Of a DNA stretch of 64,000 bases, positions 1 to 64,000 are shown piece by piece. Every line of letters begins with the position of its first letter. Position 1 is the stretch's first letter. The DNA comes from an uncultured Microbacteriaceae bacterium (GTDB lineage Bacteria; Actinomycetota; Actinomycetes; Actinomycetales; Microbacteriaceae): NCBI GenBank assembly GCA_903859205.1, contig CAIOLM010000023.1, positions 1 to 64,000 of the forward strand, given 5' to 3'. Under the pieces are notes generated by a model that was not told where the DNA came from, made no database searches, and was given only the letters and a program-made list of their open reading frames with translations. A program made the translations under genes and the position numbers.

Positions 1-419
1 CCCACACGCCGGGTGAAGAGTTCACTCTCGAGGATGTCGCCGAGCGCATGACGGCCAAGATGATTGGACGTCACCCGCACGTGTTCGGCGGTGATCGCAC
101 GGCCGACACCGCCGACGAGGTGATGACCTTTTGGGAAGACCTCAAGAAAGAGGAGAAGCCCGGTCGCACATCCACACTCGATGGCGTACCGCAGGCAATG
201 CCGGCGCTCTTGCTCGCCGACAAGCTTCTGGGCAAGGCCGAAAAACTCGACGTCGTTGAAACCGGCGGCCCCGCACCCTTCCCGTTCGAAAGCGAAGACG
301 AGCTCGGAGCGGTGCTGCTGGCGATGGTTGCCTCGGCGCGCTCGCAGGGTCTCGACGCGGAACGCGCCCTTCGCTCGCGACTTCGCGACCTGCAACAAGA
401 CATCCGCGACGCTGAGTAG
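1..419 (+). CDS. mazG: MazG nucleoside triphosphate pyrophosphohydrolase, C-terminal part (5' end outside window)
   Basis: The frame is open from base 3 with no start codon, so the gene begins before the window; about 138 C-terminal residues are visible. The stretch ending KMIGRHPHVFG is the typical C-terminal MazG motif (KxxRRHPHVFG), followed by a helical segment with FWEDLKKEEK and an acidic C-terminal helix. MazG hydrolyses (d)NTPs to NMP and pyrophosphate in the cytosol and cleans nucleotide pools. It lies 16 bp upstream of hisS on the same strand; in mycobacteria mazG also sits near eno. The family call is firm; the catalytic EExxE half lies outside the window. Confidence 0.85.
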   Translation, partial: HTPGEEFTLEDVAERMTAKMIGRHPHVFGGDRTADTADEVMTFWEDLKKEEKPGRTSTLDGVPQAMPALLLADKLLGKAEKLDVVETGGPAPFPFESEDELGAVLLAMVASARSQGLDAERALRSRLRDLQQDIRDAE

Positions 420-435
420 CTGAAAGAATAGACGC

Positions 436-1728
436 ATGGCGCGCGACGTAAACCCTCCTCGTGGAATGCGGGACTTTCTCCCCGCAGACAAGGCTCGTCG
501 CGAGCGCGCACTCAACATCATTCGCGCGGTCTACCGCGCTCATGGTTTCGACGAGATTGAAACACCAGTCGTTGAGGACTTCGAGCGCCTGCACTCTGGT
601 CTCGGCGGTGACAACGAGAAGCTCGGTTTCTCGGTACTCAAGCGCGGGCTCACTCACGACGATCTGAGCGCCGCCGCGGCCCACGGAGATGCACACGCGC
701 TGGCCGACCTAGGACTTCGCTTCGACCTCACGGTGCCGCTCGCTCGGTTCTATGCCAGCCACCGCGCTGACCTTCCGAACGTCTTTCGCGCCATTCAAAT
801 CGCCCCGGTGTGGCGCGCCGAGCGTCCGCAAAAGGGTCGCTACCGCCAGTTTGTGCAGTGCGACATTGACATCATCGGCGACGATTCACAGCGTGCCGAG
901 GTTGAACTCATCACCGCGACCTCAGCGGCCCTCGACGCGCTCGGACTGCGCGACTGCACCATTCGCGTGAACGACCGTCGAATTCTGCACGGGTTGCTGC
1001 ACTTCTGCGGCTTCGCGCATGAGCGCATGCCGCAAGCGCTCATCTCGATTGACAAGCTCGACAAGATTGGCGTCGAGGGAGTCATCGCTGAGCTCAGCGA
1101 AACCGGGGCCGATGCGGCCAGCGTGCTCGGGGGTGTCCTCGAAAAGATTGCCCCTCACATTGCTGCCGGGGGAGTGCCGATGACCACGGCCGACATCCTC
1201 TCGGTGTTGCCCGAGGGTATCGACCCCGACGCAGTCGCCGCAATGGAGACCCTCGCTAGCGCACTGACCAACCTGCCTGATGGAGTGACGGTTCGCTTCG
1301 ACCCGACTCTGGTTCGCGGCATGGGCTACTACACCGGTACCATCTTCGAAATCGCGCACCCCGAATCGGGAAGCTCGGTCGGCGGCGGCGGTCGCTACGA
1401 CGGAATGATTGGTCGTTTCCTCGGCACTGACGTTCCCGCTGCGGGCTTCTCTATTGGCTTTGAGCGCGTTGTTGACCTCATTGCCCTGGCCGACGAGCGA
1501 AGTGCCGACTCAGTTGTGCTGATTCACGAAGCGGATGCCCACCTCGAGTCGCTCATGGCCATCAAGTCAGCCCTCATTGCCGACGGAAAACGAGTTCGCC
1601 TCGAACGCCGCGCGAAGAACCTCAACCCAGCACTGGAGCGCGCAGCAGAGGCCGGATACAGCCAGCTTGCGTTCGTCACCCACGAGACCAAGGCCGTTTC
1701 CGACCTCGTCTTTAAGCCTCTTGGCTAA
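436..1728 (+). CDS. hisS: histidyl-tRNA synthetase
   Basis: Cytosolic class II aminoacyl-tRNA synthetase charging tRNA-His. The 430-residue length is normal. It opens with PPRGMRDFLP (family N-terminus). The motif 2 region shows FRAIQIAPVWRAERPQKGRYRQ-type residues, the HisA motif reads LVRGMGYYTGTIFE, and motif 3 reads GGGRYDGM followed by GFSIGFERV. The C-terminal anticodon-binding domain follows from about residue 330. The ATG at 436 is preceded by a weak purine-rich stretch (ctgaaagaata). It follows mazG by 16 bp and precedes eno by 63 bp, probably in one transcription unit with mazG. Confidence 0.97.
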   Translation: MARDVNPPRGMRDFLPADKARRERALNIIRAVYRAHGFDEIETPVVEDFERLHSGLGGDNEKLGFSVLKRGLTHDDLSAAAAHGDAHALADLGLRFDLTVPLARFYASHRADLPNVFRAIQIAPVWRAERPQKGRYRQFVQCDIDIIGDDSQRAEVELITATSAALDALGLRDCTIRVNDRRILHGLLHFCGFAHERMPQALISIDKLDKIGVEGVIAELSETGADAASVLGGVLEKIAPHIAAGGVPMTTADILSVLPEGIDPDAVAAMETLASALTNLPDGVTVRFDPTLVRGMGYYTGTIFEIAHPESGSSVGGGGRYDGMIGRFLGTDVPAAGFSIGFERVVDLIALADERSADSVVLIHEADAHLESLMAIKSALIADGKRVRLERRAKNLNPALERAAEAGYSQLAFVTHETKAVSDLVFKPLG

Positions 1729-1746
1729 CCAATAAACTTGTCCTAG

Positions 1747-3072
<1,326 letters not shown>

Positions 3073-3090
3073 TCAGTCGACAATTAGGTC

Positions 3091-3567
3091 GTGGCCAAAA
3101 ACACCAAGCGTAAAGCTCCCGTGGCACTAGCTGCGGGAGCTTCTCGCGCTAGCGCTTGGTGGGCCAGTGCTCGCATCTCGGGTTTTTCGGTTTTGGTCAT
3201 CGCTCTGACCGTGCTTGGCGTAGGAATTCTGGCTCCACAGCTCAAGATTCTCGTTGAGCAGCGTCAGCAGGTTGCCGATCTGCAGTCGACGGTCGAGCAG
3301 CTCAAGAAGAACCTCTCCGACGTAGAGAAGCAAAAGGCACGTTGGGATGACCCCGCCTACATTCGCACGCAGGCGCGCGATCGCCTGTACTACGTGATGC
3401 CTGGCGAGATTAATTTTCTCGTCGTGAACGACGTCGACCTGGAACCGAGCCGAGTTGAGGCACCCTCGGCGTCGCTCACCACCACCGACACAAACTGGGT
3501 TTCGGGTGCGTTGAACTCGGTGCTGTTCGCTGGGCTGAGTGACAAACCTGCCTCGGGAGCGAAATAG
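3091..3567 (+). CDS. FtsB/DivIC-type septum formation initiator protein
   Basis: A 158-residue bitopic membrane protein starting at GTG 3091. A basic cytoplasmic N-terminus (KNTKRKAP) of about 25 residues is followed by one transmembrane helix (about 31-50, FSVLVIALTVLGVGIL). A heptad-rich extracellular coiled coil with QRQQVADLQSTVEQLKKNL (about 58-82) comes next. Then comes the family signature WDDPAYIRTQARDRLYYVMPGE, typical of FtsB/DivIC (WxDpxyie..AR.rlg.v.pGE). It is likely part of the FtsB-FtsL-FtsQ divisome bridge. The stop overlaps the DUF501 start by one base, and eno is 18 bp upstream; this matches the actinobacterial arrangement. Family assignment is strong; the exact division role is inferred. 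Confidence 0.88.
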   Translation: MAKNTKRKAPVALAAGASRASAWWASARISGFSVLVIALTVLGVGILAPQLKILVEQRQQVADLQSTVEQLKKNLSDVEKQKARWDDPAYIRTQARDRLYYVMPGEINFLVVNDVDLEPSRVEAPSASLTTTDTNWVSGALNSVLFAGLSDKPASGAK

Positions 3568-4076
3568 TGCGTCCGCCCTATGAACCGGCTTCTGACCGGG
3601 ACATTGCCGTTGTGTCGGCGCAGCTCGGCCGTCCGGCCCGGGACGTCGTTGGCATCCCTGCTCGCTGCATCTGTGGCAACCCCACCGTCGTCGCAACTTC
3701 GCCCCGCTTGGCTGATGGCACCCCCTTTCCAACGTTCTATTACTTGACCCACCCGGCCGCGACGGCCGCTATGTCACAGCTTGAGGCAACACAGGTGATG
3801 GCCGAATTCAACGACTTGTTGGCCACAGATGCCGAGGTCGCTGCCGCCTACGCGCTCGCCCACGCTGAGTTCATCGCGGATCGAGAAACGATAGCCACGG
3901 TTCCTGAACTCGAGGGCTTCTCGGCAGGGGGAATGCCCACCCGAGTTAAATGCTTGCACGCGCTGGCCGGTCACGCGCTGGCTGTTGGTGCAGGCATGAA
4001 CCCCATCGGTGACCTCGCCCTCGAGCGCAGCACGTGGAAGCCCACGGTGTGTGCTTGCCTCGACTACGGGGTTTAG
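3567..4076 (+). CDS. DUF501 family protein
   Basis: A 169-residue protein that starts at a GTG overlapping the stop of the FtsB-like gene. It matches the actinobacterial DUF501 family in length and motifs. These are an N-terminal Cys-containing segment PARCICGNPTVVATSPRL, then PFPTFYYLTHP, EAxxxMxxFN-like helices, and the C-terminal MPTRVKCLHALAGHALAVGAG plus CACLDYG. The conserved Cys and His residues (CICG, CLHALAGH, CAC) suggest metal binding, but no function is established. In mycobacteria the homologue sits between the eno/ftsB genes and a ppx-like phosphatase; here no ppx follows and an NDH-2 gene is next instead. Confidence 0.85.
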   Translation: MRPPYEPASDRDIAVVSAQLGRPARDVVGIPARCICGNPTVVATSPRLADGTPFPTFYYLTHPAATAAMSQLEATQVMAEFNDLLATDAEVAAAYALAHAEFIADRETIATVPELEGFSAGGMPTRVKCLHALAGHALAVGAGMNPIGDLALERSTWKPTVCACLDYGV

Positions 4077-4246
4077 CGTCTGAGCAAAGCACTCACGACG
4101 GCCGTTCGCTTCGTTCTTTCAACCGAAATTCGCTAGTCTGGAGGGGCTGGGGTTCATAGGCGTTGCCCGGCTCGCAATGTTCTGCGTGCCTCGTTCCGGG
4201 GCGCGCGTTATTTTCCCTGTTCCCTTCCTCTGGAGATGCACCCACT

Positions 4247-5581
4247 GTGCCCAAGATTCTGATTGTTGGCGCCGGTTACGCCGGTTTTTACACCGCCTGG
4301 AAGCTCGAGAAGTGGCTTCGCAAGGGTGAAGCAGAAGTCACCATCGTTGACCCGCTTCCATACATGACGTACCAGCCGTTCCTCCCTGAGGTCGCCGCTG
4401 GCTCGATCGAACCTCGTCACGCGGTCGTGCCACTGCGCTCGCACCTGCGACGAACGAGAATTCTTGGCGGTCGCGTTACGTCGCTCGACCACACTGCGAA
4501 GCGCGCTGAAATTCACCTCAACAAGGGCAGCGACATCACTGAACACTACGACCACATCGTGTTCACAGCTGGTGCAGTTTCGCGAACCTTCCCGATTCCG
4601 GGAGTTGCTGAAGAGGCAATCGGGCTCAAGACCATCGAAGAAGCGATTTCTGTTCGTGACCGCCTTCTCACTAACTTCGACAAAGCAGCACAGCTGCCCA
4701 AGGGGCCTGCACGTGACCGTCTTCTCACGGTCGTTGTCGTCGGTGGTGGCTTTGCCGGAATTGAAACCTTTGCTGAACTTCGCTCCTTGGCGAGTGCGTT
4801 GCTCAAGGATTACCCAGAGCTAGATTTTGAAGACACTCACTTCCACATGATCGAGGCCATGGGTCGAATCATGCCCGAGGTTTTGCACCGCACCAGTGAA
4901 TGGGTCATCAAGAACCTGGAAGAGCGAGGCGCGCAGCTTCACCTCAACACGCAGCTCACCTCCTGCGTCAATGGCGTTGTTGAACTTTCATCTGGCGTCA
5001 GCTTTGAGTCGGAGCTCATCATTTGGACCGCCGGCGTGATGGCAAACCCGCTCCTTCGAAAGACGGGCCTTCCGCTCGACGACCGCGGCCGTTTGCGTTG
5101 CCGCCCCGACCTGCGAGTTGAGGGCGACGCCGGCATCATTGAGGGTGCCTGGGGCGCCGGAGACGCGACAGCGGTTCCCGATCTTTCTGGCGGCGGCGTC
5201 GCTGGCTACTGCGTGCCAAACGCTCAGCATGCAGTTCGTCAGGCAAAACTCCTGGCCAAGAACATCGTTGCCGTTCTTCGTGGTGAGGGTCCGACCGACT
5301 ACTTCCACAAGAACTTGGGAGCCGTCGCCGGCCTTGGGCTCAATGTTGGTGTCTTCCAGTCCGGCAAATTCTCCATGAAGGGATACGTCGCCTGGCTTGC
5401 CCATCGCGGATACCACGGTCTGGCCATGCCTTCGTTCGAGCGTAAGTTCCGCGTGGTCTCGGGCTGGTGGAACAATTTCTGGTTAGGACGAGACATCTCC
5501 GCCCTTCCCATGAAGGAACACCCCCGCGCCTGGTTCGAGGAGTTCGCTTCGCGTCCGGCACCCGCTGCAAAAAAGAAGTAG
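4247..5581 (+). CDS. ndh: NAD(P)/FAD-dependent type II NADH dehydrogenase (NDH-2)
   Basis: Non-proton-pumping NADH:quinone oxidoreductase, a peripheral membrane flavoprotein of the respiratory chain. The chosen start is GTG 4247 (GGAG at 4232-4235), which places the FAD dinucleotide motif ILIVGAGYAGFYTAW right at the N-terminus; an upstream in-frame codon at 4163 would add an unlikely 28 residues. Length is 444 residues. The second Rossmann motif VVVVGGGFAGIETFAEL (about 165-180) binds NADH, and a third FAD segment WGAGDATAVPD (about 305) follows. The C-terminus has aromatic and basic residues (GWWNNFWLGRD) as in membrane-anchored NDH-2. About 170 bp upstream hold no gene. A hairpin terminator follows at 5598. 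Confidence 0.92.
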   Translation: MPKILIVGAGYAGFYTAWKLEKWLRKGEAEVTIVDPLPYMTYQPFLPEVAAGSIEPRHAVVPLRSHLRRTRILGGRVTSLDHTAKRAEIHLNKGSDITEHYDHIVFTAGAVSRTFPIPGVAEEAIGLKTIEEAISVRDRLLTNFDKAAQLPKGPARDRLLTVVVVGGGFAGIETFAELRSLASALLKDYPELDFEDTHFHMIEAMGRIMPEVLHRTSEWVIKNLEERGAQLHLNTQLTSCVNGVVELSSGVSFESELIIWTAGVMANPLLRKTGLPLDDRGRLRCRPDLRVEGDAGIIEGAWGAGDATAVPDLSGGGVAGYCVPNAQHAVRQAKLLAKNIVAVLRGEGPTDYFHKNLGAVAGLGLNVGVFQSGKFSMKGYVAWLAHRGYHGLAMPSFERKFRVVSGWWNNFWLGRDISALPMKEHPRAWFEEFASRPAPAAKKK

Positions 5582-5597
5582 CGCCGCACGCATCACG

Positions 5598-5624
5598 AGG
5601 GCTGATCCGAATAGGGTCGGCCCT
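5598..5624 (+). terminator. hairpin downstream of ndh
   Basis: AGGGCTGATCC (5598-5608) pairs over all 11 positions, with two G-U wobbles, with GGGTCGGCCCT (5614-5624) across a 5-base loop. It lies 17 bp after the ndh stop and 25 bp before the tRNA. There is no long T-run, so termination efficiency is uncertain. Confidence 0.55.
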
Positions 5625-5648
5625 TGTGCGTTGCTAGCCTAGGCACAC

Positions 5649-5722
5649 GCCCCCATAGCCCAACCGGCAGAGGCAGACGACTTAAAATCGTCACAGTGTG
5701 GGTTCAAATCCCACTGGGGGTA
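5649..5722 (+). tRNA. tRNA-Leu (anticodon UAA) with a short, class I variable arm
   Basis: A complete cloverleaf can be drawn by hand. The acceptor is 5649-5655 with 5715-5721 (G1-U72 wobble, six further Watson-Crick pairs). The D stem is GCC/GGC (5658-5660, 5672-5674) and the anticodon stem is GACGA/TCGTC (5676-5680, 5688-5692). The loop CTTAAAA puts TAA at 5683-5685. The variable region is only ACAGT (5693-5697). The T stem is GTGGG/CCCAC with loop TTCAAAT, the discriminator is A73 (5722), and no CCA is encoded. It reads UUA codons. Leucine tRNAs normally carry a long class II variable arm, which is absent here; see findings. Confidence 0.9.
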
Positions 5723-5805
5723 CAACATCAACATGGTTCCTGGCGCTTCGAATCCTCAGGCATTCTTTCAGGTTCCTTGACGGTGCCTGAGAGTAATCTG
5801 AACGC

Positions 5806-6375
5806 ATGGATGTTCTACTCCCGATTCTCATTGTCGTCGTTGTTCTCGCCCTCATCGTGGGTATCTACCTGTGGTCGACATACAACGCCCTGGTCACCCT
5901 TAACGTTCGCGTCGACGAAGCGTGGAGTGACATTACGGTTCAGCTCAAGCGCCGTGCCGATCTCATCCCGAACCTGATTGAAACGGTCAAGGGCTATGCC
6001 TCGCACGAGCGAGGAGTTTTTGAGGCAGTCACCAAGGCTCGTGCCGAGACGCTCTCGGCGCAGGGTCCGGCTGACGCCGCCGCCGCTGAGGGCCACATGC
6101 AGGCAGCCCTCAAGAGCATCTTTGCGGTTGCCGAGGCTTACCCACAGCTCCAGGCCAGCCAAAACTTCCTGCAGCTACAGGCCGAACTGGTCGACACCGA
6201 AGACAAGATTCAGGCGGCCCGCCGCTTCTACAACGGTGGCGTGCGCGAGTTCAACACGAAGATTCTAGTTTTCCCGAACAACATGTGGGCGCGACGCTTG
6301 AGCTTCAGCAAGCGCGACTTCTTTGATGTGGCTGACGCGGCGAGCATCCAAGAGCCCCCGCGCGTTCAGTTCTAA
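5806..6375 (+). CDS. LemA family membrane protein
   Basis: A 189-residue protein with one N-terminal transmembrane helix (about 2-24, VLLPILIVVVVLALIVGIYLW) and then the LemA helical bundle. Signature segments are YNALVTLNVRVDEAWSDITVQLKRRADLIPNLIETVKGYASHE (split here only for description; residues about 26-68), the central AYPQLQASQNFLQLQ, and ARRFYNGGVREFN near residue 145. Its biochemical role is unknown; the family is widespread and often paired with a membrane M48 peptidase, as here with the htpX-like gene 21 bp downstream. The start ATG 5806 places the helix at the N-terminus. Cytoplasmic membrane location with an extracellular or cytoplasmic helical domain is inferred. Confidence 0.92.
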   Translation: MDVLLPILIVVVVLALIVGIYLWSTYNALVTLNVRVDEAWSDITVQLKRRADLIPNLIETVKGYASHERGVFEAVTKARAETLSAQGPADAAAAEGHMQAALKSIFAVAEAYPQLQASQNFLQLQAELVDTEDKIQAARRFYNGGVREFNTKILVFPNNMWARRLSFSKRDFFDVADAASIQEPPRVQF

Positions 6376-6396
6376 TCTCGGGCGCGAGGTTCCTCG

Positions 6397-7287
6397 GTGT
6401 ACTCGGCAATTGCCGCCAATAAACGCAAGACGATTCTCTATATCGCCCTGTTCTTGATCATTATCGGGGCGCTCGGATGGGTGGCGTCGTACATGTACGG
6501 CGACATCATCATCATGTTTTGGGTGATTGGCATCGCGTTGGCCTGGTCGCTCCTGCAGTACTTCGTGGCCGGAGGAGAAGCGCTCGCAATGAGCGGAGCG
6601 ATTCAGATTCAGAAGGCCGACAACCCCCGACTATTTCGCATCGTTGAGAACCTGAGCATCACCAACGGTGAGCCCATGCCCAAGGTGTACATCATCAACG
6701 ACCAGGCGCCAAACGCGTTTGCCACGGGAAGAGACCCGCAGCACGCCAGTGTTGCTGTGACTTCAGGGCTTCTCGACCTCATGGATGACAGCGAACTTGA
6801 GGGTGTCATGGCTCATGAGCTCGGGCACGTCAAGAACTACGACATTCGCGTCGGAATGATTGTTTTCGGCTTGGTCGTTGCCATCGGAATCATTGCCGAC
6901 ATCCTGTTGCGCATGTCATTTTTCGCTGGTCGCAGTCGTGACAGTAATGACAACGGCGGCAACCCCGTGGCCCTCATCGTTGGCATCGTCGCGATGATTC
7001 TCGCTCCCCTTATTGCCACCCTGGTTCAGCTGGCTGTGTCAAGACAGCGCGAGTACCTCGCCGACGCAACAAGCGCTATGACAACGCGAAACCCCGAAGC
7101 GTTGGCCTCGGCCCTACAAAAGCTGCAGGATTACGGCCGACCGATGCGACGCCAGTCATCGAGCATGGCGCACCTCTGGATTGCCGACCCAGACCCTAAG
7201 CCGAACCTCGCGCAGCGTCTGTTTTCGACGCATCCGCCGATTCAAGACCGGATTGCCCGTCTGCATGACATCGGTGGCAAGTTTTAG
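6397..7287 (+). CDS. htpX: HtpX-like M48 family membrane zinc metalloprotease
   Basis: A 296-residue integral membrane peptidase of HtpX type, implicated in membrane protein quality control. Two N-terminal transmembrane helices (about 12-32 and 38-55) precede the catalytic zinc motif HELGH at residues 140-144 with the downstream Glu in REYLADATSAM (about 211). Two further hydrophobic segments (about 150-172 and 190-215) lie around it. PNAFATGRDP and THPPIQDRIARL are also typical of the family. The start is GTG 6397, with CGAGGT about 10 bases upstream. It follows lemA by 21 bp, consistent with a lemA-htpX operon. Confidence 0.92.
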   Translation: MYSAIAANKRKTILYIALFLIIIGALGWVASYMYGDIIIMFWVIGIALAWSLLQYFVAGGEALAMSGAIQIQKADNPRLFRIVENLSITNGEPMPKVYIINDQAPNAFATGRDPQHASVAVTSGLLDLMDDSELEGVMAHELGHVKNYDIRVGMIVFGLVVAIGIIADILLRMSFFAGRSRDSNDNGGNPVALIVGIVAMILAPLIATLVQLAVSRQREYLADATSAMTTRNPEALASALQKLQDYGRPMRRQSSSMAHLWIADPDPKPNLAQRLFSTHPPIQDRIARLHDIGGKF

Positions 7288-7304
7288 AGCCCTAAGATTT
7301 GGTT

Positions 7305-8546
7305 ATGGCTCGCGCAAAGAACCCCGCACCCTCACTCGCTGATTTTGATGCAGCGCGGGCTGTCGTGGGTCGCGTTGCTCAGGCCACTCCTATGGAGTCT
7401 TCACGTAGTCTTACGGCCATTCTTGGCTCTGAAGTGTTGCTCAAGTGCGAGAACCTGCAGCGCACTGGAAGCTACAAGCTTCGCGGTGCTTACAACCTCA
7501 TCGCGCAACTGACCCCAGCAGAGCGCAAGAAGGGTGTTGTCGCTGCGTCTGCAGGAAATCACGCTCAAGGGGTGGCGCTTGCCGCTCATGAGCTGGGTAT
7601 CAAGGCGACTATCTTTATGCCGCTGGGTGTCGCACTACCCAAGCTGGAGGCTACCCAGGGCTACGGGGCCAATGTCGTTCTCGAAGGCAGCATTTTTAAC
7701 GAGTCGCTTACCGCTGCCAAGGCATTCGCTGCCAAGACTGGCGCCATCTTTATTCCACCCTTCGACGACTTGCGCATCATCGCTGGCCAAGGCACCCTCG
7801 GGCTCGAAATCCTTGAGGATGTTCCCGACGTCGACACGATCATTGTTCCGATTGGCGGCGGCGGACTTATCTCTGGCGTCGCCGCTGCCGTGAAACAGCG
7901 CGCAGCAGAGCTGGGTCGCAAGGTTCGTATCATCGGTGTTCAGGCCGAGAACGCGGCCGCGTACCCGCCCTCGCTCAAAGCTGGCAAACCGGTTCGCATT
8001 GACGTGCATCCGACCATCTCTGACGGAATCGCTGTGGCTACCCCGGGTGCACTGAACTTCCCCATCATCAAGCACTACGTCGATGAGGTCGTCACGGTGT
8101 CAGATGACGCCACCGCGCGCGCGTTGGTCATGCTTCTCGAGCGCGCCAAGCTCGTCGTAGAGCCAGCGGGAGCCGTGGGCGTTGCGGCCATTCTTGAGGG
8201 CAAGATCAAAAAGTCGGGCAAGACCGTTGCAATTCTTTCGGGCGGGAACATCGACCCAATGCTGATGCAGCGCATCGTTGCTCATGGTCTGGCCGCGTCA
8301 GACCGCTACCTCAAGCTGCGCATCACCCTTCCCGACCGACCCGGTCAGCTCGCCGCCACTTCTCAGCTTGTTGCCGACGCGAACGCAAACGTCGTCGAGG
8401 TCGTGCACACTCGTCACGGCAAGTTCCAGATCAACGAGGCAGAGCTCGAATTACACATCGAAACCCGCGGTCCGACGCACTCGAATCTCGTCGTCAAGAC
8501 TCTGCTCGACGCTGGCTATCAGCTCCGTCAGATCGACGACATCTAA
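7305..8546 (+). CDS. ilvA: threonine ammonia-lyase (PLP-dependent) with C-terminal ACT domain
   Basis: Deaminates L-threonine to 2-oxobutanoate and ammonia, the first step toward isoleucine; cytosolic, fold type II PLP enzyme. The PLP lysine is Lys58 in TGSYKLRGAYN, the cofactor phosphate loop is PIGGGGLISG (about 186), and SGGNIDP closes the catalytic domain near 310. One ACT-like domain follows (about 330-413, LRITLPDRPGQLAATSQLVAD...), as in the single-ACT subfamily of about 400 residues rather than the two-ACT 510-residue E. coli enzyme. I prefer ATG 7305 to the TTG at 7299. Its stop overlaps the start of the next gene by one base. Confidence 0.93.
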   Translation: MARAKNPAPSLADFDAARAVVGRVAQATPMESSRSLTAILGSEVLLKCENLQRTGSYKLRGAYNLIAQLTPAERKKGVVAASAGNHAQGVALAAHELGIKATIFMPLGVALPKLEATQGYGANVVLEGSIFNESLTAAKAFAAKTGAIFIPPFDDLRIIAGQGTLGLEILEDVPDVDTIIVPIGGGGLISGVAAAVKQRAAELGRKVRIIGVQAENAAAYPPSLKAGKPVRIDVHPTISDGIAVATPGALNFPIIKHYVDEVVTVSDDATARALVMLLERAKLVVEPAGAVGVAAILEGKIKKSGKTVAILSGGNIDPMLMQRIVAHGLAASDRYLKLRITLPDRPGQLAATSQLVADANANVVEVVHTRHGKFQINEAELELHIETRGPTHSNLVVKTLLDAGYQLRQIDDI

Positions 8547-9280
8547 TGGCTCGCGTCGTTCTCGTACACGGTGCGTTTTGCAATGCGCGTGTGTGGGGCG
8601 ACGCACTGCTCGATGCTTTAGCTGCCACCGGTCACACTGTTGAGGCCATCGACCTGCCCGGTCACGGCGACGACCCAACACCTCGGGATCAAGTAACTCT
8701 TCAGAACTATGCCAATCGTGTGGTTCAGCAGTTGAAGTCGTCTCCTGAGCCAGCCGTGCTTGTCGGCCACAGCATGGCTGGGCTCGTGATTACCCAGGCG
8801 GCCGATGATTTCATCGCTGCCGGGGGACATCTTGAGCAGCTCATTTATATTGCCGCGGTCTTGCCCCGCAACGGCAAGTGTCAGAACGACTACACAACTC
8901 TGCCCCAGGGCGCGGGTGATCGCCTCGCCGGCGGGCTCTCGGTAGAGGGCAGTCCTCAGGTGGCGACGCTCCTTCCCGGCGTGGCTGGCCCTGCGCTTTT
9001 CGGTCACTGCGCCCCCGAAGTCGCCACGGCTGCCGAGGCAGGGCTCGAGCCACAGGTTATTCGGGTCCTGTTTACACCTGTCTCGATCACTGACGATCGG
9101 GCTATCAAGCGAAGCTACATTTTGTGCACGGAAGACTTCGCAATCCCATCTGCTCTGCAGCGGGTCATGGTCTCGCAGACACCCGGTGTGCGGCTGTTCG
9201 AGATGGAATCCGATCACTCGCCATTCCTGTCGCACCCCGATGAGTTCGTGCGAGTGCTCGAGAGTGCAATCGCGAGCTAG
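8546..9280 (+). CDS. alpha/beta-fold hydrolase, esterase-like
   Basis: A 244-residue cytosolic hydrolase. It shows the oxyanion-region HGAFCNARVW (about residues 7-16), LPGHGDD, the nucleophile elbow GHSMAG (Ser near 74), and a C-terminal His in ESDHSPFLSHPDEF. This arrangement resembles the plant methyl-esterase/salicylate esterase-like (EstC-type) alpha/beta hydrolases of bacteria. The substrate is unknown. The ATG overlaps the ilvA stop (TAATG), so it is probably translationally coupled to ilvA, although no metabolic link to threonine is evident. The gene runs toward the convergent lacI-type repressor, with 26 bp between stops. Confidence 0.82.
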   Translation: MARVVLVHGAFCNARVWGDALLDALAATGHTVEAIDLPGHGDDPTPRDQVTLQNYANRVVQQLKSSPEPAVLVGHSMAGLVITQAADDFIAAGGHLEQLIYIAAVLPRNGKCQNDYTTLPQGAGDRLAGGLSVEGSPQVATLLPGVAGPALFGHCAPEVATAAEAGLEPQVIRVLFTPVSITDDRAIKRSYILCTEDFAIPSALQRVMVSQTPGVRLFEMESDHSPFLSHPDEFVRVLESAIAS

Positions 9281-9306
9281 CGGGGCATCTCACAGACCGG
9301 CACGTG

Positions 9307-10350
9307 CTAGGAGAGGTCCGCGATGGAGCCGCGGGTGACGAGTTTCGTAGGAAGCAAAATGGTTTCAACTCGTTTTGATGACGTTTCCATCTGAGCCACG
9401 AGCTTTGTCACGGCGAGTTGTGCCAGCTCATCTACCGGACGCTGAATAACAGTGATGCCGGGGTAGATTGCTTCGAGCCAGGTCGAATCATCAACGGTGA
9501 CGAGTGAAATGTCCTTACCGATGATGAGGTCACGTTCGGCGACGACTTTAAGCACGGCTTGGGCCATGTCGTTGTTGCTGGTGAAGATGACGCTGGGACG
9601 CATCGGCGAATCGCAGAGCTTCGCTGCCGCCTCGAGGGCGGTCTCAGGCGATTCATCGCAAAAAATCCAGTCGGCGCGAATCTTCTTCTGTTTCTGCGTT
9701 CCCGCAAGGAAACCTTTCACGCGGGATTCAATCGCGGAGTTCAGCAATTGGGGGACGTCACTCTGGTAGCCACTCACTGTTGGCGTTGCCACGAGAAAGG
9801 CTAAGTGGCGATGACCTAGCGCCACAGCGGAATCAACAGCAGCTTCACAGGAACTCGCGTCGTCAGTTGTGATGCTCGTTGCCTTCACGCCGGGCAGAAC
9901 ACGGTCAATGATGACGAGCGGAGTGCGTGACTTGGTAAGTGAAATGAGATGCTCGTGCCCCTCGGCTGTTGATGGAACAACAATGAGGCCGTCCACCCGT
10001 TTCTGGGTCAGGGTAATGATCGCCTCACGTTCGAGCACGACATCTTCGTTGGTGTTGAAAATCAGCACTTGGTAGCCCATTGCCCGCGCGGTATCAACGA
10101 TTCCCTTCGTGGCTCTATTGAAGAACACGTTCGTGAAGTCGGTGATGATGACTAGGCCGATGGTTCGAGTTTTACCCGCTCGCATCGACTGGGCGATGGC
10201 ATTTGGTTGGTAGCCGATTTTCTCGGCCGCAGCTTTGACGGCCGAAACCGTGATGGGAGAAATGCGGCCGTATCCCGAGAGCGCGCGACTCGCGGTGGCG
10301 CGCGACACACCAGCAGCCGAAGCGACGTCGTTGAGGGTGGGCTTTGCCAT
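9307..10350 (-). CDS. LacI family transcriptional repressor
   Basis: A 347-residue regulator. The N-terminal helix-turn-helix and hinge read TLNDVASAAGVSRATASRALSG (residues about 4-25) with the hinge region QSMRAGKTRTIGLVI. A periplasmic-binding-protein-like ligand domain follows to the end. It is divergently transcribed from the sugar ABC importer, and the 194 bp between them hold a LacI-type palindrome (10450-10477), so it most likely represses that operon until a sugar binds. The identity of the sugar is not visible. The ATG at 10350 is right for the family. Confidence 0.93.
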   Translation of the reverse strand: MAKPTLNDVASAAGVSRATASRALSGYGRISPITVSAVKAAAEKIGYQPNAIAQSMRAGKTRTIGLVIITDFTNVFFNRATKGIVDTARAMGYQVLIFNTNEDVVLEREAIITLTQKRVDGLIVVPSTAEGHEHLISLTKSRTPLVIIDRVLPGVKATSITTDDASSCEAAVDSAVALGHRHLAFLVATPTVSGYQSDVPQLLNSAIESRVKGFLAGTQKQKKIRADWIFCDESPETALEAAAKLCDSPMRPSVIFTSNNDMAQAVLKVVAERDLIIGKDISLVTVDDSTWLEAIYPGITVIQRPVDELAQLAVTKLVAQMETSSKRVETILLPTKLVTRGSIADLS

Positions 10351-10390
10351 GCATTTATTCTCTCGTGGAGTTCACTCCCAGACTGACGTT

Positions 10391-10404
10391 ATAGAAACGT
10401 TATC
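10391..10404. promoter_or_regulatory. weak LacI-like operator near the repressor start
   Basis: The segment around AACGTTAT centred on the CG at 10398-10399 resembles a degenerate LacI-family site (central CpG, AAC/GTT half-sites). It is 41 bp upstream of the repressor start, so it could be an autoregulatory site. The symmetry is imperfect, and I rate it low. Confidence 0.28.
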
Positions 10405-10449
10405 GGTTCAGGTTGCACAAACTTAAAACAATCTGAGACGATAAAGACA

Positions 10450-10477
10450 CGTTTTGCGAGAACGCTCTCGCAAAACG
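10450..10477. promoter_or_regulatory. 28-bp palindrome, probable LacI-type operator of the sugar importer
   Basis: Two perfect 12-bp arms, CGTTTTGCGAGA (10450-10461) and TCTCGCAAAACG (10466-10477), flank ACGC. The core GAGAACGCTCTC has the central CpG and near-symmetry typical of LacI-family operators. It sits 68 bp upstream of the binding-protein gene and just downstream of a TTGCAC (10413) / GATAAA (10440) promoter-like pair, a position suited to repression. The cognate regulator is likely the divergent repressor. Confidence 0.7.
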
Positions 10478-10544
10478 ACACAAAATGCAACGGCGCTGCT
10501 GAATTTTATGTATCGCCTTGCTCTAACAACTAGGAGATATCTAA

Positions 10545-11531
10545 ATGAAGCGTTCTTTCAAGATCGCCGCAGCAATTGGAGTTGTCGCTGCACTGGGGCT
10601 CGGTGCAACCGCTTGCTCCGGTGGCGGCTCTGACAAGCCCATCAAGATTGCTTTCGTAATGGGTGCCGAGTCGGACCCCTTCTTCCAGGCCATGAAGGTC
10701 GGAGCAGAGGAAGAGGCTAAGGCTGAAGGCGTTACTCTCATCTGGCAGGGCGACCCCTCGCACTACGACGTCGCAACTCAGGTTCCGATTGTTGACAACG
10801 TCATCGCGCAGAAGCCCGACGGACTTGTTCTAATCCCGACTGACCCCAATGGTCTTCAGGCTTCGAACGACAAGGCCATCGCAGCCGGTATCGCTGTTGC
10901 CAACGTTGACACTCACGTTGCCGACCTCTCGAAGGTTGTTACCTTCATTACCGGTGACAACGGTGACGGTGGTGCAAAGGCTGCTGACGCTATTGCCACC
11001 AAGATCGGTTACGCGGCAGGCAACAAGTACGAAGTTGTTGTTGGTCTGACCTCGGCCACCGCTACCACCAACGTCGCTCGTCTCGAAGGCTTCAAGAAGG
11101 CCATCGCTGACAAGTACCCCGGCATCGAGATCAAGGACGTTGCTTACTCGGCATCGAACCCTCAGACCGCTGCTTCGAACGTTCAGAACTGGCTGACCAA
11201 GTTCCCCAAGCTTTCGGGAATCTTTGCGATTGACGGAACGAACGCTTCGGGTGCTGCTGCTGCCCTCCAGGCCAAGAACCTGACCGGCAAGATTGCTCTG
11301 GTTGGCTACGACGCCTACCCTGCTAACGTTGCACTGATCAAGTCGGGTGTCTTCACCGCTCTGATTGCACAGGACCCTGCTGCTGAGGCTCGCCTCGCCA
11401 TCAAGACCCTTGTTGCTTACATCAAGAGCAAGAAGAGCCCTGCTCAGCGCGATGTAGTTATCGCTAACGTAACTCTTGACGCCAAGACCTCAGAGGCTGA
11501 CCTCAAGAAGTACACCTACGTAGCTAACTAA
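10545..11531 (+). CDS. sugar ABC transporter substrate-binding lipoprotein (type I periplasmic binding protein)
   Basis: A 328-residue lipoprotein with a signal peptide and lipobox LGATAC (lipidated Cys24), so it is anchored outside the membrane. The body is a type I sugar-binding fold of the RbsB/FrcB class. It opens with KIAFVMGAESDPFFQAMKVGAEEEA, has DGLVLIPTDPNG near residue 95, FITGDNGDGGAKAAD, and a second-lobe FAIDGTNASGAAAALQ. AGGAGA precedes the ATG. It is the first gene of a four-gene operon with permease, ATPase and aldose epimerase under the LacI-type repressor. A pentose or hexose is likely the ligand; the exact sugar is not determinable. Confidence 0.93.
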   Translation: MKRSFKIAAAIGVVAALGLGATACSGGGSDKPIKIAFVMGAESDPFFQAMKVGAEEEAKAEGVTLIWQGDPSHYDVATQVPIVDNVIAQKPDGLVLIPTDPNGLQASNDKAIAAGIAVANVDTHVADLSKVVTFITGDNGDGGAKAADAIATKIGYAAGNKYEVVVGLTSATATTNVARLEGFKKAIADKYPGIEIKDVAYSASNPQTAASNVQNWLTKFPKLSGIFAIDGTNASGAAAALQAKNLTGKIALVGYDAYPANVALIKSGVFTALIAQDPAAEARLAIKTLVAYIKSKKSPAQRDVVIANVTLDAKTSEADLKKYTYVAN

Positions 11532-11559
11532 CACACAACAACGAGAAATAGGTTTCACC

Positions 11560-12606
11560 ATGGTTGACAGCAAGCAGAGCGTCACGGTCAAGGAGCGAAT
11601 CCAGGGATTTGTGGGCAACCAAACAGCATTGCTGATTTTGGTTCTCTTCATTCTCTCGGGCGTCTTCACCGCTCTTTCGGGAGGATCTTTCCTGAGCACG
11701 AGCGTTGGAAGCACCATCCTCACTGACTGGGGCTCGTACATCCTGCTTGCTGTTGCCGAAACCATCGTGGTTATCAGCGGTGGCATCGACCTTTCGGTCG
11801 GTGCCACCCTGAGCCTCTCGACAGTGACGGCTGGCTGGGTCCTTGTTAACGGACTTCACCTCGATGCCAGCATCACCGGCCCGGCAGCTTGGCCTTATCT
11901 GCTGCTGGCACTTCTCGTCGCAGTCCTCACTGGGCTCGCGGTTGGAGCAATAAACGCAGTACTCATCAACATCTTCAAGATCGTTCCCTTCATTGCGACC
12001 CTCGCCACTTTCGGTGCTGCCGCGGGCATGGCGATCATCGTTTCGGGCGGCATGCCGCTGCAGGGCCCCAACGACTTTGGGCTCATCAATCCCCTGCGCA
12101 TTCCGGGAATTGACCCGAAGATTTTTGACACGGGCCTCTTCTCGCCCCTCATCATCTTGATGGCCCTTGTGACCGTGGTGGTAGGGCTGTTCCTCCATAA
12201 GGCACGCTTCGGCCTCTACACATTCGCCATCGGTTCGAACACGTTCGCTGCTCGCGCTGCTGGCATCAGCGTGGCTCGCCACACCTCAAAGATTTATCTG
12301 CTTGCTGGCGCTCTCTCTGGTGTCGCCGGCTTCTACGCCTACGTGCGCCTCGGCGGTGGCTCGCCATCGTCCGGCACCGGAATGGAGCTGTATGCGATTG
12401 CGGCTACGGTCATCGGTGGAGCTTCTCTCATGGGTGGTGTCGGCCGCATGTGGGGCACCGTCATCGGAACACTTATTCTCATCACCGTTCAGAGTGGTCT
12501 ACTCATGATCGGTGTCGCCACTGACTGGAAGCAGATTGTTGTTGCGGTTCTGATTGCGGGTGCAGTTGCGGTCCAGACTCTCCAGAAGAAGAACGGTGCA
12601 CGCTAA
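11560..12606 (+). CDS. sugar ABC transporter permease (RbsC/FrcC type)
   Basis: A 348-residue polytopic membrane protein of the BPD_transp_2 family, which carries sugars in ribose/fructose-type importers. Eight to ten hydrophobic segments are visible. The family signature GGIDLSVGATLSLS lies near residue 75, AINAVLI near 128, and the EAA-like cytoplasmic loop GSNTFAARAAGISVARHTSKIYLLAGALSGVAGF (residues about 227-260). GGASLMGGVGRMWGTVIG is the conserved late loop. It lies 28 bp after the binding protein with its own weak ribosome site, and its stop overlaps the ATPase start by one base. Confidence 0.93.
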   Translation: MVDSKQSVTVKERIQGFVGNQTALLILVLFILSGVFTALSGGSFLSTSVGSTILTDWGSYILLAVAETIVVISGGIDLSVGATLSLSTVTAGWVLVNGLHLDASITGPAAWPYLLLALLVAVLTGLAVGAINAVLINIFKIVPFIATLATFGAAAGMAIIVSGGMPLQGPNDFGLINPLRIPGIDPKIFDTGLFSPLIILMALVTVVVGLFLHKARFGLYTFAIGSNTFAARAAGISVARHTSKIYLLAGALSGVAGFYAYVRLGGGSPSSGTGMELYAIAATVIGGASLMGGVGRMWGTVIGTLILITVQSGLLMIGVATDWKQIVVAVLIAGAVAVQTLQKKNGAR

Positions 12607-13379
12607 TGACTGGCAAAGTAATCTACGAAGTAAAAGACGTCTCCAAGCGCTACGGCTCTGTGGTTGCTCTTGACGGAGCTAGTCTCAGGCTCCACGCGGG
12701 CGAAGTTGTTGGACTCGTCGGTGACAACGGCGCAGGAAAATCCACCCTGGTAAAAGTTCTTTCGGGCGCCCATGACCCAGACGGCGGTCACATTTACCTT
12801 GACGGTGAAGAGGTTCGCTGGCATTCGCCCCGTCAGGCGCTCGAAGCCGGCATCGAGACCCTATACCAAGAAAGTGGACTCGCACCCCACTTGACCGTGT
12901 CGCAGAACGTCTTCTTGGGCCGCGAAAAGTTTGTTAAGGGCTTCTTGGGCAAGTTAGGTTTTCTGGCTCGCAAAACGATGGAAGACGAAGCGCACCGTGA
13001 CCTCGAGGCCGTCGGCATTGCGGTTCCGGCATCGAACCGGTCTGTTTCGCAACTCTCAGGTGGTCAGCGCCAGGCTGTGGCTATTGGCCGTGCTGTTGCG
13101 TGGGCGCGAAAGGTGATCATCCTGGATGAACCGACGAACCATCTTGGCGCGCGTCAGGCGGGTGAGGTTCTCGAAGTTATTAAGGCGGCGAAGAAAAAGG
13201 GTCTGGGCGTCATCTTCATCTCGCACACTCTGCCGCACGTGCTTGAAGTCACCGACCGCATCGTTGTGCTTCGTTTGGGCAAGATTGTAAAGGATGCCCC
13301 TACGGCACACTTTAATGGGGACACTCTGGTTGGAATGATCACGGGAACGATCACCACCCTCGCCGCTGACAAAGAATAG
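12606..13379 (+). CDS. sugar ABC transporter ATP-binding protein (single nucleotide-binding domain)
   Basis: A 257-residue ATPase. Walker A is GDNGAGKST (about 38-46), the Q-loop follows near residue 87, the signature is LSGGQRQAVAIGRA (about 140) and Walker B is VIILDEPTNHLG. The H-loop is FISHTLPHV. Importers of the RbsA type carry two fused ATPase domains (about 500 residues); this one has a single domain as in FrcA-type systems, so it presumably works as a homodimer with the permease. It overlaps the permease stop (TAATG). The Asn-His pair after DEPT is the FrcA/RbsA-like variant of the usual DEPTSAL. Confidence 0.92.
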   Translation: MTGKVIYEVKDVSKRYGSVVALDGASLRLHAGEVVGLVGDNGAGKSTLVKVLSGAHDPDGGHIYLDGEEVRWHSPRQALEAGIETLYQESGLAPHLTVSQNVFLGREKFVKGFLGKLGFLARKTMEDEAHRDLEAVGIAVPASNRSVSQLSGGQRQAVAIGRAVAWARKVIILDEPTNHLGARQAGEVLEVIKAAKKKGLGVIFISHTLPHVLEVTDRIVVLRLGKIVKDAPTAHFNGDTLVGMITGTITTLAADKE

Positions 13380-13390
13380 AGCAGCCCATC

Positions 13391-14320
13391 TTGGTAGCTG
13401 CCTCTGGGGAACAGTACGTTCTCACACACGTTTCATCCGGCGGTGTTTATCGTGCCGTGATTGCTCAGGTGGGGGCATCCTTGCGGGTGTTCACCATTGA
13501 TGACATCGAACTCGTTGAGCCCTACGGGGAGGATCAGCGCAGACCCCTGTGTGCTGGCGCAATCATGACCCCGTGGGTTAACCGCCTTGACGGCGGTACC
13601 TGGGTTCACAACGGTGCGACCCTTCACAACGAAATCAATATTGTTGATCAGCGGAACGCCAACCATGGACTCTTGCTCGATCATTTGTACGACGTGGAGC
13701 TGCAATCGGAATCCGCTGTCACTCTGCACGCCACCATCACGCCGCGTCCTGGCTACCCATTTCTCGTTGACACGTGGGTCACGTACGAATTGAGCGAAGA
13801 AGGACTTACGGTCACGCACCGCGCCGTGAACCGATCGAGTGAGGCGGCCCCGTTCGCCACGGGCGCTCATCCGTACTTCAAGTTCTCGGCAGTTGAGACT
13901 CGCGAGTTGAAGCTCTACAGCGAGGCTGCAACTCAGACCGTCGTCGATGACCGCCAAATTCCTGTTTCAACGCGACCGACCGCGGGTACCGAGTTTGATT
14001 TCCGAGACGGAATTCGGGTCGGCGACGGTCGCGTTGATGAGGACTTCACTGACTTGCCTCTGGCTGAAGATGGGAACTCCCACGTCTATCTCAAAGCAGA
14101 CGATGGTCGTGGACTGGATGTCTGGCAAGATGCCACTTTCAAGCACGTCGTGATCTTCACACCCGATTATTTCCCAGCCGCCGACGGCACGGCTGTATAC
14201 GTAGCGGCTATAGAGCCGTCAACCGCGGCACCCAACGCTTTCAATAACGGCGTCGATCTCACGTGGCTCGAGCAGGGCGAATGGTTCGAAGCTCGATGGG
14301 GAGTTTCGGTCACCCTTTAA
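13391..14320 (+). CDS. aldose 1-epimerase (mutarotase) family protein
   Basis: A 309-residue enzyme that interconverts sugar anomers. It shows the family features NRLDGGTW, ANHGLL, the His motif TGAHPYFKF near 157, and the C-terminal Glu segment AAIEPSTAAPNAFNNGVDL, where the Glu acts as catalytic base in the family. The likely start is TTG 13391, 11 bp after the ATPase stop; no good Shine-Dalgarno is visible, so a small start error is possible. As the last gene of the LacI-controlled importer operon it probably converts the imported sugar anomer for downstream metabolism. No sugar kinase is present in the operon. Confidence 0.85.
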   Translation: MVAASGEQYVLTHVSSGGVYRAVIAQVGASLRVFTIDDIELVEPYGEDQRRPLCAGAIMTPWVNRLDGGTWVHNGATLHNEINIVDQRNANHGLLLDHLYDVELQSESAVTLHATITPRPGYPFLVDTWVTYELSEEGLTVTHRAVNRSSEAAPFATGAHPYFKFSAVETRELKLYSEAATQTVVDDRQIPVSTRPTAGTEFDFRDGIRVGDGRVDEDFTDLPLAEDGNSHVYLKADDGRGLDVWQDATFKHVVIFTPDYFPAADGTAVYVAAIEPSTAAPNAFNNGVDLTWLEQGEWFEARWGVSVTL

Positions 14321-14620
14321 CACTGCGAAGCGCGGCCGGCGACTGTTTGAGATGCCGTCGACTGTTCGCCGTTTCGACGTGAAAGTGAGTTTTTGAGCAC
14401 CTGCGCCCGAGCGAGAGCGACTCAGGGTAAAACACCTACTCGTGACGTTAAAAATGTGGTCTAGAGAAAATCGCTGGAAATCCCGCAATTTCTGTTTTGC
14501 CAGCGTAAAACTTTCTGAACGTTAGGTGTATTTGCACTCCGCAGGTTGGTGGCGAGGGCGTTTTTTGGTACAGTCTTTATAATCCGCTCACGCTCGAGCC
14601 AAACAAATTTGGGGAAATTA
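14321..14620. other. 300-bp intergenic region with nested inverted repeats
   Basis: No convincing gene. It holds CGCTGG (14472-14477) / CCAGCG (14500-14505), nested inside ACACCTA (14432-14438) / TAGGTGT (14523-14529), with A/T-rich surroundings, and a perfect -10 hexamer at 14578. It separates the sugar operon from the surface polysaccharide locus and probably contains the promoter of the latter. Confidence 0.5.
14578..14583 (+). promoter_or_regulatory. -10 box (TATAAT) of the secreted-protein/DUF4012 unit
   Basis: A perfect TATAAT lies 37 bp upstream of the ATG at 14621, after a run of six T. No good -35 at 17-bp spacing is seen, so activation or an unusual -35 is possible. Confidence 0.5.
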
Positions 14621-15331
14621 ATGAAGAGCATCACCAAGGCCACGGTTGCCGTCGTCGCAGCTGCCACCCTGGTCGCGGGTACCGCCGTTGCAGCCTCCGC
14701 TTATCCGGCAGGCACGCCCATGACTCTGTCATTGACGAAGACTGCCTACTCGGCTGGCGCCACGAACGTGCGCGTTAAGGCTGCTCACGTCAAGCCCGGC
14801 TGCATCGTCTCTTTCGGATATGACAACCAGAACGTTCGCAATGACGACACCGGTGACTACGACCAGAACGACGCCGTTGCTGTTGCATCGGGCAATACCC
14901 CCTACACCACACTTTTTGCGCCTCGCGTTGCAGGCGATTACAGCCTGATTGCTGAGACCGAGAGCTACTGCACCCCGACTTCCTACGACCGGGCCACTGC
15001 AACAGTTCGAGTGGGCAAGGCCGTTGACGTGAGCATCAACTACAACACTGCGGTCAAAAAGACCATCACCGTCTCGGGTACGGTGAGGACGGGCTCGACC
15101 GCTGTCATCGGTCAGTCGCTCAACGTGAGCCTGATCAACAACGCAACCGGAGCCGTCGTCAAGACCATTGTCGCCAAGAGTGCTGCGGCTGGGTACACCG
15201 CAAAGTTCACCGCTCTCACCGCAGGAACGGTGTACAAAGCTCGCGTAACGATCTCGCCGAACGCGGCTAACTTCCTCGACACCGTCGGTGGAACTGTAAC
15301 CTCCATGCGTCTGGCAAAGGTTGCCCGCTAA
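14621..15331 (+). CDS. secreted Ig-like beta-domain protein, function unknown
   Basis: A 236-residue exported protein; I chose ATG 14621 because a clear signal peptide starts there (MKSITKATVAVVAAATLVAG, cleavage probably after AASA near residue 27). The mature part is Thr/Ser/Val-rich beta-type sequence with two repeats of an Ig-like or fibronectin-like layout (about 28-125 and 128-225). A possible disulfide joins the Cys in KPGCIVS and the Cys in SYCTPT. There is no catalytic motif and no LPxTG anchor. The stop overlaps the start of the DUF4012 gene by 11 bp, so the two are probably made together. I do not recognise a named family. Confidence 0.75.
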   Translation: MKSITKATVAVVAAATLVAGTAVAASAYPAGTPMTLSLTKTAYSAGATNVRVKAAHVKPGCIVSFGYDNQNVRNDDTGDYDQNDAVAVASGNTPYTTLFAPRVAGDYSLIAETESYCTPTSYDRATATVRVGKAVDVSINYNTAVKKTITVSGTVRTGSTAVIGQSLNVSLINNATGAVVKTIVAKSAAAGYTAKFTALTAGTVYKARVTISPNAANFLDTVGGTVTSMRLAKVAR

Positions 15332-17123
15332 GGCCGCCAGTACCCGCGCCCGTAAGGTCATCGCCATTGTTGCGGTGACCTTCGGTCTTCTAGCGGTGTA
15401 TCTGGGAATTCGCCTCACAATCCTTGCGTTTAACCTCAACTCGGCATACAGCTCTGCGTCGATTGCACTATCAAGTGGCGCTTCCGGCTCTGCCGAGCAA
15501 CTCAAAGAGACGATAGCCGCCATCAGCGCCAACACAAGCTGGGCTGCCAACTCAGCCCAAGACCCACTCATTGCTGCGCTCGATGTGGTTCCCTTCGTCG
15601 GTGCTGATGTTCACGCAATTCGCACTGCGGCGATCTCGATCAACGAATTAGTCATGAGCGGTGAGCCGGTGTTCGAGCTTGCCACCGTTGTGCAGTCGCG
15701 TATCCAAGACAAGAAGTCACCGCTAGGTGACAAGCAACTCGTTCTGGGTCTACGCGACGGCATCAACGAGCTGACAAGTGCGGCGCACCAGGCTGTTGCA
15801 GACTTCGCGAGTGTCAACACTGACAAACTCCACTTCGGTCTCGGCCCCAAGATGAGGGAGCTCAAGGCCGTTTTTTCCCGTGCCGATGCGGGGTTGACCA
15901 GCCTCAAACCGTCAGCGAATGTTGTGACGACCCTGTTTGCCGAGCAAGAGAAGCAGACGTGGTTCGTCGCTACGCAAAACCTTGCCGAGCTGCGCGCAAC
16001 CGGCGGACTACTCGGCTCGTATGCCGTGATCCAGGTAGAGAACGGCTCAGTCAAGCTCCTCAAGGCTGGCGCAGACAAATCGCTCTTGGCCAAGGGCGCC
16101 GTCGATTACAGCGTCTACCCCGAAAGTATCCGTGACCTCTGGGGAGCTGACCTCGCCGACTGGCGCGACTTCGGTGTTTCGGCTCACGTTCCTTACACGG
16201 CTGAACTCATCCAGAGCGCGTACGAGCAAAAGTTTGGCCTGCGTGTTGATGGCGTCCTCTTCCTCGGCCAGGGCGAACTCGCCAAGTTGCTCGGGGCAAC
16301 CGGCGGACTAAATATCTGGGGTCAAAAGATCGACTCAACCAATGCGGTTTCGTTCCTGACCAAGACGATCTACGCCCGCTACACCGACGTCGACAAGAAG
16401 AACGCCTTTGTGTCTACGCTCATGGCGCAGTTGCTCCCCAAGCTCTCCTCGTCGAGTCTCAACCTGAGTGGTCTTTTGACCGCTTCGGCGAATGACACGA
16501 CTGGCGACCAGCCGGCGATGTGGTCGGCCGATGCCGAACAAGAGAAGATCATTCAGCGCTTGGGCATCGGCGGCGAGGTTAGTTCGGCTCCGGGTTCAAA
16601 CGTCACGGTGTCTGTCAACAACGCCGGCGGCAACAAGCTTGACGCGTATTTCACTCTTTCGGCCAAGTACGCGCAGTCCACCTGTGGAGTCGAGACCACG
16701 GACGGCCTCAAGGGGCGCCAGTCTCGCGTGACCATCACCGTCAAGAATGGCGCTCCCCGCAGGGGCCTGCCCGCCTACGTCAACCCGCGCCTCGATCTGA
16801 TTTACGGTCAGTCGTATGTAAAAGGCAGCAACCGCGAGCTTGTGACGGTCTACGCCCCAGTCGGATCGAGTGACAATGGCATGAAGCTCGATGGCAAAGT
16901 CGCCGACTTCGTTTACGGAACCGATCGCGAACACCCTGTCTTCGTGTTCGAGGTGCTGCTGAACCCTGGCCAAACACGCACGCTCGAGGTGAATTTCATC
17001 GAGCCGACCATCGACGCCAAGGGAGTGGCGGTATCGACCAAGCCGTCGCTGCGCGTGACGCCCATGATTGCCCGCCCGACGACATCCATCACGACCTCGG
17101 GCGCGTGCCCGGTGGCCGGTTAG
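15321..17123 (+). CDS. DUF4012 domain-containing membrane-anchored protein
   Basis: A 600-residue protein starting at TTG 15321 inside the end of the preceding gene, with AAAGG just upstream. A single N-terminal transmembrane helix (about 15-36, IAIVAVTFGLLAVYLGI) anchors a large extracellular domain. The middle part with NLAELRATGGLLGSYAV, GADLADWRDFGV and LLGATGGLNIWGQ matches the actinobacterial DUF4012 family. A C-terminal beta-rich region (about 430-590) follows. DUF4012 genes are typically found in exopolysaccharide loci, as here; the biochemical function is unknown. Its stop overlaps the convergent vanZ-like stop by 4 bp. Confidence 0.88.
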   Translation: MPAKAASTRARKVIAIVAVTFGLLAVYLGIRLTILAFNLNSAYSSASIALSSGASGSAEQLKETIAAISANTSWAANSAQDPLIAALDVVPFVGADVHAIRTAAISINELVMSGEPVFELATVVQSRIQDKKSPLGDKQLVLGLRDGINELTSAAHQAVADFASVNTDKLHFGLGPKMRELKAVFSRADAGLTSLKPSANVVTTLFAEQEKQTWFVATQNLAELRATGGLLGSYAVIQVENGSVKLLKAGADKSLLAKGAVDYSVYPESIRDLWGADLADWRDFGVSAHVPYTAELIQSAYEQKFGLRVDGVLFLGQGELAKLLGATGGLNIWGQKIDSTNAVSFLTKTIYARYTDVDKKNAFVSTLMAQLLPKLSSSSLNLSGLLTASANDTTGDQPAMWSADAEQEKIIQRLGIGGEVSSAPGSNVTVSVNNAGGNKLDAYFTLSAKYAQSTCGVETTDGLKGRQSRVTITVKNGAPRRGLPAYVNPRLDLIYGQSYVKGSNRELVTVYAPVGSSDNGMKLDGKVADFVYGTDREHPVFVFEVLLNPGQTRTLEVNFIEPTIDAKGVAVSTKPSLRVTPMIARPTTSITTSGACPVAG

Positions 17124-17527
17124 CGACGGGGGAGGTACTTCGTGCAGATCACACCGATGGCAAACCCCAGTGAATTGGCGATGACGTCACTCGCCGTGGC
17201 GAAGCGATGGGGCAAAAGCGCTGCCTGCACGAGCTCCGCGCTCAGTGAGATGGCGACTCCGATGGCGAGCAGTGCCGCACTCGGCAAACGAATCAGCCTT
17301 CGTGCGACCAGTCCTGCCGGCACAAACACCAGCACATTCGTGACCTGCTCGAGCACCGGGTATGTGATCCACGTGGCCGCGGGTGTAGCCGCGCACCAAG
17401 CCAGGAAGTGCTGCACCACGGGTGACACCCCATCGAGCCCGTCGATGGGCTCAGGCCAGCTCAGCAGCACGACGAGGCCGGCGGCGTACAACGCCCCGGC
17501 TGCGTACCACCACGCTCGTGCCGTCAC
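17120..17527 (-). CDS. VanZ-like family membrane protein
   Basis: A 135-residue membrane protein beginning at GTG 17527. Four hydrophobic helices are visible (about 7-23, 52-75, 83-100, 112-128). The VanZ core ISLSAELVQAALLPHRFATASDVIANSLG (residues about 92-121; key E, Q, R, D and N) is clear. VanZ-like proteins were first seen with teicoplanin resistance, but most are envelope proteins of unknown function and many lie in polysaccharide loci. It is on the opposite strand between the DUF4012 gene and the BY-kinase gene, 43 bp from the latter's start. Confidence 0.85.
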   Translation of the reverse strand: MTARAWWYAAGALYAAGLVVLLSWPEPIDGLDGVSPVVQHFLAWCAATPAATWITYPVLEQVTNVLVFVPAGLVARRLIRLPSAALLAIGVAISLSAELVQAALLPHRFATASDVIANSLGFAIGVICTKYLPRR

Positions 17528-17570
17528 TAGTTCTCCTCGCGAACGAAACCTATAAGAAAGATACGACGGA

Positions 17571-19070
17571 ATGAAACTACGCGATTACTGGGTCATCGTC
17601 CGTAAGGGCTGGAAGTACCTAGTTGCTGCCGTTGCCATCGCTCTCGCAGCCGGCGTTGCTGTAACGCTTCTCTCCACCCCGATGTACTCGTCGACCACGA
17701 GCGTCTTTGTCTCTGCCCAAACCGCAGACACGACGGCCGACCTGCTCCAAGGGTCGTCGTTCACTCAACAGCGCGTCAAGTCGTACGCAGACATCGCCAC
17801 CAGCCCCATCGTTCTCGACCCGGTGATCGAAAGCCTGGGACTCGACATAACGAGCGCTGAGCTCGCCAAGCAGATTTCGACCGAGGTTCCCCTCAACACC
17901 GTGTTGATCAACATCACCGTCAACGATCCGAATGCCAACAAAGCGGCGACCATCGCAAACGCGGTGGGTCAGAGCCTCGCCACGCAGGTGGATGCCATTG
18001 AGGCGCCGCTTTCGGGCCAGGTATCCCCGGTCAAGTTGAGCACCGTTCAGCCCGGCCAGGTCTCGCTCAAGCCCGACTCCCCGAAGCTCGCGGTGAACAT
18101 GGCAATTGCCCTTCTCGCCGGGCTTGTCCTCGGCTTTGGCATCGCGTGGTTGCGCGAGACGCTCGACGTTCGTGTGCGTAACGGCAACGACATTGAAGAG
18201 ATTGGTCACGCGGGCATTTTGGGAGGCATCGTCTTCGACGAGAGTGCCGACGACAACCCGCTGGTTGTTCTGACTCAACCCAAGAGCGTGCGGTCCGAGG
18301 CATTCCGTCAGTTGCGAACCAACATTCAGTTCATTGAGGCCGCTGAAGGGCGCAAAACGATTGTTGTGTCGTCGTCGATCCCCTCTGAGGGCAAGTCGTT
18401 CACGACTGCAAACTTGGCCATTTCCATGGCAGATGCAGGCATGAAGGTTTTGCTCATTGACTGTGACTTCAGAAAACCCAAGATTCACAAGACTTTCGGT
18501 ATTGAGGGCACGGTGGGGTTCACTAATTTCCTCATCGGGCAAGCCAAGTGGAACGACGTGGTTCAGCCCTGGGGTCTGACTGGCAAGCTCGACATTCTGC
18601 CAGCGGGCCAGATTCCGCCCAACCCCTCCGAGCTTCTGGGCTCTGAGGCTATGAAGAAGGCCCTGGCAACGGTCGAGGCAAAGTACGACGTGGTGCTCAT
18701 CGACACCGCTCCGCTGTTGCCGGTAACTGACGCGGCGATCCTTTCGAAGATCGCCGGAGGAATCGTGCTCGTCGTCAACGTTGGTCGCATCACCAAGCCA
18801 CAGCTGCAGGGGGCAATCAATCACATCGATGCCGTGGGCGGCAAAATCATAGGCTTCGTGATGAACAAGATTCCCACCAAGGGTGCCGACGCCTACTACT
18901 ACTACTCGTACGGCTACAAGTACGGCTACAAGTACGGCTATCAATACGGCTACCAATACACCTATGGTGACGGCACTGAAGAGGGCGGCAAGAAGGCAAA
19001 GAGCGCCAAGAGCGCTAAGTCATCGAAGTCGCCCAAGTCGCCCAAGCAAGATGCGCCCGTCAAGGCGTAG
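17571..19070 (+). CDS. polysaccharide co-polymerase/BY-type tyrosine kinase (Wzz plus CpsD fusion)
   Basis: A 499-residue fusion. The Wzz chain-length domain spans residues 1-200 with transmembrane helices about 17-36 and 178-195. The ATPase/kinase domain (about 225-440) carries Walker A SSSIPSEGKSF (about 267), Walker A' VLLIDCDFRKP and Walker B DVVLIDTAPLLPVTDA. The tail (441-466) holds 14 tyrosines alternating with G, K and Q, the autophosphorylation cluster expected of BY-kinases. A Lys/Ser/Pro-rich end (KSAKSAKSSKSPKSPK) follows. It likely sets chain length and export of the surface polysaccharide, with phosphorylation reversed by the phosphatase 8 bp downstream. The fused architecture is the usual actinobacterial one. 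Confidence 0.93.
   Translation: MKLRDYWVIVRKGWKYLVAAVAIALAAGVAVTLLSTPMYSSTTSVFVSAQTADTTADLLQGSSFTQQRVKSYADIATSPIVLDPVIESLGLDITSAELAKQISTEVPLNTVLINITVNDPNANKAATIANAVGQSLATQVDAIEAPLSGQVSPVKLSTVQPGQVSLKPDSPKLAVNMAIALLAGLVLGFGIAWLRETLDVRVRNGNDIEEIGHAGILGGIVFDESADDNPLVVLTQPKSVRSEAFRQLRTNIQFIEAAEGRKTIVVSSSIPSEGKSFTTANLAISMADAGMKVLLIDCDFRKPKIHKTFGIEGTVGFTNFLIGQAKWNDVVQPWGLTGKLDILPAGQIPPNPSELLGSEAMKKALATVEAKYDVVLIDTAPLLPVTDAAILSKIAGGIVLVVNVGRITKPQLQGAINHIDAVGGKIIGFVMNKIPTKGADAYYYYSYGYKYGYKYGYQYGYQYTYGDGTEEGGKKAKSAKSAKSSKSPKSPKQDAPVKA
18894..18965 (+). repeat. tandem repeat encoding the tyrosine-rich tail
   Basis: Imperfect tandem units built on TACGGCTACAAG / TACGGCTATCAA (12 bp, often paired as 24 bp) encode Tyr-Gly-Tyr-Lys or Tyr-Gly-Tyr-Gln steps in the BY-kinase tail. 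Such repeats can gain or lose units by slippage, changing the number of phosphorylatable tyrosines. Confidence 0.8.
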
Positions 19071-19078
19071 GAGCAGTC

Positions 19079-19651
19079 ATGGGGGCGAGCTTTCACATCA
19101 TGTTCGTGTGCACGGGAAACATTTGTCGTTCCCCGATGGCCGAGCAAATGTTGCGTGCCAAATTGACCGCACGCGGAGTCGACGGCGTCACCATTTCTTC
19201 GGCGGGCACGCACGCCATGGTTGACTCCGACATGCCGCCGCACGCTCGCGAGGTGCTGAGCACACGCGGATACGAGCCCACCGAGCACACCTCGGTGCAG
19301 GTGACTGCCGCGCTGGTGGAGCAGGCGGATCTCGTTTTGGTGGCCACCGAAGATCACCGGGCCGATGTCGTGCGCGAGTTCATCCCTGCGAACCGCTACA
19401 GCTACACCATCAAGGAGTTTGCCAACCAGCTGGCTTTTGTGAACAACCCGGGCGAAGTCGAACTTCCTGAGGTGGCGAAACGCGCGCAGAGCCTGGCGCT
19501 CATTGCTTCCACGCGCGGGCTGGCGCCCGTGCTCTCAATAGTTGACCTTGATGACCCTTATGGCAAAGACATTGCTGCCTACGAAGTCGTGCAACGCGAG
19601 CTCGAGGTTAGCCTCGATGCGGTCACGAACTGGCTGGTGCAACATGGCTAA
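19079..19651 (+). CDS. low-molecular-weight protein tyrosine phosphatase
   Basis: A 190-residue cytosolic phosphatase. The N-terminal P-loop VCTGNICRSPMAE has the CX5R active site (Cys and Arg near residues 12 and 18), and the general acid lies in LDDPYGKD near residue 160. It is the expected partner that dephosphorylates the BY-kinase tail, a Wzc/Wzb-like pair. It is longer than the usual 150-160 residues, with an insertion in the middle (FANQLAFVNNPGEVELPEVAKR). It starts 8 bp after the kinase stop, and its own stop lies within the start of the sugar transferase gene. Confidence 0.93.
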   Translation: MGASFHIMFVCTGNICRSPMAEQMLRAKLTARGVDGVTISSAGTHAMVDSDMPPHAREVLSTRGYEPTEHTSVQVTAALVEQADLVLVATEDHRADVVREFIPANRYSYTIKEFANQLAFVNNPGEVELPEVAKRAQSLALIASTRGLAPVLSIVDLDDPYGKDIAAYEVVQRELEVSLDAVTNWLVQHG

Positions 19652-21110
19652 CGCGGCTGCCGCAAAACTGATGCGGCCCTACCAGTACCTCGTCTTTTGG
19701 GTCGATGTTGTTGGCTTGGCGGTTGGCTTTACGCTCGCGGCCCTGATTCAATTTGGTGACTATTTCAACGACGCTGTTGAGATCAAGTCGCTGGGCAAGC
19801 TGCGCCTGGCGCTCGGCACCACTCAGTTGGCCGTGCTCATCATTGTGGTGTGGCTCATTGTCTTGGTGCTGATTGGGTCACGCAATCGCCGAGTCGTCGG
19901 CACAGGCACCGACGAATACCGCAAAATCGGCAACTCTGCGCTGATTGTTGTGGGCGTGCTGGCTGGGCTGGCCCTGTTCTTTAAGCTCGACGTGAGTCGC
20001 TTGTTCGTTATCTATGCGGTCGTTCTCTCCACGCTTTTGCTCGTCATCGGGCGGCGACTCTGTCGCGTGTGGCTCGTGCGAGCTCGTCGTCGCGGTCGCT
20101 TCCTCACGCGAGTAGCCATCGTGGGCCCGGCCAACCTCACCAGTGAGATTCTCGACACTTTTGCTCGTGACAAGGAGTGCCCGTTCAGGGTTGGGTTGCT
20201 CATCGTGCACAAAGCGAGCGATGCTCGTGCGCTCGAGCATTTTGAACTGCCAACACTCGTTGAGTTGGGCGACCCTGCCACTTTGATGAACGAGCGCAAT
20301 CTCGACGCACTCATCATGGTGAGTTCAGATGCTACATCGGCTAGCTACATTCGCCGGGTGGGGTGGAACCTCGAAGACTCCCCATTCGAACTTATTGTGG
20401 CTCCCGGTGTGCTGGAGTCGATGGGCCCTCGCATTCATGCGCGCCCGGTTGCCGGCTTGCCGCTCATCGAGGTTGAGAGCCCGAGCTTCAGCGACTGGCG
20501 CTTCGTGGTCAAACAGACTTTCGACTTTATCGGCGCAGTGATTCTTATTGTCGTGTTGAGCCCAGTCTTCCTGGTCACCGGCGCTGCAATCAAGGCCGGC
20601 GACCGAGACCCAGTGTTTTTCACCCAAGACCGCATCGGCCGCAATGGTCGAGTTTTCAAAATGCTCAAGTTTCGTAGCATGCGGGCAGGCGCCCACAGTG
20701 ACCACGCAGCTTTGAAAGCGCACAAGCTGAAGTCGGGCGTGCTCGTCAACACGAACATGTTCAAAGACCCGAATGACCCGCGCGTGACTCGAGTTGGTCG
20801 CTTCATTCGCCGCTACTCGATCGATGAGCTTCCGCAGCTGTTCAACGTGCTCAAGGGCGATATGAGCCTGGTTGGCCCTCGACCTCCGCTTCCTTCCGAG
20901 GTGGCGGACTACGAAGATCACATGCATCGACGCCTCCTGGTAAAGCCCGGAGTGACGGGTGTGTGGCAGGTAAGTGGCCGAGCTACTCTCACGTGGGAGG
21001 AGACGGTGCGTCTCGATCTCGATTACGTGGAGAACTGGTCGCTCGTCAACGACTCCATCATTTTGCTCAAGACCGTGCGCGAGGTTGTATTCCCATCGGG
21101 AGCTTTCTAG
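19644..21110 (+). CDS. undecaprenyl-phosphate sugar phosphotransferase (priming glycosyltransferase, WcaJ/CpsE type)
   Basis: A 488-residue membrane enzyme that transfers a sugar-1-phosphate to undecaprenyl phosphate to start repeat-unit synthesis. ATG 19644 overlaps the phosphatase stop by 8 bp and places the first helix at the N-terminus. Four N-terminal transmembrane helices (about 14-35, 52-75, 92-110, 118-135), a CoA-binding-like middle domain, a fifth hydrophobic segment (about 298-320) and the catalytic Bac_transf domain follow. Catalytic motifs are FTQDRIGRNGRVFKMLKFRSM, RRYSIDELPQLFNVLKGDMSLVGPRPPLP, and KPGVTGVWQVSGR (residues about 330-460). The sugar is unknown. Confidence 0.94.
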   Translation: MANAAAAKLMRPYQYLVFWVDVVGLAVGFTLAALIQFGDYFNDAVEIKSLGKLRLALGTTQLAVLIIVVWLIVLVLIGSRNRRVVGTGTDEYRKIGNSALIVVGVLAGLALFFKLDVSRLFVIYAVVLSTLLLVIGRRLCRVWLVRARRRGRFLTRVAIVGPANLTSEILDTFARDKECPFRVGLLIVHKASDARALEHFELPTLVELGDPATLMNERNLDALIMVSSDATSASYIRRVGWNLEDSPFELIVAPGVLESMGPRIHARPVAGLPLIEVESPSFSDWRFVVKQTFDFIGAVILIVVLSPVFLVTGAAIKAGDRDPVFFTQDRIGRNGRVFKMLKFRSMRAGAHSDHAALKAHKLKSGVLVNTNMFKDPNDPRVTRVGRFIRRYSIDELPQLFNVLKGDMSLVGPRPPLPSEVADYEDHMHRRLLVKPGVTGVWQVSGRATLTWEETVRLDLDYVENWSLVNDSIILLKTVREVVFPSGAF

Positions 21111-21111
21111 T

Positions 21112-21882
21112 ATGACTTCTTCGACGCGCCTCACCGTTCCCCTGCTGAATGTTCAAGTTAGCTCCCCTCAGCCGGAGGTTCTTGACGATTGGGTACAAAG
21201 GAACATAGGCAGCCCTGAGACAAAGGTTTTGGCTGGGCACAACCTCCACAGCGCTTATCTCTGGCACACCGATGCCAGATTTCGTTCGTTTTACGATGCA
21301 CCTGGGCTAATTCTTATTGACGGCTTTCCGGTTCTCTTATGTGCCTGGTTGGGTGCGGGTGCGAATCTGGGTTTGAAACGGATTGGCTCGACCGACTGGT
21401 TGCCACAGGTTCTGAAGATGTTGGACGGGCGACGCGTGGCAGTCGTTGGTGCAAGCGCTATGGCCAACGGGTCATTCTGCACTGAACTTCTAGGCCACTC
21501 CCCCAGCGCAACCGTGCGCGGTTGGCATGGTGAGGACTGGTCCTCAGTGCGGAGTGTGTCTGTGGCTGCTGACTTGCTAACCTTTGACCCGGAATTTACT
21601 CTGCTCGCGCTTGGAATGCCAAGACAGGAAATTTATGCTGGTGAATTGATTTCAAGCGGTTTATCGGGCTTGGTAGCAACCATAGGTGGCGCCATCGACC
21701 AGCTGACTGGAGTCCAAAGAAACGCACCTAGATGGCTTGGAGCGGTCGGGCTTGAATGGCTTTGGCGCTTAGCTACCCAGCCTCGAAGGCTGGCACGTCG
21801 TTATCTTGTGGAGCCGTGGCTCCTTGCCGCCGTATTGATCAGAAGGTCGTGGCGAGATCGTGTTTGGGGACTCAACCGATGA
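21112..21882 (+). CDS. WecG/TagA/CpsF family glycosyltransferase
   Basis: A 256-residue GT26-family enzyme. ATG 21112 follows the priming transferase by one base. Family features are AGHNLHSAYLW, the acidic LILIDGFPVLLCAWLGA (DG/P motif near residue 65), RIGSTDW, and LLALGMPRQEIYA (GxPkQE motif near residue 168), then ATIGGAIDQLTG and RAPxWLGxxGLEWLWRL-like APRWLGAVGLEWLWRL. It probably adds the second sugar to the lipid-linked intermediate at the cytosolic membrane face. It contains in-frame TTA leucine codons at 21337 and 21661. Its stop overlaps the next start by 4 bp. Confidence 0.93.
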   Translation: MTSSTRLTVPLLNVQVSSPQPEVLDDWVQRNIGSPETKVLAGHNLHSAYLWHTDARFRSFYDAPGLILIDGFPVLLCAWLGAGANLGLKRIGSTDWLPQVLKMLDGRRVAVVGASAMANGSFCTELLGHSPSATVRGWHGEDWSSVRSVSVAADLLTFDPEFTLLALGMPRQEIYAGELISSGLSGLVATIGGAIDQLTGVQRNAPRWLGAVGLEWLWRLATQPRRLARRYLVEPWLLAAVLIRRSWRDRVWGLNR

Positions 21883-22751
21883 AGGATCTGACAATTGTTA
21901 TTCCATCCTTGGGTCGAGACTCACTTTTTGAGGCACTCGATTCCATCGTTGAGCCTGATCTAAGCCTTGAAATCATTGTCGTGGTCGATAGAGTCGAGAA
22001 CCTCGCTCAGCTGCGGAGGCGGCTCGCCCCCTACGGCGCGCTTGCCATCTCGGGCCCGGGACGTGGCGCGCCCGGCGCCAGAAATGTCGGACTTAAACGG
22101 GCCACATCCAAGTTCGTTGCGTTTTTGGATGATGATGATTTATGGTCGCCGGGCAAGGCGATAATGCAAATTCGCGCGCTGGAAGCAGATGGTGTGACGA
22201 CAGAGACGTTCTCGGTGGTGGGTGTCTCCTTCGTTGGCAGAAGCGAGCGAGACGGGAGAAGATTGGCGCGAAGATTTGACTCTCGAAAGGAGTCGCTTGG
22301 CAACTACCTTGTCGGTCGAGAGAAATTCCTCTATCGAGGCGGGTATTTTTGTTCTTCGGCGATATTGGGGCCAACCGAGTGGATGCAGCAGACACTTTGG
22401 AATGAGGTGCAAAACGACCACGATGATTGGGATTATGTGATTCGACTCCATCGGAATGCCGAGCGTGAAGTCGTAGTCATCCCGCAAGCCTTGGTTACCC
22501 TTCGTCAGGGGTCGACTGGATCCTTGTCTGAATCACGGAACTGGGACAAGAGTCTGTCATTTCTCCAACGTTTTCCGGAAGAAATCTCGGGCCGATCAAA
22601 GTCAGACTTTGCTCTAATTCATGTGGTGCTGCCTGCGATTCAAACGAAGGCTTGGGCGGGTGTTATCGAAGGTCTTCGCTCGATGAAGGGCGGTTTGCCG
22701 AGATTCGGAGCCGTCGCGCGTTTTCTTGCGGGATTGGCAACAGGACGATAG
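21879..22751 (+). CDS. family 2 glycosyltransferase (GT-A fold)
   Basis: A 290-residue cytosolic glycosyltransferase; ATG 21879 overlaps the previous stop (ATGA). It begins with LTIVIPSLGRDSLFEALDSI, then has GPGRGAPGARNVGLKRAT and the metal-binding FLDDDDLW (near residue 85), followed by an acceptor region with QNDHDDWDYVIRL. This matches GT2 enzymes of capsule clusters. Donor and acceptor sugars are unknown. It ends exactly in the start of the flippase gene (TAGTG), continuing a chain of overlapping genes. Confidence 0.88.
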   Translation: MKDLTIVIPSLGRDSLFEALDSIVEPDLSLEIIVVVDRVENLAQLRRRLAPYGALAISGPGRGAPGARNVGLKRATSKFVAFLDDDDLWSPGKAIMQIRALEADGVTTETFSVVGVSFVGRSERDGRRLARRFDSRKESLGNYLVGREKFLYRGGYFCSSAILGPTEWMQQTLWNEVQNDHDDWDYVIRLHRNAEREVVVIPQALVTLRQGSTGSLSESRNWDKSLSFLQRFPEEISGRSKSDFALIHVVLPAIQTKAWAGVIEGLRSMKGGLPRFGAVARFLAGLATGR

Positions 22752-23977
22752 TGAAAATTGAAACTGAGCCGTTACCGCGGCCGGGAAGAGACGTTGGTTT
22801 TCTTGTCGGTGGCCGTCTCGTGTCTGCTGTCGCTCAGTCGGTCATGGTCTTGTGGCTCGTTACGATCGAATCCCCTGGCCAAGTCGGATTTCTACTGACA
22901 TGGTTTTCCATTGCTCTCATTTTTTCCGGGGCGACGGATTTTGGTTTCACAACCATGATTCTCTTGGCCATGAAAACAAGCTGGCCTAGAGCCAAGTCTT
23001 TGTTGGGTGCAGACACTTTTGTGTCCACGGTCTTAGCTGCCTTTATTGTCACAACTGCTTGTGCAGTCATCGCTCTGGCGAAATCGCCCGCTTTTGTGGG
23101 CCTCGTCATCAGCGCGGGTTTGATGCTTCTGTGGGCACTCTTTGAAACGTTGACAGAAGCCGGCAACATGGTACAACTCGGCCGGAATCAATCCGCGCTC
23201 GCTGGAGTGGCAATCGCAATGAGGCGCATACTTGCACTTGGTCTCTACGGGGCCTTTGTGACCCTGGGATTGCGAGATTTCGCCTTTCCAGTTGCTCTCT
23301 TGGGGGGCGCGGCAGTTGTCTACATTTTTCTGCCAAAGGCATGGTCGTGGCCAAGGGTGTTCACTAAGGGCCTTCTTCTCGAACTTAGACCTTACGCAAT
23401 CATGAGCGCTGTGGGGCAGCTTCGGAATTTCGATGTACCTTTGATGGCTTCGGTATTCGGGGCGACGCGATCCGCCCCCTATGCTCTTGGTGCAAGGCTG
23501 GCCAACCCGGTGCTTATCCTTGCTGGCAGCGTAGGTAACGTGCTTGTCGCGCGCCGGAAACACATACGTGTCAGCCAACTCGGACTCGTTATTCTGGCGG
23601 GCTCAGGGTTGCTTGGCATGGTCCTGGCCGTGTCACCGTTCGCCGCGCCAATCATCGCTTCGTTTGCTCAACCCTATGTTTCGTGGCTCAACGGCCCCAA
23701 TGTTTACGTGGCGCTTGTCGTGTTTTGCCGTTTTCTCATGGTCGCGTTGACGATGGTTCTCTCAAGTACCCTCGTGAGCATGGCGAAGGTAACCTACGCG
23801 GCGCGCGTAAACGTCGTTTTTGCTCTGATTGCTTCGGGGACAATCCTCATCGTTGGTCTTGGGACCAACCAGATTCTTGTTACTTTGTTCGCGTCAATTT
23901 CCATCTATGTTTTTCAGGTCGCGGCGCTCGGAGTCGCTGCATTGAGTGGTGCGAGGCGGGATGTGCACGATGTCTAA
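22751..23977 (+). CDS. polytopic membrane protein, probable polysaccharide flippase (Wzx-like)
   Basis: A 408-residue protein starting at GTG 22751 that overlaps the preceding stop. About 11-12 hydrophobic segments are spread along its length, including those at about 20-40, 48-70, 90-112 and 115-135. The size, the segment spacing, the N-terminal GGRLVSAVAQSVMVLWLV and the position between glycosyltransferases and a polymerase fit a Wzx/MATE-like oligosaccharide flippase. No single diagnostic motif is visible, so the role rests mainly on topology and context. Confidence 0.7.
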   Translation: MKIETEPLPRPGRDVGFLVGGRLVSAVAQSVMVLWLVTIESPGQVGFLLTWFSIALIFSGATDFGFTTMILLAMKTSWPRAKSLLGADTFVSTVLAAFIVTTACAVIALAKSPAFVGLVISAGLMLLWALFETLTEAGNMVQLGRNQSALAGVAIAMRRILALGLYGAFVTLGLRDFAFPVALLGGAAVVYIFLPKAWSWPRVFTKGLLLELRPYAIMSAVGQLRNFDVPLMASVFGATRSAPYALGARLANPVLILAGSVGNVLVARRKHIRVSQLGLVILAGSGLLGMVLAVSPFAAPIIASFAQPYVSWLNGPNVYVALVVFCRFLMVALTMVLSSTLVSMAKVTYAARVNVVFALIASGTILIVGLGTNQILVTLFASISIYVFQVAALGVAALSGARRDVHDV

Positions 23978-25202
23978 TGTCGACTCAGATATTCATCGTC
24001 CTGAACTAGGGCAAATTATGTCCAAACCTGCGCCCAAGCTAGTCGCATTTGTGCTCGTCTCAATGCCATATCTTTTCGTGTTGGGCGCCCTGACGCCGCC
24101 TCAGATGGATAATTGGCTGCCGGCAACCAGCTTGTTCGAGGGCTTGTTCTTTGTTGCAGCTCTTGCCTTTATTTTTCGACTTTCACGCCGAATTGCCTGG
24201 TCTTTCTTTGCCCTCGTCATCTTCGCTGCGATTCACATGGGTCTCGCTCTTGCAAGTGGCAGCACGCCATTGGACGAGATTTTCAGAGCCCATAAATGGA
24301 TCCTGTACCTGATCGGACTTTGTCTCTTTGTTGGCCAGAGTCTTCCCGACTCCTCTAGAGTCGCCCGTCTAACAAAGTTCCTCATTATTGCCGCCTTCTT
24401 CAAGTATTTCTACGCTGTCGCACTCTTGGGGCTGAATGCGAGACCTGCGATTCTGACTGAGAATAACTATGAACTTTTTCTATTGATCGGCTTGCTCGTT
24501 GTCTGCTACCGATTCATGGGCCAGCGAGTATTCAACTACGTAATTCTTCTCGGGCTTGAAATCCTCGTGTCGGGATCGAGATCTGCCGCAATTGGTTTCG
24601 TCATATTTGTTTTTTTCGTCACTTTTTCAGGAGAAACCGGGAAAAGTTTCCGCCGCTACTTGTGGGCGCTTTTGAGCATCGCTGTGGTTTGGATCCCTCT
24701 TGTGGTTTTTCAGTCGAGAAACACGTCACTTGACACATTGGACAGAATCAATTTCCTCAACCACTTTTTAATTGAAACTAGCGGATGGCACTTGGGGGAG
24801 TGGTTGTTTGGCGCGGCTCCAATGACTCAACTTAGCTCCTCAACCTGTCAGAGCCTGTCTTACTACTACCTCCTGCTTTCTAGTGCTCAGGACGGAAGCT
24901 GTTATTCCGTGATACTCCATTCGTTCTTCCTGCGCGTCATCTTTGATTTTGGAGTTTTGGGTATGGTTGCAACATTCGTGAGCTTGTGGATCATCATGCG
25001 GGTCGGCGGTGTCGATAGGGGAATTGCCATTGCTCTCGTTGCACTTGCCGTCGCGAATGGTTTTTCTGTCTCAGGCCCGAACAATGTCTACGTAATTCTC
25101 CCGGTGGCATATGCCATATTGGTAGCCCAACGCTCGGAAGTTCGATCAGGGGCTTCAAGGAATTTGAATCAAGAGAAGAAGAGGAGCGCTTTGGCATGGT
25201 AG
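23970..25202 (+). CDS. probable O-antigen polymerase/ligase-like membrane protein (Wzy-like)
   Basis: A 410-residue polytopic protein. Of the in-frame ATGs (23961, 23970, 24018), 23970 gives an 8-bp overlap with the flippase; 24018 (MSKPAPKL) is also possible. About ten hydrophobic segments surround a large extracytoplasmic loop (about 255-325) with GWHLGEWLFGAAPM and several Cys residues (STCQSL, DGSCYS). Short motifs such as LVSGSRSAAIGF (near residue 200) are characteristic of Wzy/WaaL-type proteins. It would polymerise the repeat unit outside the membrane. Assignment rests on topology, this motif and the locus. Confidence 0.75.
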   Translation: MSNVDSDIHRPELGQIMSKPAPKLVAFVLVSMPYLFVLGALTPPQMDNWLPATSLFEGLFFVAALAFIFRLSRRIAWSFFALVIFAAIHMGLALASGSTPLDEIFRAHKWILYLIGLCLFVGQSLPDSSRVARLTKFLIIAAFFKYFYAVALLGLNARPAILTENNYELFLLIGLLVVCYRFMGQRVFNYVILLGLEILVSGSRSAAIGFVIFVFFVTFSGETGKSFRRYLWALLSIAVVWIPLVVFQSRNTSLDTLDRINFLNHFLIETSGWHLGEWLFGAAPMTQLSSSTCQSLSYYYLLLSSAQDGSCYSVILHSFFLRVIFDFGVLGMVATFVSLWIIMRVGGVDRGIAIALVALAVANGFSVSGPNNVYVILPVAYAILVAQRSEVRSGASRNLNQEKKRSALAW

Positions 25203-26950
25203 CTGCAGTGAGATTAGCGGTCATAATTCCGGCTCGCGATGTAGCCACGGTTCTCTCCAAGCAGCTCAAGCTCATCCTGTGCCAAGAGGCTTCGTGGGAT
25301 TTCGAAGTCATCGTTGTAGATAACGGTTCGATTGATGACACTTCGCAGATTGCAACTAAGCTTGCAACTCAGGATTCTCGAGTCAGGGTTGTCCAAGCGA
25401 GAGATGGAATTGGCGTTGGTTACGCAAGAAATGTGGGCGTCGCAAACTCAAGCGCCCAGTTCTTGGTTTTTGTTGATGCCGATGATTTAGTGCACCCCGG
25501 TTGGTTGCAAGCCTTTATTGAAGCCTTTGAGTCGGGCGCGCTAGCAGCCGTCGGCAGGTTGCGCTACGTAACGACTTCAGGGATCCCGCTCTTTGAAACG
25601 ACAGGTCTCTTCCCAACGGGTTGGGCATCGCCGGGGGCCGCAGGATCAAACTCTGGTTTTACTCGAAAAGTTTATGACTCAGTCGGCGGTTTTGATGAAA
25701 ACCTGCGTCGAGGCTGGGAGGATATCGACTTTTTCGTTCGCTCAGGCAGGAAGGGTTACAGAATCGTCGAGGTTCGGGATGCTCTCATCGACTACGTTCA
25801 GCGAGAAGACCCGGGCGCAATTTTAGGGCAATGGACAAGATACGGCGAAGGCCTTGTTGATTTTTGGAGGAGCCACGCCTCCTGGGGGATGCCAGCCCCG
25901 AGTTTATTCAAAGCGAAATCTGCAATTCTGTTTGAACGCCTTGTCGGTATTCTGCATCTTCGCAAGAACCCGACCTCGATATTCAGAGGACTTCGCCGAC
26001 TGGGGCGGAATGTAGGGCTTGTCAGGGAATTTTCAGTGCAGCAAGCGGCTGACGCGGGCCAGCAGCCACCGAAATCACACAATCGCGCCTCGCACGCAAT
26101 AAACGTTTATTGGTGGGCGCCCTCAAGGATGCCGTCGGACCTCGCCCGCGAAACAATTACGACTGGAGCGGCTTGGACTCGCTTGTTGAAGTCCGGTTCC
26201 GGCATGCTGACAAATTTTGGTGATGAATTTTCCCAAATTGCAGTTGCTTACGCGACCGGTCGACGCGTTAACTGGGCACGACCTGACCGGGCCGATCTAG
26301 TAGGCCTCGGGAGCGTCTTGAATAGGGCGATGAAATTTGAGTCGCAGGCACAATACTGGGGCACTGGCCTTCGCGGCGAATTCGACGAGCGTAGCGCGCC
26401 TGACTTAGATCAAATTTTAGCTGCTCGCGGACCGCAAACCCAGAAGCTTTTGGGGTTTTATGGCCCCATTGGAGATCCGGGGTTACTCGTGCGGGGGCTC
26501 GTGGGACGCCCAACTCGAAAACGCGGTGGCAAAGTGTATATTCCTCATTTCAGGGATTGGAATTCAAAGCTTGGGCGATATCACATCTCGCTCCTGAGGA
26601 ATCACGGCATCAAAATTTTGGCTTCAAACCTTGACCCGTTAGAAATTGCACGCGAGATTTCACATTCCGACTTTGTCGTGTCATCCAGTTTGCACGGCCT
26701 TATTTTTGCAGATGCCCTTGGTGTCGCTAACCAGCTTGTTATGCCTGCATCAATGGAACCTACGTTCAAATACCTTGACTATTTTGGCTCTGTCGGCTCG
26801 TCGTTCGAACCAATTTCTCACTTAGAACTCGTCGCCCGGATAAATGATTCGAGCTATGTTGGGCTTCGGGAATTTCAAACGAACCAACTTAGCGCGACCA
26901 TAGACGGCCTTTGCGAGGGGCTCATGTCGGCAGCTCGGCACGTTGGGTAG
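25196..26950 (+). CDS. fusion of family 2 glycosyltransferase and polysaccharide pyruvyltransferase
   Basis: A 584-residue two-domain protein. Residues 1-290 form a GT-A glycosyltransferase with LAVIIPARDVATVL, VIVVDNGSIDDT, the DxD-type FVDADDLVHPGW and GWEDIDFFVRSG. Residues about 300-584 resemble polysaccharide pyruvyltransferases (CsaB/WcaK type), with TNFGDEFSQIAVAYATGR near 340, YIPHFRDW near 448 and the late VVSSSLHGLIFADALGV (about 500). It would add a sugar and a pyruvate ketal, making the polymer acidic. It overlaps the polymerase gene by 7 bp and ends the cassette. At least four in-frame TTA codons occur (25487, 25823, 25904, 26639). Confidence 0.85.
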   Translation: MVAAVRLAVIIPARDVATVLSKQLKLILCQEASWDFEVIVVDNGSIDDTSQIATKLATQDSRVRVVQARDGIGVGYARNVGVANSSAQFLVFVDADDLVHPGWLQAFIEAFESGALAAVGRLRYVTTSGIPLFETTGLFPTGWASPGAAGSNSGFTRKVYDSVGGFDENLRRGWEDIDFFVRSGRKGYRIVEVRDALIDYVQREDPGAILGQWTRYGEGLVDFWRSHASWGMPAPSLFKAKSAILFERLVGILHLRKNPTSIFRGLRRLGRNVGLVREFSVQQAADAGQQPPKSHNRASHAINVYWWAPSRMPSDLARETITTGAAWTRLLKSGSGMLTNFGDEFSQIAVAYATGRRVNWARPDRADLVGLGSVLNRAMKFESQAQYWGTGLRGEFDERSAPDLDQILAARGPQTQKLLGFYGPIGDPGLLVRGLVGRPTRKRGGKVYIPHFRDWNSKLGRYHISLLRNHGIKILASNLDPLEIAREISHSDFVVSSSLHGLIFADALGVANQLVMPASMEPTFKYLDYFGSVGSSFEPISHLELVARINDSSYVGLREFQTNQLSATIDGLCEGLMSAARHVG

Positions 26951-27366
26951 CGTCTCTTTGTTCGATGTCATGATTGCGATGGAATTACTTTGACTCAGTC
27001 TCGACGGCCTACAAAATTCGAGCCAGCAAGACTCGTCGCTCACAGCTGTTCATGTGTGCAAACCTGTTCAGGGGGCCAAGATCCCGATGCGCTAAAGACC
27101 TTAGGGCTGAGTAACGCAAGATAATCCGAGGAGAACAATCTGAGGTTGCCTGGACCTCTCGTAACAGGTCATGCGATTGCCTTCCAGCTTCACCCAACTA
27201 AGCAATCATGCCCGACAGCCAGTCTCGGTTTAAATCCCGGTGCGAAATCTCTCCGGCAATCTCGACTTTGGGCTCAAGGTCAAAGATGTTTTGGGGGAGG
27301 TGACGATGACGGTAGACGGCCACGACGCAAGCGGGGCGACTCGGGGAAGATTGTAAACCTGCTGAA
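26951..27366. other. 416-bp non-coding junction between polysaccharide locus and catabolic cluster
   Basis: No credible gene in six frames: the open frames are short and show no family motif. There is no tRNA and no strong hairpin. A strong Shine-Dalgarno-like GGGGGAGG at 27294 precedes an ATG at 27306, but that frame encodes only 16 codons. The stretch is less GC-rich at its left end. It lies where a lower-GC cassette meets convergent genes, so it may be a recombination scar; this is inference. Confidence 0.5.
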
Positions 27367-27729
27367 CTAGCGCGGAATCTCGCACGCGGGCGTGCCGCCC
27401 GGCAGGCGGTGACGGTTGCGCGCGACCTGGCGATATCCCCAGGCGCAAAGGGCGCGGTTGCCCGGCAGACGCATGCCCCAGGCAATAAGTCGATGAAACC
27501 AGTCGCCCTGAATGTGCATGAGTTCGGCGAAGCACTCTGCCCCGCCGAAGATGCCCTGATCGCTCACGAGGTACACCTGGCTGGCAGCTTGCTCCTTGGT
27601 GAGACCGAGCGCGCCCAAGTCGGTGAGCTGCCACGCCGCAATCTGAAGCGGCGTGAAGGAGCGCTTCTCAAAGTGTCGCGCGACGGAAGTGCAAAAGCCA
27701 CAGTCTCCGTCGAACACGAGTGTGGGCAT
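27367..27729 (-). CDS. DCC family thiol-disulfide oxidoreductase-like protein (DUF393)
   Basis: A 120-residue protein. I chose ATG 27729, 4 bp after the monooxygenase stop, because the family N-terminus begins there: PTLVFDGDCGFCTSVARHF, containing the DxxCxxC motif. The C-terminal helix has the second family signature with Tyr-Arg-x-x-Ala-x-x-Arg (YRQVARNRHRL). Family members have a thioredoxin-like fold and are thought to act in redox reactions; substrates are unknown. It is the last gene of the unit transcribed from the TetR/monooxygenase side. Confidence 0.88.
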   Translation of the reverse strand: MPTLVFDGDCGFCTSVARHFEKRSFTPLQIAAWQLTDLGALGLTKEQAASQVYLVSDQGIFGGAECFAELMHIQGDWFHRLIAWGMRLPGNRALCAWGYRQVARNRHRLPGGTPACEIPR

Positions 27730-27733
27730 ACAG

Positions 27734-29506
27734 CTAGTTAAGCATGAGTACCCGGCCCAGCACGTCCTGCAGGGTTGCCTCGGGGCTCGAGACCATGGCA
27801 TGACTGCGCCACGCAACGACTCCGTCGGGTCGCACGAGCACGGCACCTTCAGCGCTCACCTCGCGGCGACGCAACCACGAGAGACGGTGGTCGCGGAAGT
27901 CACCTGCCGCGTGACCGATGCGGATACCTCGCACGGGAACCCCTCGCTGAGCCGAGACGGAAGCTGCTGCAGCCACCCACTGGTCGCCGGCCTCACCGGT
28001 GATGAGCAGGAACGAACCGGGCTCGATGAGGTCGGTCAGCGCGATGTGTTCGCCGTTCTGATCAGTCAGGAAGGCGTGCGGAACGGGGCCGCCCGGGTAG
28101 GTGCTCGGCTGGTAAATTCGCACCTCATCGACGTTGGCCGGGGGCTCGGTTCCGTCAGAAATGACCGCGCTCGAGGCGTAACGGTAGCCGTACTCGGTGT
28201 TGTGCTCGTTGAATTCCTGCGATTGGAACGCGAGAGCCTCGTGCACCTGGCGACGGTAATCGGCATCTTCTGGAGCATCGCTCCACATACGACGTAGCTG
28301 CGCCCAGTTCGCTTCCTCGCCGGCGGTCGGGTCCATTCCCAGTGCTGCACCGATGGCCATGTGGTGCATGGCGTTTTCGGTGGAACGCTGCACGTTTCGG
28401 GCGGCTACCGGCTGGCGCTCGGCCTCGTAGGTGTCGAGCAGGGCGTCGGTTGCGGTGCCGTTCAAGACGGCAGCAATCTTCCACGCGATGTTCTGCGAGT
28501 CCTGAATGGCCGTGTTGAGACCGAGTCCACCCGTCGGGCCGTGCTTGTGAGCAGCGTCACCTAGTAAGAAGACACGACCGGCACGGAACTTCGGTGCAAC
28601 CAGCGCCTCAAAGCTCCAGCGCGTAATGAGGTGAACGTTCGGGTTCAAGTCGGGGATGCCCAGTACGCGGAGCATGTCGGCGATCATCGCCTCGTCATCG
28701 AAGATGCGCTTGTCGTCGGCCGCGTAGTTGAGGTGGAAGACCCACTCCTCCGAGTTGGGGCCCCAGTTATCGGGACCCATCGGCACGAGCAGAGCAAGCA
28801 GGCCGACGTGAGGTGGCCACATCCAGCGAATCAGAACGTCGGGGTCGGTCGACCACTTTGAGAGGTCGGCGCTGAAGTGCACCGACACGCTGTAGAGAAT
28901 GTTGCGCATTCCCTCGAGCTCAATGCCAACCTGCTGGCCAACGGTGCGGCCACCGTCAGCGCCGAGCAGGTACTTGGCGCGAACCGTGTACTGCTCGCCT
29001 GTTTCGTTGACGCGCACGGTTGCAGTCACGCCGTCGTCGTCCTGAGTGAACTCGAGGAGTTCGTGACCAAACCGGATGGAGCCAGGCGCCTTTGCCTCGG
29101 CGTGCTTGCGCAGAATCGGCTCGAGGCGAATCTGAGGGAGGTTCGTCTGACGACAAGGGCTCGCGATGAGCCATTCGGGGTCCGCGCCGCCGGCTCCCCA
29201 GTTCTCTTGCTTGGCGATGACGCGCCCGTAGTTGGCATCATCGCCGACCAGGCCGGCGTACCACGCCGTAGCCGCCATGTTCTGCGGGGGAGTGCCCGCT
29301 TCGTAGATGTCTTCGGCGGCGCCGGCCTTGCGATAGATCTCCATGGAGCGCTGTTGAAGGACATGGGCCTTGGGCAAAACCGAGGTGCCCGGAGCGTTTG
29401 AGATGGTCAGTGACTCAACACCAAGGTCACTGAGCAGCATTGATGCGGTGAGTCCGGCGCCACCGGCGCCAACGATGAGGACGGGAACTTCGATGTCGGA
29501 AAACAT
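27734..29506 (-). CDS. FAD-dependent aromatic-ring monooxygenase (phenol hydroxylase/MhpA-like)
   Basis: A 590-residue class A flavin monooxygenase that would hydroxylate a phenolic compound with NAD(P)H and oxygen. ATG 29506 is preceded by AAGGAGAG, and the FAD-binding GAGGAGLTASMLL begins at residue 12. The DG motif GADGGRTVGQQVG lies near 165 and the GD motif FLLGDAAHKHGPTGGLGLN near 290. The C-terminal ~170 residues form the thioredoxin-like domain of the 2,4-dichlorophenol/3-HPP hydroxylase group. The TetR gene 113 bp upstream likely controls it. The true substrate is not visible. Confidence 0.9.
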   Translation of the reverse strand: MFSDIEVPVLIVGAGGAGLTASMLLSDLGVESLTISNAPGTSVLPKAHVLQQRSMEIYRKAGAAEDIYEAGTPPQNMAATAWYAGLVGDDANYGRVIAKQENWGAGGADPEWLIASPCRQTNLPQIRLEPILRKHAEAKAPGSIRFGHELLEFTQDDDGVTATVRVNETGEQYTVRAKYLLGADGGRTVGQQVGIELEGMRNILYSVSVHFSADLSKWSTDPDVLIRWMWPPHVGLLALLVPMGPDNWGPNSEEWVFHLNYAADDKRIFDDEAMIADMLRVLGIPDLNPNVHLITRWSFEALVAPKFRAGRVFLLGDAAHKHGPTGGLGLNTAIQDSQNIAWKIAAVLNGTATDALLDTYEAERQPVAARNVQRSTENAMHHMAIGAALGMDPTAGEEANWAQLRRMWSDAPEDADYRRQVHEALAFQSQEFNEHNTEYGYRYASSAVISDGTEPPANVDEVRIYQPSTYPGGPVPHAFLTDQNGEHIALTDLIEPGSFLLITGEAGDQWVAAAASVSAQRGVPVRGIRIGHAAGDFRDHRLSWLRRREVSAEGAVLVRPDGVVAWRSHAMVSSPEATLQDVLGRVLMLN

Positions 29507-29544
29507 TGCTCTCCTTTGAGCTGCTTGATGCCTGTGCACGAAAT

Positions 29545-29562
29545 GTTCTGTAGTGAACGTTC
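29545..29562. promoter_or_regulatory. possible TetR operator upstream of the monooxygenase
   Basis: The perfect 8-bp palindrome GAACGTTC (29555-29562) is preceded by GTTC (29545-29548), which forms a second inverted pair with GAAC. It lies 40 bp upstream of the monooxygenase start, in the gap after the TetR gene. Cognate binding is unproven. Confidence 0.4.
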
Positions 29563-29619
29563 CAGATAGGTTACAACGTGCAGGGCTTTGCCACAAGGGC
29601 GAGCTCAACTCGGTCGATA

Positions 29620-30249
29620 TTAAGCAGTGGGAGCGAGGCGGACCACAATCTCGGCCATCGCGTCAATCAGCGCTGACAAGGGAACCTCAGGGTTTGTCTC
29701 GACCGTAAGAAAAGCACCGTTGAAGAAGGTCAGTGCTGTCACGGTCAGCTGGTCTGCAATTCGAGTCGCGGCAACATCGCCCTGATCCGCGAACGCTTCA
29801 CGAATCTGTTCGTGCAACTGCGCTCGTCCGCGATCATTCACTCTTTTGAGAATTGCCACCGTTGCTTCATCGCTCGGATTGGCAAGGATGAGTAGAAAGA
29901 GAAGTCGAAGAAACTCGGGGTGCTCTTCTGCCGAGCGACGTGCCTGCTGAAAGCGTGCGCGAAGCAACTCGAGTGGCGACAGTCCCTTCGTCGCGGGCTC
30001 GGTCACCTCTTGAGTGGTGGCAAAGAAGGCTTCGGCACCTCGTTCCATAACAGCGGCCAAGATGCCCGCCTTCGAGCCGAAGTGCCAATAGATCGAGCTC
30101 GCCGGAAGTCCGGACGTCTGCGCAATCTTGGCCACGCTCGCGCCGTCGTATCCCGACTCAGACATCAGCTGAAGGGCAGCATCGAGAATTGCGGTGCGCG
30201 AGCGCGCTCCCAACTCCTGACGCTTATTCAGCTTGGTCGCAGTCTCCAC
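29620..30249 (-). CDS. TetR family transcriptional regulator
   Basis: A 209-residue regulator. The N-terminal TetR domain reads RTAILDAALQLMSESGYDGASVAKIAQTSGLPASSIYWHFGSK in essence (residues about 17-60), with the typical IYWHFGSK recognition helix end. The C-terminal ligand domain is helical and unassigned. It sits between the nitrilase (24 bp upstream) and the monooxygenase on the same strand, so it is probably cotranscribed with the nitrilase and regulates the cluster in response to an aromatic or nitrile compound. That ligand is inference. Confidence 0.92.
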   Translation of the reverse strand: METATKLNKRQELGARSRTAILDAALQLMSESGYDGASVAKIAQTSGLPASSIYWHFGSKAGILAAVMERGAEAFFATTQEVTEPATKGLSPLELLRARFQQARRSAEEHPEFLRLLFLLILANPSDEATVAILKRVNDRGRAQLHEQIREAFADQGDVAATRIADQLTVTALTFFNGAFLTVETNPEVPLSALIDAMAEIVVRLAPTA

Positions 30250-30273
30250 GGGTCAAGCCTACGGACTCGGTGC

Positions 30274-31263
30274 CTATTCGGACGCGGTGACGGTTGCCTG
30301 CTCGGCGAAGTCGGATGTGCCAAACGGGGTGTGCGGGGAACGGTCGACTCCGAACGAGAAGACGTCGGGTCGGGCGTAGTGTCCTGAGCCGTCAGCAAAG
30401 AATTTGGCAAACGGAATGAGTGAGAGGTCGAGGTCTGCGTAGAGAATGGCTTCGTCGTTGCGGTGTGGCTCAGCGAGCCACTTTCCGTTCGGCGCGATAA
30501 AGCCGGTCATTCCGCCGCCGACGGTCGGGGCATCCGGGCCCTCTGGCACACCGAGTCGCTCGATGATTTCTTCTGACACACGTCCTTGAACGACAATGAC
30601 GAAGGTTTGTGAACAGATGGCATGAGCCTGAGCCAGGGTGGATGAGTAGTGGTCGAAGTCGTCAGCGTTGGGGTCGGCATGGGTGGCGCTGATGGCCGGC
30701 CATGCCGCAACGTGAATCTGCTCGCCGAGGGCGGCAAGCGCGTACTTGTTGAGGTCCATGCTGTGCTCGAAACAGATGAGACCGCCGACCTTGGCAAAGC
30801 CGGTGTCGACAACGAAGACGTCGCGGCCATCGCCTCGACCCCACACGGTGCGCTCGGCGTTGGTGGGGTGCAGTTTGCGGTGCTTGGCAACCAGTTCGCC
30901 AGAAGGTGAAAACCAGGCTTGCGTGTTGTAAAGCGTGCCACCTTCGCGCTCGTCAACGCCCAAGCAGACCCATACTCCGGCTTTGCGGCAGGCCTCGCCA
31001 ATCGCGCGGGACTCCTTGCTGGGAAGTTCAATCGAGTTCAGGTAGAGCTCGCGAAACAGGGGTGCCGCATATTTCGTGGTGTGCGACCAAATCCAGTGCG
31101 GGTAGCCCGGCAGGAACGTTTCGGGAAAGGCGATGAGTTTGGCGCCGGCCGCGCCGGCCTCTTCGATCATGGCGATTGTCTTTTCAACGCCAGCCGCAAG
31201 GTTCAAGAAGGGTGCCGCAGCGTGAACAGCGGCGACTTTGACGACGTTCGAGAGTTCATCCAT
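30274..31263 (-). CDS. nitrilase (carbon-nitrogen hydrolase superfamily)
   Basis: A 329-residue enzyme expected to hydrolyse an organic nitrile to the acid and ammonia. The catalytic triad is visible: Glu48 in AFPETFLPGYP, Lys in KHRKLHPTNAERTVWG (near 130), and Cys in GGLICFEHSMDL (near 165). FPETFLPGYPHWIW and WGRGDG are specific to true nitrilases rather than amidases. I chose ATG 31263; a GTG two codons upstream is possible. It leads a unit with TetR, monooxygenase and DCC genes. It could supply an aromatic or aryl-acetic acid that the monooxygenase attacks; this link is inferred. Confidence 0.9.
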   Translation of the reverse strand: MDELSNVVKVAAVHAAAPFLNLAAGVEKTIAMIEEAGAAGAKLIAFPETFLPGYPHWIWSHTTKYAAPLFRELYLNSIELPSKESRAIGEACRKAGVWVCLGVDEREGGTLYNTQAWFSPSGELVAKHRKLHPTNAERTVWGRGDGRDVFVVDTGFAKVGGLICFEHSMDLNKYALAALGEQIHVAAWPAISATHADPNADDFDHYSSTLAQAHAICSQTFVIVVQGRVSEEIIERLGVPEGPDAPTVGGGMTGFIAPNGKWLAEPHRNDEAILYADLDLSLIPFAKFFADGSGHYARPDVFSFGVDRSPHTPFGTSDFAEQATVTASE

Positions 31264-31343
31264 GGTCACACCCTAGGCTTCTCGCACGATGAGCGAAAGG
31301 CAATGCGTGCAGATGGGGTGAAGATGCCCCGCAGGCACCTTTC

Positions 31344-31360
31344 TATGTAGGCCCCGTCGG
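31344..31360. repeat. 17-bp copy of the tRNA-Lys 3' end
   Basis: TATGTAGGCCCCGTCGG here is identical to 31476-31492, which covers the last 13 bases of the tRNA-Lys gene and the 4 bases after it. Direct repeats of a tRNA 3' end often mark integration sites or partial tRNA duplications. No integrase gene is present in the window. Confidence 0.75.
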
Positions 31361-31364
31361 TCCC

Positions 31365-31402
31365 CGCCGCGACCAGCAAAGCGATGCTTTGCATCAGCGG
31401 CG
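31365..31402. other. strong two-part hairpin beside the tRNA repeat
   Basis: An outer 6-bp stem CGCCGC (31365-31370) / GCGGCG (31397-31402) encloses a 7-bp stem GCAAAGC (31376-31382) / GCTTTGC (31386-31392) with loop GAT. No T-run follows on either strand. It could be a processed RNA element, a terminator or an attachment structure. Confidence 0.45.
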
Positions 31403-31446
31403 TGGGCCCATCGAACCCGGTTCTCGCTCACCAGGGCGAAAATGAG

Positions 31447-31472
31447 AAAGACCCCCTAAAGGAGGTCCTTTT
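31447..31472 (-). terminator. rho-independent terminator of tRNA-Lys
   Basis: On the minus strand, starting 8 bases after the tRNA, AAAGGACCTCC (31471-31461) pairs with AGGGGGTCTTT (31457-31447), with one bulged C and one mismatch around a 4-base loop. T-rich sequence flanks both sides, so it may act in both directions. Confidence 0.6.
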
Positions 31473-31479
31473 ATTTATG

Positions 31480-31552
<73 letters not shown>

Positions 31553-31602
31553 GCGCCCGAAGGCACTCCTCCATTCTAGAGATACCGCGCTGGGGCCGAG
31601 AG

Positions 31603-32715
31603 TCAGCGAACGAGACCGACACTTCGCTTGTAGGCGAGGATGCGCATGACCTTGTGTTCCATCTCGATGCGCGAGAGGTAGCCCGTGCCTATGGCTGCGG
31701 TCACGGCCTTCTCGACTCCGGCTGTTCCACCACACAGCAGAGCGACATCGACACCGGCCTTGAGCGCACGCAGCGTAGCCCGAGGCACCGAGCCGCCTGT
31801 GGTCGCGGTTGCCGCATCCATCGACAGGGAATCGGTCACAATCAGTGAGTTGGGCCCGACGCGCTCGCGTAGGTATGAAAGGGCACTCGGCGAGAGGGTG
31901 GCCGGCTCGCGACCTTTCGTCAATCCGGGAACAGCCAAGTGCCCGACCATCACTGCGTGAAAGTCGGCCGCGAAGGCAGTCTCAAACGGAACGAGGTCAG
32001 ACGTCTTGAGCACGCTCAGTCGCGGGATGGTCGCTGCTCCGATGTGCGTATCGGATGCGCGTCCGTGGCCAGGCCAGTGCTTGATCACCGGAATGACGCC
32101 GCCTGCTTTTAGGCCGTTGCCCCATGCCACGACCGCCTTGCCCACTGTGCTGGGCTTGGACGAGAACGCGCGCCCACCGGCGCTGATGAAGTGTCCGGGA
32201 ACATCGAGGTCGGCCACCGGAGCAAACGACATCGTGATGCCCAGTGCGCGCATCCGGGTGCCGTAGTCGGTGGCCGTTGCGGTCAGTTTGCTCGCTGACC
32301 AGCGGCCCATGGTTTTTGCCGAGGGAAGCGCATAAATCGCTTCATCGAGGCGCTGCACATCACCGCCCTCTTCATCGCTGGCAATGATTGGTGGCACGCC
32401 AGCCGTATTTTTTGCGGCAAGGGCTGAGATCACCTTCGCTAGGCGCGGAGGCGTCGAGCCGCCCAAAATGGCCACACCCCCAATGCCGTGCCGAACTGCG
32501 GTGGTCAAACTGCCAAGGTTGTCGAGCGGGGCGCAGAAGAAGAGCGTCTGAGTCGCCAGCTGCGCGTTCGACCACGTGGAAGGATCGCTCACCCGATACG
32601 GGCTCGGTTCATTCGGAATCGATGCGGACGCCGGGTCTGAGACCGCCAGAGTTGATACGGTCAGGGCGGTCACTGCGGTGAGCGCAATCGCCCATGCTCG
32701 CTTCGCCGCAGTCAT
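31603..32715 (-). CDS. glycoside hydrolase family 3 protein, beta-N-acetylglucosaminidase-like (NagZ type)
   Basis: A 370-residue exported enzyme. The N-terminal signal peptide (about 1-32, ending ASA) is followed by a GH3 TIM barrel. The NagZ-type motif KHWPGHGRASDTH (about residue 210) carries the Asp/His acid-base loop, and the nucleophile Asp is in LIVTDSLSMDAAT (about 290). It probably removes N-acetylglucosamine from peptidoglycan fragments or chitin outside the cell. Length fits single-barrel NagZ enzymes. It is divergent from the hypothetical gene at 32759, with 43 bp between starts. Confidence 0.9.
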   Translation of the reverse strand: MTAAKRAWAIALTAVTALTVSTLAVSDPASASIPNEPSPYRVSDPSTWSNAQLATQTLFFCAPLDNLGSLTTAVRHGIGGVAILGGSTPPRLAKVISALAAKNTAGVPPIIASDEEGGDVQRLDEAIYALPSAKTMGRWSASKLTATATDYGTRMRALGITMSFAPVADLDVPGHFISAGGRAFSSKPSTVGKAVVAWGNGLKAGGVIPVIKHWPGHGRASDTHIGAATIPRLSVLKTSDLVPFETAFAADFHAVMVGHLAVPGLTKGREPATLSPSALSYLRERVGPNSLIVTDSLSMDAATATTGGSVPRATLRALKAGVDVALLCGGTAGVEKAVTAAIGTGYLSRIEMEHKVMRILAYKRSVGLVR

Positions 32716-32758
32716 TCACCCAGCTTAGGCATTCACTGGATGCGGGAGAATGAGAGAC

Positions 32759-33379
32759 ATGTCTTTCCACCGCCCCGCGATGTTCGCCGGTCACGAGTTC
32801 TCGGCCTTCGAGGGCGCCTCGGATCCGGCGGCGGTGAGCGCGCTCGCGCACGAAAGTGCATCCCTGCTTCTTGCCCACGTCAAGGATGCCCCGGCCTCGG
32901 TAGTCGACCGGGCCGTCGAGCTCACCGATGAGCACGGCCTCGACCTCGCCGCCGAGCTCTGGTCGCAAACCGGAGCACACAGCTTGCCCGGAAGCCTCTG
33001 GAGGCTCTATCTGGTGCGGGCGGTCATTCGCGAGCAAGACGCCCACATGAGCCACCTGTACGCCGTCGGCAACGCGGTGCTCCACACTGCCGACCACGTG
33101 GTCGCGGGCGCCCCAACCCCGGCTGGCCCGGCCGAGATTCGCGAGCTCGCCGACCAGATTCTGCGGGGAGCCTTCGCAGGTGATTATGGTCACGCCCTCG
33201 AGCGAGCGGCAGCTTTCTGCCGTGTCACCGCTGCGGGCTGCATCGAACAGGCCCACGAAAACGACACCGTGAACCCCGAACTTGCGGCAGCTCTGACGAC
33301 CCAGGGCGCCCGCCTGTCGACCATCGGAAGCGAGCTCGATATCTGTGCTCGCATGTGGCGAAGCGACAACCTGGTCTAG
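32759..33379 (+). CDS. conserved hypothetical protein, helical
   Basis: A 206-residue protein of unknown function. ATG 32759 is preferred to ATG 32750 because GGGAG (32744-32748) is well spaced for it. It is Ala/Glu/His-rich and predicted almost all alpha-helical, with HESASLLLAHVKDAP, SLPGSLWRLYLVRAVIREQ and a C-terminal LDICARMWRS. There is no signal peptide, membrane helix or recognisable catalytic motif. Similar proteins in Micrococcales have been mislabelled as an RNA polymerase subunit; nothing here supports that name. It is convergent with pstB. Confidence 0.7.
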   Translation: MSFHRPAMFAGHEFSAFEGASDPAAVSALAHESASLLLAHVKDAPASVVDRAVELTDEHGLDLAAELWSQTGAHSLPGSLWRLYLVRAVIREQDAHMSHLYAVGNAVLHTADHVVAGAPTPAGPAEIRELADQILRGAFAGDYGHALERAAAFCRVTAAGCIEQAHENDTVNPELAAALTTQGARLSTIGSELDICARMWRSDNLV

Positions 33380-33435
33380 CCCACACGCTTAGAATTGGAT
33401 GGCCGGGCCGCAGTAACCCCGGGCTCCAATATTTC

Positions 33436-33466
33436 GCCGCTACGAGCGGCCTTCCGCCGAGAGGCG
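33436..33466. terminator. hairpin pair between convergent genes
   Basis: GCCGCT-ACG-AGCGGC (33436-33450) is a perfect 6-bp stem, and CGCC-GAGA-GGCG follows at 33455-33466 before TTTA. They lie between the stops of the hypothetical gene and pstB and could terminate either. A longer inverted pair CCTGCGG/CCGCAGG (33471, 33507) is also present. Confidence 0.35.
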
Positions 33467-33532
33467 TTTACCTGCGGCTCGGCTTTACTTTCGTCGGTTG
33501 AGTAGCCCGCAGGGCGTATCGCAACCTGTTCG

Positions 33533-34312
33533 TTACCCGAAGCGACCGGAGATGTAGTCCTCGGTTGCCTGCACAGAGGGCCGTTCGAAAATCGTCGTCG
33601 TGTCATCGAATTCAATGAGCTTGCCGGGTTCACCGGTGCCGGCGATGTTAAAGAACGCAGTGCGATCCGACACACGTGAGGCCTGCTGCATGTTGTGCGT
33701 CACAATCACGATCGTGTACTCGGCCTTGAGTTCCTCGATGAGGTCTTCGATGGCGAGCGTCGAGATCGGGTCGAGAGCCGAGCAGGGCTCATCCATGAGC
33801 AACACATCGGGCTGCACCGCGATTGCGCGGGCAATGCACAGACGCTGCTGCTGACCGCCGGAAAGCGAGGAGCCCGGCTTGTCGAGGCGATCCTTTACCT
33901 CTTTCCAGAGGTTGGCTCCCTTGAGTGAGTTCTCAACGATGTCGTCTGCCTCGGTTTTCGGAATGCGCGTGTTGTTCAGCTTCACGCCGGCCAGCACGTT
34001 GTCTCGAATCGACATGGTGGGGAAAGGGTTCGGGCGCTGAAAAACCATGCCGACCTGGCGACGCACGAGAACGGGGTCGACGTTGTCGGCGTAGAGGTTG
34101 TTGCCGTCGAGCAGGACTTCGCCCTCGACGCGAGCTCCAGGGATGACCTCGTGCATGCGATTGAGCGTGCGCAAGAACGTCGACTTTCCGCAACCCGAAG
34201 GACCGATAAAGGCAGTCACTGTGCGGGGCTCGATGGTGAGTGACACATCTTCTACGGCAAGAAATTTGCTGTAGTAAACGTTCAAATCACGAACTTCAAT
34301 GCGCTTAGACAC
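33533..34312 (-). CDS. pstB: phosphate ABC transporter ATP-binding protein
   Basis: The ATPase of the high-affinity phosphate importer, 259 residues as usual. Walker A is [17 protein letters not shown] (about 33), the PstB-typical [16 protein letters not shown]-loop is near 83, the signature is [14 protein letters not shown] (about 150), and Walker B is [13 protein letters not shown], followed by [14 protein letters not shown] with the H-loop His. It is the last gene of pstSCAB, 21 bp after pstA. Phosphate limitation probably induces it through the SenX3-RegX3-like system at 45-47 kb. Confidence 0.97.
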
Positions 34313-34333
34313 GGGATTCCTTTGTGTGGTGGC

Positions 34334-35398
34334 TTATCGGTTGCCCTTGGGGGCAAGAACTTTGGCAAGGATGCGGGCGGCGAGGTTGAGCAGCATGACA
34401 ATGAGCATGAGAACCAGCGCGCCGGTCCAAGCACGGTCAATGTATGCCTGTGCGTCTGCGCCTTGGTTGGCGTATTGCGTGTACACGTATACAGGAAGGG
34501 TCGTCATGCGGCCCTTGAACAGGTCGCCATTGAGGCTTGTGCTCAAGCCCGCGATGATGAGCAAGGGCGCCGTCTCGCCAATGATGCGAGAGATCGAGAT
34601 GACGACGCCCGTGATGATTCCGGCAATCGAGGTCGGCAAAACGACCTTGATGATCGTGAGCCACTTAGGAACGCCGAGGGCGTAAGACGCTTCGCGCAAC
34701 TCATTTGGAACGAGCTTCAACATCTCTTCGGTTGAACGCACGACAACCGGAATCATGAGCAGCGAGAGTGCAACTGCGCCGCCGATGCCGAATCGGATGC
34801 CCGGGCCGAACACAATCGCGAACAGCGCAAAGGCGAAGAGACCGGCAACGATTGAAGGGATGCCAGTCATGACGTCGATGAAGAACGTGATTCCCTTGGC
34901 GAGGCGACCCTTGCCGTATTCGACGAGGTAGATGGCTGTCATGATTCCAATCGGAATCGAGATGACCGAGGCTGCGGCCGTCACTTCAAGCGTTCCCACG
35001 ATGGCGTGAAGGCCTCCACCACCCGCACCTACGACATTGCGCATCGACGTCGAAAAGAACTCCCAGTCGAGTCGATTCAGCCCGTTTGCGACGGTTGTGA
35101 TGATGAGCGACAGCAAGGGAATGAGCGCGATGCCAAAAGCTCCGTACAGTGCGCCTGTGACGAGTCGATCCGTTGCCTTACGCCGGCCCTCGACGATTGT
35201 GCTTAAAACATAGATAAGTGCCACGCTCAAAATGATTGCGATGATCAGCGCCGCGACGATGTTCAACGAGTTGGTGATGCCAGCAATCTGTAGCACCCAG
35301 GAGAAGGCGAACGACACCAGGAGCGAAAGCACTGCGGTTGCGAGAAGCGTGCGGCGCCCAATTGAACGGCGAGAATTCGTGAAGTCAACCGTCTGCAT
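34334..35398 (-). CDS. pstA: phosphate ABC transporter permease PstA
   Basis: A 354-residue polytopic inner-membrane permease. Three N-terminal hydrophobic segments (about 15-37, 43-65 and 87-110) precede a large extracytoplasmic loop and the transport core. The MetI-like cytoplasmic loop with VPNELREASYALGVPKWLTIIKVVLP (residues about 223-248) is the EAA motif that contacts PstB. It is longer than the ~300-residue E. coli protein at the N-terminus, which is common in actinobacteria. The start overlaps the pstC stop by one base. Confidence 0.95.
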   Translation of the reverse strand: MQTVDFTNSRRSIGRRTLLATAVLSLLVSFAFSWVLQIAGITNSLNIVAALIIAIILSVALIYVLSTIVEGRRKATDRLVTGALYGAFGIALIPLLSLIITTVANGLNRLDWEFFSTSMRNVVGAGGGGLHAIVGTLEVTAAASVISIPIGIMTAIYLVEYGKGRLAKGITFFIDVMTGIPSIVAGLFAFALFAIVFGPGIRFGIGGAVALSLLMIPVVVRSTEEMLKLVPNELREASYALGVPKWLTIIKVVLPTSIAGIITGVVISISRIIGETAPLLIIAGLSTSLNGDLFKGRMTTLPVYVYTQYANQGADAQAYIDRAWTGALVLMLIVMLLNLAARILAKVLAPKGNR

Positions 35399-36339
35399 TA
35401 GTTCGCTCCCGAGAAGGCGTTGCGACGGTTGATAATGACACGAGCAATTGAATTCACAATGAGCGTGATGATGAACAGGATGAGGCCGGTTGCGATGAGC
35501 ACGTTGATGCCAAGCCCGTGCGCCTCAGGGAAGTTCAAGGCGATGTTGGCAGCAATCGTGGTGGGGTTTTGAGACTGCAGTAGGGCAAACGACACGATGA
35601 CGGCGGGCGAGAGCACCATGGCGACAGCCATTGTTTCGCCGAGTGCTCGACCAAGGCCGAGCATGGTTGCCGAGATGATTCCGGCGCGACCGAAGGGCAG
35701 TACGGCGGTCTTGACCACTTCCCATTTGGTCGCTCCCAGAGCGAGCGCGGCCTCTTCGTGCAGGCGAGGCGTTTGGAGGAAGACCTCGCGACACAGGGCC
35801 GTGATGATGGGCATGATCATGACCGCAAGCACGATGGCAACGGTGAGAACCGTGCGACCGGTTCCTGACACGGGGCCGGCGAACAGGGGGAACCATCCCA
35901 CATTGTCGACCAGCCACGCGTAGAAGGGTTGAACGAATGGTGCTAACACGCTTATGCCCCAGAGGCCATATACAACCGAAGGCACGGCGGCCAACAGGTC
36001 GATGACATATCCGAGCGGTTGTGCAAGACGGCGTGGCGCGTAATGCGAAATGAACAGTGCAATGCCAACGGAGATGGGCAGTGCGATCATGAGGGCCAGG
36101 GCAGCTGCCCAGACCGTTCCAAAAATCAATGGACCTACATAGGCCCAAAAGCCAGCGCCGTCGTCCGAGATGTCTTTCGGCTTGGCGCTGAGTGCGGGCA
36201 GGCTTTGTGCCACAAGAAACACAGCAACTGCGGCCAGTGTGACCAAAATGATGATGCCCGCTGCGAGAGAGAATCGCGAGAAGAGCTTGTCGCCAAGGCG
36301 TCTGATTGAACGCGGGGACGTCCGGGCTGTGGTGGTCAC
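35398..36339 (-). CDS. pstC: phosphate ABC transporter permease PstC
   Basis: A 313-residue inner-membrane permease that pairs with PstA. Hydrophobic segments include about 22-45, 72-95, 115-140, 160-180 and 280-302. The EAA-like loop RLHEEAALALGATKWEVVKTAVLP (about 195-218) contacts the ATPase. VPSVVYGLWGISVLAPF and MIMPIITALCREVF are PstC-typical. It begins 89 bp downstream of pstS, and a long hairpin (36375-36417) lies in this gap. The stop overlaps the pstA start. Confidence 0.95.
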   Translation of the reverse strand: MTTTARTSPRSIRRLGDKLFSRFSLAAGIIILVTLAAVAVFLVAQSLPALSAKPKDISDDGAGFWAYVGPLIFGTVWAAALALMIALPISVGIALFISHYAPRRLAQPLGYVIDLLAAVPSVVYGLWGISVLAPFVQPFYAWLVDNVGWFPLFAGPVSGTGRTVLTVAIVLAVMIMPIITALCREVFLQTPRLHEEAALALGATKWEVVKTAVLPFGRAGIISATMLGLGRALGETMAVAMVLSPAVIVSFALLQSQNPTTIAANIALNFPEAHGLGINVLIATGLILFIITLIVNSIARVIINRRNAFSGAN

Positions 36340-36374
36340 AATTCTTTCTTACTGCATCGAGTCGAACATAGGAA

Positions 36375-36417
36375 ATGCCCGGCTCTCAAATTCGATGTGA
36401 ACCTGAGAACCGGGCAT
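36375..36417 (-). terminator. attenuator or mRNA-stabilising hairpin between pstS and pstC
   Basis: ATGCCCGGCTCTCA (36375-36388) pairs with TGAGAACCGGGCAT (36404-36417) over 14 positions with a single mismatch, around a 15-base loop. It lies immediately after the pstS stop. No strong U-run follows, so partial termination or 3'-end protection of pstS mRNA is likely, giving more binding protein than membrane components. Confidence 0.65.
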
Positions 36418-36428
36418 CATCCGGCTGA

Positions 36429-37502
36429 TTACTTGATGGCCGCCACGATGTCGCCAGCCTTCTTTGACAGCTCAGCGGTAAGCGGTGCAGAGCCAGCAGC
36501 CTTGGCTGCAGCGGTCTGCCCCTCGGGGCTCACGATGTATCCGATGTATGCCTTCACGAGCGGGGCTACCGCAGCGTCAGCGTACTGCTGGCATCCGATG
36601 ATGTAGCTCACTAGCACCAGCGGGTAGTGCGAGGAGTCGGTCGTCGCACGATTGATCTTGAATGCCAAGTCAGCGGCGTCGCGACCTTCTACAACGGTCG
36701 ACTCAGCAACGACAGCAGCGGCACCTGCAGCACTCGGTGCAACGAACTTGTCGCCCACCTTGATGTTGGCAACACCCAGGCCAGCGGCCTTGGAGAAGTC
36801 GGCGTAGCCGATGGTTCCCTTACCGTTCTTGACAGCCGAGACAACTCCCGAGGTGCCCTGGGCGCCCTCACCGGTTTTGCCAGGGAATACGTCAGCCGCA
36901 GCTTCGGTCCAGTCGGCCGGAGCAACCTTGTTCAGGTAATCGGTGAAGTTCTTGGTGGTTCCCGACTTGTCGGAACGGTGAACAGCCGTGATGGCCAGGT
37001 CGGGAAGAGTGGTTCCCGCGTTCAATGCTGCAATAGCTGCGTCGTTCCACTTGGTGATCTTGCCGGTGAAAATCTTGGCAAGCACCGATGCGTCGAGGTT
37101 CAGGCTCTTGACTCCGTCAACGTTATAGATGACGGCGATGGGCGAGATGTACGAGGGAACCTCGAAGAGCATGGTGCTGGGGGCACAGCCGGCGAATGTC
37201 TTGGTGAGCTCGTCATCGCTCAAGTACGAGTCGCTGCCGGCAAATGCGACGCCACCAGCAATGAACTGCTCGCGACCAGCACCAGAACCGGCGGGGTCGT
37301 AAGTGATGTTGACGTTTTCGTTTGCGGTCTGGAAAGCGGCAATCCAGCTTTCCTGGGCGCTGCCCTGCGCCGACGAACCTGCACCAGCGAGGTCGCCGGA
37401 TAGGTCAGAGCTGCCTCCGCCTGCACACGCAGTCAAGAGAAGAGCAGAAACAGCGGTTACCGAAGCAATAGCCGCATAGCGACCAAAGCGGGTCATCTTC
37501 AC
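36429..37502 (-). CDS. pstS: phosphate ABC transporter substrate-binding lipoprotein
   Basis: A 357-residue extracytoplasmic phosphate-binding protein. GTG 37502 is chosen because AAGGGA lies 7 bases upstream and the signal peptide begins there; the lipobox is LLLTACAGG with lipidated Cys26. Ligand-binding segments are GAGSSAQGSAQESW (about 39), DPAGSGAGREQF, AFAGSDSYL and HRSDKSGTTKNFTDYLNK (near 195). It heads pstSCAB. The leader carries a 22-bp palindrome (37531-37552) and a Pho-box-like direct repeat (37581-37599), so control by phosphate is likely. Confidence 0.96.
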   Translation of the reverse strand: MKMTRFGRYAAIASVTAVSALLLTACAGGGSSDLSGDLAGAGSSAQGSAQESWIAAFQTANENVNITYDPAGSGAGREQFIAGGVAFAGSDSYLSDDELTKTFAGCAPSTMLFEVPSYISPIAVIYNVDGVKSLNLDASVLAKIFTGKITKWNDAAIAALNAGTTLPDLAITAVHRSDKSGTTKNFTDYLNKVAPADWTEAAADVFPGKTGEGAQGTSGVVSAVKNGKGTIGYADFSKAAGLGVANIKVGDKFVAPSAAGAAAVVAESTVVEGRDAADLAFKINRATTDSSHYPLVLVSYIIGCQQYADAAVAPLVKAYIGYIVSPEGQTAAAKAAGSAPLTAELSKKAGDIVAAIK

Positions 37503-37530
37503 GATGTGGTCCCTTTCATGGGGGTCGATG

Positions 37531-37552
37531 TCGAACGTACGTTTACGTTCGA
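37531..37552. promoter_or_regulatory. 22-bp perfect palindrome in the pstS leader
   Basis: TCGAACGTA (37531-37539) and TACGTTCGA (37544-37552) are perfect 9-bp inverted arms around CGTT. It sits 29 bp upstream of the pstS start codon, at or just after the expected transcription start, where a bound repressor or an RNA hairpin could act. It does not resemble the direct-repeat Pho box. Confidence 0.6.
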
Positions 37553-37580
37553 TACAACGATACGGGAGCAGATGTCGCAT

Positions 37581-37599
37581 TCAGGTCAAGTCAGATGAA
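37581..37599 (-). promoter_or_regulatory. Pho-box-like direct repeat upstream of pstS
   Basis: On the minus strand TTCATCTGA-C-TTGACCTGA forms two 9-base units 10 bases apart with two mismatches. It includes a TTGACC -35-like hexamer and lies 80-98 bp upstream of pstS. OmpR/PhoB-type regulators bind such direct repeats. RegX3 is the natural candidate. Confidence 0.38.
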
Positions 37600-37698
37600 C
37601 GGCGTGCGAAACCCAATCTTGTTTTCTGCCTAGCTCAGCTGTGCGAATGCTGAACGTGCGGTCGGTGACGCGTTGAGAGATCGTGCGCACCGTGCGGG

Positions 37699-38646
37699 CT
37701 AAACGAGCGCGTCGTGCGTTTCGATTGCGATGATGCGCGAACGGGGGCTCTCCGAACGAATGTGAACCACACTGAACGACGCAGTGTCGAGTTCAGCCGC
37801 TTGATAGAGGGACGCCGTTGTGGGTGTCCCGGTTGCTGCAGCGATTTCTTCGAGCAAGACAGGAATTACGGGGCCGTGACTGCACAGAATGGCGTTCTTG
37901 CGTTTGTGCAGGCGGCGGTCAACAATGTCGGTGATCTCTTGGCTTGCCCCGCGGAACGCGTGTTGTGACAGGTCATCGGTCACAGTGATTTTGCGATCAT
38001 GTGCCACGGCAAACGGTTCGAGCGTTTGAACGCATCGAACGCTCGAACTCGAAATGATTTTGGTCGGGCCCCATGCGGAGAGTGAGGCAACAATGTGTTC
38101 GGCTTGGCGCAGTCCTTGAGGGGCGAGCGGCCTCGTCTGGTCAGGCAAGCGATACGTGAGGGGGTCTAACGCCTTCGCATGCCGCAACACGATGAGAGCG
38201 AAAGATCGATGAGCGTCGGTGGCCACGAGCGCCTCGAACAGATTCAGAACGTGCCGATCGAGGTCATAGGTGAGTTCCTTCGCGACCTTGTGAATCGGAA
38301 GCCATCGCACGGAGGTGACTTCCTCATTTGGAACGAACACTGACGCCTTGGCAGCTTCATCGCTCACCTCGGCGGCCCAGTAGTGCACTTCCTTGGACTT
38401 GCCGTTGGCGAGGTCGTACCGAGTGACGCCTAGCGGCGCGCCCAGCGCAACGTTGACCCCTGTTTCCTCCCAGGTTTCACGAACTGCGCACTGGGGCAGG
38501 CTTTCACCCGGGTCTAGCTTTCCCTTAGGGAAGGTATGGTCTTTCTGAACCGTGCGGTGAATGACGAGGAGATGAATGACCCCCTTGATTTCACGCCAGC
38601 AAACCGTGCCGGCGGCGTAAACCGTTTCTGAGACTGCCGGGCTCAT
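37699..38646 (-). CDS. NUDIX hydrolase fused to histidine phosphatase domain (MutT1-like)
   Basis: A 315-residue two-domain protein. The NUDIX box [23 protein letters not shown] lies at about 42-64. From residue 155 a histidine phosphatase (SixA/PGM-like) domain begins with IVLRHAKAL (RHG-type His) and contains [13 protein letters not shown] and LCSHGPVIP. This matches mycobacterial MutT1, which sanitises 8-oxo-dGTP and can hydrolyse diadenosine polyphosphates. Its ATG overlaps the ppk stop by 4 bp (ATGA), and in mycobacteria mutT1 also neighbours ppk, so synteny supports the call. Confidence 0.9.
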
Positions 38647-40820
38647 CGGTTCAATCCGGACCGACGGCGCCTAGAGATGTTTTCCATCAGTGTGTCTTGC
38701 AGGTCGGCGAGCGGGGTCTTCTTGGCGTCGAGGTGGTGACGTTCCCAAATACCGTTCGACCCGAGCCACCACGATGCCGTCGCATCTGACATCGCCAAGT
38801 CAAACATCTCGTTGAGTTCAGCTTGATGTTCCTGCGAGGTAAGGCGCACGAGGGCTTCAACTCGGCGATCAAGGTTGCGGTGCATCATGTCGGCACTACC
38901 GATGTAGACCTGAGGCTCACCCGCACCCTCGAACATGAAGACCCGCGAGTGCTCAAGGTAACGACCCAAGACCGAACGAACGCGGATGTTCTCAGAGAGC
39001 CCGGGAACGCCGGACTTGAGAGAGCAGATGCCCCGCACCAAGACATCCACCGGAACTCCTGCGTTGCTCGCACGGTACAGCGCATCAATGATCTCTTCGT
39101 CAACCATCGAGTTGATCTTGATTCTGATGCCGCTGCGCAGGCCGGCCTTGGCGTTCTTAGACTCCTGATCGATCAGCTTGAGCAAGCCCTTTCGAAGGTG
39201 AAGAGGCGCGACAAGAAGGCGCTTGAACTTCTTCTCGATGGCATATCCCGAGAGTTCGTTGAACAAGCGGGTGAGGTCTTTACCGACCTGCAGGTCATCG
39301 GTGAGCAGGCCGAAGTCTTCATATAGTCGGCTCGTCTTTGGGTTGTAGTTACCCGTTCCGATGTGGCTGTAGTGACGCAGCTGGCCCTTTTCTTGGCGAA
39401 TGACCAAAGCGAGCTTGCAGTGAGTCTTGAGGCCGACCAGCCCATAGACCACGTGCACACCGGCCTTTTCGAGCTTTCGTGCCCACGTGATGTTCGCCTC
39501 TTCGTCGAAGCGAGCTTTGATCTCGACCAGCGCGAGCACCTGCTTGCCGCGCTCGGCTGCACTGATCAAGGCTTTGATGATGGGGCTGTCACCCGAGGTG
39601 CGGTACAGGGTCTGCTTGATGGCCAGCACGTTGGGGTCGGCGGCGGCTTGCTCGAGGAACGCCTGCACGCTCGTGCTGAAGGATTCATAGGGGTGGTGCA
39701 ACAAGATGTCTTGACGACGGATGGCCGCGAAAATGCTCTCGTCTGAGTCGTCTGAACCTTGCAGGGCAACTGCCGTGCGCGGAACGTGGGGCGGGAACTT
39801 GAGGTCGGGTCGCTTGAGTCCGGAAATCTCGAAGAGGCCACCCAGGTGCAGGGGTTCAGGAAGCCGGTAGACCTCCTGCTCGGTGATGTCGAGCTCGCGT
39901 ACCAGCAGATCGAGGGTCACGGCATCCATGCTCTCGCCGATTTCGAGGCGGATGGGCGGGCCAAAGCGGCGCCGAAGCAGACCCTTCTCGAGAACCTGAA
40001 TCAGGTTCTCGGTCTCGTCTTCTTCGATCTGAACGTCTTCGTTACGAGTAACGCGGAACGCGTGGTGTTCAAGAATCTCCATGCCCGGAAAAAGCTCGCC
40101 GAGTTGGTTGGCAATGAGCGCCTCGAGCGGAATGAATCGAACACTCTCGAGCTGCTCGCGTGCGTCGACTCGAATAAAGCGCGGAAGCATCGCGGGCATT
40201 TTGAGGCGAGCAAATTCTTCGGTGCCGCTCTTGGTGTTGCGCACCCGAATGGCGAGGTTGAGTGAGAGCCCAGAGATGTAAGGGAAAGGGTGAGCCGGGT
40301 CGACTGCCAGCGGCATGAGCACTGGGAATATCTGGTCACTGAAGTAACGTGACAGCGCGAACTGGTCGGCCTCGTCGAGCGAGTCCCAGGTGACGATGTG
40401 AACACCGGCCGACGCGAGCGCCGGGGAAACCATCTCTCGGTAGGCCCGAGCGTGCCGGTCTTGAAGTTCGTGTGCCTTGGCTGAGATGTCGGTGAGCACG
40501 TCTGCAGGTGCGCGACCGACGTTCGTGGGTACGGCCAGACCGGTCAGGATTCGTCGCTTCAGACCGGCGACGCGAACCATGAAGAACTCATCGAGGTTGC
40601 TGGCAAAAATGGCCAAGAAGTTTGCGCGTTCGAGCACGGGCACTGTGGGGTCTTCGGCAAGCTCGAGCACCCGTTGATTGAACGCCAGCCAACTCAGTTC
40701 GCGGTCGAGATACCGATCGTCGGGCATGCCCACAGTGTTAATGACACCGGTTGCCTCGAAGTCATCATCGACGCCCTCGACGTTGTCGTCGGCGGTGAGG
40801 TCTCCGGGGTTAGTGGGCAC
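38643..40820 (-). CDS. ppk: polyphosphate kinase 1
   Basis: A 725-residue enzyme that reversibly makes polyphosphate from ATP. The N-terminal domain begins with [23 protein letters not shown] (about 35), then [19 protein letters not shown]. The catalytic PLD-like domains have [10 protein letters not shown]-like [23 protein letters not shown] and the autophosphorylated His in [26 protein letters not shown] (about 460). Tail motifs are [17 protein letters not shown] and [14 protein letters not shown]. It forms a unit with the mutT1-like gene and lies between pst and the phosphate regulators. Confidence 0.97.
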
Positions 40821-40853
40821 GTTCTTATCTTCTCTATCGATATGAACGTGAGG

Positions 40854-41543
40854 TTAAGCGTTTGCCCGAGCAGATGACGGCGCTTCTTCGCTGGCGTTGA
40901 ATCGGTAGCCCACGTTGCGAACCGTGCCGATGAGTTGCTCCATGTCGCCGAGCTTGGCGCGAAGCCGCCGCACGTGTACGTCGACCGTGCGGGTTCCACC
41001 GAAGTAGTCGTAGCCCCAAACCTCTGAAAGCAGCTGTTCGCGCGTAAAGACACGGTTGGGGTGCTGGGCTAAAAAGCGCAACAGTTCAAACTCTTTGAAG
41101 GTGAGGTCAAGCGTGCGCTCGTTGACCTTGACCGAGTAACTCGCCTCGTCGATGACCACGCCCGATGAAGAAATTCGCGAGTCAACTGCGTTGTCGGCAA
41201 GGGCGCGTCCGAGTACAAGGCGGATGCGCGCATCCACTTCTGCCGGGCCGGCGGTGTCGAGCACGACGTCGGCAACCTCCCAATCGGGAGTGACTGCCGC
41301 CATGCCACCCTCGGTCACGACAAGGATGAGCGGAGCGTTGAGGCCGGTCGCGTGCAGAATTTTGCACAGCGTCTTGGCTTGAACGAGATCGGCGCGGGCA
41401 TCCAACATGATGATGTCGCTGTTGGGGGCGGTCACTAGCTGAGCTGGCTCCGCGGGAATCACTCGAACTTGGTGCGTGAGCAACGAGAGGGCGGGCAGAA
41501 CATCGCCGTTGAGGCGCGAAGCGAGTACAAGAATCGATGCCAT
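40854..41543 (-). CDS. glnR: GlnR-like orphan OmpR-family response regulator
   Basis: A 229-residue protein with a receiver-like domain (about 1-115) and a winged-helix DNA-binding domain (about 130-222; [25 protein letters not shown] and [18 protein letters not shown]). The candidate Asp48 in [11 protein letters not shown] lies at the usual place, but the acidic pair at the N-terminus is missing ([12 protein letters not shown]), as in GlnR, which works without phosphorylation. No kinase gene adjoins it. In mycobacteria GlnR (nitrogen regulator) is encoded near phosphate genes too. The glnR symbol is likely but not certain. It is divergent from the small membrane protein gene. Confidence 0.78.
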
Positions 41544-41658
41544 GGCGCCTCCTTCCCGTCGTTTCCTGGGTCTTTTTAGTGTAACCGGGTTGAACGCCCT
41601 TCCTTCCCGCGGAATTTCACACGCGGTCTCTGGGCGTCCGCGCGGTTAGGATAGTCAC

Positions 41659-41769
41659 ATGCTCGTTGGACTCGAACTCTTCTTCATCGGCCTGCTCGGC
41701 CTGGCCGGTCTGGCGATCGCCTGGATCGCCGGCATCGTCGTCTTCAAGCTCTACAAGGGCCAGCGCTAA
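41659..41769 (+). CDS. 36-residue single-pass membrane protein
   Basis: A small gene easily missed by length cut-offs. ATG 41659 to TAA 41769 encodes 36 residues with one hydrophobic helix (GLLGLAGLAIAWIAGIVVF, residues about 11-29) and a basic C-terminus KLYKGQR, suggesting an inside C-terminal tail. Support for being real: membrane-protein-like composition, and a stop only 9 bp before the ygfZ start, consistent with an operon. The upstream region contains no strong Shine-Dalgarno. The function is unknown; it could be a subunit of a membrane complex. Confidence 0.6.
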   Translation: MLVGLELFFIGLLGLAGLAIAWIAGIVVFKLYKGQR

Positions 41770-41778
41770 GGCGCACGC

Positions 41779-42852
41779 ATGTCCGACGCTTCGTCGTCAG
41801 CTGTTCCTCTGGGGAACCCATTCACGCAACAGCGCGACCTCGCGGCCGGCTCTGCTGCCGTCGTTTTCTCTGACCGCGGAGTCGTTGCGGTTACGGGCAG
41901 CGATCGCCTGAGTTATCTCGACTCTCTGCTGAGTCAGGATCTCGCTCGGCTGTCGCCCGGGCAGAGCGCCGAGGCACTGTTGCTCGACCCCCAAGGTCGC
42001 GTTGAGCGAGCAATGCGTGTGATCGACGACGGATTAACCACGTGGCTCCTCGTCGACGAAAGTCAGGCCGGCCCACTCGCAGCCTTCCTCGACCGAATGA
42101 CATTCAGCAAAAATGCCGCGGCCGCCGATGTCTCGACTGAGTACGTCGCCGTCGGATTCTTTGGTGCAGGTGTTGCATCGACCACAGTCAGCCCGGCAGC
42201 GCCGAACGGGCTCGCCCTGCTGTGGCGCGACCCGTGGAACGAAGTTGTCACAGGTGGCTGGCAGTACGCCAGCGAGGCTGACCACCCGGCCAGCGAATGG
42301 ATATACGCTGAGGCCGTCGTTGCGCGTGCGTCACTTGAGACTGCACTTGGTGGCATCGAGCTGGTTGCCCCCGACGCATGGGATGCCCTGCGGGTGGCCG
42401 CGTGGCGTCCGCGTTTTACCTCCGAGGTTGATGCCACTGCGCTTCCGCACGAGACAGACTGGCTGCGCTCGGCCGTGCACCTGAGCAAGGGCTGCTACCG
42501 GGGCCAAGAAACCGTCGCCAAGGTTCACAACCTCGGGCACCCGCCGCGCCGACTCACGCTCTTGCACCTCGACGGCTCGACGAACATCCTGCCGCTGGGT
42601 GGCGCCGAGGTGACCTTCGACGGCGACGCGGTTGGACATATCACCGCCGCCGTTCGTCACTTCGAAGAGGGCCCTATTGCGTTAGCGCTGCTCAAACGGT
42701 CGGTGGCTCCCGATGCCCTCTTGACCGTCGTCAGCGAAGAGGGTGAGATTTCGGCAACACAGGTGGTCATTGTTCCCGCCGATGCCGGTCGCACGGTGAA
42801 TGTGCCGCGCATGCCACGCCTTGGCGCAGTGAGTCGCAACCCACAAGGCTGA
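41779..42852 (+). CDS. ygfZ: YgfZ/GcvT-like folate-binding protein
   Basis: A 357-residue protein of the YgfZ family, which uses tetrahydrofolate and supports iron-sulfur enzymes or tRNA modification. It starts with a GcvT-like folate domain (RLSYLDSLLSQDLARLSPGQSAEALLLDPQGRVE in outline, residues about 40-75). The hallmark Cys motif KGCYRGQE (about 237-244) is intact. The barrel domain follows with GHPPRRLTLLHLDG. It sits just downstream of the small membrane protein gene, and its stop is 20 bp from the convergent methyltransferase gene. Confidence 0.92.
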   Translation: MSDASSSAVPLGNPFTQQRDLAAGSAAVVFSDRGVVAVTGSDRLSYLDSLLSQDLARLSPGQSAEALLLDPQGRVERAMRVIDDGLTTWLLVDESQAGPLAAFLDRMTFSKNAAAADVSTEYVAVGFFGAGVASTTVSPAAPNGLALLWRDPWNEVVTGGWQYASEADHPASEWIYAEAVVARASLETALGGIELVAPDAWDALRVAAWRPRFTSEVDATALPHETDWLRSAVHLSKGCYRGQETVAKVHNLGHPPRRLTLLHLDGSTNILPLGGAEVTFDGDAVGHITAAVRHFEEGPIALALLKRSVAPDALLTVVSEEGEISATQVVIVPADAGRTVNVPRMPRLGAVSRNPQG

Positions 42853-42872
42853 GAAAAACCTCTCGGGCGGGC

Positions 42873-43688
42873 CTAGTGCCAGCGAAATCCGTTCGGTGCC
42901 ACAGCAGACCAATCCACCGTGATTTCTCCCAGTCGCCAGCGAGTTCTACCGGCCTGGACGGGCCAGCCATTCGACTTCATGGTTTCGACCGTCGCAACCC
43001 AACGCTGACTTGCGCCAAAACTGCCCAGTGGCGCGTGCGTCTTCCAGGCCCGGTCAAGCTCGGTCATAAATCGATGGACGCTCTCACCTTCGACATTGCG
43101 ATGAATGAGCACCTTCGGCAGGCGCTCGGCGGCAATCGAGGGCTCTTCGAGCGCGTCGAGCTTGAGCGACAAGCTCAGCGACTGTGGCCCATCGTGTGTG
43201 ACCGCAACCCACGCCGACACGCGACCAATCTCGTCGCAGGTTCCCTCGATCAGAACGCCGTCGTCAGACAGTGCGGAGACCATGCGACGCCATGCCTCGA
43301 GGACGTCTGCCTCGTCGTACTGACGAAGCACGTTGAACGCCCGAATCATCGCGGCCTTTTTTCCGGTGGGCAGCGGGGTCTCGAATCCGCCGAGTTCGAA
43401 GGCAACACCGGTGACCGGGCGACCGGCTTTCGCCCACGAAGCGAGTTCTGCGCGTGCACTGCTGACCCGATCGGGGTCGATTTCGAAACCGATGAGCCGG
43501 GCATCCGGGCGCACTTTGCGGATGCGCTCAATGAACTCCACGGGGGTCACGGCCTTGGCGCCATAACCGAGGTCAACCACCAACGGGTTCTCTGTGGTGC
43601 GCAGCGCAGGCCAGGTTTGCGCCCAACGGTCGACGCGACGAAGGCGATTGGGATTCGTCGTTCCGCGAGTGATGGCGCCGATGGGCAT
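42873..43688 (-). CDS. class I SAM-dependent methyltransferase-like protein
   Basis: A 271-residue protein. ATG 43688 is chosen because the conserved sequence (GAITRGTTNPNRLRRVDRW) begins there; the longer open frame upstream runs into the divergent gpmA gene. The SAM motif I appears as LVVDLGYGAKAVTPVEF (about residue 40), the acidic LIGFEIDPDRV is motif II, and AFNVLRQYDEADV is downstream. It looks like the actinobacterial methyltransferase often found beside ygfZ or gpm genes. Substrate is unknown. It starts 25 bp from the divergent gpmA. Confidence 0.78.
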   Translation of the reverse strand: MPIGAITRGTTNPNRLRRVDRWAQTWPALRTTENPLVVDLGYGAKAVTPVEFIERIRKVRPDARLIGFEIDPDRVSSARAELASWAKAGRPVTGVAFELGGFETPLPTGKKAAMIRAFNVLRQYDEADVLEAWRRMVSALSDDGVLIEGTCDEIGRVSAWVAVTHDGPQSLSLSLKLDALEEPSIAAERLPKVLIHRNVEGESVHRFMTELDRAWKTHAPLGSFGASQRWVATVETMKSNGWPVQAGRTRWRLGEITVDWSAVAPNGFRWH

Positions 43689-43713
43689 GCTTCTATTCTC
43701 GTAAACTTGAGCT

Positions 43714-44466
43714 ATGACTGAGCACACTTTGATTCTTCTTCGCCACGGACACTCGCAGTGGAATGAGCGCAACCTTTTCACTGGCTGGGTCGACTGCCGA
43801 CTCAGCGAGAAGGGCATCACCGAAGCCAAGCGCGCCGGCGTTTTGCTTCGTGAGAACAACGTGCTCCCCGATGTGCTCTACACATCGCTGCTGACTCGTG
43901 CAATCGCCACGGCTAACCTCGCTCTCGATGAGGCCGACCTCGCCTGGATCCCGGTCAAGCGCAATTGGCGTTTGAACGAGCGCCACTATGGTGCATTGCA
44001 GGGGCTCGATAAGGCAGAGACGCTCGCCAAGTATGGCAACGAGCAGTTCATGACGTGGCGTCGTTCGTTCGATACTCCGCCGCCTCCCATCGCCGATGAC
44101 AATGAGTACTCGCAGGTCAACGACCCACGCTATGCAGGCATCGACGGCGAAATCCCCAAGACCGAGTGCCTCAAAGACGTGATTGACCGCATGCTTCCCT
44201 ACTGGGAATCAGACATCACAAAAGACTTGGCTTCCGGTAAGACCGTTCTGGTCACGGCCCACGGAAATTCGCTGCGCGCGCTGGTCAAGCACCTGGATGG
44301 TATCTCTGATGACGCCATCGCAGAGCTGAACATTCCAACGGGAATCCCACTGGTCTACAAGCTGGATGCGAACTTCATGCCCATTGGTAAGGGCGAGTAC
44401 CTCGATCCCGAGGCTGCTGCTGCCGGTGCGGCCGCTGTTGCCGCTCAGGGCAACAAGAAGAACTAG
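43714..44466 (+). CDS. gpmA: 2,3-bisphosphoglycerate-dependent phosphoglycerate mutase
   Basis: A 250-residue cytosolic glycolytic enzyme. The phospho-His motif is [18 protein letters not shown] (His near residue 11), then [11 protein letters not shown], and the second His is in [18 protein letters not shown] (near 180). [13 protein letters not shown] is the conserved catalytic loop. The C-terminus carries a short Ala-rich extension ([13 protein letters not shown]). The gpmA, phoU and senX3-regX3 neighbourhood matches the mycobacterial gpm1-senX3-regX3 order. Its stop overlaps the convergent phoU stop by 4 bp. Confidence 0.96.
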
Positions 44467-45113
44467 TCGACCGGTGCCCAGTCGCCTGTTGCCAGGTACT
44501 TGACCTTCTTGGCAATGGATACGGCGTGATCGGTGAAGCGTTCGTGGTAACGGCTTGCAAGAGTGGCGTCGACGGTGTCGCTGACGTCGCCCTTCCAGGT
44601 CTCACCGAGCACCTTGTCGAATACGCGAAGGTGGAGGGCGTCGACAACGTCGTCGATGTCGCGAATCTCATCGATGAGTTCTAGATTCTGTGTTTCGAGT
44701 AACAGAACGAGCTTCTGGATGGCCTCAACATCTTTTTCGCCCATCTTCTTGAACGTTCCGCGCAGACCCTTCGCAATGGCCTTCTCGGGGAAGCGGTAAC
44801 GCGTGAGCTGCGCGATGTGGTCGGCCAGGTCGCCCATTCGTTCGAGGGATGAGCTCATTCGAAGCGCACCAACGACCGTGCGCAGGTCACGTGCGACGGG
44901 CTGCTGACGAGCGAGGATCTGAATCGAAAGTTCGTCGAGCGAGATAGCGAGTTCGTCGATGTAGACATCATCTTCAATGACCTGTTCGGCCAGGTTGATG
45001 TCGCTGTTGCCGAACGCCTCGGTCGCACGAGTGATGGCGACCTCAACGAGTTTGGCCAGTTCGACGAGACGACTTTGAACGTCACCGAGCTCTTGTTGGA
45101 AAACTTCGCGCAT
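44463..45113 (-). CDS. phoU: phosphate signalling regulator PhoU
   Basis: A 216-residue all-helical protein with two PhoU repeats (about 8-95 and 115-210). The metal-binding E(D)xxxD motifs are visible as [10 protein letters not shown] (about 48) and [16 protein letters not shown] (about 148). The stretch [29 protein letters not shown] in outline (residues about 74-102) is PhoU-typical. It restrains the Pst transporter and the sensor kinase when phosphate is plentiful. It is divergent from senX3, with 181 bp between starts. Confidence 0.96.
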
Positions 45114-45191
45114 TGTTCATACTCCTTAAACCTTCGCGACCTCAGTATGTCGTTCAAAATGTCGCACCAAGTGACGAAAAACCCCGAGGAA

Positions 45192-45230
45192 GGTAAACAG
45201 AATCCACACAACGGGTGAACTCTCGTTGCC
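45192..45230 (+). promoter_or_regulatory. possible phosphate-regulator sites between phoU and senX3
   Basis: GGTAAAC (45192-45198) and GGTGAAC (45224-45230) are related half-sites 32 bp apart, in the 181-bp divergent promoter region. Actinobacterial Pho boxes contain GTTCACC-like units, here on the opposite strand, so autoregulation by RegX3 is plausible. A GTGAG/CTCAC hairpin lies at about 45260-45273. Confidence 0.3.
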
Positions 45231-45294
45231 GATACCTTATCGCGGGCGAAATGTTTTTGGTGAGAGCCCTCACGTGCCCTAGCGTTTAAACAAC

Positions 45295-46452
45295 ATGGCA
45301 CTCTGGGTCGTACTTCTTTCAATTGCAATCGGCACTGTTGCCGGCGCTGGAGTGACCCTTCTCGTTGTCTTCTCCCTTCGGCAAGCAACCACGGCTGTCT
45401 CCATGGCCTCAGGTTTGCTCCCGCGTGGTGTTTCCGAACTCGTTTCGTTAATTGAGATTCCGCTTGCCATCGTCGACGGTGCTGGTGACATCGTGGCCAT
45501 GTCTCCGAGCACGCAAGAGCTTGGTCTGACAAAGAACACTCGATTCGCATCATCAGAAGTGCGCAAGATTGTTGAACGGGTTCGAGCGACGGGCCGCCCC
45601 GCAGCCAAGGAGCTCGAGCTGAGTCGCGGGCCGCTCGGGGGCGCCACCATCAACTTGTCGATTCGTGCGGATCGATTCGGAGCAAACTTTGTCTTGGTCG
45701 TCATGGCCGACAAAACCGAGATGCGACGCCTCGAAGAGGTGCGACGGGACTTCGTCGCGAACATCAGCCACGAGCTGAAGACACCTATTGGTGCCGTCAC
45801 CCTTTTGGCAGAGGCCTTGCAGCAGGCCGCTGATGATCCCGACACTGTGCGTCACTTCGCGGAGCGACTCTCAGACGAGGCCGCACGCCTGTCTACTCTC
45901 ACGCGAGAAATTATCGACCTGTCTCGCTTGCAAGCAGAAGAGGGCCTCGAACCATTCGAGCTACTCGATCTGAACGACGTGGTGGCTGCAGCCGTCGACC
46001 ACAACCAGGTCACGGCCAAGGCTAAGGGCCTCGAAATTGTCTACGGCGGCGACGCAAACGCAACCGTCAACGGTGACTCGAACCGTCTCGTCATGGCAAT
46101 CAGTAACCTCATCACGAATGCCATCACCTATTCCGTTCCCCCCGGCCGAATCGGTATCGGCATCACTCGTTCTGCCCAGTTCGTTGAAATCGCTGTGAGC
46201 GACAACGGCATCGGAATGACGGCCGACGAAACCGAGCGAGTCTTTGAACGCTTTTATCGAACCGATCAGGCTCGTTCTCGTTCAACGGGCGGAACCGGCT
46301 TGGGCTTGAGCATCGTCAAGCACATCGTTAATCACCACGGTGGCGACATCAAGGTGTGGTCGCGTCCGAACCGAGGTTCGACGTTCACCCTTCGCTTTCC
46401 CTACGTGCCGTCCACCAACGAATCCGCCAAAGAAAAAGAAAAGGTTGCGTAA
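45295..46452 (+). CDS. senX3: phosphate sensor histidine kinase (SenX3/PhoR type)
   Basis: A 385-residue membrane kinase. One or two N-terminal membrane helices lie within about 2-28, a PAS-like region spans about 40-135, and the dimerisation/phosphoacceptor domain reads FVANISHELKTPIGAVTLLAEAL with His159. The ATPase domain has the N box LVMAISNLITNAITYS (about 265), G1 DNGIGM, the F box FERFYR and G2 GGTGLGLSIVKHIV. It signals low phosphate to the downstream RegX3-like regulator, 6 bp away. No strong Shine-Dalgarno precedes the ATG. Confidence 0.93.
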   Translation: MALWVVLLSIAIGTVAGAGVTLLVVFSLRQATTAVSMASGLLPRGVSELVSLIEIPLAIVDGAGDIVAMSPSTQELGLTKNTRFASSEVRKIVERVRATGRPAAKELELSRGPLGGATINLSIRADRFGANFVLVVMADKTEMRRLEEVRRDFVANISHELKTPIGAVTLLAEALQQAADDPDTVRHFAERLSDEAARLSTLTREIIDLSRLQAEEGLEPFELLDLNDVVAAAVDHNQVTAKAKGLEIVYGGDANATVNGDSNRLVMAISNLITNAITYSVPPGRIGIGITRSAQFVEIAVSDNGIGMTADETERVFERFYRTDQARSRSTGGTGLGLSIVKHIVNHHGGDIKVWSRPNRGSTFTLRFPYVPSTNESAKEKEKVA

Positions 46453-46458
46453 TCGCTC

Positions 46459-47148
46459 ATGACAAAGATTCTTTTGGTTGAGGATGAGGTTGCACTCAGT
46501 GAGCCTCTCGCATTCTTATTGAGCCGCGAAGGCTATGACATCGACGTCGCCGACGACGGACGCAAGGCGCTCGAGATGTTTGCTGCTCAGGTCTACGACC
46601 TCGTGTTGCTTGACTTGATGTTGCCTGAAGTTCCCGGGGTGGAGGTCTGCCGCCAGATTCGACTGAAGTCGCAGACTCCGATCATCATGCTGACGGCAAA
46701 AGACACCGAGGTCGACATCGTTGTTGGACTCGAGCTCGGCGCAGACGACTATGTGACCAAGCCCTACTCAACGCGCGAGCTTCTCGCTCGAATTAAAGCG
46801 GTTCTTCGCCGTCGGGTTGATGAACCCGTCGAGAGCGAATCAGCTGTGCTTCGCTCGGGCGCTGTTGCGCTCGATGCAGAGCGTCACACCCTGCACGTGA
46901 ACGGTGCCGCAACGCCCATCCCGCTCAAAGAGTTTGAGTTGCTCGAGTACCTTATGCGCAACGCTGGCCGAGTGCTTACTCGCGGGCAACTCATTGACCG
47001 GGTGTGGGGCAGCGACTACTTCGGCGACACCAAAACATTGGACGTGCACATCAAGCGTGTGCGATCACGCATCGAATCAGACCCCAAGAATCCGGTCATG
47101 CTGTTGACCGTTCGGGGCCTCGGCTACCGATTCGAAGAACCGGCTTAG
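46459..47148 (+). CDS. regX3: phosphate response regulator (RegX3/PhoP type)
   Basis: A 229-residue OmpR-family regulator. The receiver domain has the acidic start VEDEVALSEP, the phosphorylation site Asp52 in LVLLDLMLPEVPG, the Thr in MLTAKDT and the Lys in VTKPYSTREL. A winged-helix domain follows (about 130-225; LKEFELLEYLMRNAGRVLTRGQL and DTKTLDVHIKRVRSRIE). It is cotranscribed with the kinase and likely activates pstSCAB and other phosphate genes in this window. It is convergent with the lipoprotein gene. Confidence 0.95.
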   Translation: MTKILLVEDEVALSEPLAFLLSREGYDIDVADDGRKALEMFAAQVYDLVLLDLMLPEVPGVEVCRQIRLKSQTPIIMLTAKDTEVDIVVGLELGADDYVTKPYSTRELLARIKAVLRRRVDEPVESESAVLRSGAVALDAERHTLHVNGAATPIPLKEFELLEYLMRNAGRVLTRGQLIDRVWGSDYFGDTKTLDVHIKRVRSRIESDPKNPVMLLTVRGLGYRFEEPA

Positions 47149-47169
47149 TCTGCGACTTTCGTCAGCCGA

Positions 47170-47688
47170 CTAGTTGACGACAGCTTCACCAAAGAAGCAG
47201 CCCGTCGCGACCGAGCACAGGCGGGGCTGAGGCTCGAGGCCGTTGTATTCGGGCTGACCCGTGGTGAGAACCGGAATCAGAGTGGTGTTGTTGCCGGTGC
47301 CGTCGCTGAAGGTGACTTCGAGCATTGCGCCCGGCTTGGCGTTGATGCCGTCGAGGATGATCTGGGATTCGTTCCGGCCACCCCACGTCTTGCCGCCAAG
47401 GTCACTCGAAGGAACAATCTGCTGGCTGATCTTGCCCTCGCCGTAGCCGATGGTCAGAGTGATGTCGTGACCGGTGGTGTTGACTCCGGTGAGAATCAGG
47501 CTGCCGAGCTGGCCGTCGTTGCTGATCACAATGAGGTCGCGCAGTTTCAAGGCGCCGACGTTGACGCCGACTCCGTCGCTTGCGTCGTACTGCTTGGTGG
47601 TGGCCTGAGGTTGAATCAGGTTGCAACCACTGGTTCCCAGGGCAACACCCAGGGCAAGAGAAGCAGCAAGAACGATGCGGAACTTCAC
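47170..47688 (-). CDS. small secreted lipoprotein, function unknown
   Basis: A 172-residue protein starting at GTG 47688 with GGAGG 9 bases upstream. A signal peptide with lipobox ALGTSGC (lipidated Cys22) shows it is membrane-anchored outside the cell. The mature part is a beta-rich domain with KLRDLIVISNDGQLGSLI, resembling small actinobacterial lipoproteins with a single Ig-like or DUF461 (copper-chaperone-like) fold, but no Met/His metal motif is seen. Two Cys near the end (RLCSVATGCFF) may form a disulfide. Divergent from carD. Confidence 0.75.
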   Translation of the reverse strand: MKFRIVLAASLALGVALGTSGCNLIQPQATTKQYDASDGVGVNVGALKLRDLIVISNDGQLGSLILTGVNTTGHDITLTIGYGEGKISQQIVPSSDLGGKTWGGRNESQIILDGINAKPGAMLEVTFSDGTGNNTTLIPVLTTGQPEYNGLEPQPRLCSVATGCFFGEAVVN

Positions 47689-47843
47689 GGCGGATTCCTC
47701 CAAAGTAGTGAGCCGGCCTGCCGCTTTTGGGCGAAAAGACACAGCTGAGAACGAGTGAAAGTCTAGCCCACCCTCCTCTGGCCCACTGGTTCCCGAGCAA
47801 CCGCTGAGCGAAAACGACCGCGGAATCTGCGGGGCCGCACCCG

Positions 47844-47852
47844 TGGTAAACT
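47844..47852 (+). promoter_or_regulatory. extended -10 promoter of carD
   Basis: TGGTAAACT gives an extended -10 (TGn followed by TAAACT at 47847-47852) 28 bp upstream of the carD ATG, with GAAGGG at 47866-47871 as ribosome site. Position and sequence are typical of housekeeping sigma promoters in actinobacteria; the -35 is poor. Confidence 0.5.
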
Positions 47853-47880
47853 GGAGGTCTGCATCGAAGGGTTCTAAAGC

Positions 47881-48363
47881 ATGCAATTTGTCGTTGGCGA
47901 AACGGTTGTCTATCCGCACCACGGCGCAGCGAGCATCACAGAAGTGAAGACGCGCGTCATCAAGGGTGAGGAAAAGCTCTACCTCAAGCTTCACGTTGTT
48001 CAGGGTGACCTCACGATTGAGGTTCCTGCAGAGAACGTTGACCTTGTGGGTGTGCGCGATGTCATCGACAAGAAGGGTCTCGAGGCCGTGTTCGAGGTGC
48101 TGCGCGCACCGTTCACCGAAGAGCCCACTAACTGGTCGCGTCGTTACAAGGCCAACCTCGAAAAGCTTGCCTCGGGTGACGTCATCCGCGTCTCTGAGGT
48201 CGTTCGCGACCTGTGGCGCCGTGACCAAGACCGCGGTCTTTCCGCCGGTGAAAAGCGCATGCTTGCCAAGGCTCGTCAGATTCTGACCTCGGAGCTCGCT
48301 CTGGCTGAGAAGACGAACGAAGAAAAGGCTGGCGAGATCCTCGACGGCGTTCTCGCCTCCTAG
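47881..48363 (+). CDS. carD: CarD-family transcription regulator
   Basis: A 160-residue RNA polymerase-binding protein that stabilises open promoter complexes, chiefly of rRNA and housekeeping genes. The N-terminal RNAP-interaction Tudor-like domain begins [17 protein letters not shown] and includes LYLKLHV and [12 protein letters not shown]. The helical DNA-binding C-terminal domain has [42 protein letters not shown], with the conserved Trp that wedges into the promoter bubble. Order carD-ispDF-cysS-rlmB matches mycobacteria. Confidence 0.96.
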
Positions 48364-48381
48364 GGTTCGCTCAGGCTCGTC

Positions 48382-49506
48382 ATGACCACGGCCGTCATCA
48401 TTGTCGCGGCCGGAAGCGGCACTCGCTTAGGGCTCAATCGCCCGAAGGCGTTTATCGAGGTTGCTGGGCTCACTCTCGCTCAGCGCAGTGTTGATGCCGC
48501 ACGTGAGGCCGACCCTCTCGCGCAGATTGTTCTCGTTGTTCCCGACGGGCAATCGAACTTGCCGACTGGAGTGACCGCGGTAACCGGCGGCGCAACCCGC
48601 CATGAATCAGTCGCTGCCGGTCTCGCTGTGCTCGCCGACGATGTCGAGGTCGTTCTCGTGCACGACGCTGCGCGCGCTCTTGCTTCCGCCAATCTGTTTA
48701 CCCGCGTGATCGAGCGCGTTCGAGAGACAAACGCCGGAGTTGTTCCCAGCCTTCCTGTCTCTGACGCCATCAAGCGCGTCAATGCCGAAGGCTTTGTCAC
48801 CGAGTCGGTTGACCGCTCCGTGCTTGCCGCCGTGCAAACCCCACAGGGCTTTCCTCGAGCCGAGCTTGAGGCCGCCTACGCCAGCGTTCGCGCAGACGAC
48901 CACAACGACGACGCCGCCGTCTTTGTCGCCGCCGGACGCCAGGTGCACACCATTCCAGGTGAGGCCGTCGCCTTCAAGATCACGACGCTGCCCGATCTCG
49001 AGCGAGCTCAGGCGTTGCTTGCGCCCGTGAGTGCCGGCTACCGCATCGGCTCAGGCACCGACGTCCACGCCTTTGGCTCCACCTTGGGCCTGTGGCTCGC
49101 CGGCTTGCACTGGCCAGAAGAGCTTGCCCTTGCCGGGCACAGCGACGGTGATAGCGCATCCCACGCCATTGTTGACGCGCTTTTGGCTGCGGCTAATCTC
49201 GGTGACATCGGGGGTATGGTCGGCACCGACGACCCCCGTTTTGAGGGCGCACACGGCGAGGTTTTCATCCGGGAAGCGGTGTCTCGGCTGCGCACAGCGG
49301 GGTTTGAGCCGGTCAATGTGACCGTGCAGATTCTGGGCAACCAGCCCAAGCTCGCCCCGCGCCGCGAAGAAGCGCAGCAGGTACTCAGTGACTGGGTGGG
49401 AGCACCGGTTTCGGTTTCGGCCACCACCACCGATGGCCTCGGTCTCATGGGCGAGGGCAAGGGCATCGCCGCAACCGCCACGGCACTCATCAAACCGCTG
49501 GGCTGA
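48382..49506 (+). CDS. ispDF: bifunctional IspD/IspF (MEP isoprenoid pathway)
   Basis: A 374-residue fusion. Residues 1-215 are MEP cytidylyltransferase (IspD) with [20 protein letters not shown] and QTPQGF. Residues about 219-374 are MECDP synthase (IspF), with the metal motif [27 protein letters not shown] and [11 protein letters not shown]. The two catalyse nonconsecutive steps of isopentenyl diphosphate synthesis. Fusion of these genes is known in several bacteria, and separate adjacent genes are the norm in mycobacteria. The stop lies inside a 21-bp-stem hairpin (49504-49561). Confidence 0.96.
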
Positions 49507-49561
49507 TTGAGCCTGTCGAAATCAGCGACATCGAGCGACGTGATTTCGACAAGCTCAATCA
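49504..49561. repeat. long inverted repeat (REP-like hairpin) over the ispDF stop
   Basis: Arms 49504-49524 and 49541-49561 pair at 20 of 21 positions (one C-A mismatch) with a 16-base loop. The arm contains TTGAGCCTGTCGAAATC, the other strand GATTTCGACAAGCTCAA. I recall this type of palindrome as a recurring intergenic element in Micrococcales genomes, but only this copy occurs in the window. It may also act as a bidirectional terminator between ispDF and cysS. Confidence 0.7.
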
Positions 49562-49592
49562 CCTTGAGGTACCCGCCGGTAGGCTGGAGGGC

Positions 49593-50996
49593 GTGAGCAT
49601 CCGACTTTTCGACTCGAAAGAGCAGGCCGTTCGCGCGTTTATCCCGCGCGAGTCTGGTCGGGTTGGTATGTATGTCTGCGGCCCCACAGTTCAGTCGAGC
49701 CCGCACGTCGGGCACCTGCGCAGTGCCCTGGTCTATGACCAACTTCGCCGCTGGTTGACGCACCAGGGACTTGCCGTCACCATGGTGCGCAACGTTACTG
49801 ACATCGACGACAAAGTTCTCGACAACGCCAACGCCGACGAGCCGTGGTGGGCTCTGGCGTACCGCATGGAGCGCGAGTTTAACGCCGCTTACTCGGCCCT
49901 GCGCATCCAAGCGCCGACCTACGAGCCCCGCGCAACCGCCAGCATTCCCGAGATGATTGCGCTCATTGAGCGACTCATCGAGCGCGGGCACGCCTATGCA
50001 AGCACCGATGGCTCGGGCGATGTCTACTTCGACACTCACAGCTTTGCGGCGTACGGCGCTCTCACGAACCAGGGCGTTGACGCCATGGATGCCGCAGCCG
50101 ACGCCGACCCGCGTGGCAAGAAGAACCCCACCGACTTCGCACTCTGGAAGGGTCACAAGTCTGGTGAACCCGAGTCTGCGAGCTGGAGCACCCCGTGGGG
50201 TGCCGGTCGCCCCGGCTGGCACATCGAGTGCTCGGCGATGGCCACCAAGTACCTGGGCTCCGCCTTCGATATTCACGGCGGAGGTCTCGATCTTCGCTTT
50301 CCCCACCACGAGAACGAGTTGGCCCAGTCGGCCGCCGCTGGCGACGACTTCGCCGGGTACTGGCTCCACAACGGGCTGGTCAACATCGGCGGGCAAAAGA
50401 TGAGCAAGTCCCTCGGCAACTCGTTCTTTGCCGCTGATCTGCTTGCGGCTCAGCGTCCCATCGTCGTGCGTTACTTCTTGGGCTCAGCTCACTACCGCTC
50501 GACCCTTGAGCTGCACGAAACCGCGCTCGCCGAGGCTGCATCCGCATTCGAGCGCATCGAAGGCTTCCTTTCCCGTGCCACGCGCGCCGGGCTGACGGCA
50601 ACAACCACCGTTCCCGCCGCGTTCGCCGAGGCGATGGATGACGACCTCGGTGTTCCCACCGCGCTCGCCGTCGTGCACGACACCGTTCGTGCTGGTAACA
50701 CCGCCCTTGACGCCACAGACAGCGCGAACGGCGCAGCGGCTGCCGGTGAGGTTCGCGCAATGCTTGACGCCCTCGGGTTGAACCCTGAGTCACCCGAGTG
50801 GGCCGACGGGTCAGCCGCCGGTGATGCCGCCCTCGGTGCACTCGATACGCTTATTACATCCCTGCTCGAAGCCCGCGCGGCGGCACGAGCGAACAAAGAC
50901 TTTGCGACATCGGATCGCATCCGCGATGATCTGGCAGCTGCCGGTATCACCATCGAAGACACCCCTGATGGGGCACATTGGAGTTTCCATGGCTAG
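49593..50996 (+). CDS. cysS: cysteinyl-tRNA synthetase
   Basis: A 467-residue class I aminoacyl-tRNA synthetase. GTG 49593 with CTGGAGG upstream. Motifs: [23 protein letters not shown] (zinc Cys and the HIGH-like SPHVGH), [12 protein letters not shown] (zinc Cys), [11 protein letters not shown], and KMSKSLGN (about 268). The C-terminal helical domain is present. It differs from the related mycothiol ligase MshC by length and by this exact HIGH context, so CysS is preferred. Overlaps the rlmB start by 8 bp. Confidence 0.96.
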
Positions 50997-51999
50997 CAAA
51001 CCACGCGCTGGAGCAGTGCGAAAAGGAACGAAGGGCACCAAGGTCGGCACTGGCGGTCACGGCCGCAAGGCCCTGGAGGGCAAGGGCCCGACCCCCAAAG
51101 CCGAAGATCGCGAGTGGCACCCGGCTGGAAAGCGCAAGGTTCGCCTGGAGAAGCTGGCCTCAGTGGGCAAGCTTCAGCCTCGCGGCAATGGCCGTGGCGG
51201 TAACAGTTCGGGTCCATCCAAGCCGGCTGCTCGCCGCAGCAAGACCGACGACTCGGAAATCGTGACCGGTCGCAACTCGGTGCTCGAGGCGCTGCGCGCC
51301 AAGATGCCCGCGACAACGCTCTACATCGCGACCCGCTCCGAGATGGACGACCGCATGCGCGAGTCAATCTCGCTGGCCAACAACCGCGGCATCGCAGTGC
51401 TCGAAGTCATGAAGCCCGAGCTCGACCGCCTCAGCGGTCACGACGCTGTTCATCAGGGCATCGCACTCAAGGTTCCGCCCTACGAGTACGCGCACCCGAT
51501 TGACCTGCTCGAGAAGGCAATCGAATCGGATACTCAGCCACTGTTCGTCGCACTTGACGGCATCACTGACCCCCGCAACCTCGGCGCCATCATTCGCTCA
51601 ACTGCAGCTTTCGGGGGCGACGGCATTATCTTGCCGCAGCGCCGCTCGGTGGGCGTCACCGCGTCGGCGTGGAAGACCTCGGCGGGCGCCGCCGCTCGCT
51701 GCCCAGTCGCCATGGCCTCAAACCTGACCGCCACGATCAAAGAGTTCAAGAACCGCGGCGTGTTCGTGATTGGCCTCGATGGCGGCGGAGACATCCAACT
51801 TCCGGGTCTCGCGCTTGCCGATCGCCCGCTGCTGGTGGTCGTGGGTAGCGAGGGCAAGGGCCTGTCTCGACTCGTGACTGAGCACTGTGACGCGGTTGTT
51901 TCTATTCCTATTTCGGCTGCCACCGAGTCGCTCAATGCGGGTATCGCTGCAAGCGTCGCTCTGTACGAAATTTCACGCCTGCGCGCAGCATCCGTTTAG
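50989..51999 (+). CDS. rlmB: 23S rRNA (guanosine-2'-O)-methyltransferase RlmB (TrmH family)
   Basis: A 336-residue SPOUT methyltransferase. ATG 50989 overlaps the cysS stop. The first ~90 residues are a basic, Gly/Lys/Arg-rich, probably disordered extension ([15 protein letters not shown]...), common in actinobacteria. A substrate-binding domain begins at [13 protein letters not shown]-like [16 protein letters not shown]. The knot motifs are [38 protein letters not shown] and [21 protein letters not shown]. It probably methylates G2251-equivalent 23S rRNA; substrate inferred by family. Confidence 0.95.
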
Positions 52000-52077
52000 A
52001 CCTTTTACAGGGTTCACCTCTACTATCGAACAGTCACGCCGAATTTTTTGGCCCAGCAAACACCAGGAGCTACACAC

Positions 52078-53037
52078 ATGACCACCGGTGCGCATGGAAA
52101 TCGTCCCACTAAAAACCAGCGTCGCGAGGAAGCTCGCGCCAAGGCAAAGTCGCTGCGCGAGTCGCAGGTCAAGAAAGACAAGACCCGCAAGGTTCTGACC
52201 CAGGTCGGCGTTGTCGTCGGCGTTCTCGCGCTTGTTGCCGTGATCTTCGGTGTCATTCAGGGCAACCTGCCCAAGCCCGGGCCACGACCGGCCAACATGG
52301 CCAGCAACGGCATCGTGCTAACCGCTGAACTGGGCACCGATGGCAAGCCCACCGGAAACATCGTGGCCGAGACCAACGCTGCTCTTCCCGAGGGCGCTGC
52401 ACCCATTCCCACGACGCCCAAGGCCGGCATCCTCAACATCGTTGAGTATCAGGACTACATGTGCCCCATTTGTGGCAATTTCGACAAGAACGACTCCTCG
52501 GTCATCGAAAGTCGCGTGAAGTCAGGGGCCGCAACATTCGAGATTCACCCCATCGCGATTCTCGACCCGCAGTCGCAGGGAACCAACTACTCCACTCGCG
52601 CCGCAAACGCGGCTGCCTGTGTTGCGAACTTCTCGCCGAATTCGTTCTTCACGTTCAACCAGCTGCTCTATAGCAATCAGCCAGGTGAAGGCTCGGCAGG
52701 TTTGTCCGATGAAGAACTTGCGAACTACGCAACTATCGCGGGCGCAAGTCCTGCTGAGAGCATCACAAACTGCATCAGCAAGCAAACCTTTAGCGCGTGG
52801 GTTGGCGAGGCCACAGCGCTGGTGACGGCCAAGGGTGCCATCATGCCGAACTCCGACAACGTGGCCTTCGAGGGCACCCCGACTGTCATCGTCAACGGAG
52901 CTCAGTTCAAGGGCAAGGTTGACGCACAGGGCAACTTCTTCCCCGCTGAGCTCGAGGCATTCCTGCTCGAGCAGGCCGGCAAGATGGTGACCAACCCGTC
53001 GTCGACGCCGACGCCGACGCCGGCGCCTGAGAAGTAA
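52078..53037 (+). CDS. membrane-anchored DsbA-family thioredoxin-like protein
   Basis: A 319-residue protein. ATG 52078 has AGGAG at 52064-52068. A charged, Lys/Arg-rich N-terminus (about 1-40) is followed by one transmembrane helix (about 44-64, VGVVVGVLALVAVIFGVI), placing the rest outside. The thioredoxin-like domain has VEYQDYMCPICGNFDKND with Cys129-Pro-Ile-Cys132, and VAFEGTPTVIVNG has the cis-Pro. It resembles the actinobacterial DsbA/Com1-like family with probable extracytoplasmic oxidoreductase activity. The last residues (TPTPTPAPEK) are a Pro/Thr spacer. No partner DsbB gene adjoins it. Confidence 0.9.
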   Translation: MTTGAHGNRPTKNQRREEARAKAKSLRESQVKKDKTRKVLTQVGVVVGVLALVAVIFGVIQGNLPKPGPRPANMASNGIVLTAELGTDGKPTGNIVAETNAALPEGAAPIPTTPKAGILNIVEYQDYMCPICGNFDKNDSSVIESRVKSGAATFEIHPIAILDPQSQGTNYSTRAANAAACVANFSPNSFFTFNQLLYSNQPGEGSAGLSDEELANYATIAGASPAESITNCISKQTFSAWVGEATALVTAKGAIMPNSDNVAFEGTPTVIVNGAQFKGKVDAQGNFFPAELEAFLLEQAGKMVTNPSSTPTPTPAPEK

Positions 53038-53060
53038 CGCGGTCAGTTTGCGCAGCCCTT

Positions 53061-53085
53061 GCCCCCATCGTTCGACGTTGGGGGC
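53061..53085 (+). terminator. terminator-like hairpin after the DsbA-like gene
   Basis: GCCCCCA (53061-53067) and TGGGGGC (53079-53085) form a 7-bp GC stem continued by three more pairs after one mismatch, with a 3-base loop. It begins 24 bp after the gene stop. Only a weak T-rich sequence (GCTTGTTT) follows, so efficiency is uncertain. Confidence 0.45.
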
Positions 53086-53221
53086 GGGCAACGCTTGTTT
53101 CGTGGTCGGTCATGGCACGGTCGGTAGAATCTCACGCTCTGTCATCTGGTGAGAGTTGCCGAGGACGCGAGCGTTGCCAGAAACTAGGATAAGTTCGTCG
53201 GCGCCGGCCCGGCGCATATTG

Positions 53222-53233
53222 GTCATATATGAC
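53222..53233. promoter_or_regulatory. 12-bp perfect palindrome upstream of the aldehyde dehydrogenase gene
   Basis: GTCATATATGAC (53222-53233) lies 15 bp before the GTG start of the first gene of the catabolic cluster. The overlapping ATTGGTCAT (53218-53226) recurs at 55565-55573, upstream of the acyl-CoA dehydrogenase gene. A binding site for the cluster's IclR regulator is the simplest reading. Confidence 0.5.
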
Positions 53234-53248
53234 GAGTGAGGGTTCTCC

Positions 53249-54670
53249 GTGACAACGCACTATGACCACTGGATTGACGGTCGTTCCACGAAGGGCGACA
53301 CCGACGATCGCTTCGTCACCCACAACCCCGCCACGGGCGCGGAGGCGTCATCCATTGCCTTAGGTGGTCCGCGTGAGGTCGCCCTGGCCGTTGATGCGGC
53401 TGCTTCCGCTGCGGCGTCTTGGCGCCGGTGTAAGCCAGTTGAGCGTGCCCGGCTCATGCTGGCCTTGGCGGCCCGCATTCTGGAGGAACAAGATCGTCTT
53501 GCCCAGATCGAGACGTCAGAAACCGGAAAACTTGCCGCCCTTGTGCCTCTGGAAATCGCAAATTCAGCCGCTTACTTCGAGTTCTATGGCGGGCTGACTC
53601 ATTCGGTACACGGGGACACGATTGACCTCGGGCCTGGGTTCCACTCCTATACCGTGCGCGAACCTTTCGGAGTTGTGGGCATTATTACGCCGTGGAACGC
53701 GCCGCTCAACCAGGCGGCACGAGCCGGGGCGCCGGCCTTGGCCGTGGGCAACACGATTGTCATCAAACCGTCGGAATTTACCTCCGCGACCACCCTAGAA
53801 CTCGCGCGACTGGCTTCTGAAGTCGGTTTCCCGCCGGGCGTGATCAATGTCGTGACCGGCGTCGGCGCGGACGCGGGTTCGGCCCTAGTGCAGCACCCTC
53901 GGGTCAGGAAAATTGCCTTTACGGGCTCCCTGCGTGCCGGTAAAGAGATTGGCAAAATTGCCGCGGATCGAATCCTGCCACTCACTCTTGAGTTGGGCGG
54001 TAAGAGCGCAAATATCGTTTTCGCTGATGCGGATTTCGACAAGGCAGTTGCGGGCGCTCTCCGAGCGTTCACGGCGAACGCGGGTCAGACGTGCACGGCG
54101 GGGTCACGACTTTTGGTGCAGGAAGACATCCATGATCAGTTCGTCGAGCGACTCGTTCTGGCAGCCAAGGGGGTTGTGCCGGGGGTCACTCTCGGGCCGA
54201 TGACGACTGTTGCCCAGCGCGAGAAAGTTCACGAGTACTTTCTCATTGCTCACGAAGACGGCGCAGTGGCAGCGCTCGGCGGTGAACCCGTGAGCTCGGA
54301 AGCCTTGCGTCAGGGAAATTTTGTGACGCCCACCATCTATGTTGGTGTGTCGAATGACATGCGGATCGCCCGCGAAGAAGTTTTCGGCCCAGTACTTTCG
54401 GTCATTCCCTTCGCGAGCGAAGCAGAAGCGATTGAGATTGCCAACGACTCCGACTACGGGCTCGCGTCGGGCGTATGGACCCAAGACATTTCTCGCGCGC
54501 ACCGGGTCGCGTTCCAGATTGAGGCCGGTCAGGTCTATGTGAACACGTGGATGGGGCCGATCGTTGAGACTCCCTTTGGCGGCTTCAAAATGAGTGGCTA
54601 CGGTAGGGAAAAGGGTCTCGAGGCGCTTCATAATTACACTCAAGTGAAGAGCATTACTGTCGAACTTTGA
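53249..54670 (+). CDS. NAD(P)-dependent aldehyde dehydrogenase
   Basis: A 473-residue enzyme of the ALDH superfamily, oxidising an aldehyde to the carboxylate. The GTG start 53249 fits the N-terminus YDHWIDGR. FGVVGIITPWNAPLNQA (about 143) and IKPSEFTSATT (about 172) bind the cofactor; the general base is the Glu in LTLELGGKSANIVFADADFD and the nucleophile the Cys in ANAGQTCTAGSRL (about 285). PFGGFKMSGYGREKG is the C-terminal signature. It begins a cluster with IclR 24 bp downstream. Substrate unknown; betaine-aldehyde or semialdehyde dehydrogenases are the closest types. Confidence 0.92.
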   Translation: MTTHYDHWIDGRSTKGDTDDRFVTHNPATGAEASSIALGGPREVALAVDAAASAAASWRRCKPVERARLMLALAARILEEQDRLAQIETSETGKLAALVPLEIANSAAYFEFYGGLTHSVHGDTIDLGPGFHSYTVREPFGVVGIITPWNAPLNQAARAGAPALAVGNTIVIKPSEFTSATTLELARLASEVGFPPGVINVVTGVGADAGSALVQHPRVRKIAFTGSLRAGKEIGKIAADRILPLTLELGGKSANIVFADADFDKAVAGALRAFTANAGQTCTAGSRLLVQEDIHDQFVERLVLAAKGVVPGVTLGPMTTVAQREKVHEYFLIAHEDGAVAALGGEPVSSEALRQGNFVTPTIYVGVSNDMRIAREEVFGPVLSVIPFASEAEAIEIANDSDYGLASGVWTQDISRAHRVAFQIEAGQVYVNTWMGPIVETPFGGFKMSGYGREKGLEALHNYTQVKSITVEL

Positions 54671-54694
54671 TACTCACTGAGGGAGCGTGACGAG

Positions 54695-55486
54695 ATGGCT
54701 ACCAGCTCAGAGCGTGAGGGCGCAAAGCGCTCGGTTCTCGGGCGTGCTTTTGAGATTTTGGATTGTTTCGAGGGCGCTGGCGACGAGGTCAGTGTCGCGC
54801 ACATCGTTGAGAAGACGGGTCTCCCAGCGGCCACCGTTCACCGACTCCTCAGCACTCTCTTGAGCTGGGGTGGCGTCGAACGCGTCTCTCATGGGCGCTA
54901 CCGGTTGAGCGACCGCGTGTGGCGTCTGGGGCTCGGTGCGCCAGCCGTAAAGAGGCTCCACGAGATAGCCCAGCCCATCCTGGTGCAACTTCATGTGGCT
55001 ACTCAGGGCACCGTCTATCTTGCGGTGCGCGACAGGGGCTACGGACTCTTTGTCGATCGGATCACCCGCATCAAAACCACTCCGGAAACCGTGAGCGCCA
55101 GCCGGCGTCTCCCGCTCGAACAGACCGGCGGAGGAAGGGTTCTGTTGGCCTTTTCCCCGGAAGCTCAATACGAACGACACGTGCTCAACAAACGGAACAC
55201 CTCGGCGAAGAAGTTGCACGATGACCTCGCGGATATCCTCGATGGCATTCGTCGAACCGGGGTTGCCGTTACTCACGACGACGTGATCCCCGGGCGCCTT
55301 TCTGTGGCCGCCCCCATTTTTGACAGCGAAAAGGGAATCATCGCCAGCGTCTCCGTGACATTTCGTGAGGAAAAACTCAATCCGCGGGCAATCGAGACGG
55401 CGCTCATTCCCAACGTGAAACTGGCGGCGAAGGCCATCGCCTCTGAGATGGCCAGCCTGAGCCTGCTCGAGTCAGATTCTCGCTAA
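54695..55486 (+). CDS. IclR family transcriptional regulator
   Basis: A 263-residue regulator. The N-terminal winged helix has RSVLGRAFEILDCF and VAHIVEKTGLPAATVHRLLSTLLSWGGVE (about 26-54). The C-terminal IclR effector domain has GTVYLAVRDRGYGLFVDRI, LPLEQTGGGRVLLAFSPE and the late SVTFREEKLNP segment. IclR proteins often control catabolic operons in response to an acid or its CoA derivative. It is downstream of the aldehyde dehydrogenase and precedes the acyl-CoA dehydrogenase by 144 bp, which probably contain the promoter it regulates. Confidence 0.93.
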   Translation: MATSSEREGAKRSVLGRAFEILDCFEGAGDEVSVAHIVEKTGLPAATVHRLLSTLLSWGGVERVSHGRYRLSDRVWRLGLGAPAVKRLHEIAQPILVQLHVATQGTVYLAVRDRGYGLFVDRITRIKTTPETVSASRRLPLEQTGGGRVLLAFSPEAQYERHVLNKRNTSAKKLHDDLADILDGIRRTGVAVTHDDVIPGRLSVAAPIFDSEKGIIASVSVTFREEKLNPRAIETALIPNVKLAAKAIASEMASLSLLESDSR

Positions 55487-55564
55487 TCGACCTCGTGTTG
55501 AGTGCCCCATCGGTCGAGGGGGGAAATTTCACTATGTGAGAAAGATGCGAAACGACTGGCGCCA

Positions 55565-55573
55565 ATTGGTCAT
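55565..55573. promoter_or_regulatory. ATTGGTCAT element upstream of the acyl-CoA dehydrogenase
   Basis: This 9-bp sequence is identical to 53218-53226 upstream of the aldehyde dehydrogenase gene. It is 57 bp before the acyl-CoA dehydrogenase start. The overlapping CCAATTGG (55562-55569) is a palindrome. A shared regulator site or shared -35 region is possible. Confidence 0.35.
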
Positions 55574-55630
55574 GCTAGAGACACACCCGCCTCCCCGATG
55601 ACGTGAGCACATCACGCGATAAGGAAGAAC

Positions 55631-56797
55631 ATGTCCTACACACTCAGCGAAGAACAAGTGGCGATCAAGGAAGCAATCGACGATCTGGCCCGCGGCTTTG
55701 GCGATGAGTACTGGAGAACCGTCGATCGGGCGAGGGAGTATCCCGATGCATTCGTCGCAGCTCTCACAGAGGGCGGCTGGCTGTCGATGCTCATTCCCGA
55801 GGAGTACGGCGGCGGGGGCGCGAGTATCCAAGATGCGGCCGTCGTTCTCGAGGCTCTTGAGCGCAATGGATGTTCGGCGGGAGCTGCCCACGCCCAGATG
55901 TACACCATGGGCGTGATTTTGCGCCACGGAAGTGACGAGCAAAAGCAGCGCTACCTTCCGGCCATTGCCGCAGGAAAGCTTCGTCTTCAGTCTTTTGCCG
56001 TGACGGAACCCGACGCGGGAACCGACACGACCCGAATTCGCACCTTTGCCGTCCGCGAGGGTGACGAGTATGTGATCAACGGAAACAAGATTTGGACCTC
56101 ACGGGTCCAGCATTCTGATCTTCTGATTCTCTTGGCCCGGACCACCAGGTTTGAGGACGTAGAGAAGAAGACCGACGGAATGAGCGTTTTCATCGTTGAT
56201 CTTCCCGAGGCCCTGCGCACCGGCCAGATTGTCGCGTCCAAGATTGACACGATGGTGAACCACGAAACAAATGAACTCGCAATCGTGAACCTGCGGGTCC
56301 CGGCAACGAACCTCATCGGTGAAGAAGGGAAAGGATTCCGGAGCATCGTAAGTGGCCTGAATTCCGAACGAATTCTGGTGACCTCCGAATACATCGGAGC
56401 CGGATTGTGGTTTATCGATCGCGCCTGCGCCTATGCCAAGCAGCGCGAAGTCTTCGGACGTCCAATCGGTCTCAACCAGGGAATTCAGTTCCCCATTGCC
56501 CAGGCCTACGCGAACCTGCAGGCGGCTAGCTTGATGCGGTGGCAAGCGGCCGATCTCTTTGAGTCAGGCGGGAATCCGCAGTTCGAAGTGAACGCGGCCA
56601 AGTTGCTGGGGTCGCAGGCTCTCTGGGCTGCGGCCAATGCGGCGTTCGACACCTATGGCGGATTTGCCGTGGCGGAGGAGTACGCTGTCGAACGACGATT
56701 CCGCGAAGCACGGCTGCCGAGCATCGCGCCGATTAGCAACAACATCGTGCTTGCGGGAATCGCGCACGGAACTCTCGGTCTGCCTAAGTCGTACTAA
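55631..56797 (+). CDS. acyl-CoA dehydrogenase family flavoprotein
   Basis: A 388-residue FAD enzyme that should introduce an alpha,beta double bond in an acyl-CoA. The signatures FAVTEPDAGTDTTRI (about 119-133) and YVINGNKIWTS (about 147) are clear, as is AYAKQREVFGRPIGLNQGIQFPIAQAYA. At the C-terminus the usual catalytic Glu motif (xxGTxE) is replaced by APISNN, and Glu246 in GLNSERI lies where isovaleryl-CoA dehydrogenase has its catalytic base. Ends GLPKSY, as in a subgroup of diverged bacterial ACADs. Its stop overlaps the next start by one base. Confidence 0.9.
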   Translation: MSYTLSEEQVAIKEAIDDLARGFGDEYWRTVDRAREYPDAFVAALTEGGWLSMLIPEEYGGGGASIQDAAVVLEALERNGCSAGAAHAQMYTMGVILRHGSDEQKQRYLPAIAAGKLRLQSFAVTEPDAGTDTTRIRTFAVREGDEYVINGNKIWTSRVQHSDLLILLARTTRFEDVEKKTDGMSVFIVDLPEALRTGQIVASKIDTMVNHETNELAIVNLRVPATNLIGEEGKGFRSIVSGLNSERILVTSEYIGAGLWFIDRACAYAKQREVFGRPIGLNQGIQFPIAQAYANLQAASLMRWQAADLFESGGNPQFEVNAAKLLGSQALWAAANAAFDTYGGFAVAEEYAVERRFREARLPSIAPISNNIVLAGIAHGTLGLPKSY

Positions 56798-58218
56798 TGA
56801 AGTCGCACAGCGGTCACGGCTTGACTGCCACCATCGTGGAGTTTGCGTTGCGTCCCGTCGCGCCCTCAGCGCGCATTGAGCACGCGGTCACACGTGCCCT
56901 CATCGATACCGTCGGTGTCACCCTTGCCGCACAGAACGTCGAAGCAGAGCCCCTTGTCCGAACGTGGGCCCTTGCCCAGGCCTCTACCGGAACTTCACCG
57001 GTGTGGACCTCGGGGGACCTGGTGACACCCTCTACGGCAGCTTTCATCAATGCCACGGCCGCGCACGTTCTGGATTACGACGATATTTCGCCCACGCGAC
57101 CCATGCATCCGAGTGCCGTTTTGCTGCCAGCGATTTTGGCGGTGGCGCAGGTGCGAGAAGCCGACCCACGACTCATCGTCACGGCGTACTCGGTGGGGGC
57201 TGCCGTGTTCCGAGCCGTAGCCGATTTACTGCCCCACGAGGTTCACTATGAGCGCGGTTGGCACACCACCTCGACGGTTGGCCGCCTCGCGACTGTTGCC
57301 TCCCTCATCTCGCTGTGCCGACTCACTCCGCAACAGGGGGCCCGCGCGCTCGGCGTGGTGTCGTCGTTAGCTGCGGGGATGTTGGCAAATTTCGGCACGA
57401 TGACGAAGCCACTCCACGCCGGGCTTGCTGCCCGCGATGCAATCATGGCGTGTGAATTGGTAGAGGCAGGATTCACCGCCAACGAAACCGCTCTCGAGAC
57501 GGACCGCGGCTTTCTCGACATGTACGGTGCAGAACGGGGCAATCGCCCGGGGCATTCTTCGGATCAGCTCATGGACGCGCTCGAATACTGGCGCGCGGAA
57601 TGGGATACGGATTGGGGCATCAAGAGATACCCCGCGTGTTACGCCACCCACCGTGCGGCAGATGCGGCCCTCCGTTTGCGAGCCGCGCACGATGTGAAAT
57701 CTGCGCGGCACATCACGGTGACTGTCCATCCGGAAGGGCTGCGACCCCTGCTGACGGGACATCCTCAGACGTCCAACGAAGCAAAGTTCACCATGTCATA
57801 CGTGATTGCCACAGCCATTCTCACGGGCGAGTTGCGCCTTCGGGATTTTGACGGAGATGCTCTTTCGAACCCAGCGGTGATCGAGCTGATGACGAGGATT
57901 ACCGTGGCTGAGTCAGAAATTCCCCCGTTGGGGCCTCCCGAATACGAGGGAGGTTTTGCCGTAGTCTCTCTGGAAATGGCCGATGGACAGATAGTTCGTG
58001 AACGCGCCGATGTGACGCACGGTGATTCTCGGAGCCCCCTCACGGAAGGTGAGCTCACGGCCAAATTCCTGGATTGCTGTTCGGGCGGCAACCTCTCATT
58101 ACCCCAGGCGCAAGTGCTCTTTCGGGCCCTCGAGAATTTGCCGGGCGGACAGAGCGACTTTACGCAACTGCTCAACGCCCTGAGCGCACGCGAAGATTTC
58201 GGGGGCATCAGGCCATGA
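56797..58218 (+). CDS. MmgE/PrpD family protein
   Basis: A 473-residue protein of the family that includes 2-methylcitrate dehydratase and cis-aconitate decarboxylase. The two-domain fold shows the N-terminal helical AAHVLDYDDISPTRPMHPSAVLLPAILAVAQV in outline (residues about 88-119), with the active-site Asp/His region, and WHTTSTVGRLATVASL near 150. A central YPACYATHRAADAALRLR segment follows. A small lid domain fills the C-terminus. A dehydratase, decarboxylase or epimerase activity on a polycarboxylic acid is plausible. It overlaps both neighbours, so it belongs to the acyl-CoA operon. Confidence 0.9.
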   Translation: MKSHSGHGLTATIVEFALRPVAPSARIEHAVTRALIDTVGVTLAAQNVEAEPLVRTWALAQASTGTSPVWTSGDLVTPSTAAFINATAAHVLDYDDISPTRPMHPSAVLLPAILAVAQVREADPRLIVTAYSVGAAVFRAVADLLPHEVHYERGWHTTSTVGRLATVASLISLCRLTPQQGARALGVVSSLAAGMLANFGTMTKPLHAGLAARDAIMACELVEAGFTANETALETDRGFLDMYGAERGNRPGHSSDQLMDALEYWRAEWDTDWGIKRYPACYATHRAADAALRLRAAHDVKSARHITVTVHPEGLRPLLTGHPQTSNEAKFTMSYVIATAILTGELRLRDFDGDALSNPAVIELMTRITVAESEIPPLGPPEYEGGFAVVSLEMADGQIVRERADVTHGDSRSPLTEGELTAKFLDCCSGGNLSLPQAQVLFRALENLPGGQSDFTQLLNALSAREDFGGIRP

Positions 58219-59384
58219 CCGAAAGTGGAGCACACAACCCGTCAGCGCACCTTCCCCGCGTGACGATTGTTGAAGAGGGAATGCGCGAGGGGATGCAGAT
58301 TGAAAGCGCAGACATTTCCGTGGATGCCAAAGTACGACTCCTGGACGCACTGTCGCGCACGGGACTTACGCACATCGTGGCGGGTTCGTTTGTGAGTCCC
58401 CGTTGGGTTCCGCAGATGAAAGACGTCGACGAGCTCTTGCGCAGGTTTACGCCTGCTCCAGGTGTCACTTACACGGCACTCAGCCTGAACCACCAGGGCG
58501 AACTTCGCAAGGCAGAGCACACCCCACCGCTCTCACCCCCCGATGGGGTGGGCAGATCGATGCTTCATTTGTGCGACGTCTTTTTGCAGCGTAATACTGC
58601 GCGGACCCTCGAACAGGAGCGTGTCGCAGTGGCGGAGACGATAGAACGCGCTGTCGATGTCGGCGTCTCGAGTGCCATCATTGCCGTCAACGCCGCGTGG
58701 GGATCGAACTGGCTGGGCGCGTTTTCCGAAGAGCAGCGAATGGAGGCCCTCGCCTTTCAGAGGGACGCGTGGATGACAGCGGGAATCCCCACGACGGGTG
58801 TTTATTTGGGCGACCCTATGAGTTGGAACACTCCTCGGGTTGTTCGTGCTCACGTTCGCCACGTCATCGAGACGTGGCCAGACCTCACCTCTGTTCACCT
58901 CCACCTGCACAACGGACGCGGCACGGCCCCCTTATCGGCCTATGCGGCACTGCACGAGTTGGACGAACGCCATGAACTCATCATCGATTCGTCGATTGGC
59001 GGCATGGGCGGCTGCCCCTATTGCGGAAACGGCCGAGCCACGAAGATGATTCCCACGGAAGACCTCGTTTTCCTGTTGGAGAGCGAAGGGATCGATACGG
59101 GGGTAGACCTGCCAGCACTCATCGAGGCAGCTCACCTCGCCGAAGAAGTCGTGGGGCACGAACTCTATGGGCATGTGTCGAAGGTCGGCGCCCTGCCCTC
59201 GGGGCAGTCGCTTTATGCCATGGACATGCCTCTCATTGAGACCATCGCCGAGGCACAACACTTTCGGTTAGGCCCCGGTACTTATGCCGGCGGCTCGGCG
59301 CCGTGGAAATCACCCATCACGTCAGTGCACCGTGATGAGCTTTCCGCGCGTGAGAGTTCGCCGACGGGTGGCGAACCAGAATGA
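58215..59384 (+). CDS. divergent hydroxymethylglutaryl-CoA lyase-like enzyme (DRE-TIM family)
   Basis: A 389-residue TIM barrel. ATG 58215 overlaps the MmgE/PrpD stop (ATGA). It matches HMG-CoA lyase in GSFVSPRWVPQMKDVDELL (about 56), the GGMGGCPYCGNG Cys267 region, LHLHN with His230 and His232, and SEGIDTGVDLPALIEA. Two metal-site changes are seen: the first-strand motif GPRDGLQNE is here GMREGMQIE with Asp replaced by Glu25, and HCHD is HLHN with Asp replaced by Asn233. So it probably cleaves a related but different 3-hydroxyacyl-CoA or citramalyl-type substrate. Confidence 0.85.
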   Translation: MTESGAHNPSAHLPRVTIVEEGMREGMQIESADISVDAKVRLLDALSRTGLTHIVAGSFVSPRWVPQMKDVDELLRRFTPAPGVTYTALSLNHQGELRKAEHTPPLSPPDGVGRSMLHLCDVFLQRNTARTLEQERVAVAETIERAVDVGVSSAIIAVNAAWGSNWLGAFSEEQRMEALAFQRDAWMTAGIPTTGVYLGDPMSWNTPRVVRAHVRHVIETWPDLTSVHLHLHNGRGTAPLSAYAALHELDERHELIIDSSIGGMGGCPYCGNGRATKMIPTEDLVFLLESEGIDTGVDLPALIEAAHLAEEVVGHELYGHVSKVGALPSGQSLYAMDMPLIETIAEAQHFRLGPGTYAGGSAPWKSPITSVHRDELSARESSPTGGEPE

Positions 59385-60658
59385 CAACGTCGCCGCAGCC
59401 CGGCACGGGCTCTCTCGCGGGTCTCCGCGTCGTTGAGATCGGAACGAGTGTTGCCGCCCCCTATGCGGCCCAGATCCTCGGAGATTTTGGCGCGGATGTC
59501 GTCAAGGTGGAACGCATCGGTACCGGTGATGACAGCCGCAGTTGGGCTCCGCCTCAGTGGGACGGGGTCAGTGTGACGTTCCTGGCTTTGAACCGCAGCA
59601 AACGGAGTCTCGTTGTCGACTACAAATCCGACGCGGGAAAAAAGATTTTGGAAAGCCTCATTTCGGAGAGCGACGTCCTGATCCAAAACCTGAGGCCCGG
59701 CGCGCTCGCGGCCGCAGGATTTGATGCGGGGCACATCAGGACCCTGAATCCGAGACTCATCTATTGCGAGCTTTCGGGCTTCGGTTCCGTGGGGCCTCGG
59801 GCGAGTGATCCGGCCTATGACCCGCTCGTGCAGGCCTTCAGTGGCATCGTCAGCATTACCGGTGACGAGAGCAGCGCACCGTCGAGAGTCCCCGTTTCTC
59901 TTCTCGACATGGGTACGGGAATGTGGGCCGCCCTCGCCGTGTTTGAGGCTTTGCGTCGACGAGACCAGACGGGCTTGGGAAGTCACGTGGAGCTGTCTCT
60001 TTTGCAGACGGCTCTGACGTGGTTGACCATTCCGCTCATGGGAGTTCAGTCGGGAAGCCCGGTTCCCGGTCGCCAGGGGTCTGGACTTGCGGGTGTCGTG
60101 CCCTACGGCGCCTTCCCGTCGTCCGACGGGTACGTGTTTATCTCGGCGGGAAACAATCAGACGTGGCACGACCTACTCGATGCTCTGGGGGCGGGGCACC
60201 TCAAGGAAGTGGACGAGTATTCGACCAACCCACAACGGGTGATGCATCGTGAGGGCGTGACGCGAGACCTGTCGGCAGCAACGTCCCGGTTGACGTCTCA
60301 CGAACTTGTCGGCCTGTTAGCCGCAGCGCGCATCCCGCATTCACCGGTGCAAACGTTGGACCAAGTCCTCGGCGACGAGCAGGTCCACGCACTCGGCCAG
60401 TTCAGGGCACTCCACCATGACGAGATATCCGAATTCACTACCCTCAATCTTCCGATGACGTTCGACGGCGTCTATCCCGAAATTTCGCAGGCACCTCCTG
60501 CGCTGGGCGCTGATACGCACGGTGTCCTCGCGTCGCTTGGGTTGTCCGAGGCCGTCATCGCGGATCTTCTTACCCAGGGGGTTGTGCAACAAGCGGAACC
60601 CGGAAGCGACAGAATGGCTTCCGACGCCACCACGAAACGAACTGACGGTGCTGTATGA
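59381..60658 (+). CDS. family III CoA-transferase (CaiB/BaiF type)
   Basis: A 425-residue enzyme that moves CoA between carboxylic acids without a kinase. It begins SLAGLRVVEIGTSVAAPYAAQILGDFGADVVKVE in outline (about 7-41), with LNRSKRSLVVDYKS and VLIQNLRPGAL. The catalytic Asp176 lies in SLLDMGTGMWAALAVFEAL. It probably activates the acid substrate of the cluster using a product CoA ester as donor. The start overlaps the lyase stop by 4 bp and the stop overlaps the enoyl-CoA hydratase start by 4 bp. The donor is unknown. Confidence 0.93.
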   Translation: MTTSPQPGTGSLAGLRVVEIGTSVAAPYAAQILGDFGADVVKVERIGTGDDSRSWAPPQWDGVSVTFLALNRSKRSLVVDYKSDAGKKILESLISESDVLIQNLRPGALAAAGFDAGHIRTLNPRLIYCELSGFGSVGPRASDPAYDPLVQAFSGIVSITGDESSAPSRVPVSLLDMGTGMWAALAVFEALRRRDQTGLGSHVELSLLQTALTWLTIPLMGVQSGSPVPGRQGSGLAGVVPYGAFPSSDGYVFISAGNNQTWHDLLDALGAGHLKEVDEYSTNPQRVMHREGVTRDLSAATSRLTSHELVGLLAAARIPHSPVQTLDQVLGDEQVHALGQFRALHHDEISEFTTLNLPMTFDGVYPEISQAPPALGADTHGVLASLGLSEAVIADLLTQGVVQQAEPGSDRMASDATTKRTDGAV

Positions 60659-61464
60659 CCACGAAAGGTGCTCCTATGTCTGACCACTCCGACGAGGTTG
60701 TTTACGAGGTTCGTGGCCATGTCGCCTTCATCCGCATCAATCGACCCGAGCGACGAAACGCACTTGCCACTTCTACGGTCGAAGCAATCAGCAACAGTTT
60801 TGTCCGGGCCGGCGAAGACGACAACGTGTGGGCAATCGTGCTAACTGGCACGGGCGACAAAGCCTTTTGCGCGGGTGGAGACCTAAAAGAAATGGACGAG
60901 ATTGCTCGGTCCGGTGCGCAGATCCACATGCCGATGACGGGACCCTCCCGCAACATGTTCGAAATCATCCTGGAGACATACAAACCCACCATTGCTGCGG
61001 TCAACGGGGCGGCGCTCGCCGGAGGGTGCGAACTTCTGCTCGCCTGCGACCTGCGCATCGCCGTAGACGATGTGCAGATTGGGCTACCCGAGGCAAAGCG
61101 CGGCATGGGCGCCAATTTTGCCTCAGTCGTTCTTCCCCGCATGATTCCCCGAGCCATTGCCATGGAGATGTTGTACACGGGCAAGTCCATCGGTGCTCAG
61201 GAGGCTCGAGACTTGGGGCTCATCAACCGGGTGGTGGCGCGCGCAGACTTCGACTCTGCCGTTCAGTCGTTTGTCGACGAGATTGTGGTCAACGCGCCGG
61301 TGTCACTCAGGCGTTACAAGGAAATGGCCGCGAAGGGGTGGGAACTGCCCGTCTCGGTGGCCCTTCGCTTGAACGCCGGACCGAATCCGTACACCAGTGA
61401 AGATCGCGTCGAAGGCGTTCGCGCTTTCGTTGAGAAACGGACGCCGAACTGGAAGAACCGCTAA
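60655..61464 (+). CDS. enoyl-CoA hydratase/isomerase family protein
   Basis: A 269-residue crotonase-fold enzyme. ATG 60655 overlaps the previous stop, but GAAAGG before ATG 60676 makes that start equally likely. Features are AFIRINRPERRNAL, FCAGGDLKEM (oxyanion hole), NGAALAGGCELLLACDLRIA and GLPEAKRGMGANFASVVLPR. Both catalytic glutamates of enoyl-CoA hydratases (GGCELL and LPEAKRG) are present, so true hydration is possible. The usual GAGGTQRLPR is replaced by MGANFASVVLPR. It is the last of five overlapping genes and its stop is 6 bp from the convergent Fe-ADH stop. Confidence 0.92.
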   Translation: MTTKGAPMSDHSDEVVYEVRGHVAFIRINRPERRNALATSTVEAISNSFVRAGEDDNVWAIVLTGTGDKAFCAGGDLKEMDEIARSGAQIHMPMTGPSRNMFEIILETYKPTIAAVNGAALAGGCELLLACDLRIAVDDVQIGLPEAKRGMGANFASVVLPRMIPRAIAMEMLYTGKSIGAQEARDLGLINRVVARADFDSAVQSFVDEIVVNAPVSLRRYKEMAAKGWELPVSVALRLNAGPNPYTSEDRVEGVRAFVEKRTPNWKNR

Positions 61465-61470
61465 GAAACC

Positions 61471-62667
61471 TCAGGCAAGCGAAGCGACCAAATCTGTCAT
61501 TTCGGTGCGCGACGGAATTCCGCCGGGGATGCCATCGACAAGGAAATCTTCGAAGATACCCTCGACGATCGCGGAGATGTCACTGTCACTCATGACAATG
61601 CCTGCTTCACCGAGGGTTAACGGCAGACCCAGACCAGAGATGAAGATGGTTAGGAATTCAGCGAGGGCATTTCCGAGGTTTTCTGTCGAGAACTGAGAAT
61701 CATCGATGCCGCACGCTCGCAGGATCGGCCGGATTTTTTCTCCCGTACGCGGCGCCAAGAACCTGGCCACGGTCGGCAGCGTGACGCACGACGACAGGCC
61801 GTGAGCCAGACCGAGCCGGGCTCCGAGTTGATGACCAATCGCGTGGGAGAGACCCAAGGTGCCATTGCTAACACCAAAGTACGACTGCCACGATGCCAAT
61901 TGAGCGTCACCCCGAAGGGCTGAGTCCGTGGGGTTCATGAGGGTGGCGGGCAACACGCGCACGAGGGCGGTGATGGCCGCACAGCTCAGACTGTCGCTGA
62001 ACATCGACGACTGATCCGACAGCACGGTTTCGATGGCGTGATCAAGTGTTCGCATTCCCGTCATGACCCACGCAGCGGCGGGTGTTGCCACGGCGGCATC
62101 GCTATCCAGGATGACGGCGGCGGCGGCCATCGGAGGTCCGGCGAACAGGTCCTTGTTTCCTGTTGTGGGATTCTTGAGCGCACCGCCGTCTCCAAACTCA
62201 GCGGACGACAGCGTGGTCGGGATGGCAATGTGTGGAATGGTTCGAGCGGCCGCAGCAGGAAAGATTGGCCCGTGATCCGACCGCTGGGCTCGGTACTCGT
62301 AAAGAGCGTCCTCGGTCGAGATGTTTTCGCCCACACACAGTGAGACCAGCCGGGCCGTGTCAATGGTGCTTCCACCGCCGAGGCTCACCACACAATCGGC
62401 ATCTGCTTCGCGGGCGACTTGCGCGGCGGCCAGCGCGACGCCGTAGGGAGTGTGCGGCTGCACGGAATCGAAGATCGCAACAATTCGCTTGCCGGACCAT
62501 TCCGTGAGGCGGGCAACGAGGGCTGCGTCACGGCCGGCAGACGGCGTCAGAATGAGGAAGGCGCGACGAGCCCCATACGCATCGAGCACTTCACCCAGCC
62601 GCGACATACTTCCCGGGCCAGACCACATTGCGCCGACGTTCGGATACCGGAATACGCCTTGGCTCAT
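61471..62667 (-). CDS. iron-containing alcohol dehydrogenase, maleylacetate reductase-like
   Basis: A 398-residue enzyme with an N-terminal dinucleotide fold and C-terminal metal domain. Features are CVVSLGGGSTIDTARLVSL (about 95), HIAIPTTLSSAEFGDGGAL, DHAIETVLS and the metal motif HAIGHQLGARLGLAHGLSSCVTLP (about 262-285) with conserved His. The overall pattern is closer to maleylacetate reductase (reducing maleylacetate to 3-oxoadipate) than to primary alcohol dehydrogenases. It is convergent to the acyl-CoA operon and probably starts a minus-strand unit with the alpha/beta hydrolase. Substrate uncertain. Confidence 0.88.
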   Translation of the reverse strand: MSQGVFRYPNVGAMWSGPGSMSRLGEVLDAYGARRAFLILTPSAGRDAALVARLTEWSGKRIVAIFDSVQPHTPYGVALAAAQVAREADADCVVSLGGGSTIDTARLVSLCVGENISTEDALYEYRAQRSDHGPIFPAAAARTIPHIAIPTTLSSAEFGDGGALKNPTTGNKDLFAGPPMAAAAVILDSDAAVATPAAAWVMTGMRTLDHAIETVLSDQSSMFSDSLSCAAITALVRVLPATLMNPTDSALRGDAQLASWQSYFGVSNGTLGLSHAIGHQLGARLGLAHGLSSCVTLPTVARFLAPRTGEKIRPILRACGIDDSQFSTENLGNALAEFLTIFISGLGLPLTLGEAGIVMSDSDISAIVEGIFEDFLVDGIPGGIPSRTEMTDLVASLA

Positions 62668-62730
62668 GGTGTCACTTTCGAAGTCGGCATAGTCTCAGGG
62701 ATGCGGTCTCGCGATTCGAGGCGCACGGTC

Positions 62731-63618
62731 CTAGGCTTGCTCGGCGATGTCATCGTCTTTCAGCCGGCTCAATATGTCTGCAAAGACCGGCATGATGTAC
62801 GACTTGAAGAGCTCGGGATTCTCAGACATCGGGAAGTGACCGAGACCTTCCATGAGAGTGTAGGTCGACCCGGGCACCTCATCGTGCAGAGCCTTGACCA
62901 CTTTCGGCGATCCCGACCAGTCGTAGTCGCCACCCAAGAGATACACGGCGATTTGCTTCGTATTGATTGTTTTGGCCGAACTGCTCACGTCGTGTTCTCC
63001 GCCGTAGTAGTTGAGATCGCCCTCGAAAACGCGATGCGAACCTTGGCCGTAGATGAAGGCCACTTCACGCTTGAGTGCTTCGGGGCTCATCGGTGCCATA
63101 AAGGTGTACATCATGGCCGCCTTGGTTTCGTTTGTCATGCGCGGGTGACCAAAGTAGGTGCGCAGTTCCGGCGGCGCAGAGTTTTCGGTGGCTAGCCCGG
63201 CTTCGAGACCGATGACAGCGCGGAACTTATCAGGATGGCTGATGGCTAAGTCTGCCGCGAGGTGGCCGCCCATCGACGCGCCCATGTACACCGGGCGATT
63301 CAGTTCAAACGCTTGGTTGAACTTGATCATGAACTCGAACAAAAAGTTGAGCGTCAGTTTGTATTCCTCGCTCCACCAAGATCGAGATGTTGGCGGTATC
63401 GACTTGCCGTGAAAGGGGAGGTCCGGCACGAGGACGCGGAAGTTCGACGTGATGTCGCTGTCTTCCAAGATGTGGCGGTACAGACGTCCGTCGGTTCCCG
63501 CGGTGTGCATGAGCACGAGCGGGATGCCCTCGCCGGCCTCCTCGTAGAAGACGCGATACTCGGTGCCTTGAATGTCGAGGTAGACGTAACCCCCGTGAAT
63601 CGGCGAAATTTTAGCCAT
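62731..63618 (-). CDS. alpha/beta hydrolase (ring-cleavage-product hydrolase-like)
   Basis: A 295-residue hydrolase. LVLMHTAGTDGRLYRHI is the oxyanion region, the nucleophile Ser lies in MGASMGGHLAADLA (about 116), the Asp in LLGGDYDWSGSP (about 230) and the His in MEGLGHFPMSENPELF (about 262). This triad layout and length suit hydrolases of C-C bond cleavage products or esters in aromatic and terpenoid catabolism, but the specificity is not visible. It lies 21 bp downstream of the SCP2-like gene and 63 bp upstream of the Fe-ADH gene, on the same strand. Confidence 0.85.
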   Translation of the reverse strand: MAKISPIHGGYVYLDIQGTEYRVFYEEAGEGIPLVLMHTAGTDGRLYRHILEDSDITSNFRVLVPDLPFHGKSIPPTSRSWWSEEYKLTLNFLFEFMIKFNQAFELNRPVYMGASMGGHLAADLAISHPDKFRAVIGLEAGLATENSAPPELRTYFGHPRMTNETKAAMMYTFMAPMSPEALKREVAFIYGQGSHRVFEGDLNYYGGEHDVSSSAKTINTKQIAVYLLGGDYDWSGSPKVVKALHDEVPGSTYTLMEGLGHFPMSENPELFKSYIMPVFADILSRLKDDDIAEQA

Positions 63619-63639
63619 TGTCGTTATCTCTCTCTCGCC

Positions 63640-63996
63640 TCAGGCAGCCCGGGAGGCTTCGTTGTTGACCTGACGCATCAGGTCGGTTGTTCGCCGGACG
63701 GCCGCGTAGTAGCAGTAGAAACTCTCGAGGTCTCCCGTGATTCGGAGCCCATGGTGAAACTGTGCAGGAAAGAGGTCTTGAAAGAGGGGCGCCGGGACAG
63801 CGGCAAGAATCTCACTCCACACCTCGTCGGGGGCTGAAATGTCGGCCGTGAATTCGTGGAACAGTCCTGGCGCCGGAACAATCTCGGTCACCACGCCATC
63901 GCGAATCACGACGAGGAACGAGTCGTCGCCGAGACGATATCGCAGTCGGGCATCCCACATTCGTGACGACAGCGCGAACTCGGGGTCCGCGTTCAT
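63640..63996 (-). CDS. SCP2-like sterol-carrier-type protein (start possibly beyond window)
   Basis: 118 residues if ATG 63996 is the start; the frame stays open to the window edge, so the true start may lie outside. The sequence ARLRYRLGDDSFLVVIRDGVVTEI and HEFTADISAPDEVWSEILAAVPAPLF fits the SCP2/DUF1940-like lipid-binding fold, which holds hydrophobic acyl or sterol ligands. Its role beside a hydrolase and Fe-ADH is unknown; it could carry or sense a hydrophobic substrate of the cluster. Moderate confidence in family only. Confidence 0.6.
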   Translation of the reverse strand: MNADPEFALSSRMWDARLRYRLGDDSFLVVIRDGVVTEIVPAPGLFHEFTADISAPDEVWSEILAAVPAPLFQDLFPAQFHHGLRITGDLESFYCYYAAVRRTTDLMRQVNNEASRAA

Positions 63997-64000
63997 TACT

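Follow-up and report, generated by a model that had tools for sequence, protein, structure and literature searches.

The analysed stretch of DNA (the window; 64,000 nucleotides of contig CAIOLM010000023.1 from an uncultured Microbacteriaceae bacterium) belongs to a freshwater bacterium and encodes a protein related to human HMG-CoA lyase, a ketone-body enzyme. The lyase gene is the third of five in the order acyl-CoA dehydrogenase (ACAD), MmgE/PrpD, lyase, CaiB-type CoA-transferase, enoyl-CoA hydratase (ECH; Table 1). The genes are joined as one operon, by four-base ATGA overlaps at 58215-58218, 59381-59384 and 60655-60658 and by a one-base overlap at 56797. The original prediction considered the lyase gene unusual in being fused by overlap to the MmgE/PrpD gene; there is no fusion, a four-base overlap being ordinary operon packing, and in many relatives the lyase gene immediately follows MmgE/PrpD. 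Outside the window and the loci closely related to it, the five-gene order recurs in ten loci, of which two have an aldehyde dehydrogenase (ALDH) gene between CaiB and ECH (open reading frames in high-GC relative loci were called by conservation ranking). The best PDB match of the CaiB protein is a succinate--hydroxymethylglutarate CoA-transferase (3.5e-66).

Table 1. Features at the lyase locus. Residue counts refer to the M278-type clade.
Feature	Position	Strand	Remarks
Aldehyde dehydrogenase, 473 aa	53249..54670	+	PF00171; among matches listed, 25 NCBIfam models, all under cut-off
IclR-type regulator, 263 aa	54695..55486	+	PF01614/PF09339; its cluster (c3) in 9/24 loci, window included
Acyl-CoA dehydrogenase (ACAD), 388 aa	55631..56797	+	Pfam; same place in ten further five-gene loci
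MmgE/PrpD protein, 473 aa; predicted 2-substituted-succinate epimerase	56797..58218	+	PF03972/PF19305
HMGL-like (DRE-TIM) acyl-CoA lyase, M278-type subfamily, 389 aa	58215..59384	+	Stop within end coordinate
Glu25 codon, at human Mg ligand Asp42	58287..58289	+	E in 82/82 rows with a letter there
Val55 codon, at human catalytic Glu72	58377..58379	+	V in 76/83
His230-Leu-His232-Asn233	58902..58913	+	Both His ligands kept, H 83/83 each
Cys267 codon, at human catalytic Cys266	59013..59015	+	C 83/83
Asn272 codon, inserted loop CPYCGNGR; candidate replacement metal ligand	59028..59030	+	N 48 / H 35 of 83
Met278 codon, at human Mg ligand Asn275	59046..59048	+	M 81, L 1, Q 1 of 83 (group-defining residue)
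C-terminal extension, residues 325-389	59187..59381	+	Conserved
CaiB-type (family III) CoA-transferase, 425 aa	59381..60658	+	PF02515 3.9e-108
Crotonase-type enoyl-CoA hydratase (ECH), 269 aa	60655..61464	+	PF00378 6.7e-57
Iron-type alcohol dehydrogenase, convergent with operon, membership uncertain	61471..62667	-	PF00465; L001-L003 alone among loci compared
Alpha/beta hydrolase, membership uncertain	62731..63618	-	PF00561; close copies in L001-L003 alone

Pfam was scanned for ten proteins around the lyase, the lyase included. At E 0.001 the lyase matches PF00682 alone (2.7e-14, above cut-off) and no CitE/HpcH family. Its best NCBIfam model is HMG-CoA lyase (NF004283; 145.9 bits, under the cut-off of 246) and its best PDB sequence match is human HMGCL (2cw6; 1.9e-31). 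The AF2 model (pLDDT 93) has a VIA Z of 32.8 to both 1ydo and 6nds; the latter ranks first among the Foldseek matches, and its entry title names 3-methylmalate as bound ligand. In the window's genome the lyase matches itself alone at E 1e-3. With about even confidence, it can be regarded as an enzyme with the fold of HMG-CoA lyase and a metal-dependent retro-Claisen/aldol activity, which would cut a 2-substituted malyl-CoA in a substituted-succinate operon.

Active site of the lyase across its clade

In human HMG-CoA lyase, Mg is bound by Asp42, His233, His235, and Asn275, and Arg41, Glu72, Tyr167, and Cys266 are the four catalytic residues named (review, PMC6941031). Residue equivalences were mapped on this enzyme (2cw6). 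Relatives of the M278 type (n = 83 unless a letter is missing), a group defined by residue 278 itself, form one clade with support 0.954, and were compared with 13 Asp42-type rows, the solved 6nds among them. The original prediction was right that Glu25 occupies the position of the metal-binding Asp and that His230, His232, and Cys267 are kept, the two His aligning with human His233 and His235; catalytic Arg41 is likewise kept, as Arg24. Glu25 is fixed in the clade and is part of a larger change. All 13 Asp42-type rows have Glu at the human Glu72 column and Asn at the Asn275 column, where the window lyase has Val55 and Met278, and its residues at the four Mg-ligand positions are Glu25, His230, His232, and Met278 instead of the HMG-CoA lyase set. 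A two-residue insertion carries Asn272, a position missing from 13/13 Asp42-type rows (L106 set aside). The stretch around human Tyr167, which falls opposite Ala157, aligns poorly, and the Asp42-type rows have Tyr in 5/13 and Thr in 5/13 at this position. The median length is 389 aa in the clade vs. 304–351 aa for the 17 other rows measured, and the C-terminal extension has P328, P339, H349, F350, G353, and P363 invariant in 61 aligned sequences. Val55, Met278, the insertion with Asn272, and the extension had not been mentioned in the original prediction.

Asn233, which aligns with human Asp236, had also been taken as a sign of an altered site. The residue is present, but it is uninformative because the clade is split between D (42) and N (41 of 83) and N is found in canonical enzymes as well (4/13 Asp42-type rows, including 6nds). 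The broader proposal, that the active site is altered and that HMG-CoA is not the substrate, gains stronger support than was first argued for it, since the whole clade departs from the human enzyme at two of its four Mg ligands and at one or more of the four catalytic residues named, and no leucine-pathway carboxylase is found among the ten proteins scanned.

In the proposed site, His230, His232, Arg24, and Cys267 would act as in HMG-CoA lyase and Glu25 would serve in place of the Asp ligand. Judging from the alignment, the fourth metal ligand may have moved from the Asn275 position to residue 272, so that Asn or His of the inserted loop would take the place of the lost Asn275. Val55 and Met278 would make the pocket less polar, and the substituent on the substrate would be bulky, perhaps aryl. 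Clade members with other neighbouring genes have the same residues, which therefore do not specify a 2-substituted malyl-CoA as substrate. The M278-type site is rebuilt consistently across many bacteria. Members of the clade occur also in Acidimicrobiales and SAR202-type Chloroflexota (taxa as in sequence records); the SAR202 neighbourhoods give no functional hint.

Gene neighbourhoods and candidate pathways

The MmgE/PrpD gene proved to be the best clue to the function of the lyase. MmgE/PrpD proteins are mostly uncharacterised, and their known substrates share a four-carbon dicarboxylate (PMC12290011). The best PDB match of the window protein is IDS-epimerase (8.9e-54); its H104 and Y151 align with the catalytic H99 and Y145 of that enzyme, and both Lys are also kept. 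Mouse cis-aconitate decarboxylase lacks the epimerase Tyr; this role was rejected and an epimerase is preferred, since the Tyr is present here. It is absent from MmgE of Variovorax SRS16 and Diaphorobacter HDW4B, which may for this reason have another role.

The neighbouring genes suggest that the lyase does not split HMG-CoA but acids that stem from substituted succinates. In the pathway that we infer, MmgE/PrpD would interconvert two succinate stereoisomers, CaiB would transfer CoA onto the succinate, ACAD would form the 2-enoyl-CoA and the hydratase would add water; the lyase would then cleave R-C(OH)(COOH)-CH2-CO-SCoA, releasing acetyl-CoA and a 2-oxo acid, R-CO-COOH. Roughly half of the operon-type relatives have a ThDP decarboxylase that, together with an aldehyde dehydrogenase, would convert R-CO-COOH to R-COOH.

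The genes beside the operon in relatives bear on the nature of R. A benzoylformate-decarboxylase-like ThDP enzyme is found in 9/16 operon-type vs. 0/61 other loci, an aromatic FAD hydroxylase in 8/16 vs. 0/61, and FAH and a gentisate dioxygenase-like enzyme each in 5/16 vs. 0/61, in a grouping made after the loci had been seen and among loci that share descent. ALDH is matched in ten of the 16. Where gentisate genes are present in relatives, a hydroxyphenyl group is the probable identity of R. A related lyase on a Novosphingobium plasmid (L103) has FAH, gentisate-dioxygenase-like, and FAD hydroxylase genes (71, 54, and 62% to the Actinomycetota genes, respectively) directly before CaiB and lyase; no ThDP match occurs there, and an aconitase-family member stands in place of recognisable ACAD, ECH, and MmgE genes. 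Equivalent sets on the Variovorax SRS16 and Diaphorobacter HDW4B plasmids have a hydratase (MaoC) and a ThDP enzyme of other lineages.

None of the ThDP, FAD hydroxylase, FAH, and gentisate genes is present at the operon in the window or its close relatives (L001-L003), and none has a match at E 1e-30 in the window. On another contig of the window's genome, a ThDP enzyme (51% to that of L005) adjoins an ALDH (62% to those of L006 and L008). The ThDP gene is also present in two genomes of the same genus without the operon (G001, G002), and hence may serve another route in this genus. Among ten genomes with related loci, the ThDP enzyme is unmatched at E 1e-60 in three and matched at 35–38% in three more. 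The gentisate dioxygenase model has no match in the window's genome.

A further, tentative proposal sees in the M278 clade a lyase subfamily not recognised so far, its fourth metal ligand moved from Asn275 to the loop Asn/His, which in Actinomycetota would belong to an undescribed aerobic 2-arylsuccinate route. The acid would be epimerised, activated, dehydrogenated, hydrated, and cleaved to arylglyoxylate and acetyl-CoA; the former would be decarboxylated and oxidised to hydroxybenzoate, which would enter the gentisate pathway. Neither the subfamily nor such a route is named among the open-licence PMC papers listed, most of them covered by title and the beginning of the abstract.

A plain methylsuccinate/itaconate pathway is a doubtful alternative. 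R would be methyl, and the lyase a citramalyl-CoA lyase of HMGL fold, a non-orthologous replacement of the CitE type, yielding pyruvate and acetyl-CoA. The genes are similar in kind to those of the proven methylsuccinate cluster (PMC12290011), 3-methylmalate is the ligand of 6nds, and the aromatic genes of the relatives are unmatched in the window as given above. Pyruvate, however, has no need of the benzoylformate-decarboxylase-like enzyme, FAD hydroxylase, and gentisate dioxygenase that recur beside the operon in relatives, nor is the frequency of ALDH among operon-type loci in its favour.

Side-chain shortening of arylpropanoates would draw on the enzymes already named and on the aromatic genes that act downstream, and an aldehyde dehydrogenase is present at the window operon. 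CaiB, ACAD, and ECH would form 3-hydroxy-3-arylpropanoyl-CoA, a secondary alcohol, which the lyase would split to an aryl aldehyde and acetyl-CoA, with ALDH producing hydroxybenzoate. It is unlikely, as it leaves both MmgE/PrpD, with its four-carbon dicarboxylate substrates, and the 2-oxo-acid decarboxylase without a role.

It is very unlikely that the protein is a genuine HMG-CoA lyase that serves leucine or isoprenoid breakdown and tolerates its substitutions: the fold, Arg, Cys, and both His are kept and the genome has no other match to the lyase, but the score is under the curated cut-off, Asp42, Glu72, and Asn275 are all replaced, and no carboxylase is present among the ten proteins. Least probable is cleavage of a directly imported 3-hydroxy dicarboxylate to propionyl-CoA, as would be suggested for the whole clade by a second group of members with LIV-type transporter, CaiB, PrpD-like (817 bits, cut-off 950), and PrpB (393 bits, cut-off 354.4) genes beside the lyase, since the ten proteins at the window operon include no LIV transporter, PrpB, or methylcitrate-dehydratase-type PrpD, and ACAD and hydratase point to a saturated starting acid.

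The auxin (iad) route was also considered and rejected. In chemical terms it would fit, with isatin or isatinate as the product, but PMC12633357, as excerpted, infers an acyl-CoA synthase and a ketothiolase instead of an HMGL-type lyase, and the excerpts of PMC9613470 and PMC10374108 name no such lyase either. Hydantoinase B has no match in the window's genome, and the hydantoinase genes that neighbour the set of Variovorax SRS16 are unmatched at E 1e-12 in any other locus compared.

Relation to known systems

If the substituted-succinate reading is true, the lyase has a metal ligand that has changed its place, Actinomycetota have an operon for substituted succinates that can be tested, and part of the MmgE/PrpD proteins gain a likely class of substrates. 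The nearest curated model is HMG-CoA lyase, and plasmid records give this name to more distant relatives; pathway predictions made from it are probably wrong here.

HMG-CoA lyases (human 2cw6, B. subtilis 1ydo, and 6nds) have the TIM-barrel fold in common with the window lyase (Z 32–33), which keeps Arg41, His233, His235, and Cys266. It differs by Asp42 to Glu, Glu72 to Val, and Asn275 to Met, by the two-residue loop insertion with Asn/His272, by the C-terminal extension, and by its operon. HMGL-like proteins on plasmids (L100-L105, five proteobacterial and L104 from Arthrobacter) have Glu at Asp42 and the inserted loop residue (H in four, N in one, D in one); unlike the window clade, they keep Asn275 (6/6) and have 313–330 aa.

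Benzoylformate decarboxylase (NF005485, cut-off 493) is matched by the ThDP copy of L008 with 738.8 bits, and below cut-off by that of L005 (460.8) and that of the window's genome, outside the window (490.6). IDS epimerase and methylsuccinate isomerase have the His/Tyr proton pair and both Lys in common with the window MmgE, in which Asp93 takes the place of the Glu91 described for the P. aeruginosa isomerase (PMC12290011).

The MmgE/PrpD protein of C. necator and P. aeruginosa isomerises methylsuccinate, and their ACAD is a methylsuccinyl-CoA dehydrogenase, both encoded beside a CoA-transferase, a hydratase, and a citramalyl-CoA lyase (PMC12290011). This itaconate/methylsuccinate cluster unites CoA-transferase, ACAD, hydratase, lyase, and MmgE/PrpD isomerase; four of these five kinds are present in the window, the window lyase being of HMGL type, and Actinomycetota relatives add the ThDP decarboxylase and gentisate genes.

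Fold and active site of the lyase

The window protein, an HMGL-like lyase, has HMG-CoA lyase (NF004283) as its closest curated model, matched at 145.9 bits and under the cut-off of 246, and human HMG-CoA lyase (2cw6, 1.9e-31) as its top PDB sequence match. The AlphaFold2 model has a mean pLDDT of 93; its input of 61 sequences comprised the window protein plus 60 of the 76 available from the loci. By structure it most resembles HMG-CoA lyases (1ydo and 6nds, Z 32.8; 2cw6, Z 32.5), with homocitrate and isopropylmalate synthases ranking below them (Z about 20-23).

A review lists Arg41, Glu72, Tyr167, and Cys266 as catalytic residues of human HMG-CoA lyase, and Asp42, His233, His235, and Asn275 as Mg ligands (PMC6941031). 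These columns were compared in an alignment of 101 homologues (window, fetched loci, and plasmids) and three PDB chains, from which the window duplicate L081 was dropped for counting. Rows were then grouped by residue. Position 275 is Met, Leu, or Gln in 83 of them (275-type; Met278 in the window protein), 13 have Asp42, including the three PDB chains, and the remaining six are the plasmid lyases L100-L105; the Caballeronia lyase (L106) was set aside. The departure from Asn275 in the first group (Met 81, Leu 1, Gln 1) and Asp42 in the second are true by grouping, and the remaining columns are free. In the 275-type rows, Arg41 is retained and Asp42 is replaced by Glu (window Glu25) in all 82 rows with a letter there, Glu72 is replaced by Val in 76 of 83, and His233, His235, and Cys266 are all retained in 83 of 83. 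The same rows share an inserted loop residue (window Asn272, in CPYCGNGR), with Asn found in 48 rows and His in the other 35. The Asp42-type rows all have Glu72 and Asn275 and lack the insertion (13/13), and 12 of 13 have Cys266.

On this alignment, two of the four Mg ligands of the human enzyme are altered throughout the 275-type clade. Glu in place of Asp is still able to bind metal, and Met coordinates Mg or Mn poorly. The inserted residue is only Asn or His, both of which have side chains that bind metals. These features would most simply be accounted for by a shift of the fourth ligand to residue 272. The original observation of altered metal-site residues is correct, and the oddity exceeds what was claimed. 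Asn233 is ordinary and uninformative, as this residue (human 236) is D in 42 and N in 41 of the 83 clade rows, and D in 6, N in 4, E in 2, and A in 1 of the 13 Asp42-type rows. The plasmid lyases L100-L105 have Glu at 42 (6/6), Q (4), V (1), or E (1) at 72, H (4), N (1), or D (1) in the loop, and Asn275 kept, a pattern that stepwise change of the site could leave. The Caballeronia lyase is mixed, with Asp42, Gln72, a His-bearing insertion, and Asn275.

The 275-type rows form one clade (FastTree support 0.954; 84 rows, duplicate included), with a median length of 389 aa vs 304-351 aa in 17 other rows measured. Pro328, Pro339, His349, Phe350, Gly353, and Pro363 of the C-terminal extension are invariant in 61 aligned members. 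Among the open-licence PMC papers listed by literature searches, none deals with this subfamily.

Coordinates of the lyase and of other features observed
Feature	Sequence	Position	Strand	Observation
HMGL-like lyase, 389 aa	window	58215-59384	+	PF00682, 2.7e-14
FAD_binding_3 match	window (contig C23)	28382-29491		
Open frame, 118 aa	window	63640-63996	-	96-97% identical in close relatives L001-L003; no match in Pfam or NCBIfam
Electron-transfer flavoprotein-like genes	L099 (contig C23 past window)	1276-3035		shortly 3' of operon, from translation
Tandem lyase-like matches	L066 (metagenome bin titled Bordetella parapertussis; label appears doubtful)	1719 and 2931		51 and 52% identity to window protein
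FAH, gentisate-dioxygenase-like, FAD hydroxylase, CaiB, IclR, lyase, aconitase-family, two ALDHs	L103 (Novosphingobium humi plasmid)	3826-15336		single stretch

Operon and aromatic-type neighbours

Genes for an aldehyde dehydrogenase (ALDH), IclR, an acyl-CoA dehydrogenase (ACAD), MmgE/PrpD, the lyase, a family III CoA-transferase (CaiB), and an enoyl-CoA hydratase (ECH) run in the same direction in the window. The overlap of the lyase with MmgE/PrpD, thought unusual at first, is ordinary, as all ACAD-to-ECH junctions overlap by 1 or 4 bases. The order ACAD-MmgE-lyase-CaiB-ECH is found in the window, its close relatives L001 and L002, and ten of the 77 loci L004-L080 (L004, L005, L006, and L008-L014), although L004 and L005 have an ALDH separating CaiB from ECH; the operon of L003 is truncated by its contig end. 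Of the electron-transfer flavoprotein-like genes past the window operon, the EtfB-like one (cluster c17) was found again in L001, L010, and L014. Two betaproteobacterial plasmids, of Variovorax SRS16 (L100) and Diaphorobacter HDW4B (L102), have an equivalent, separately assembled set, in which the hydratases are of the MaoC type, the CoA-transferases are double-length, and the ThDP enzymes belong to other lineages; tripartite tricarboxylate transporter binding proteins are also encoded there. Kin of the plasmid-type ACAD, CoA-transferase, and MaoC adjoin 275-type lyases in Chloroflexi (L046) and Rhodococcus USK10 (L107).

Sixteen operon-type loci (L004-L017, L019, and L021), grouped after their genes had been seen, were compared with the 61 remaining loci among L018-L080 (tblastn, E 1e-30); within the stretches examined, MmgE is missing from L007 and ACAD from L021. 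Benzoylformate-decarboxylase-like ThDP enzymes (9/16), 3-hydroxybenzoate-6-hydroxylase-like FAD enzymes (8/16), fumarylacetoacetate-hydrolase-type (FAH) enzymes (5/16), and gentisate-dioxygenase-like enzymes (5/16) each occur in 0/61 of the others, in a contrast where the operon-type stretches are somewhat longer (median 17,101 vs 14,449 bases) and the shared descent of the loci causes Fisher values to overstate the strength. None of the four was found in the window or L001-L003 at the same threshold. The ThDP enzyme of L008 passes the benzoylformate decarboxylase model (738.8 bits, cut-off 493) and that of L005 is below it (460.8); the FAD hydroxylases and dioxygenases scanned were all under their model cut-offs.

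An aryl-bearing 2-oxo acid, or an acid derived from it, would explain these genes, and pyruvate would not. Independent support for a bulky substituent R comes from the Novosphingobium plasmid, whose lyase has only 42% identity to that of the window. There, FAH (71%), dioxygenase (54%), and FAD hydroxylase (62%) genes resembling the Actinomycetota ones lie consecutively before CaiB and the lyase, with no ThDP match on the stretch; of the two ALDHs and the aconitase-family protein after the lyase, the last may shift a hydroxyl for the lyase. The best reading, with about an even chance of being right, is that the window protein is a lyase for a 2-substituted malyl-CoA; in many relatives, R would be a bulky or aryl group.

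Distribution of the clade and the window's own genome

The window lyase is matched at E 1e-3 in 11 of 59 relatives, strongly only in the window's genome (G000) and G014, the other nine matches being 9.3e-35 or weaker. Among 396 Actinomycetota genomes (four candidates scored per genome), seven match the lyase alignment at E 1e-60, including four with E below 1e-170 that cover almost the full length of the model. This patchy distribution suggests spread by horizontal transfer.

A second clade group, by record titles mostly Acidimicrobiales or Actinomycetes and some Acidobacteria or Microbacteriaceae, lies beside LIV-type transporter genes (26/58 and 20/58 loci for two of these), PrpD-like (19/58), IclR (14/58), and PrpB (6/58) genes. 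Within L018-L050 (e.g., L023, L025, and L040), LIV-type ABC transporter, CaiB, IclR, PrpD-like, and PrpB genes are seen near the lyase. The PrpD-like protein scores 817 bits vs a cut-off of 950, and PrpB is over its own. This gene set represents a different pathway, with propionyl-CoA as a possible product. For the SAR202-type Chloroflexota members, the neighbouring genes are uninformative. As neighbour sets differ between groups, the clade probably covers several substrates.

Contig C36 of the window's genome (L098) carries a ThDP enzyme (490.6 bits vs the cut-off of 493) adjoining a divergent ALDH; they have 45-51% identity to the ThDP copies of L004, L005, L009, L015, and L021, and 62% to the ALDHs of L006 and L008, respectively. 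The enzyme is matched at E 1e-80 in 6 of 59 relatives, with close copies (68-100%) in G000, G001, G002, and G014. A tight ThDP-lyase link is weakened by G001 and G002, as of these four only G000 and G014 have the lyase clade. All three genomes of L001-L003 have the enzyme (67-71%). When ten genomes were searched via their loci, seven gave a match, in three cases at only 35-38%, and G454, G457, and G458 gave none. The gentisate dioxygenase model has no match in the window's genome, so either the lower pathway or R differs there. This small genome (1.7 Mb) has many aromatic-type hydroxylases, with 17 FAD_binding_3 matches on contigs including C18 (four above 190 bits), C34, and C23.

MmgE/PrpD and the methylsuccinate parallel

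IDS epimerase is the closest PDB match of the window MmgE (8.9e-54), which retains the proton pair of that enzyme as His104/Tyr151 (His99/Tyr145 in IDS epimerase), plus Lys204 and Lys276. Mouse cis-aconitate decarboxylase differs in lacking Tyr at the Tyr151 site, and the MmgE proteins of the Variovorax and Diaphorobacter plasmids are likewise without it. The known parallel comes from C. necator and P. aeruginosa, whose itaconate/methylsuccinate cluster encodes MmgE/PrpD as a methylsuccinate isomerase and the ACAD as a methylsuccinyl-CoA dehydrogenase, together with a CoA-transferase, a hydratase, and citramalyl-CoA lyase (PMC12290011); the terms "HMG-CoA" and "hydroxymethylglutaryl-CoA lyase" were counted zero times in that paper. 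Based on the cluster parallel and on the epimerase residues and best match of MmgE, the dicarboxylate logic of that cluster would carry over to the window operon, with an HMGL-fold lyase in the slot that citramalyl-CoA lyase occupies in the methylsuccinate cluster.
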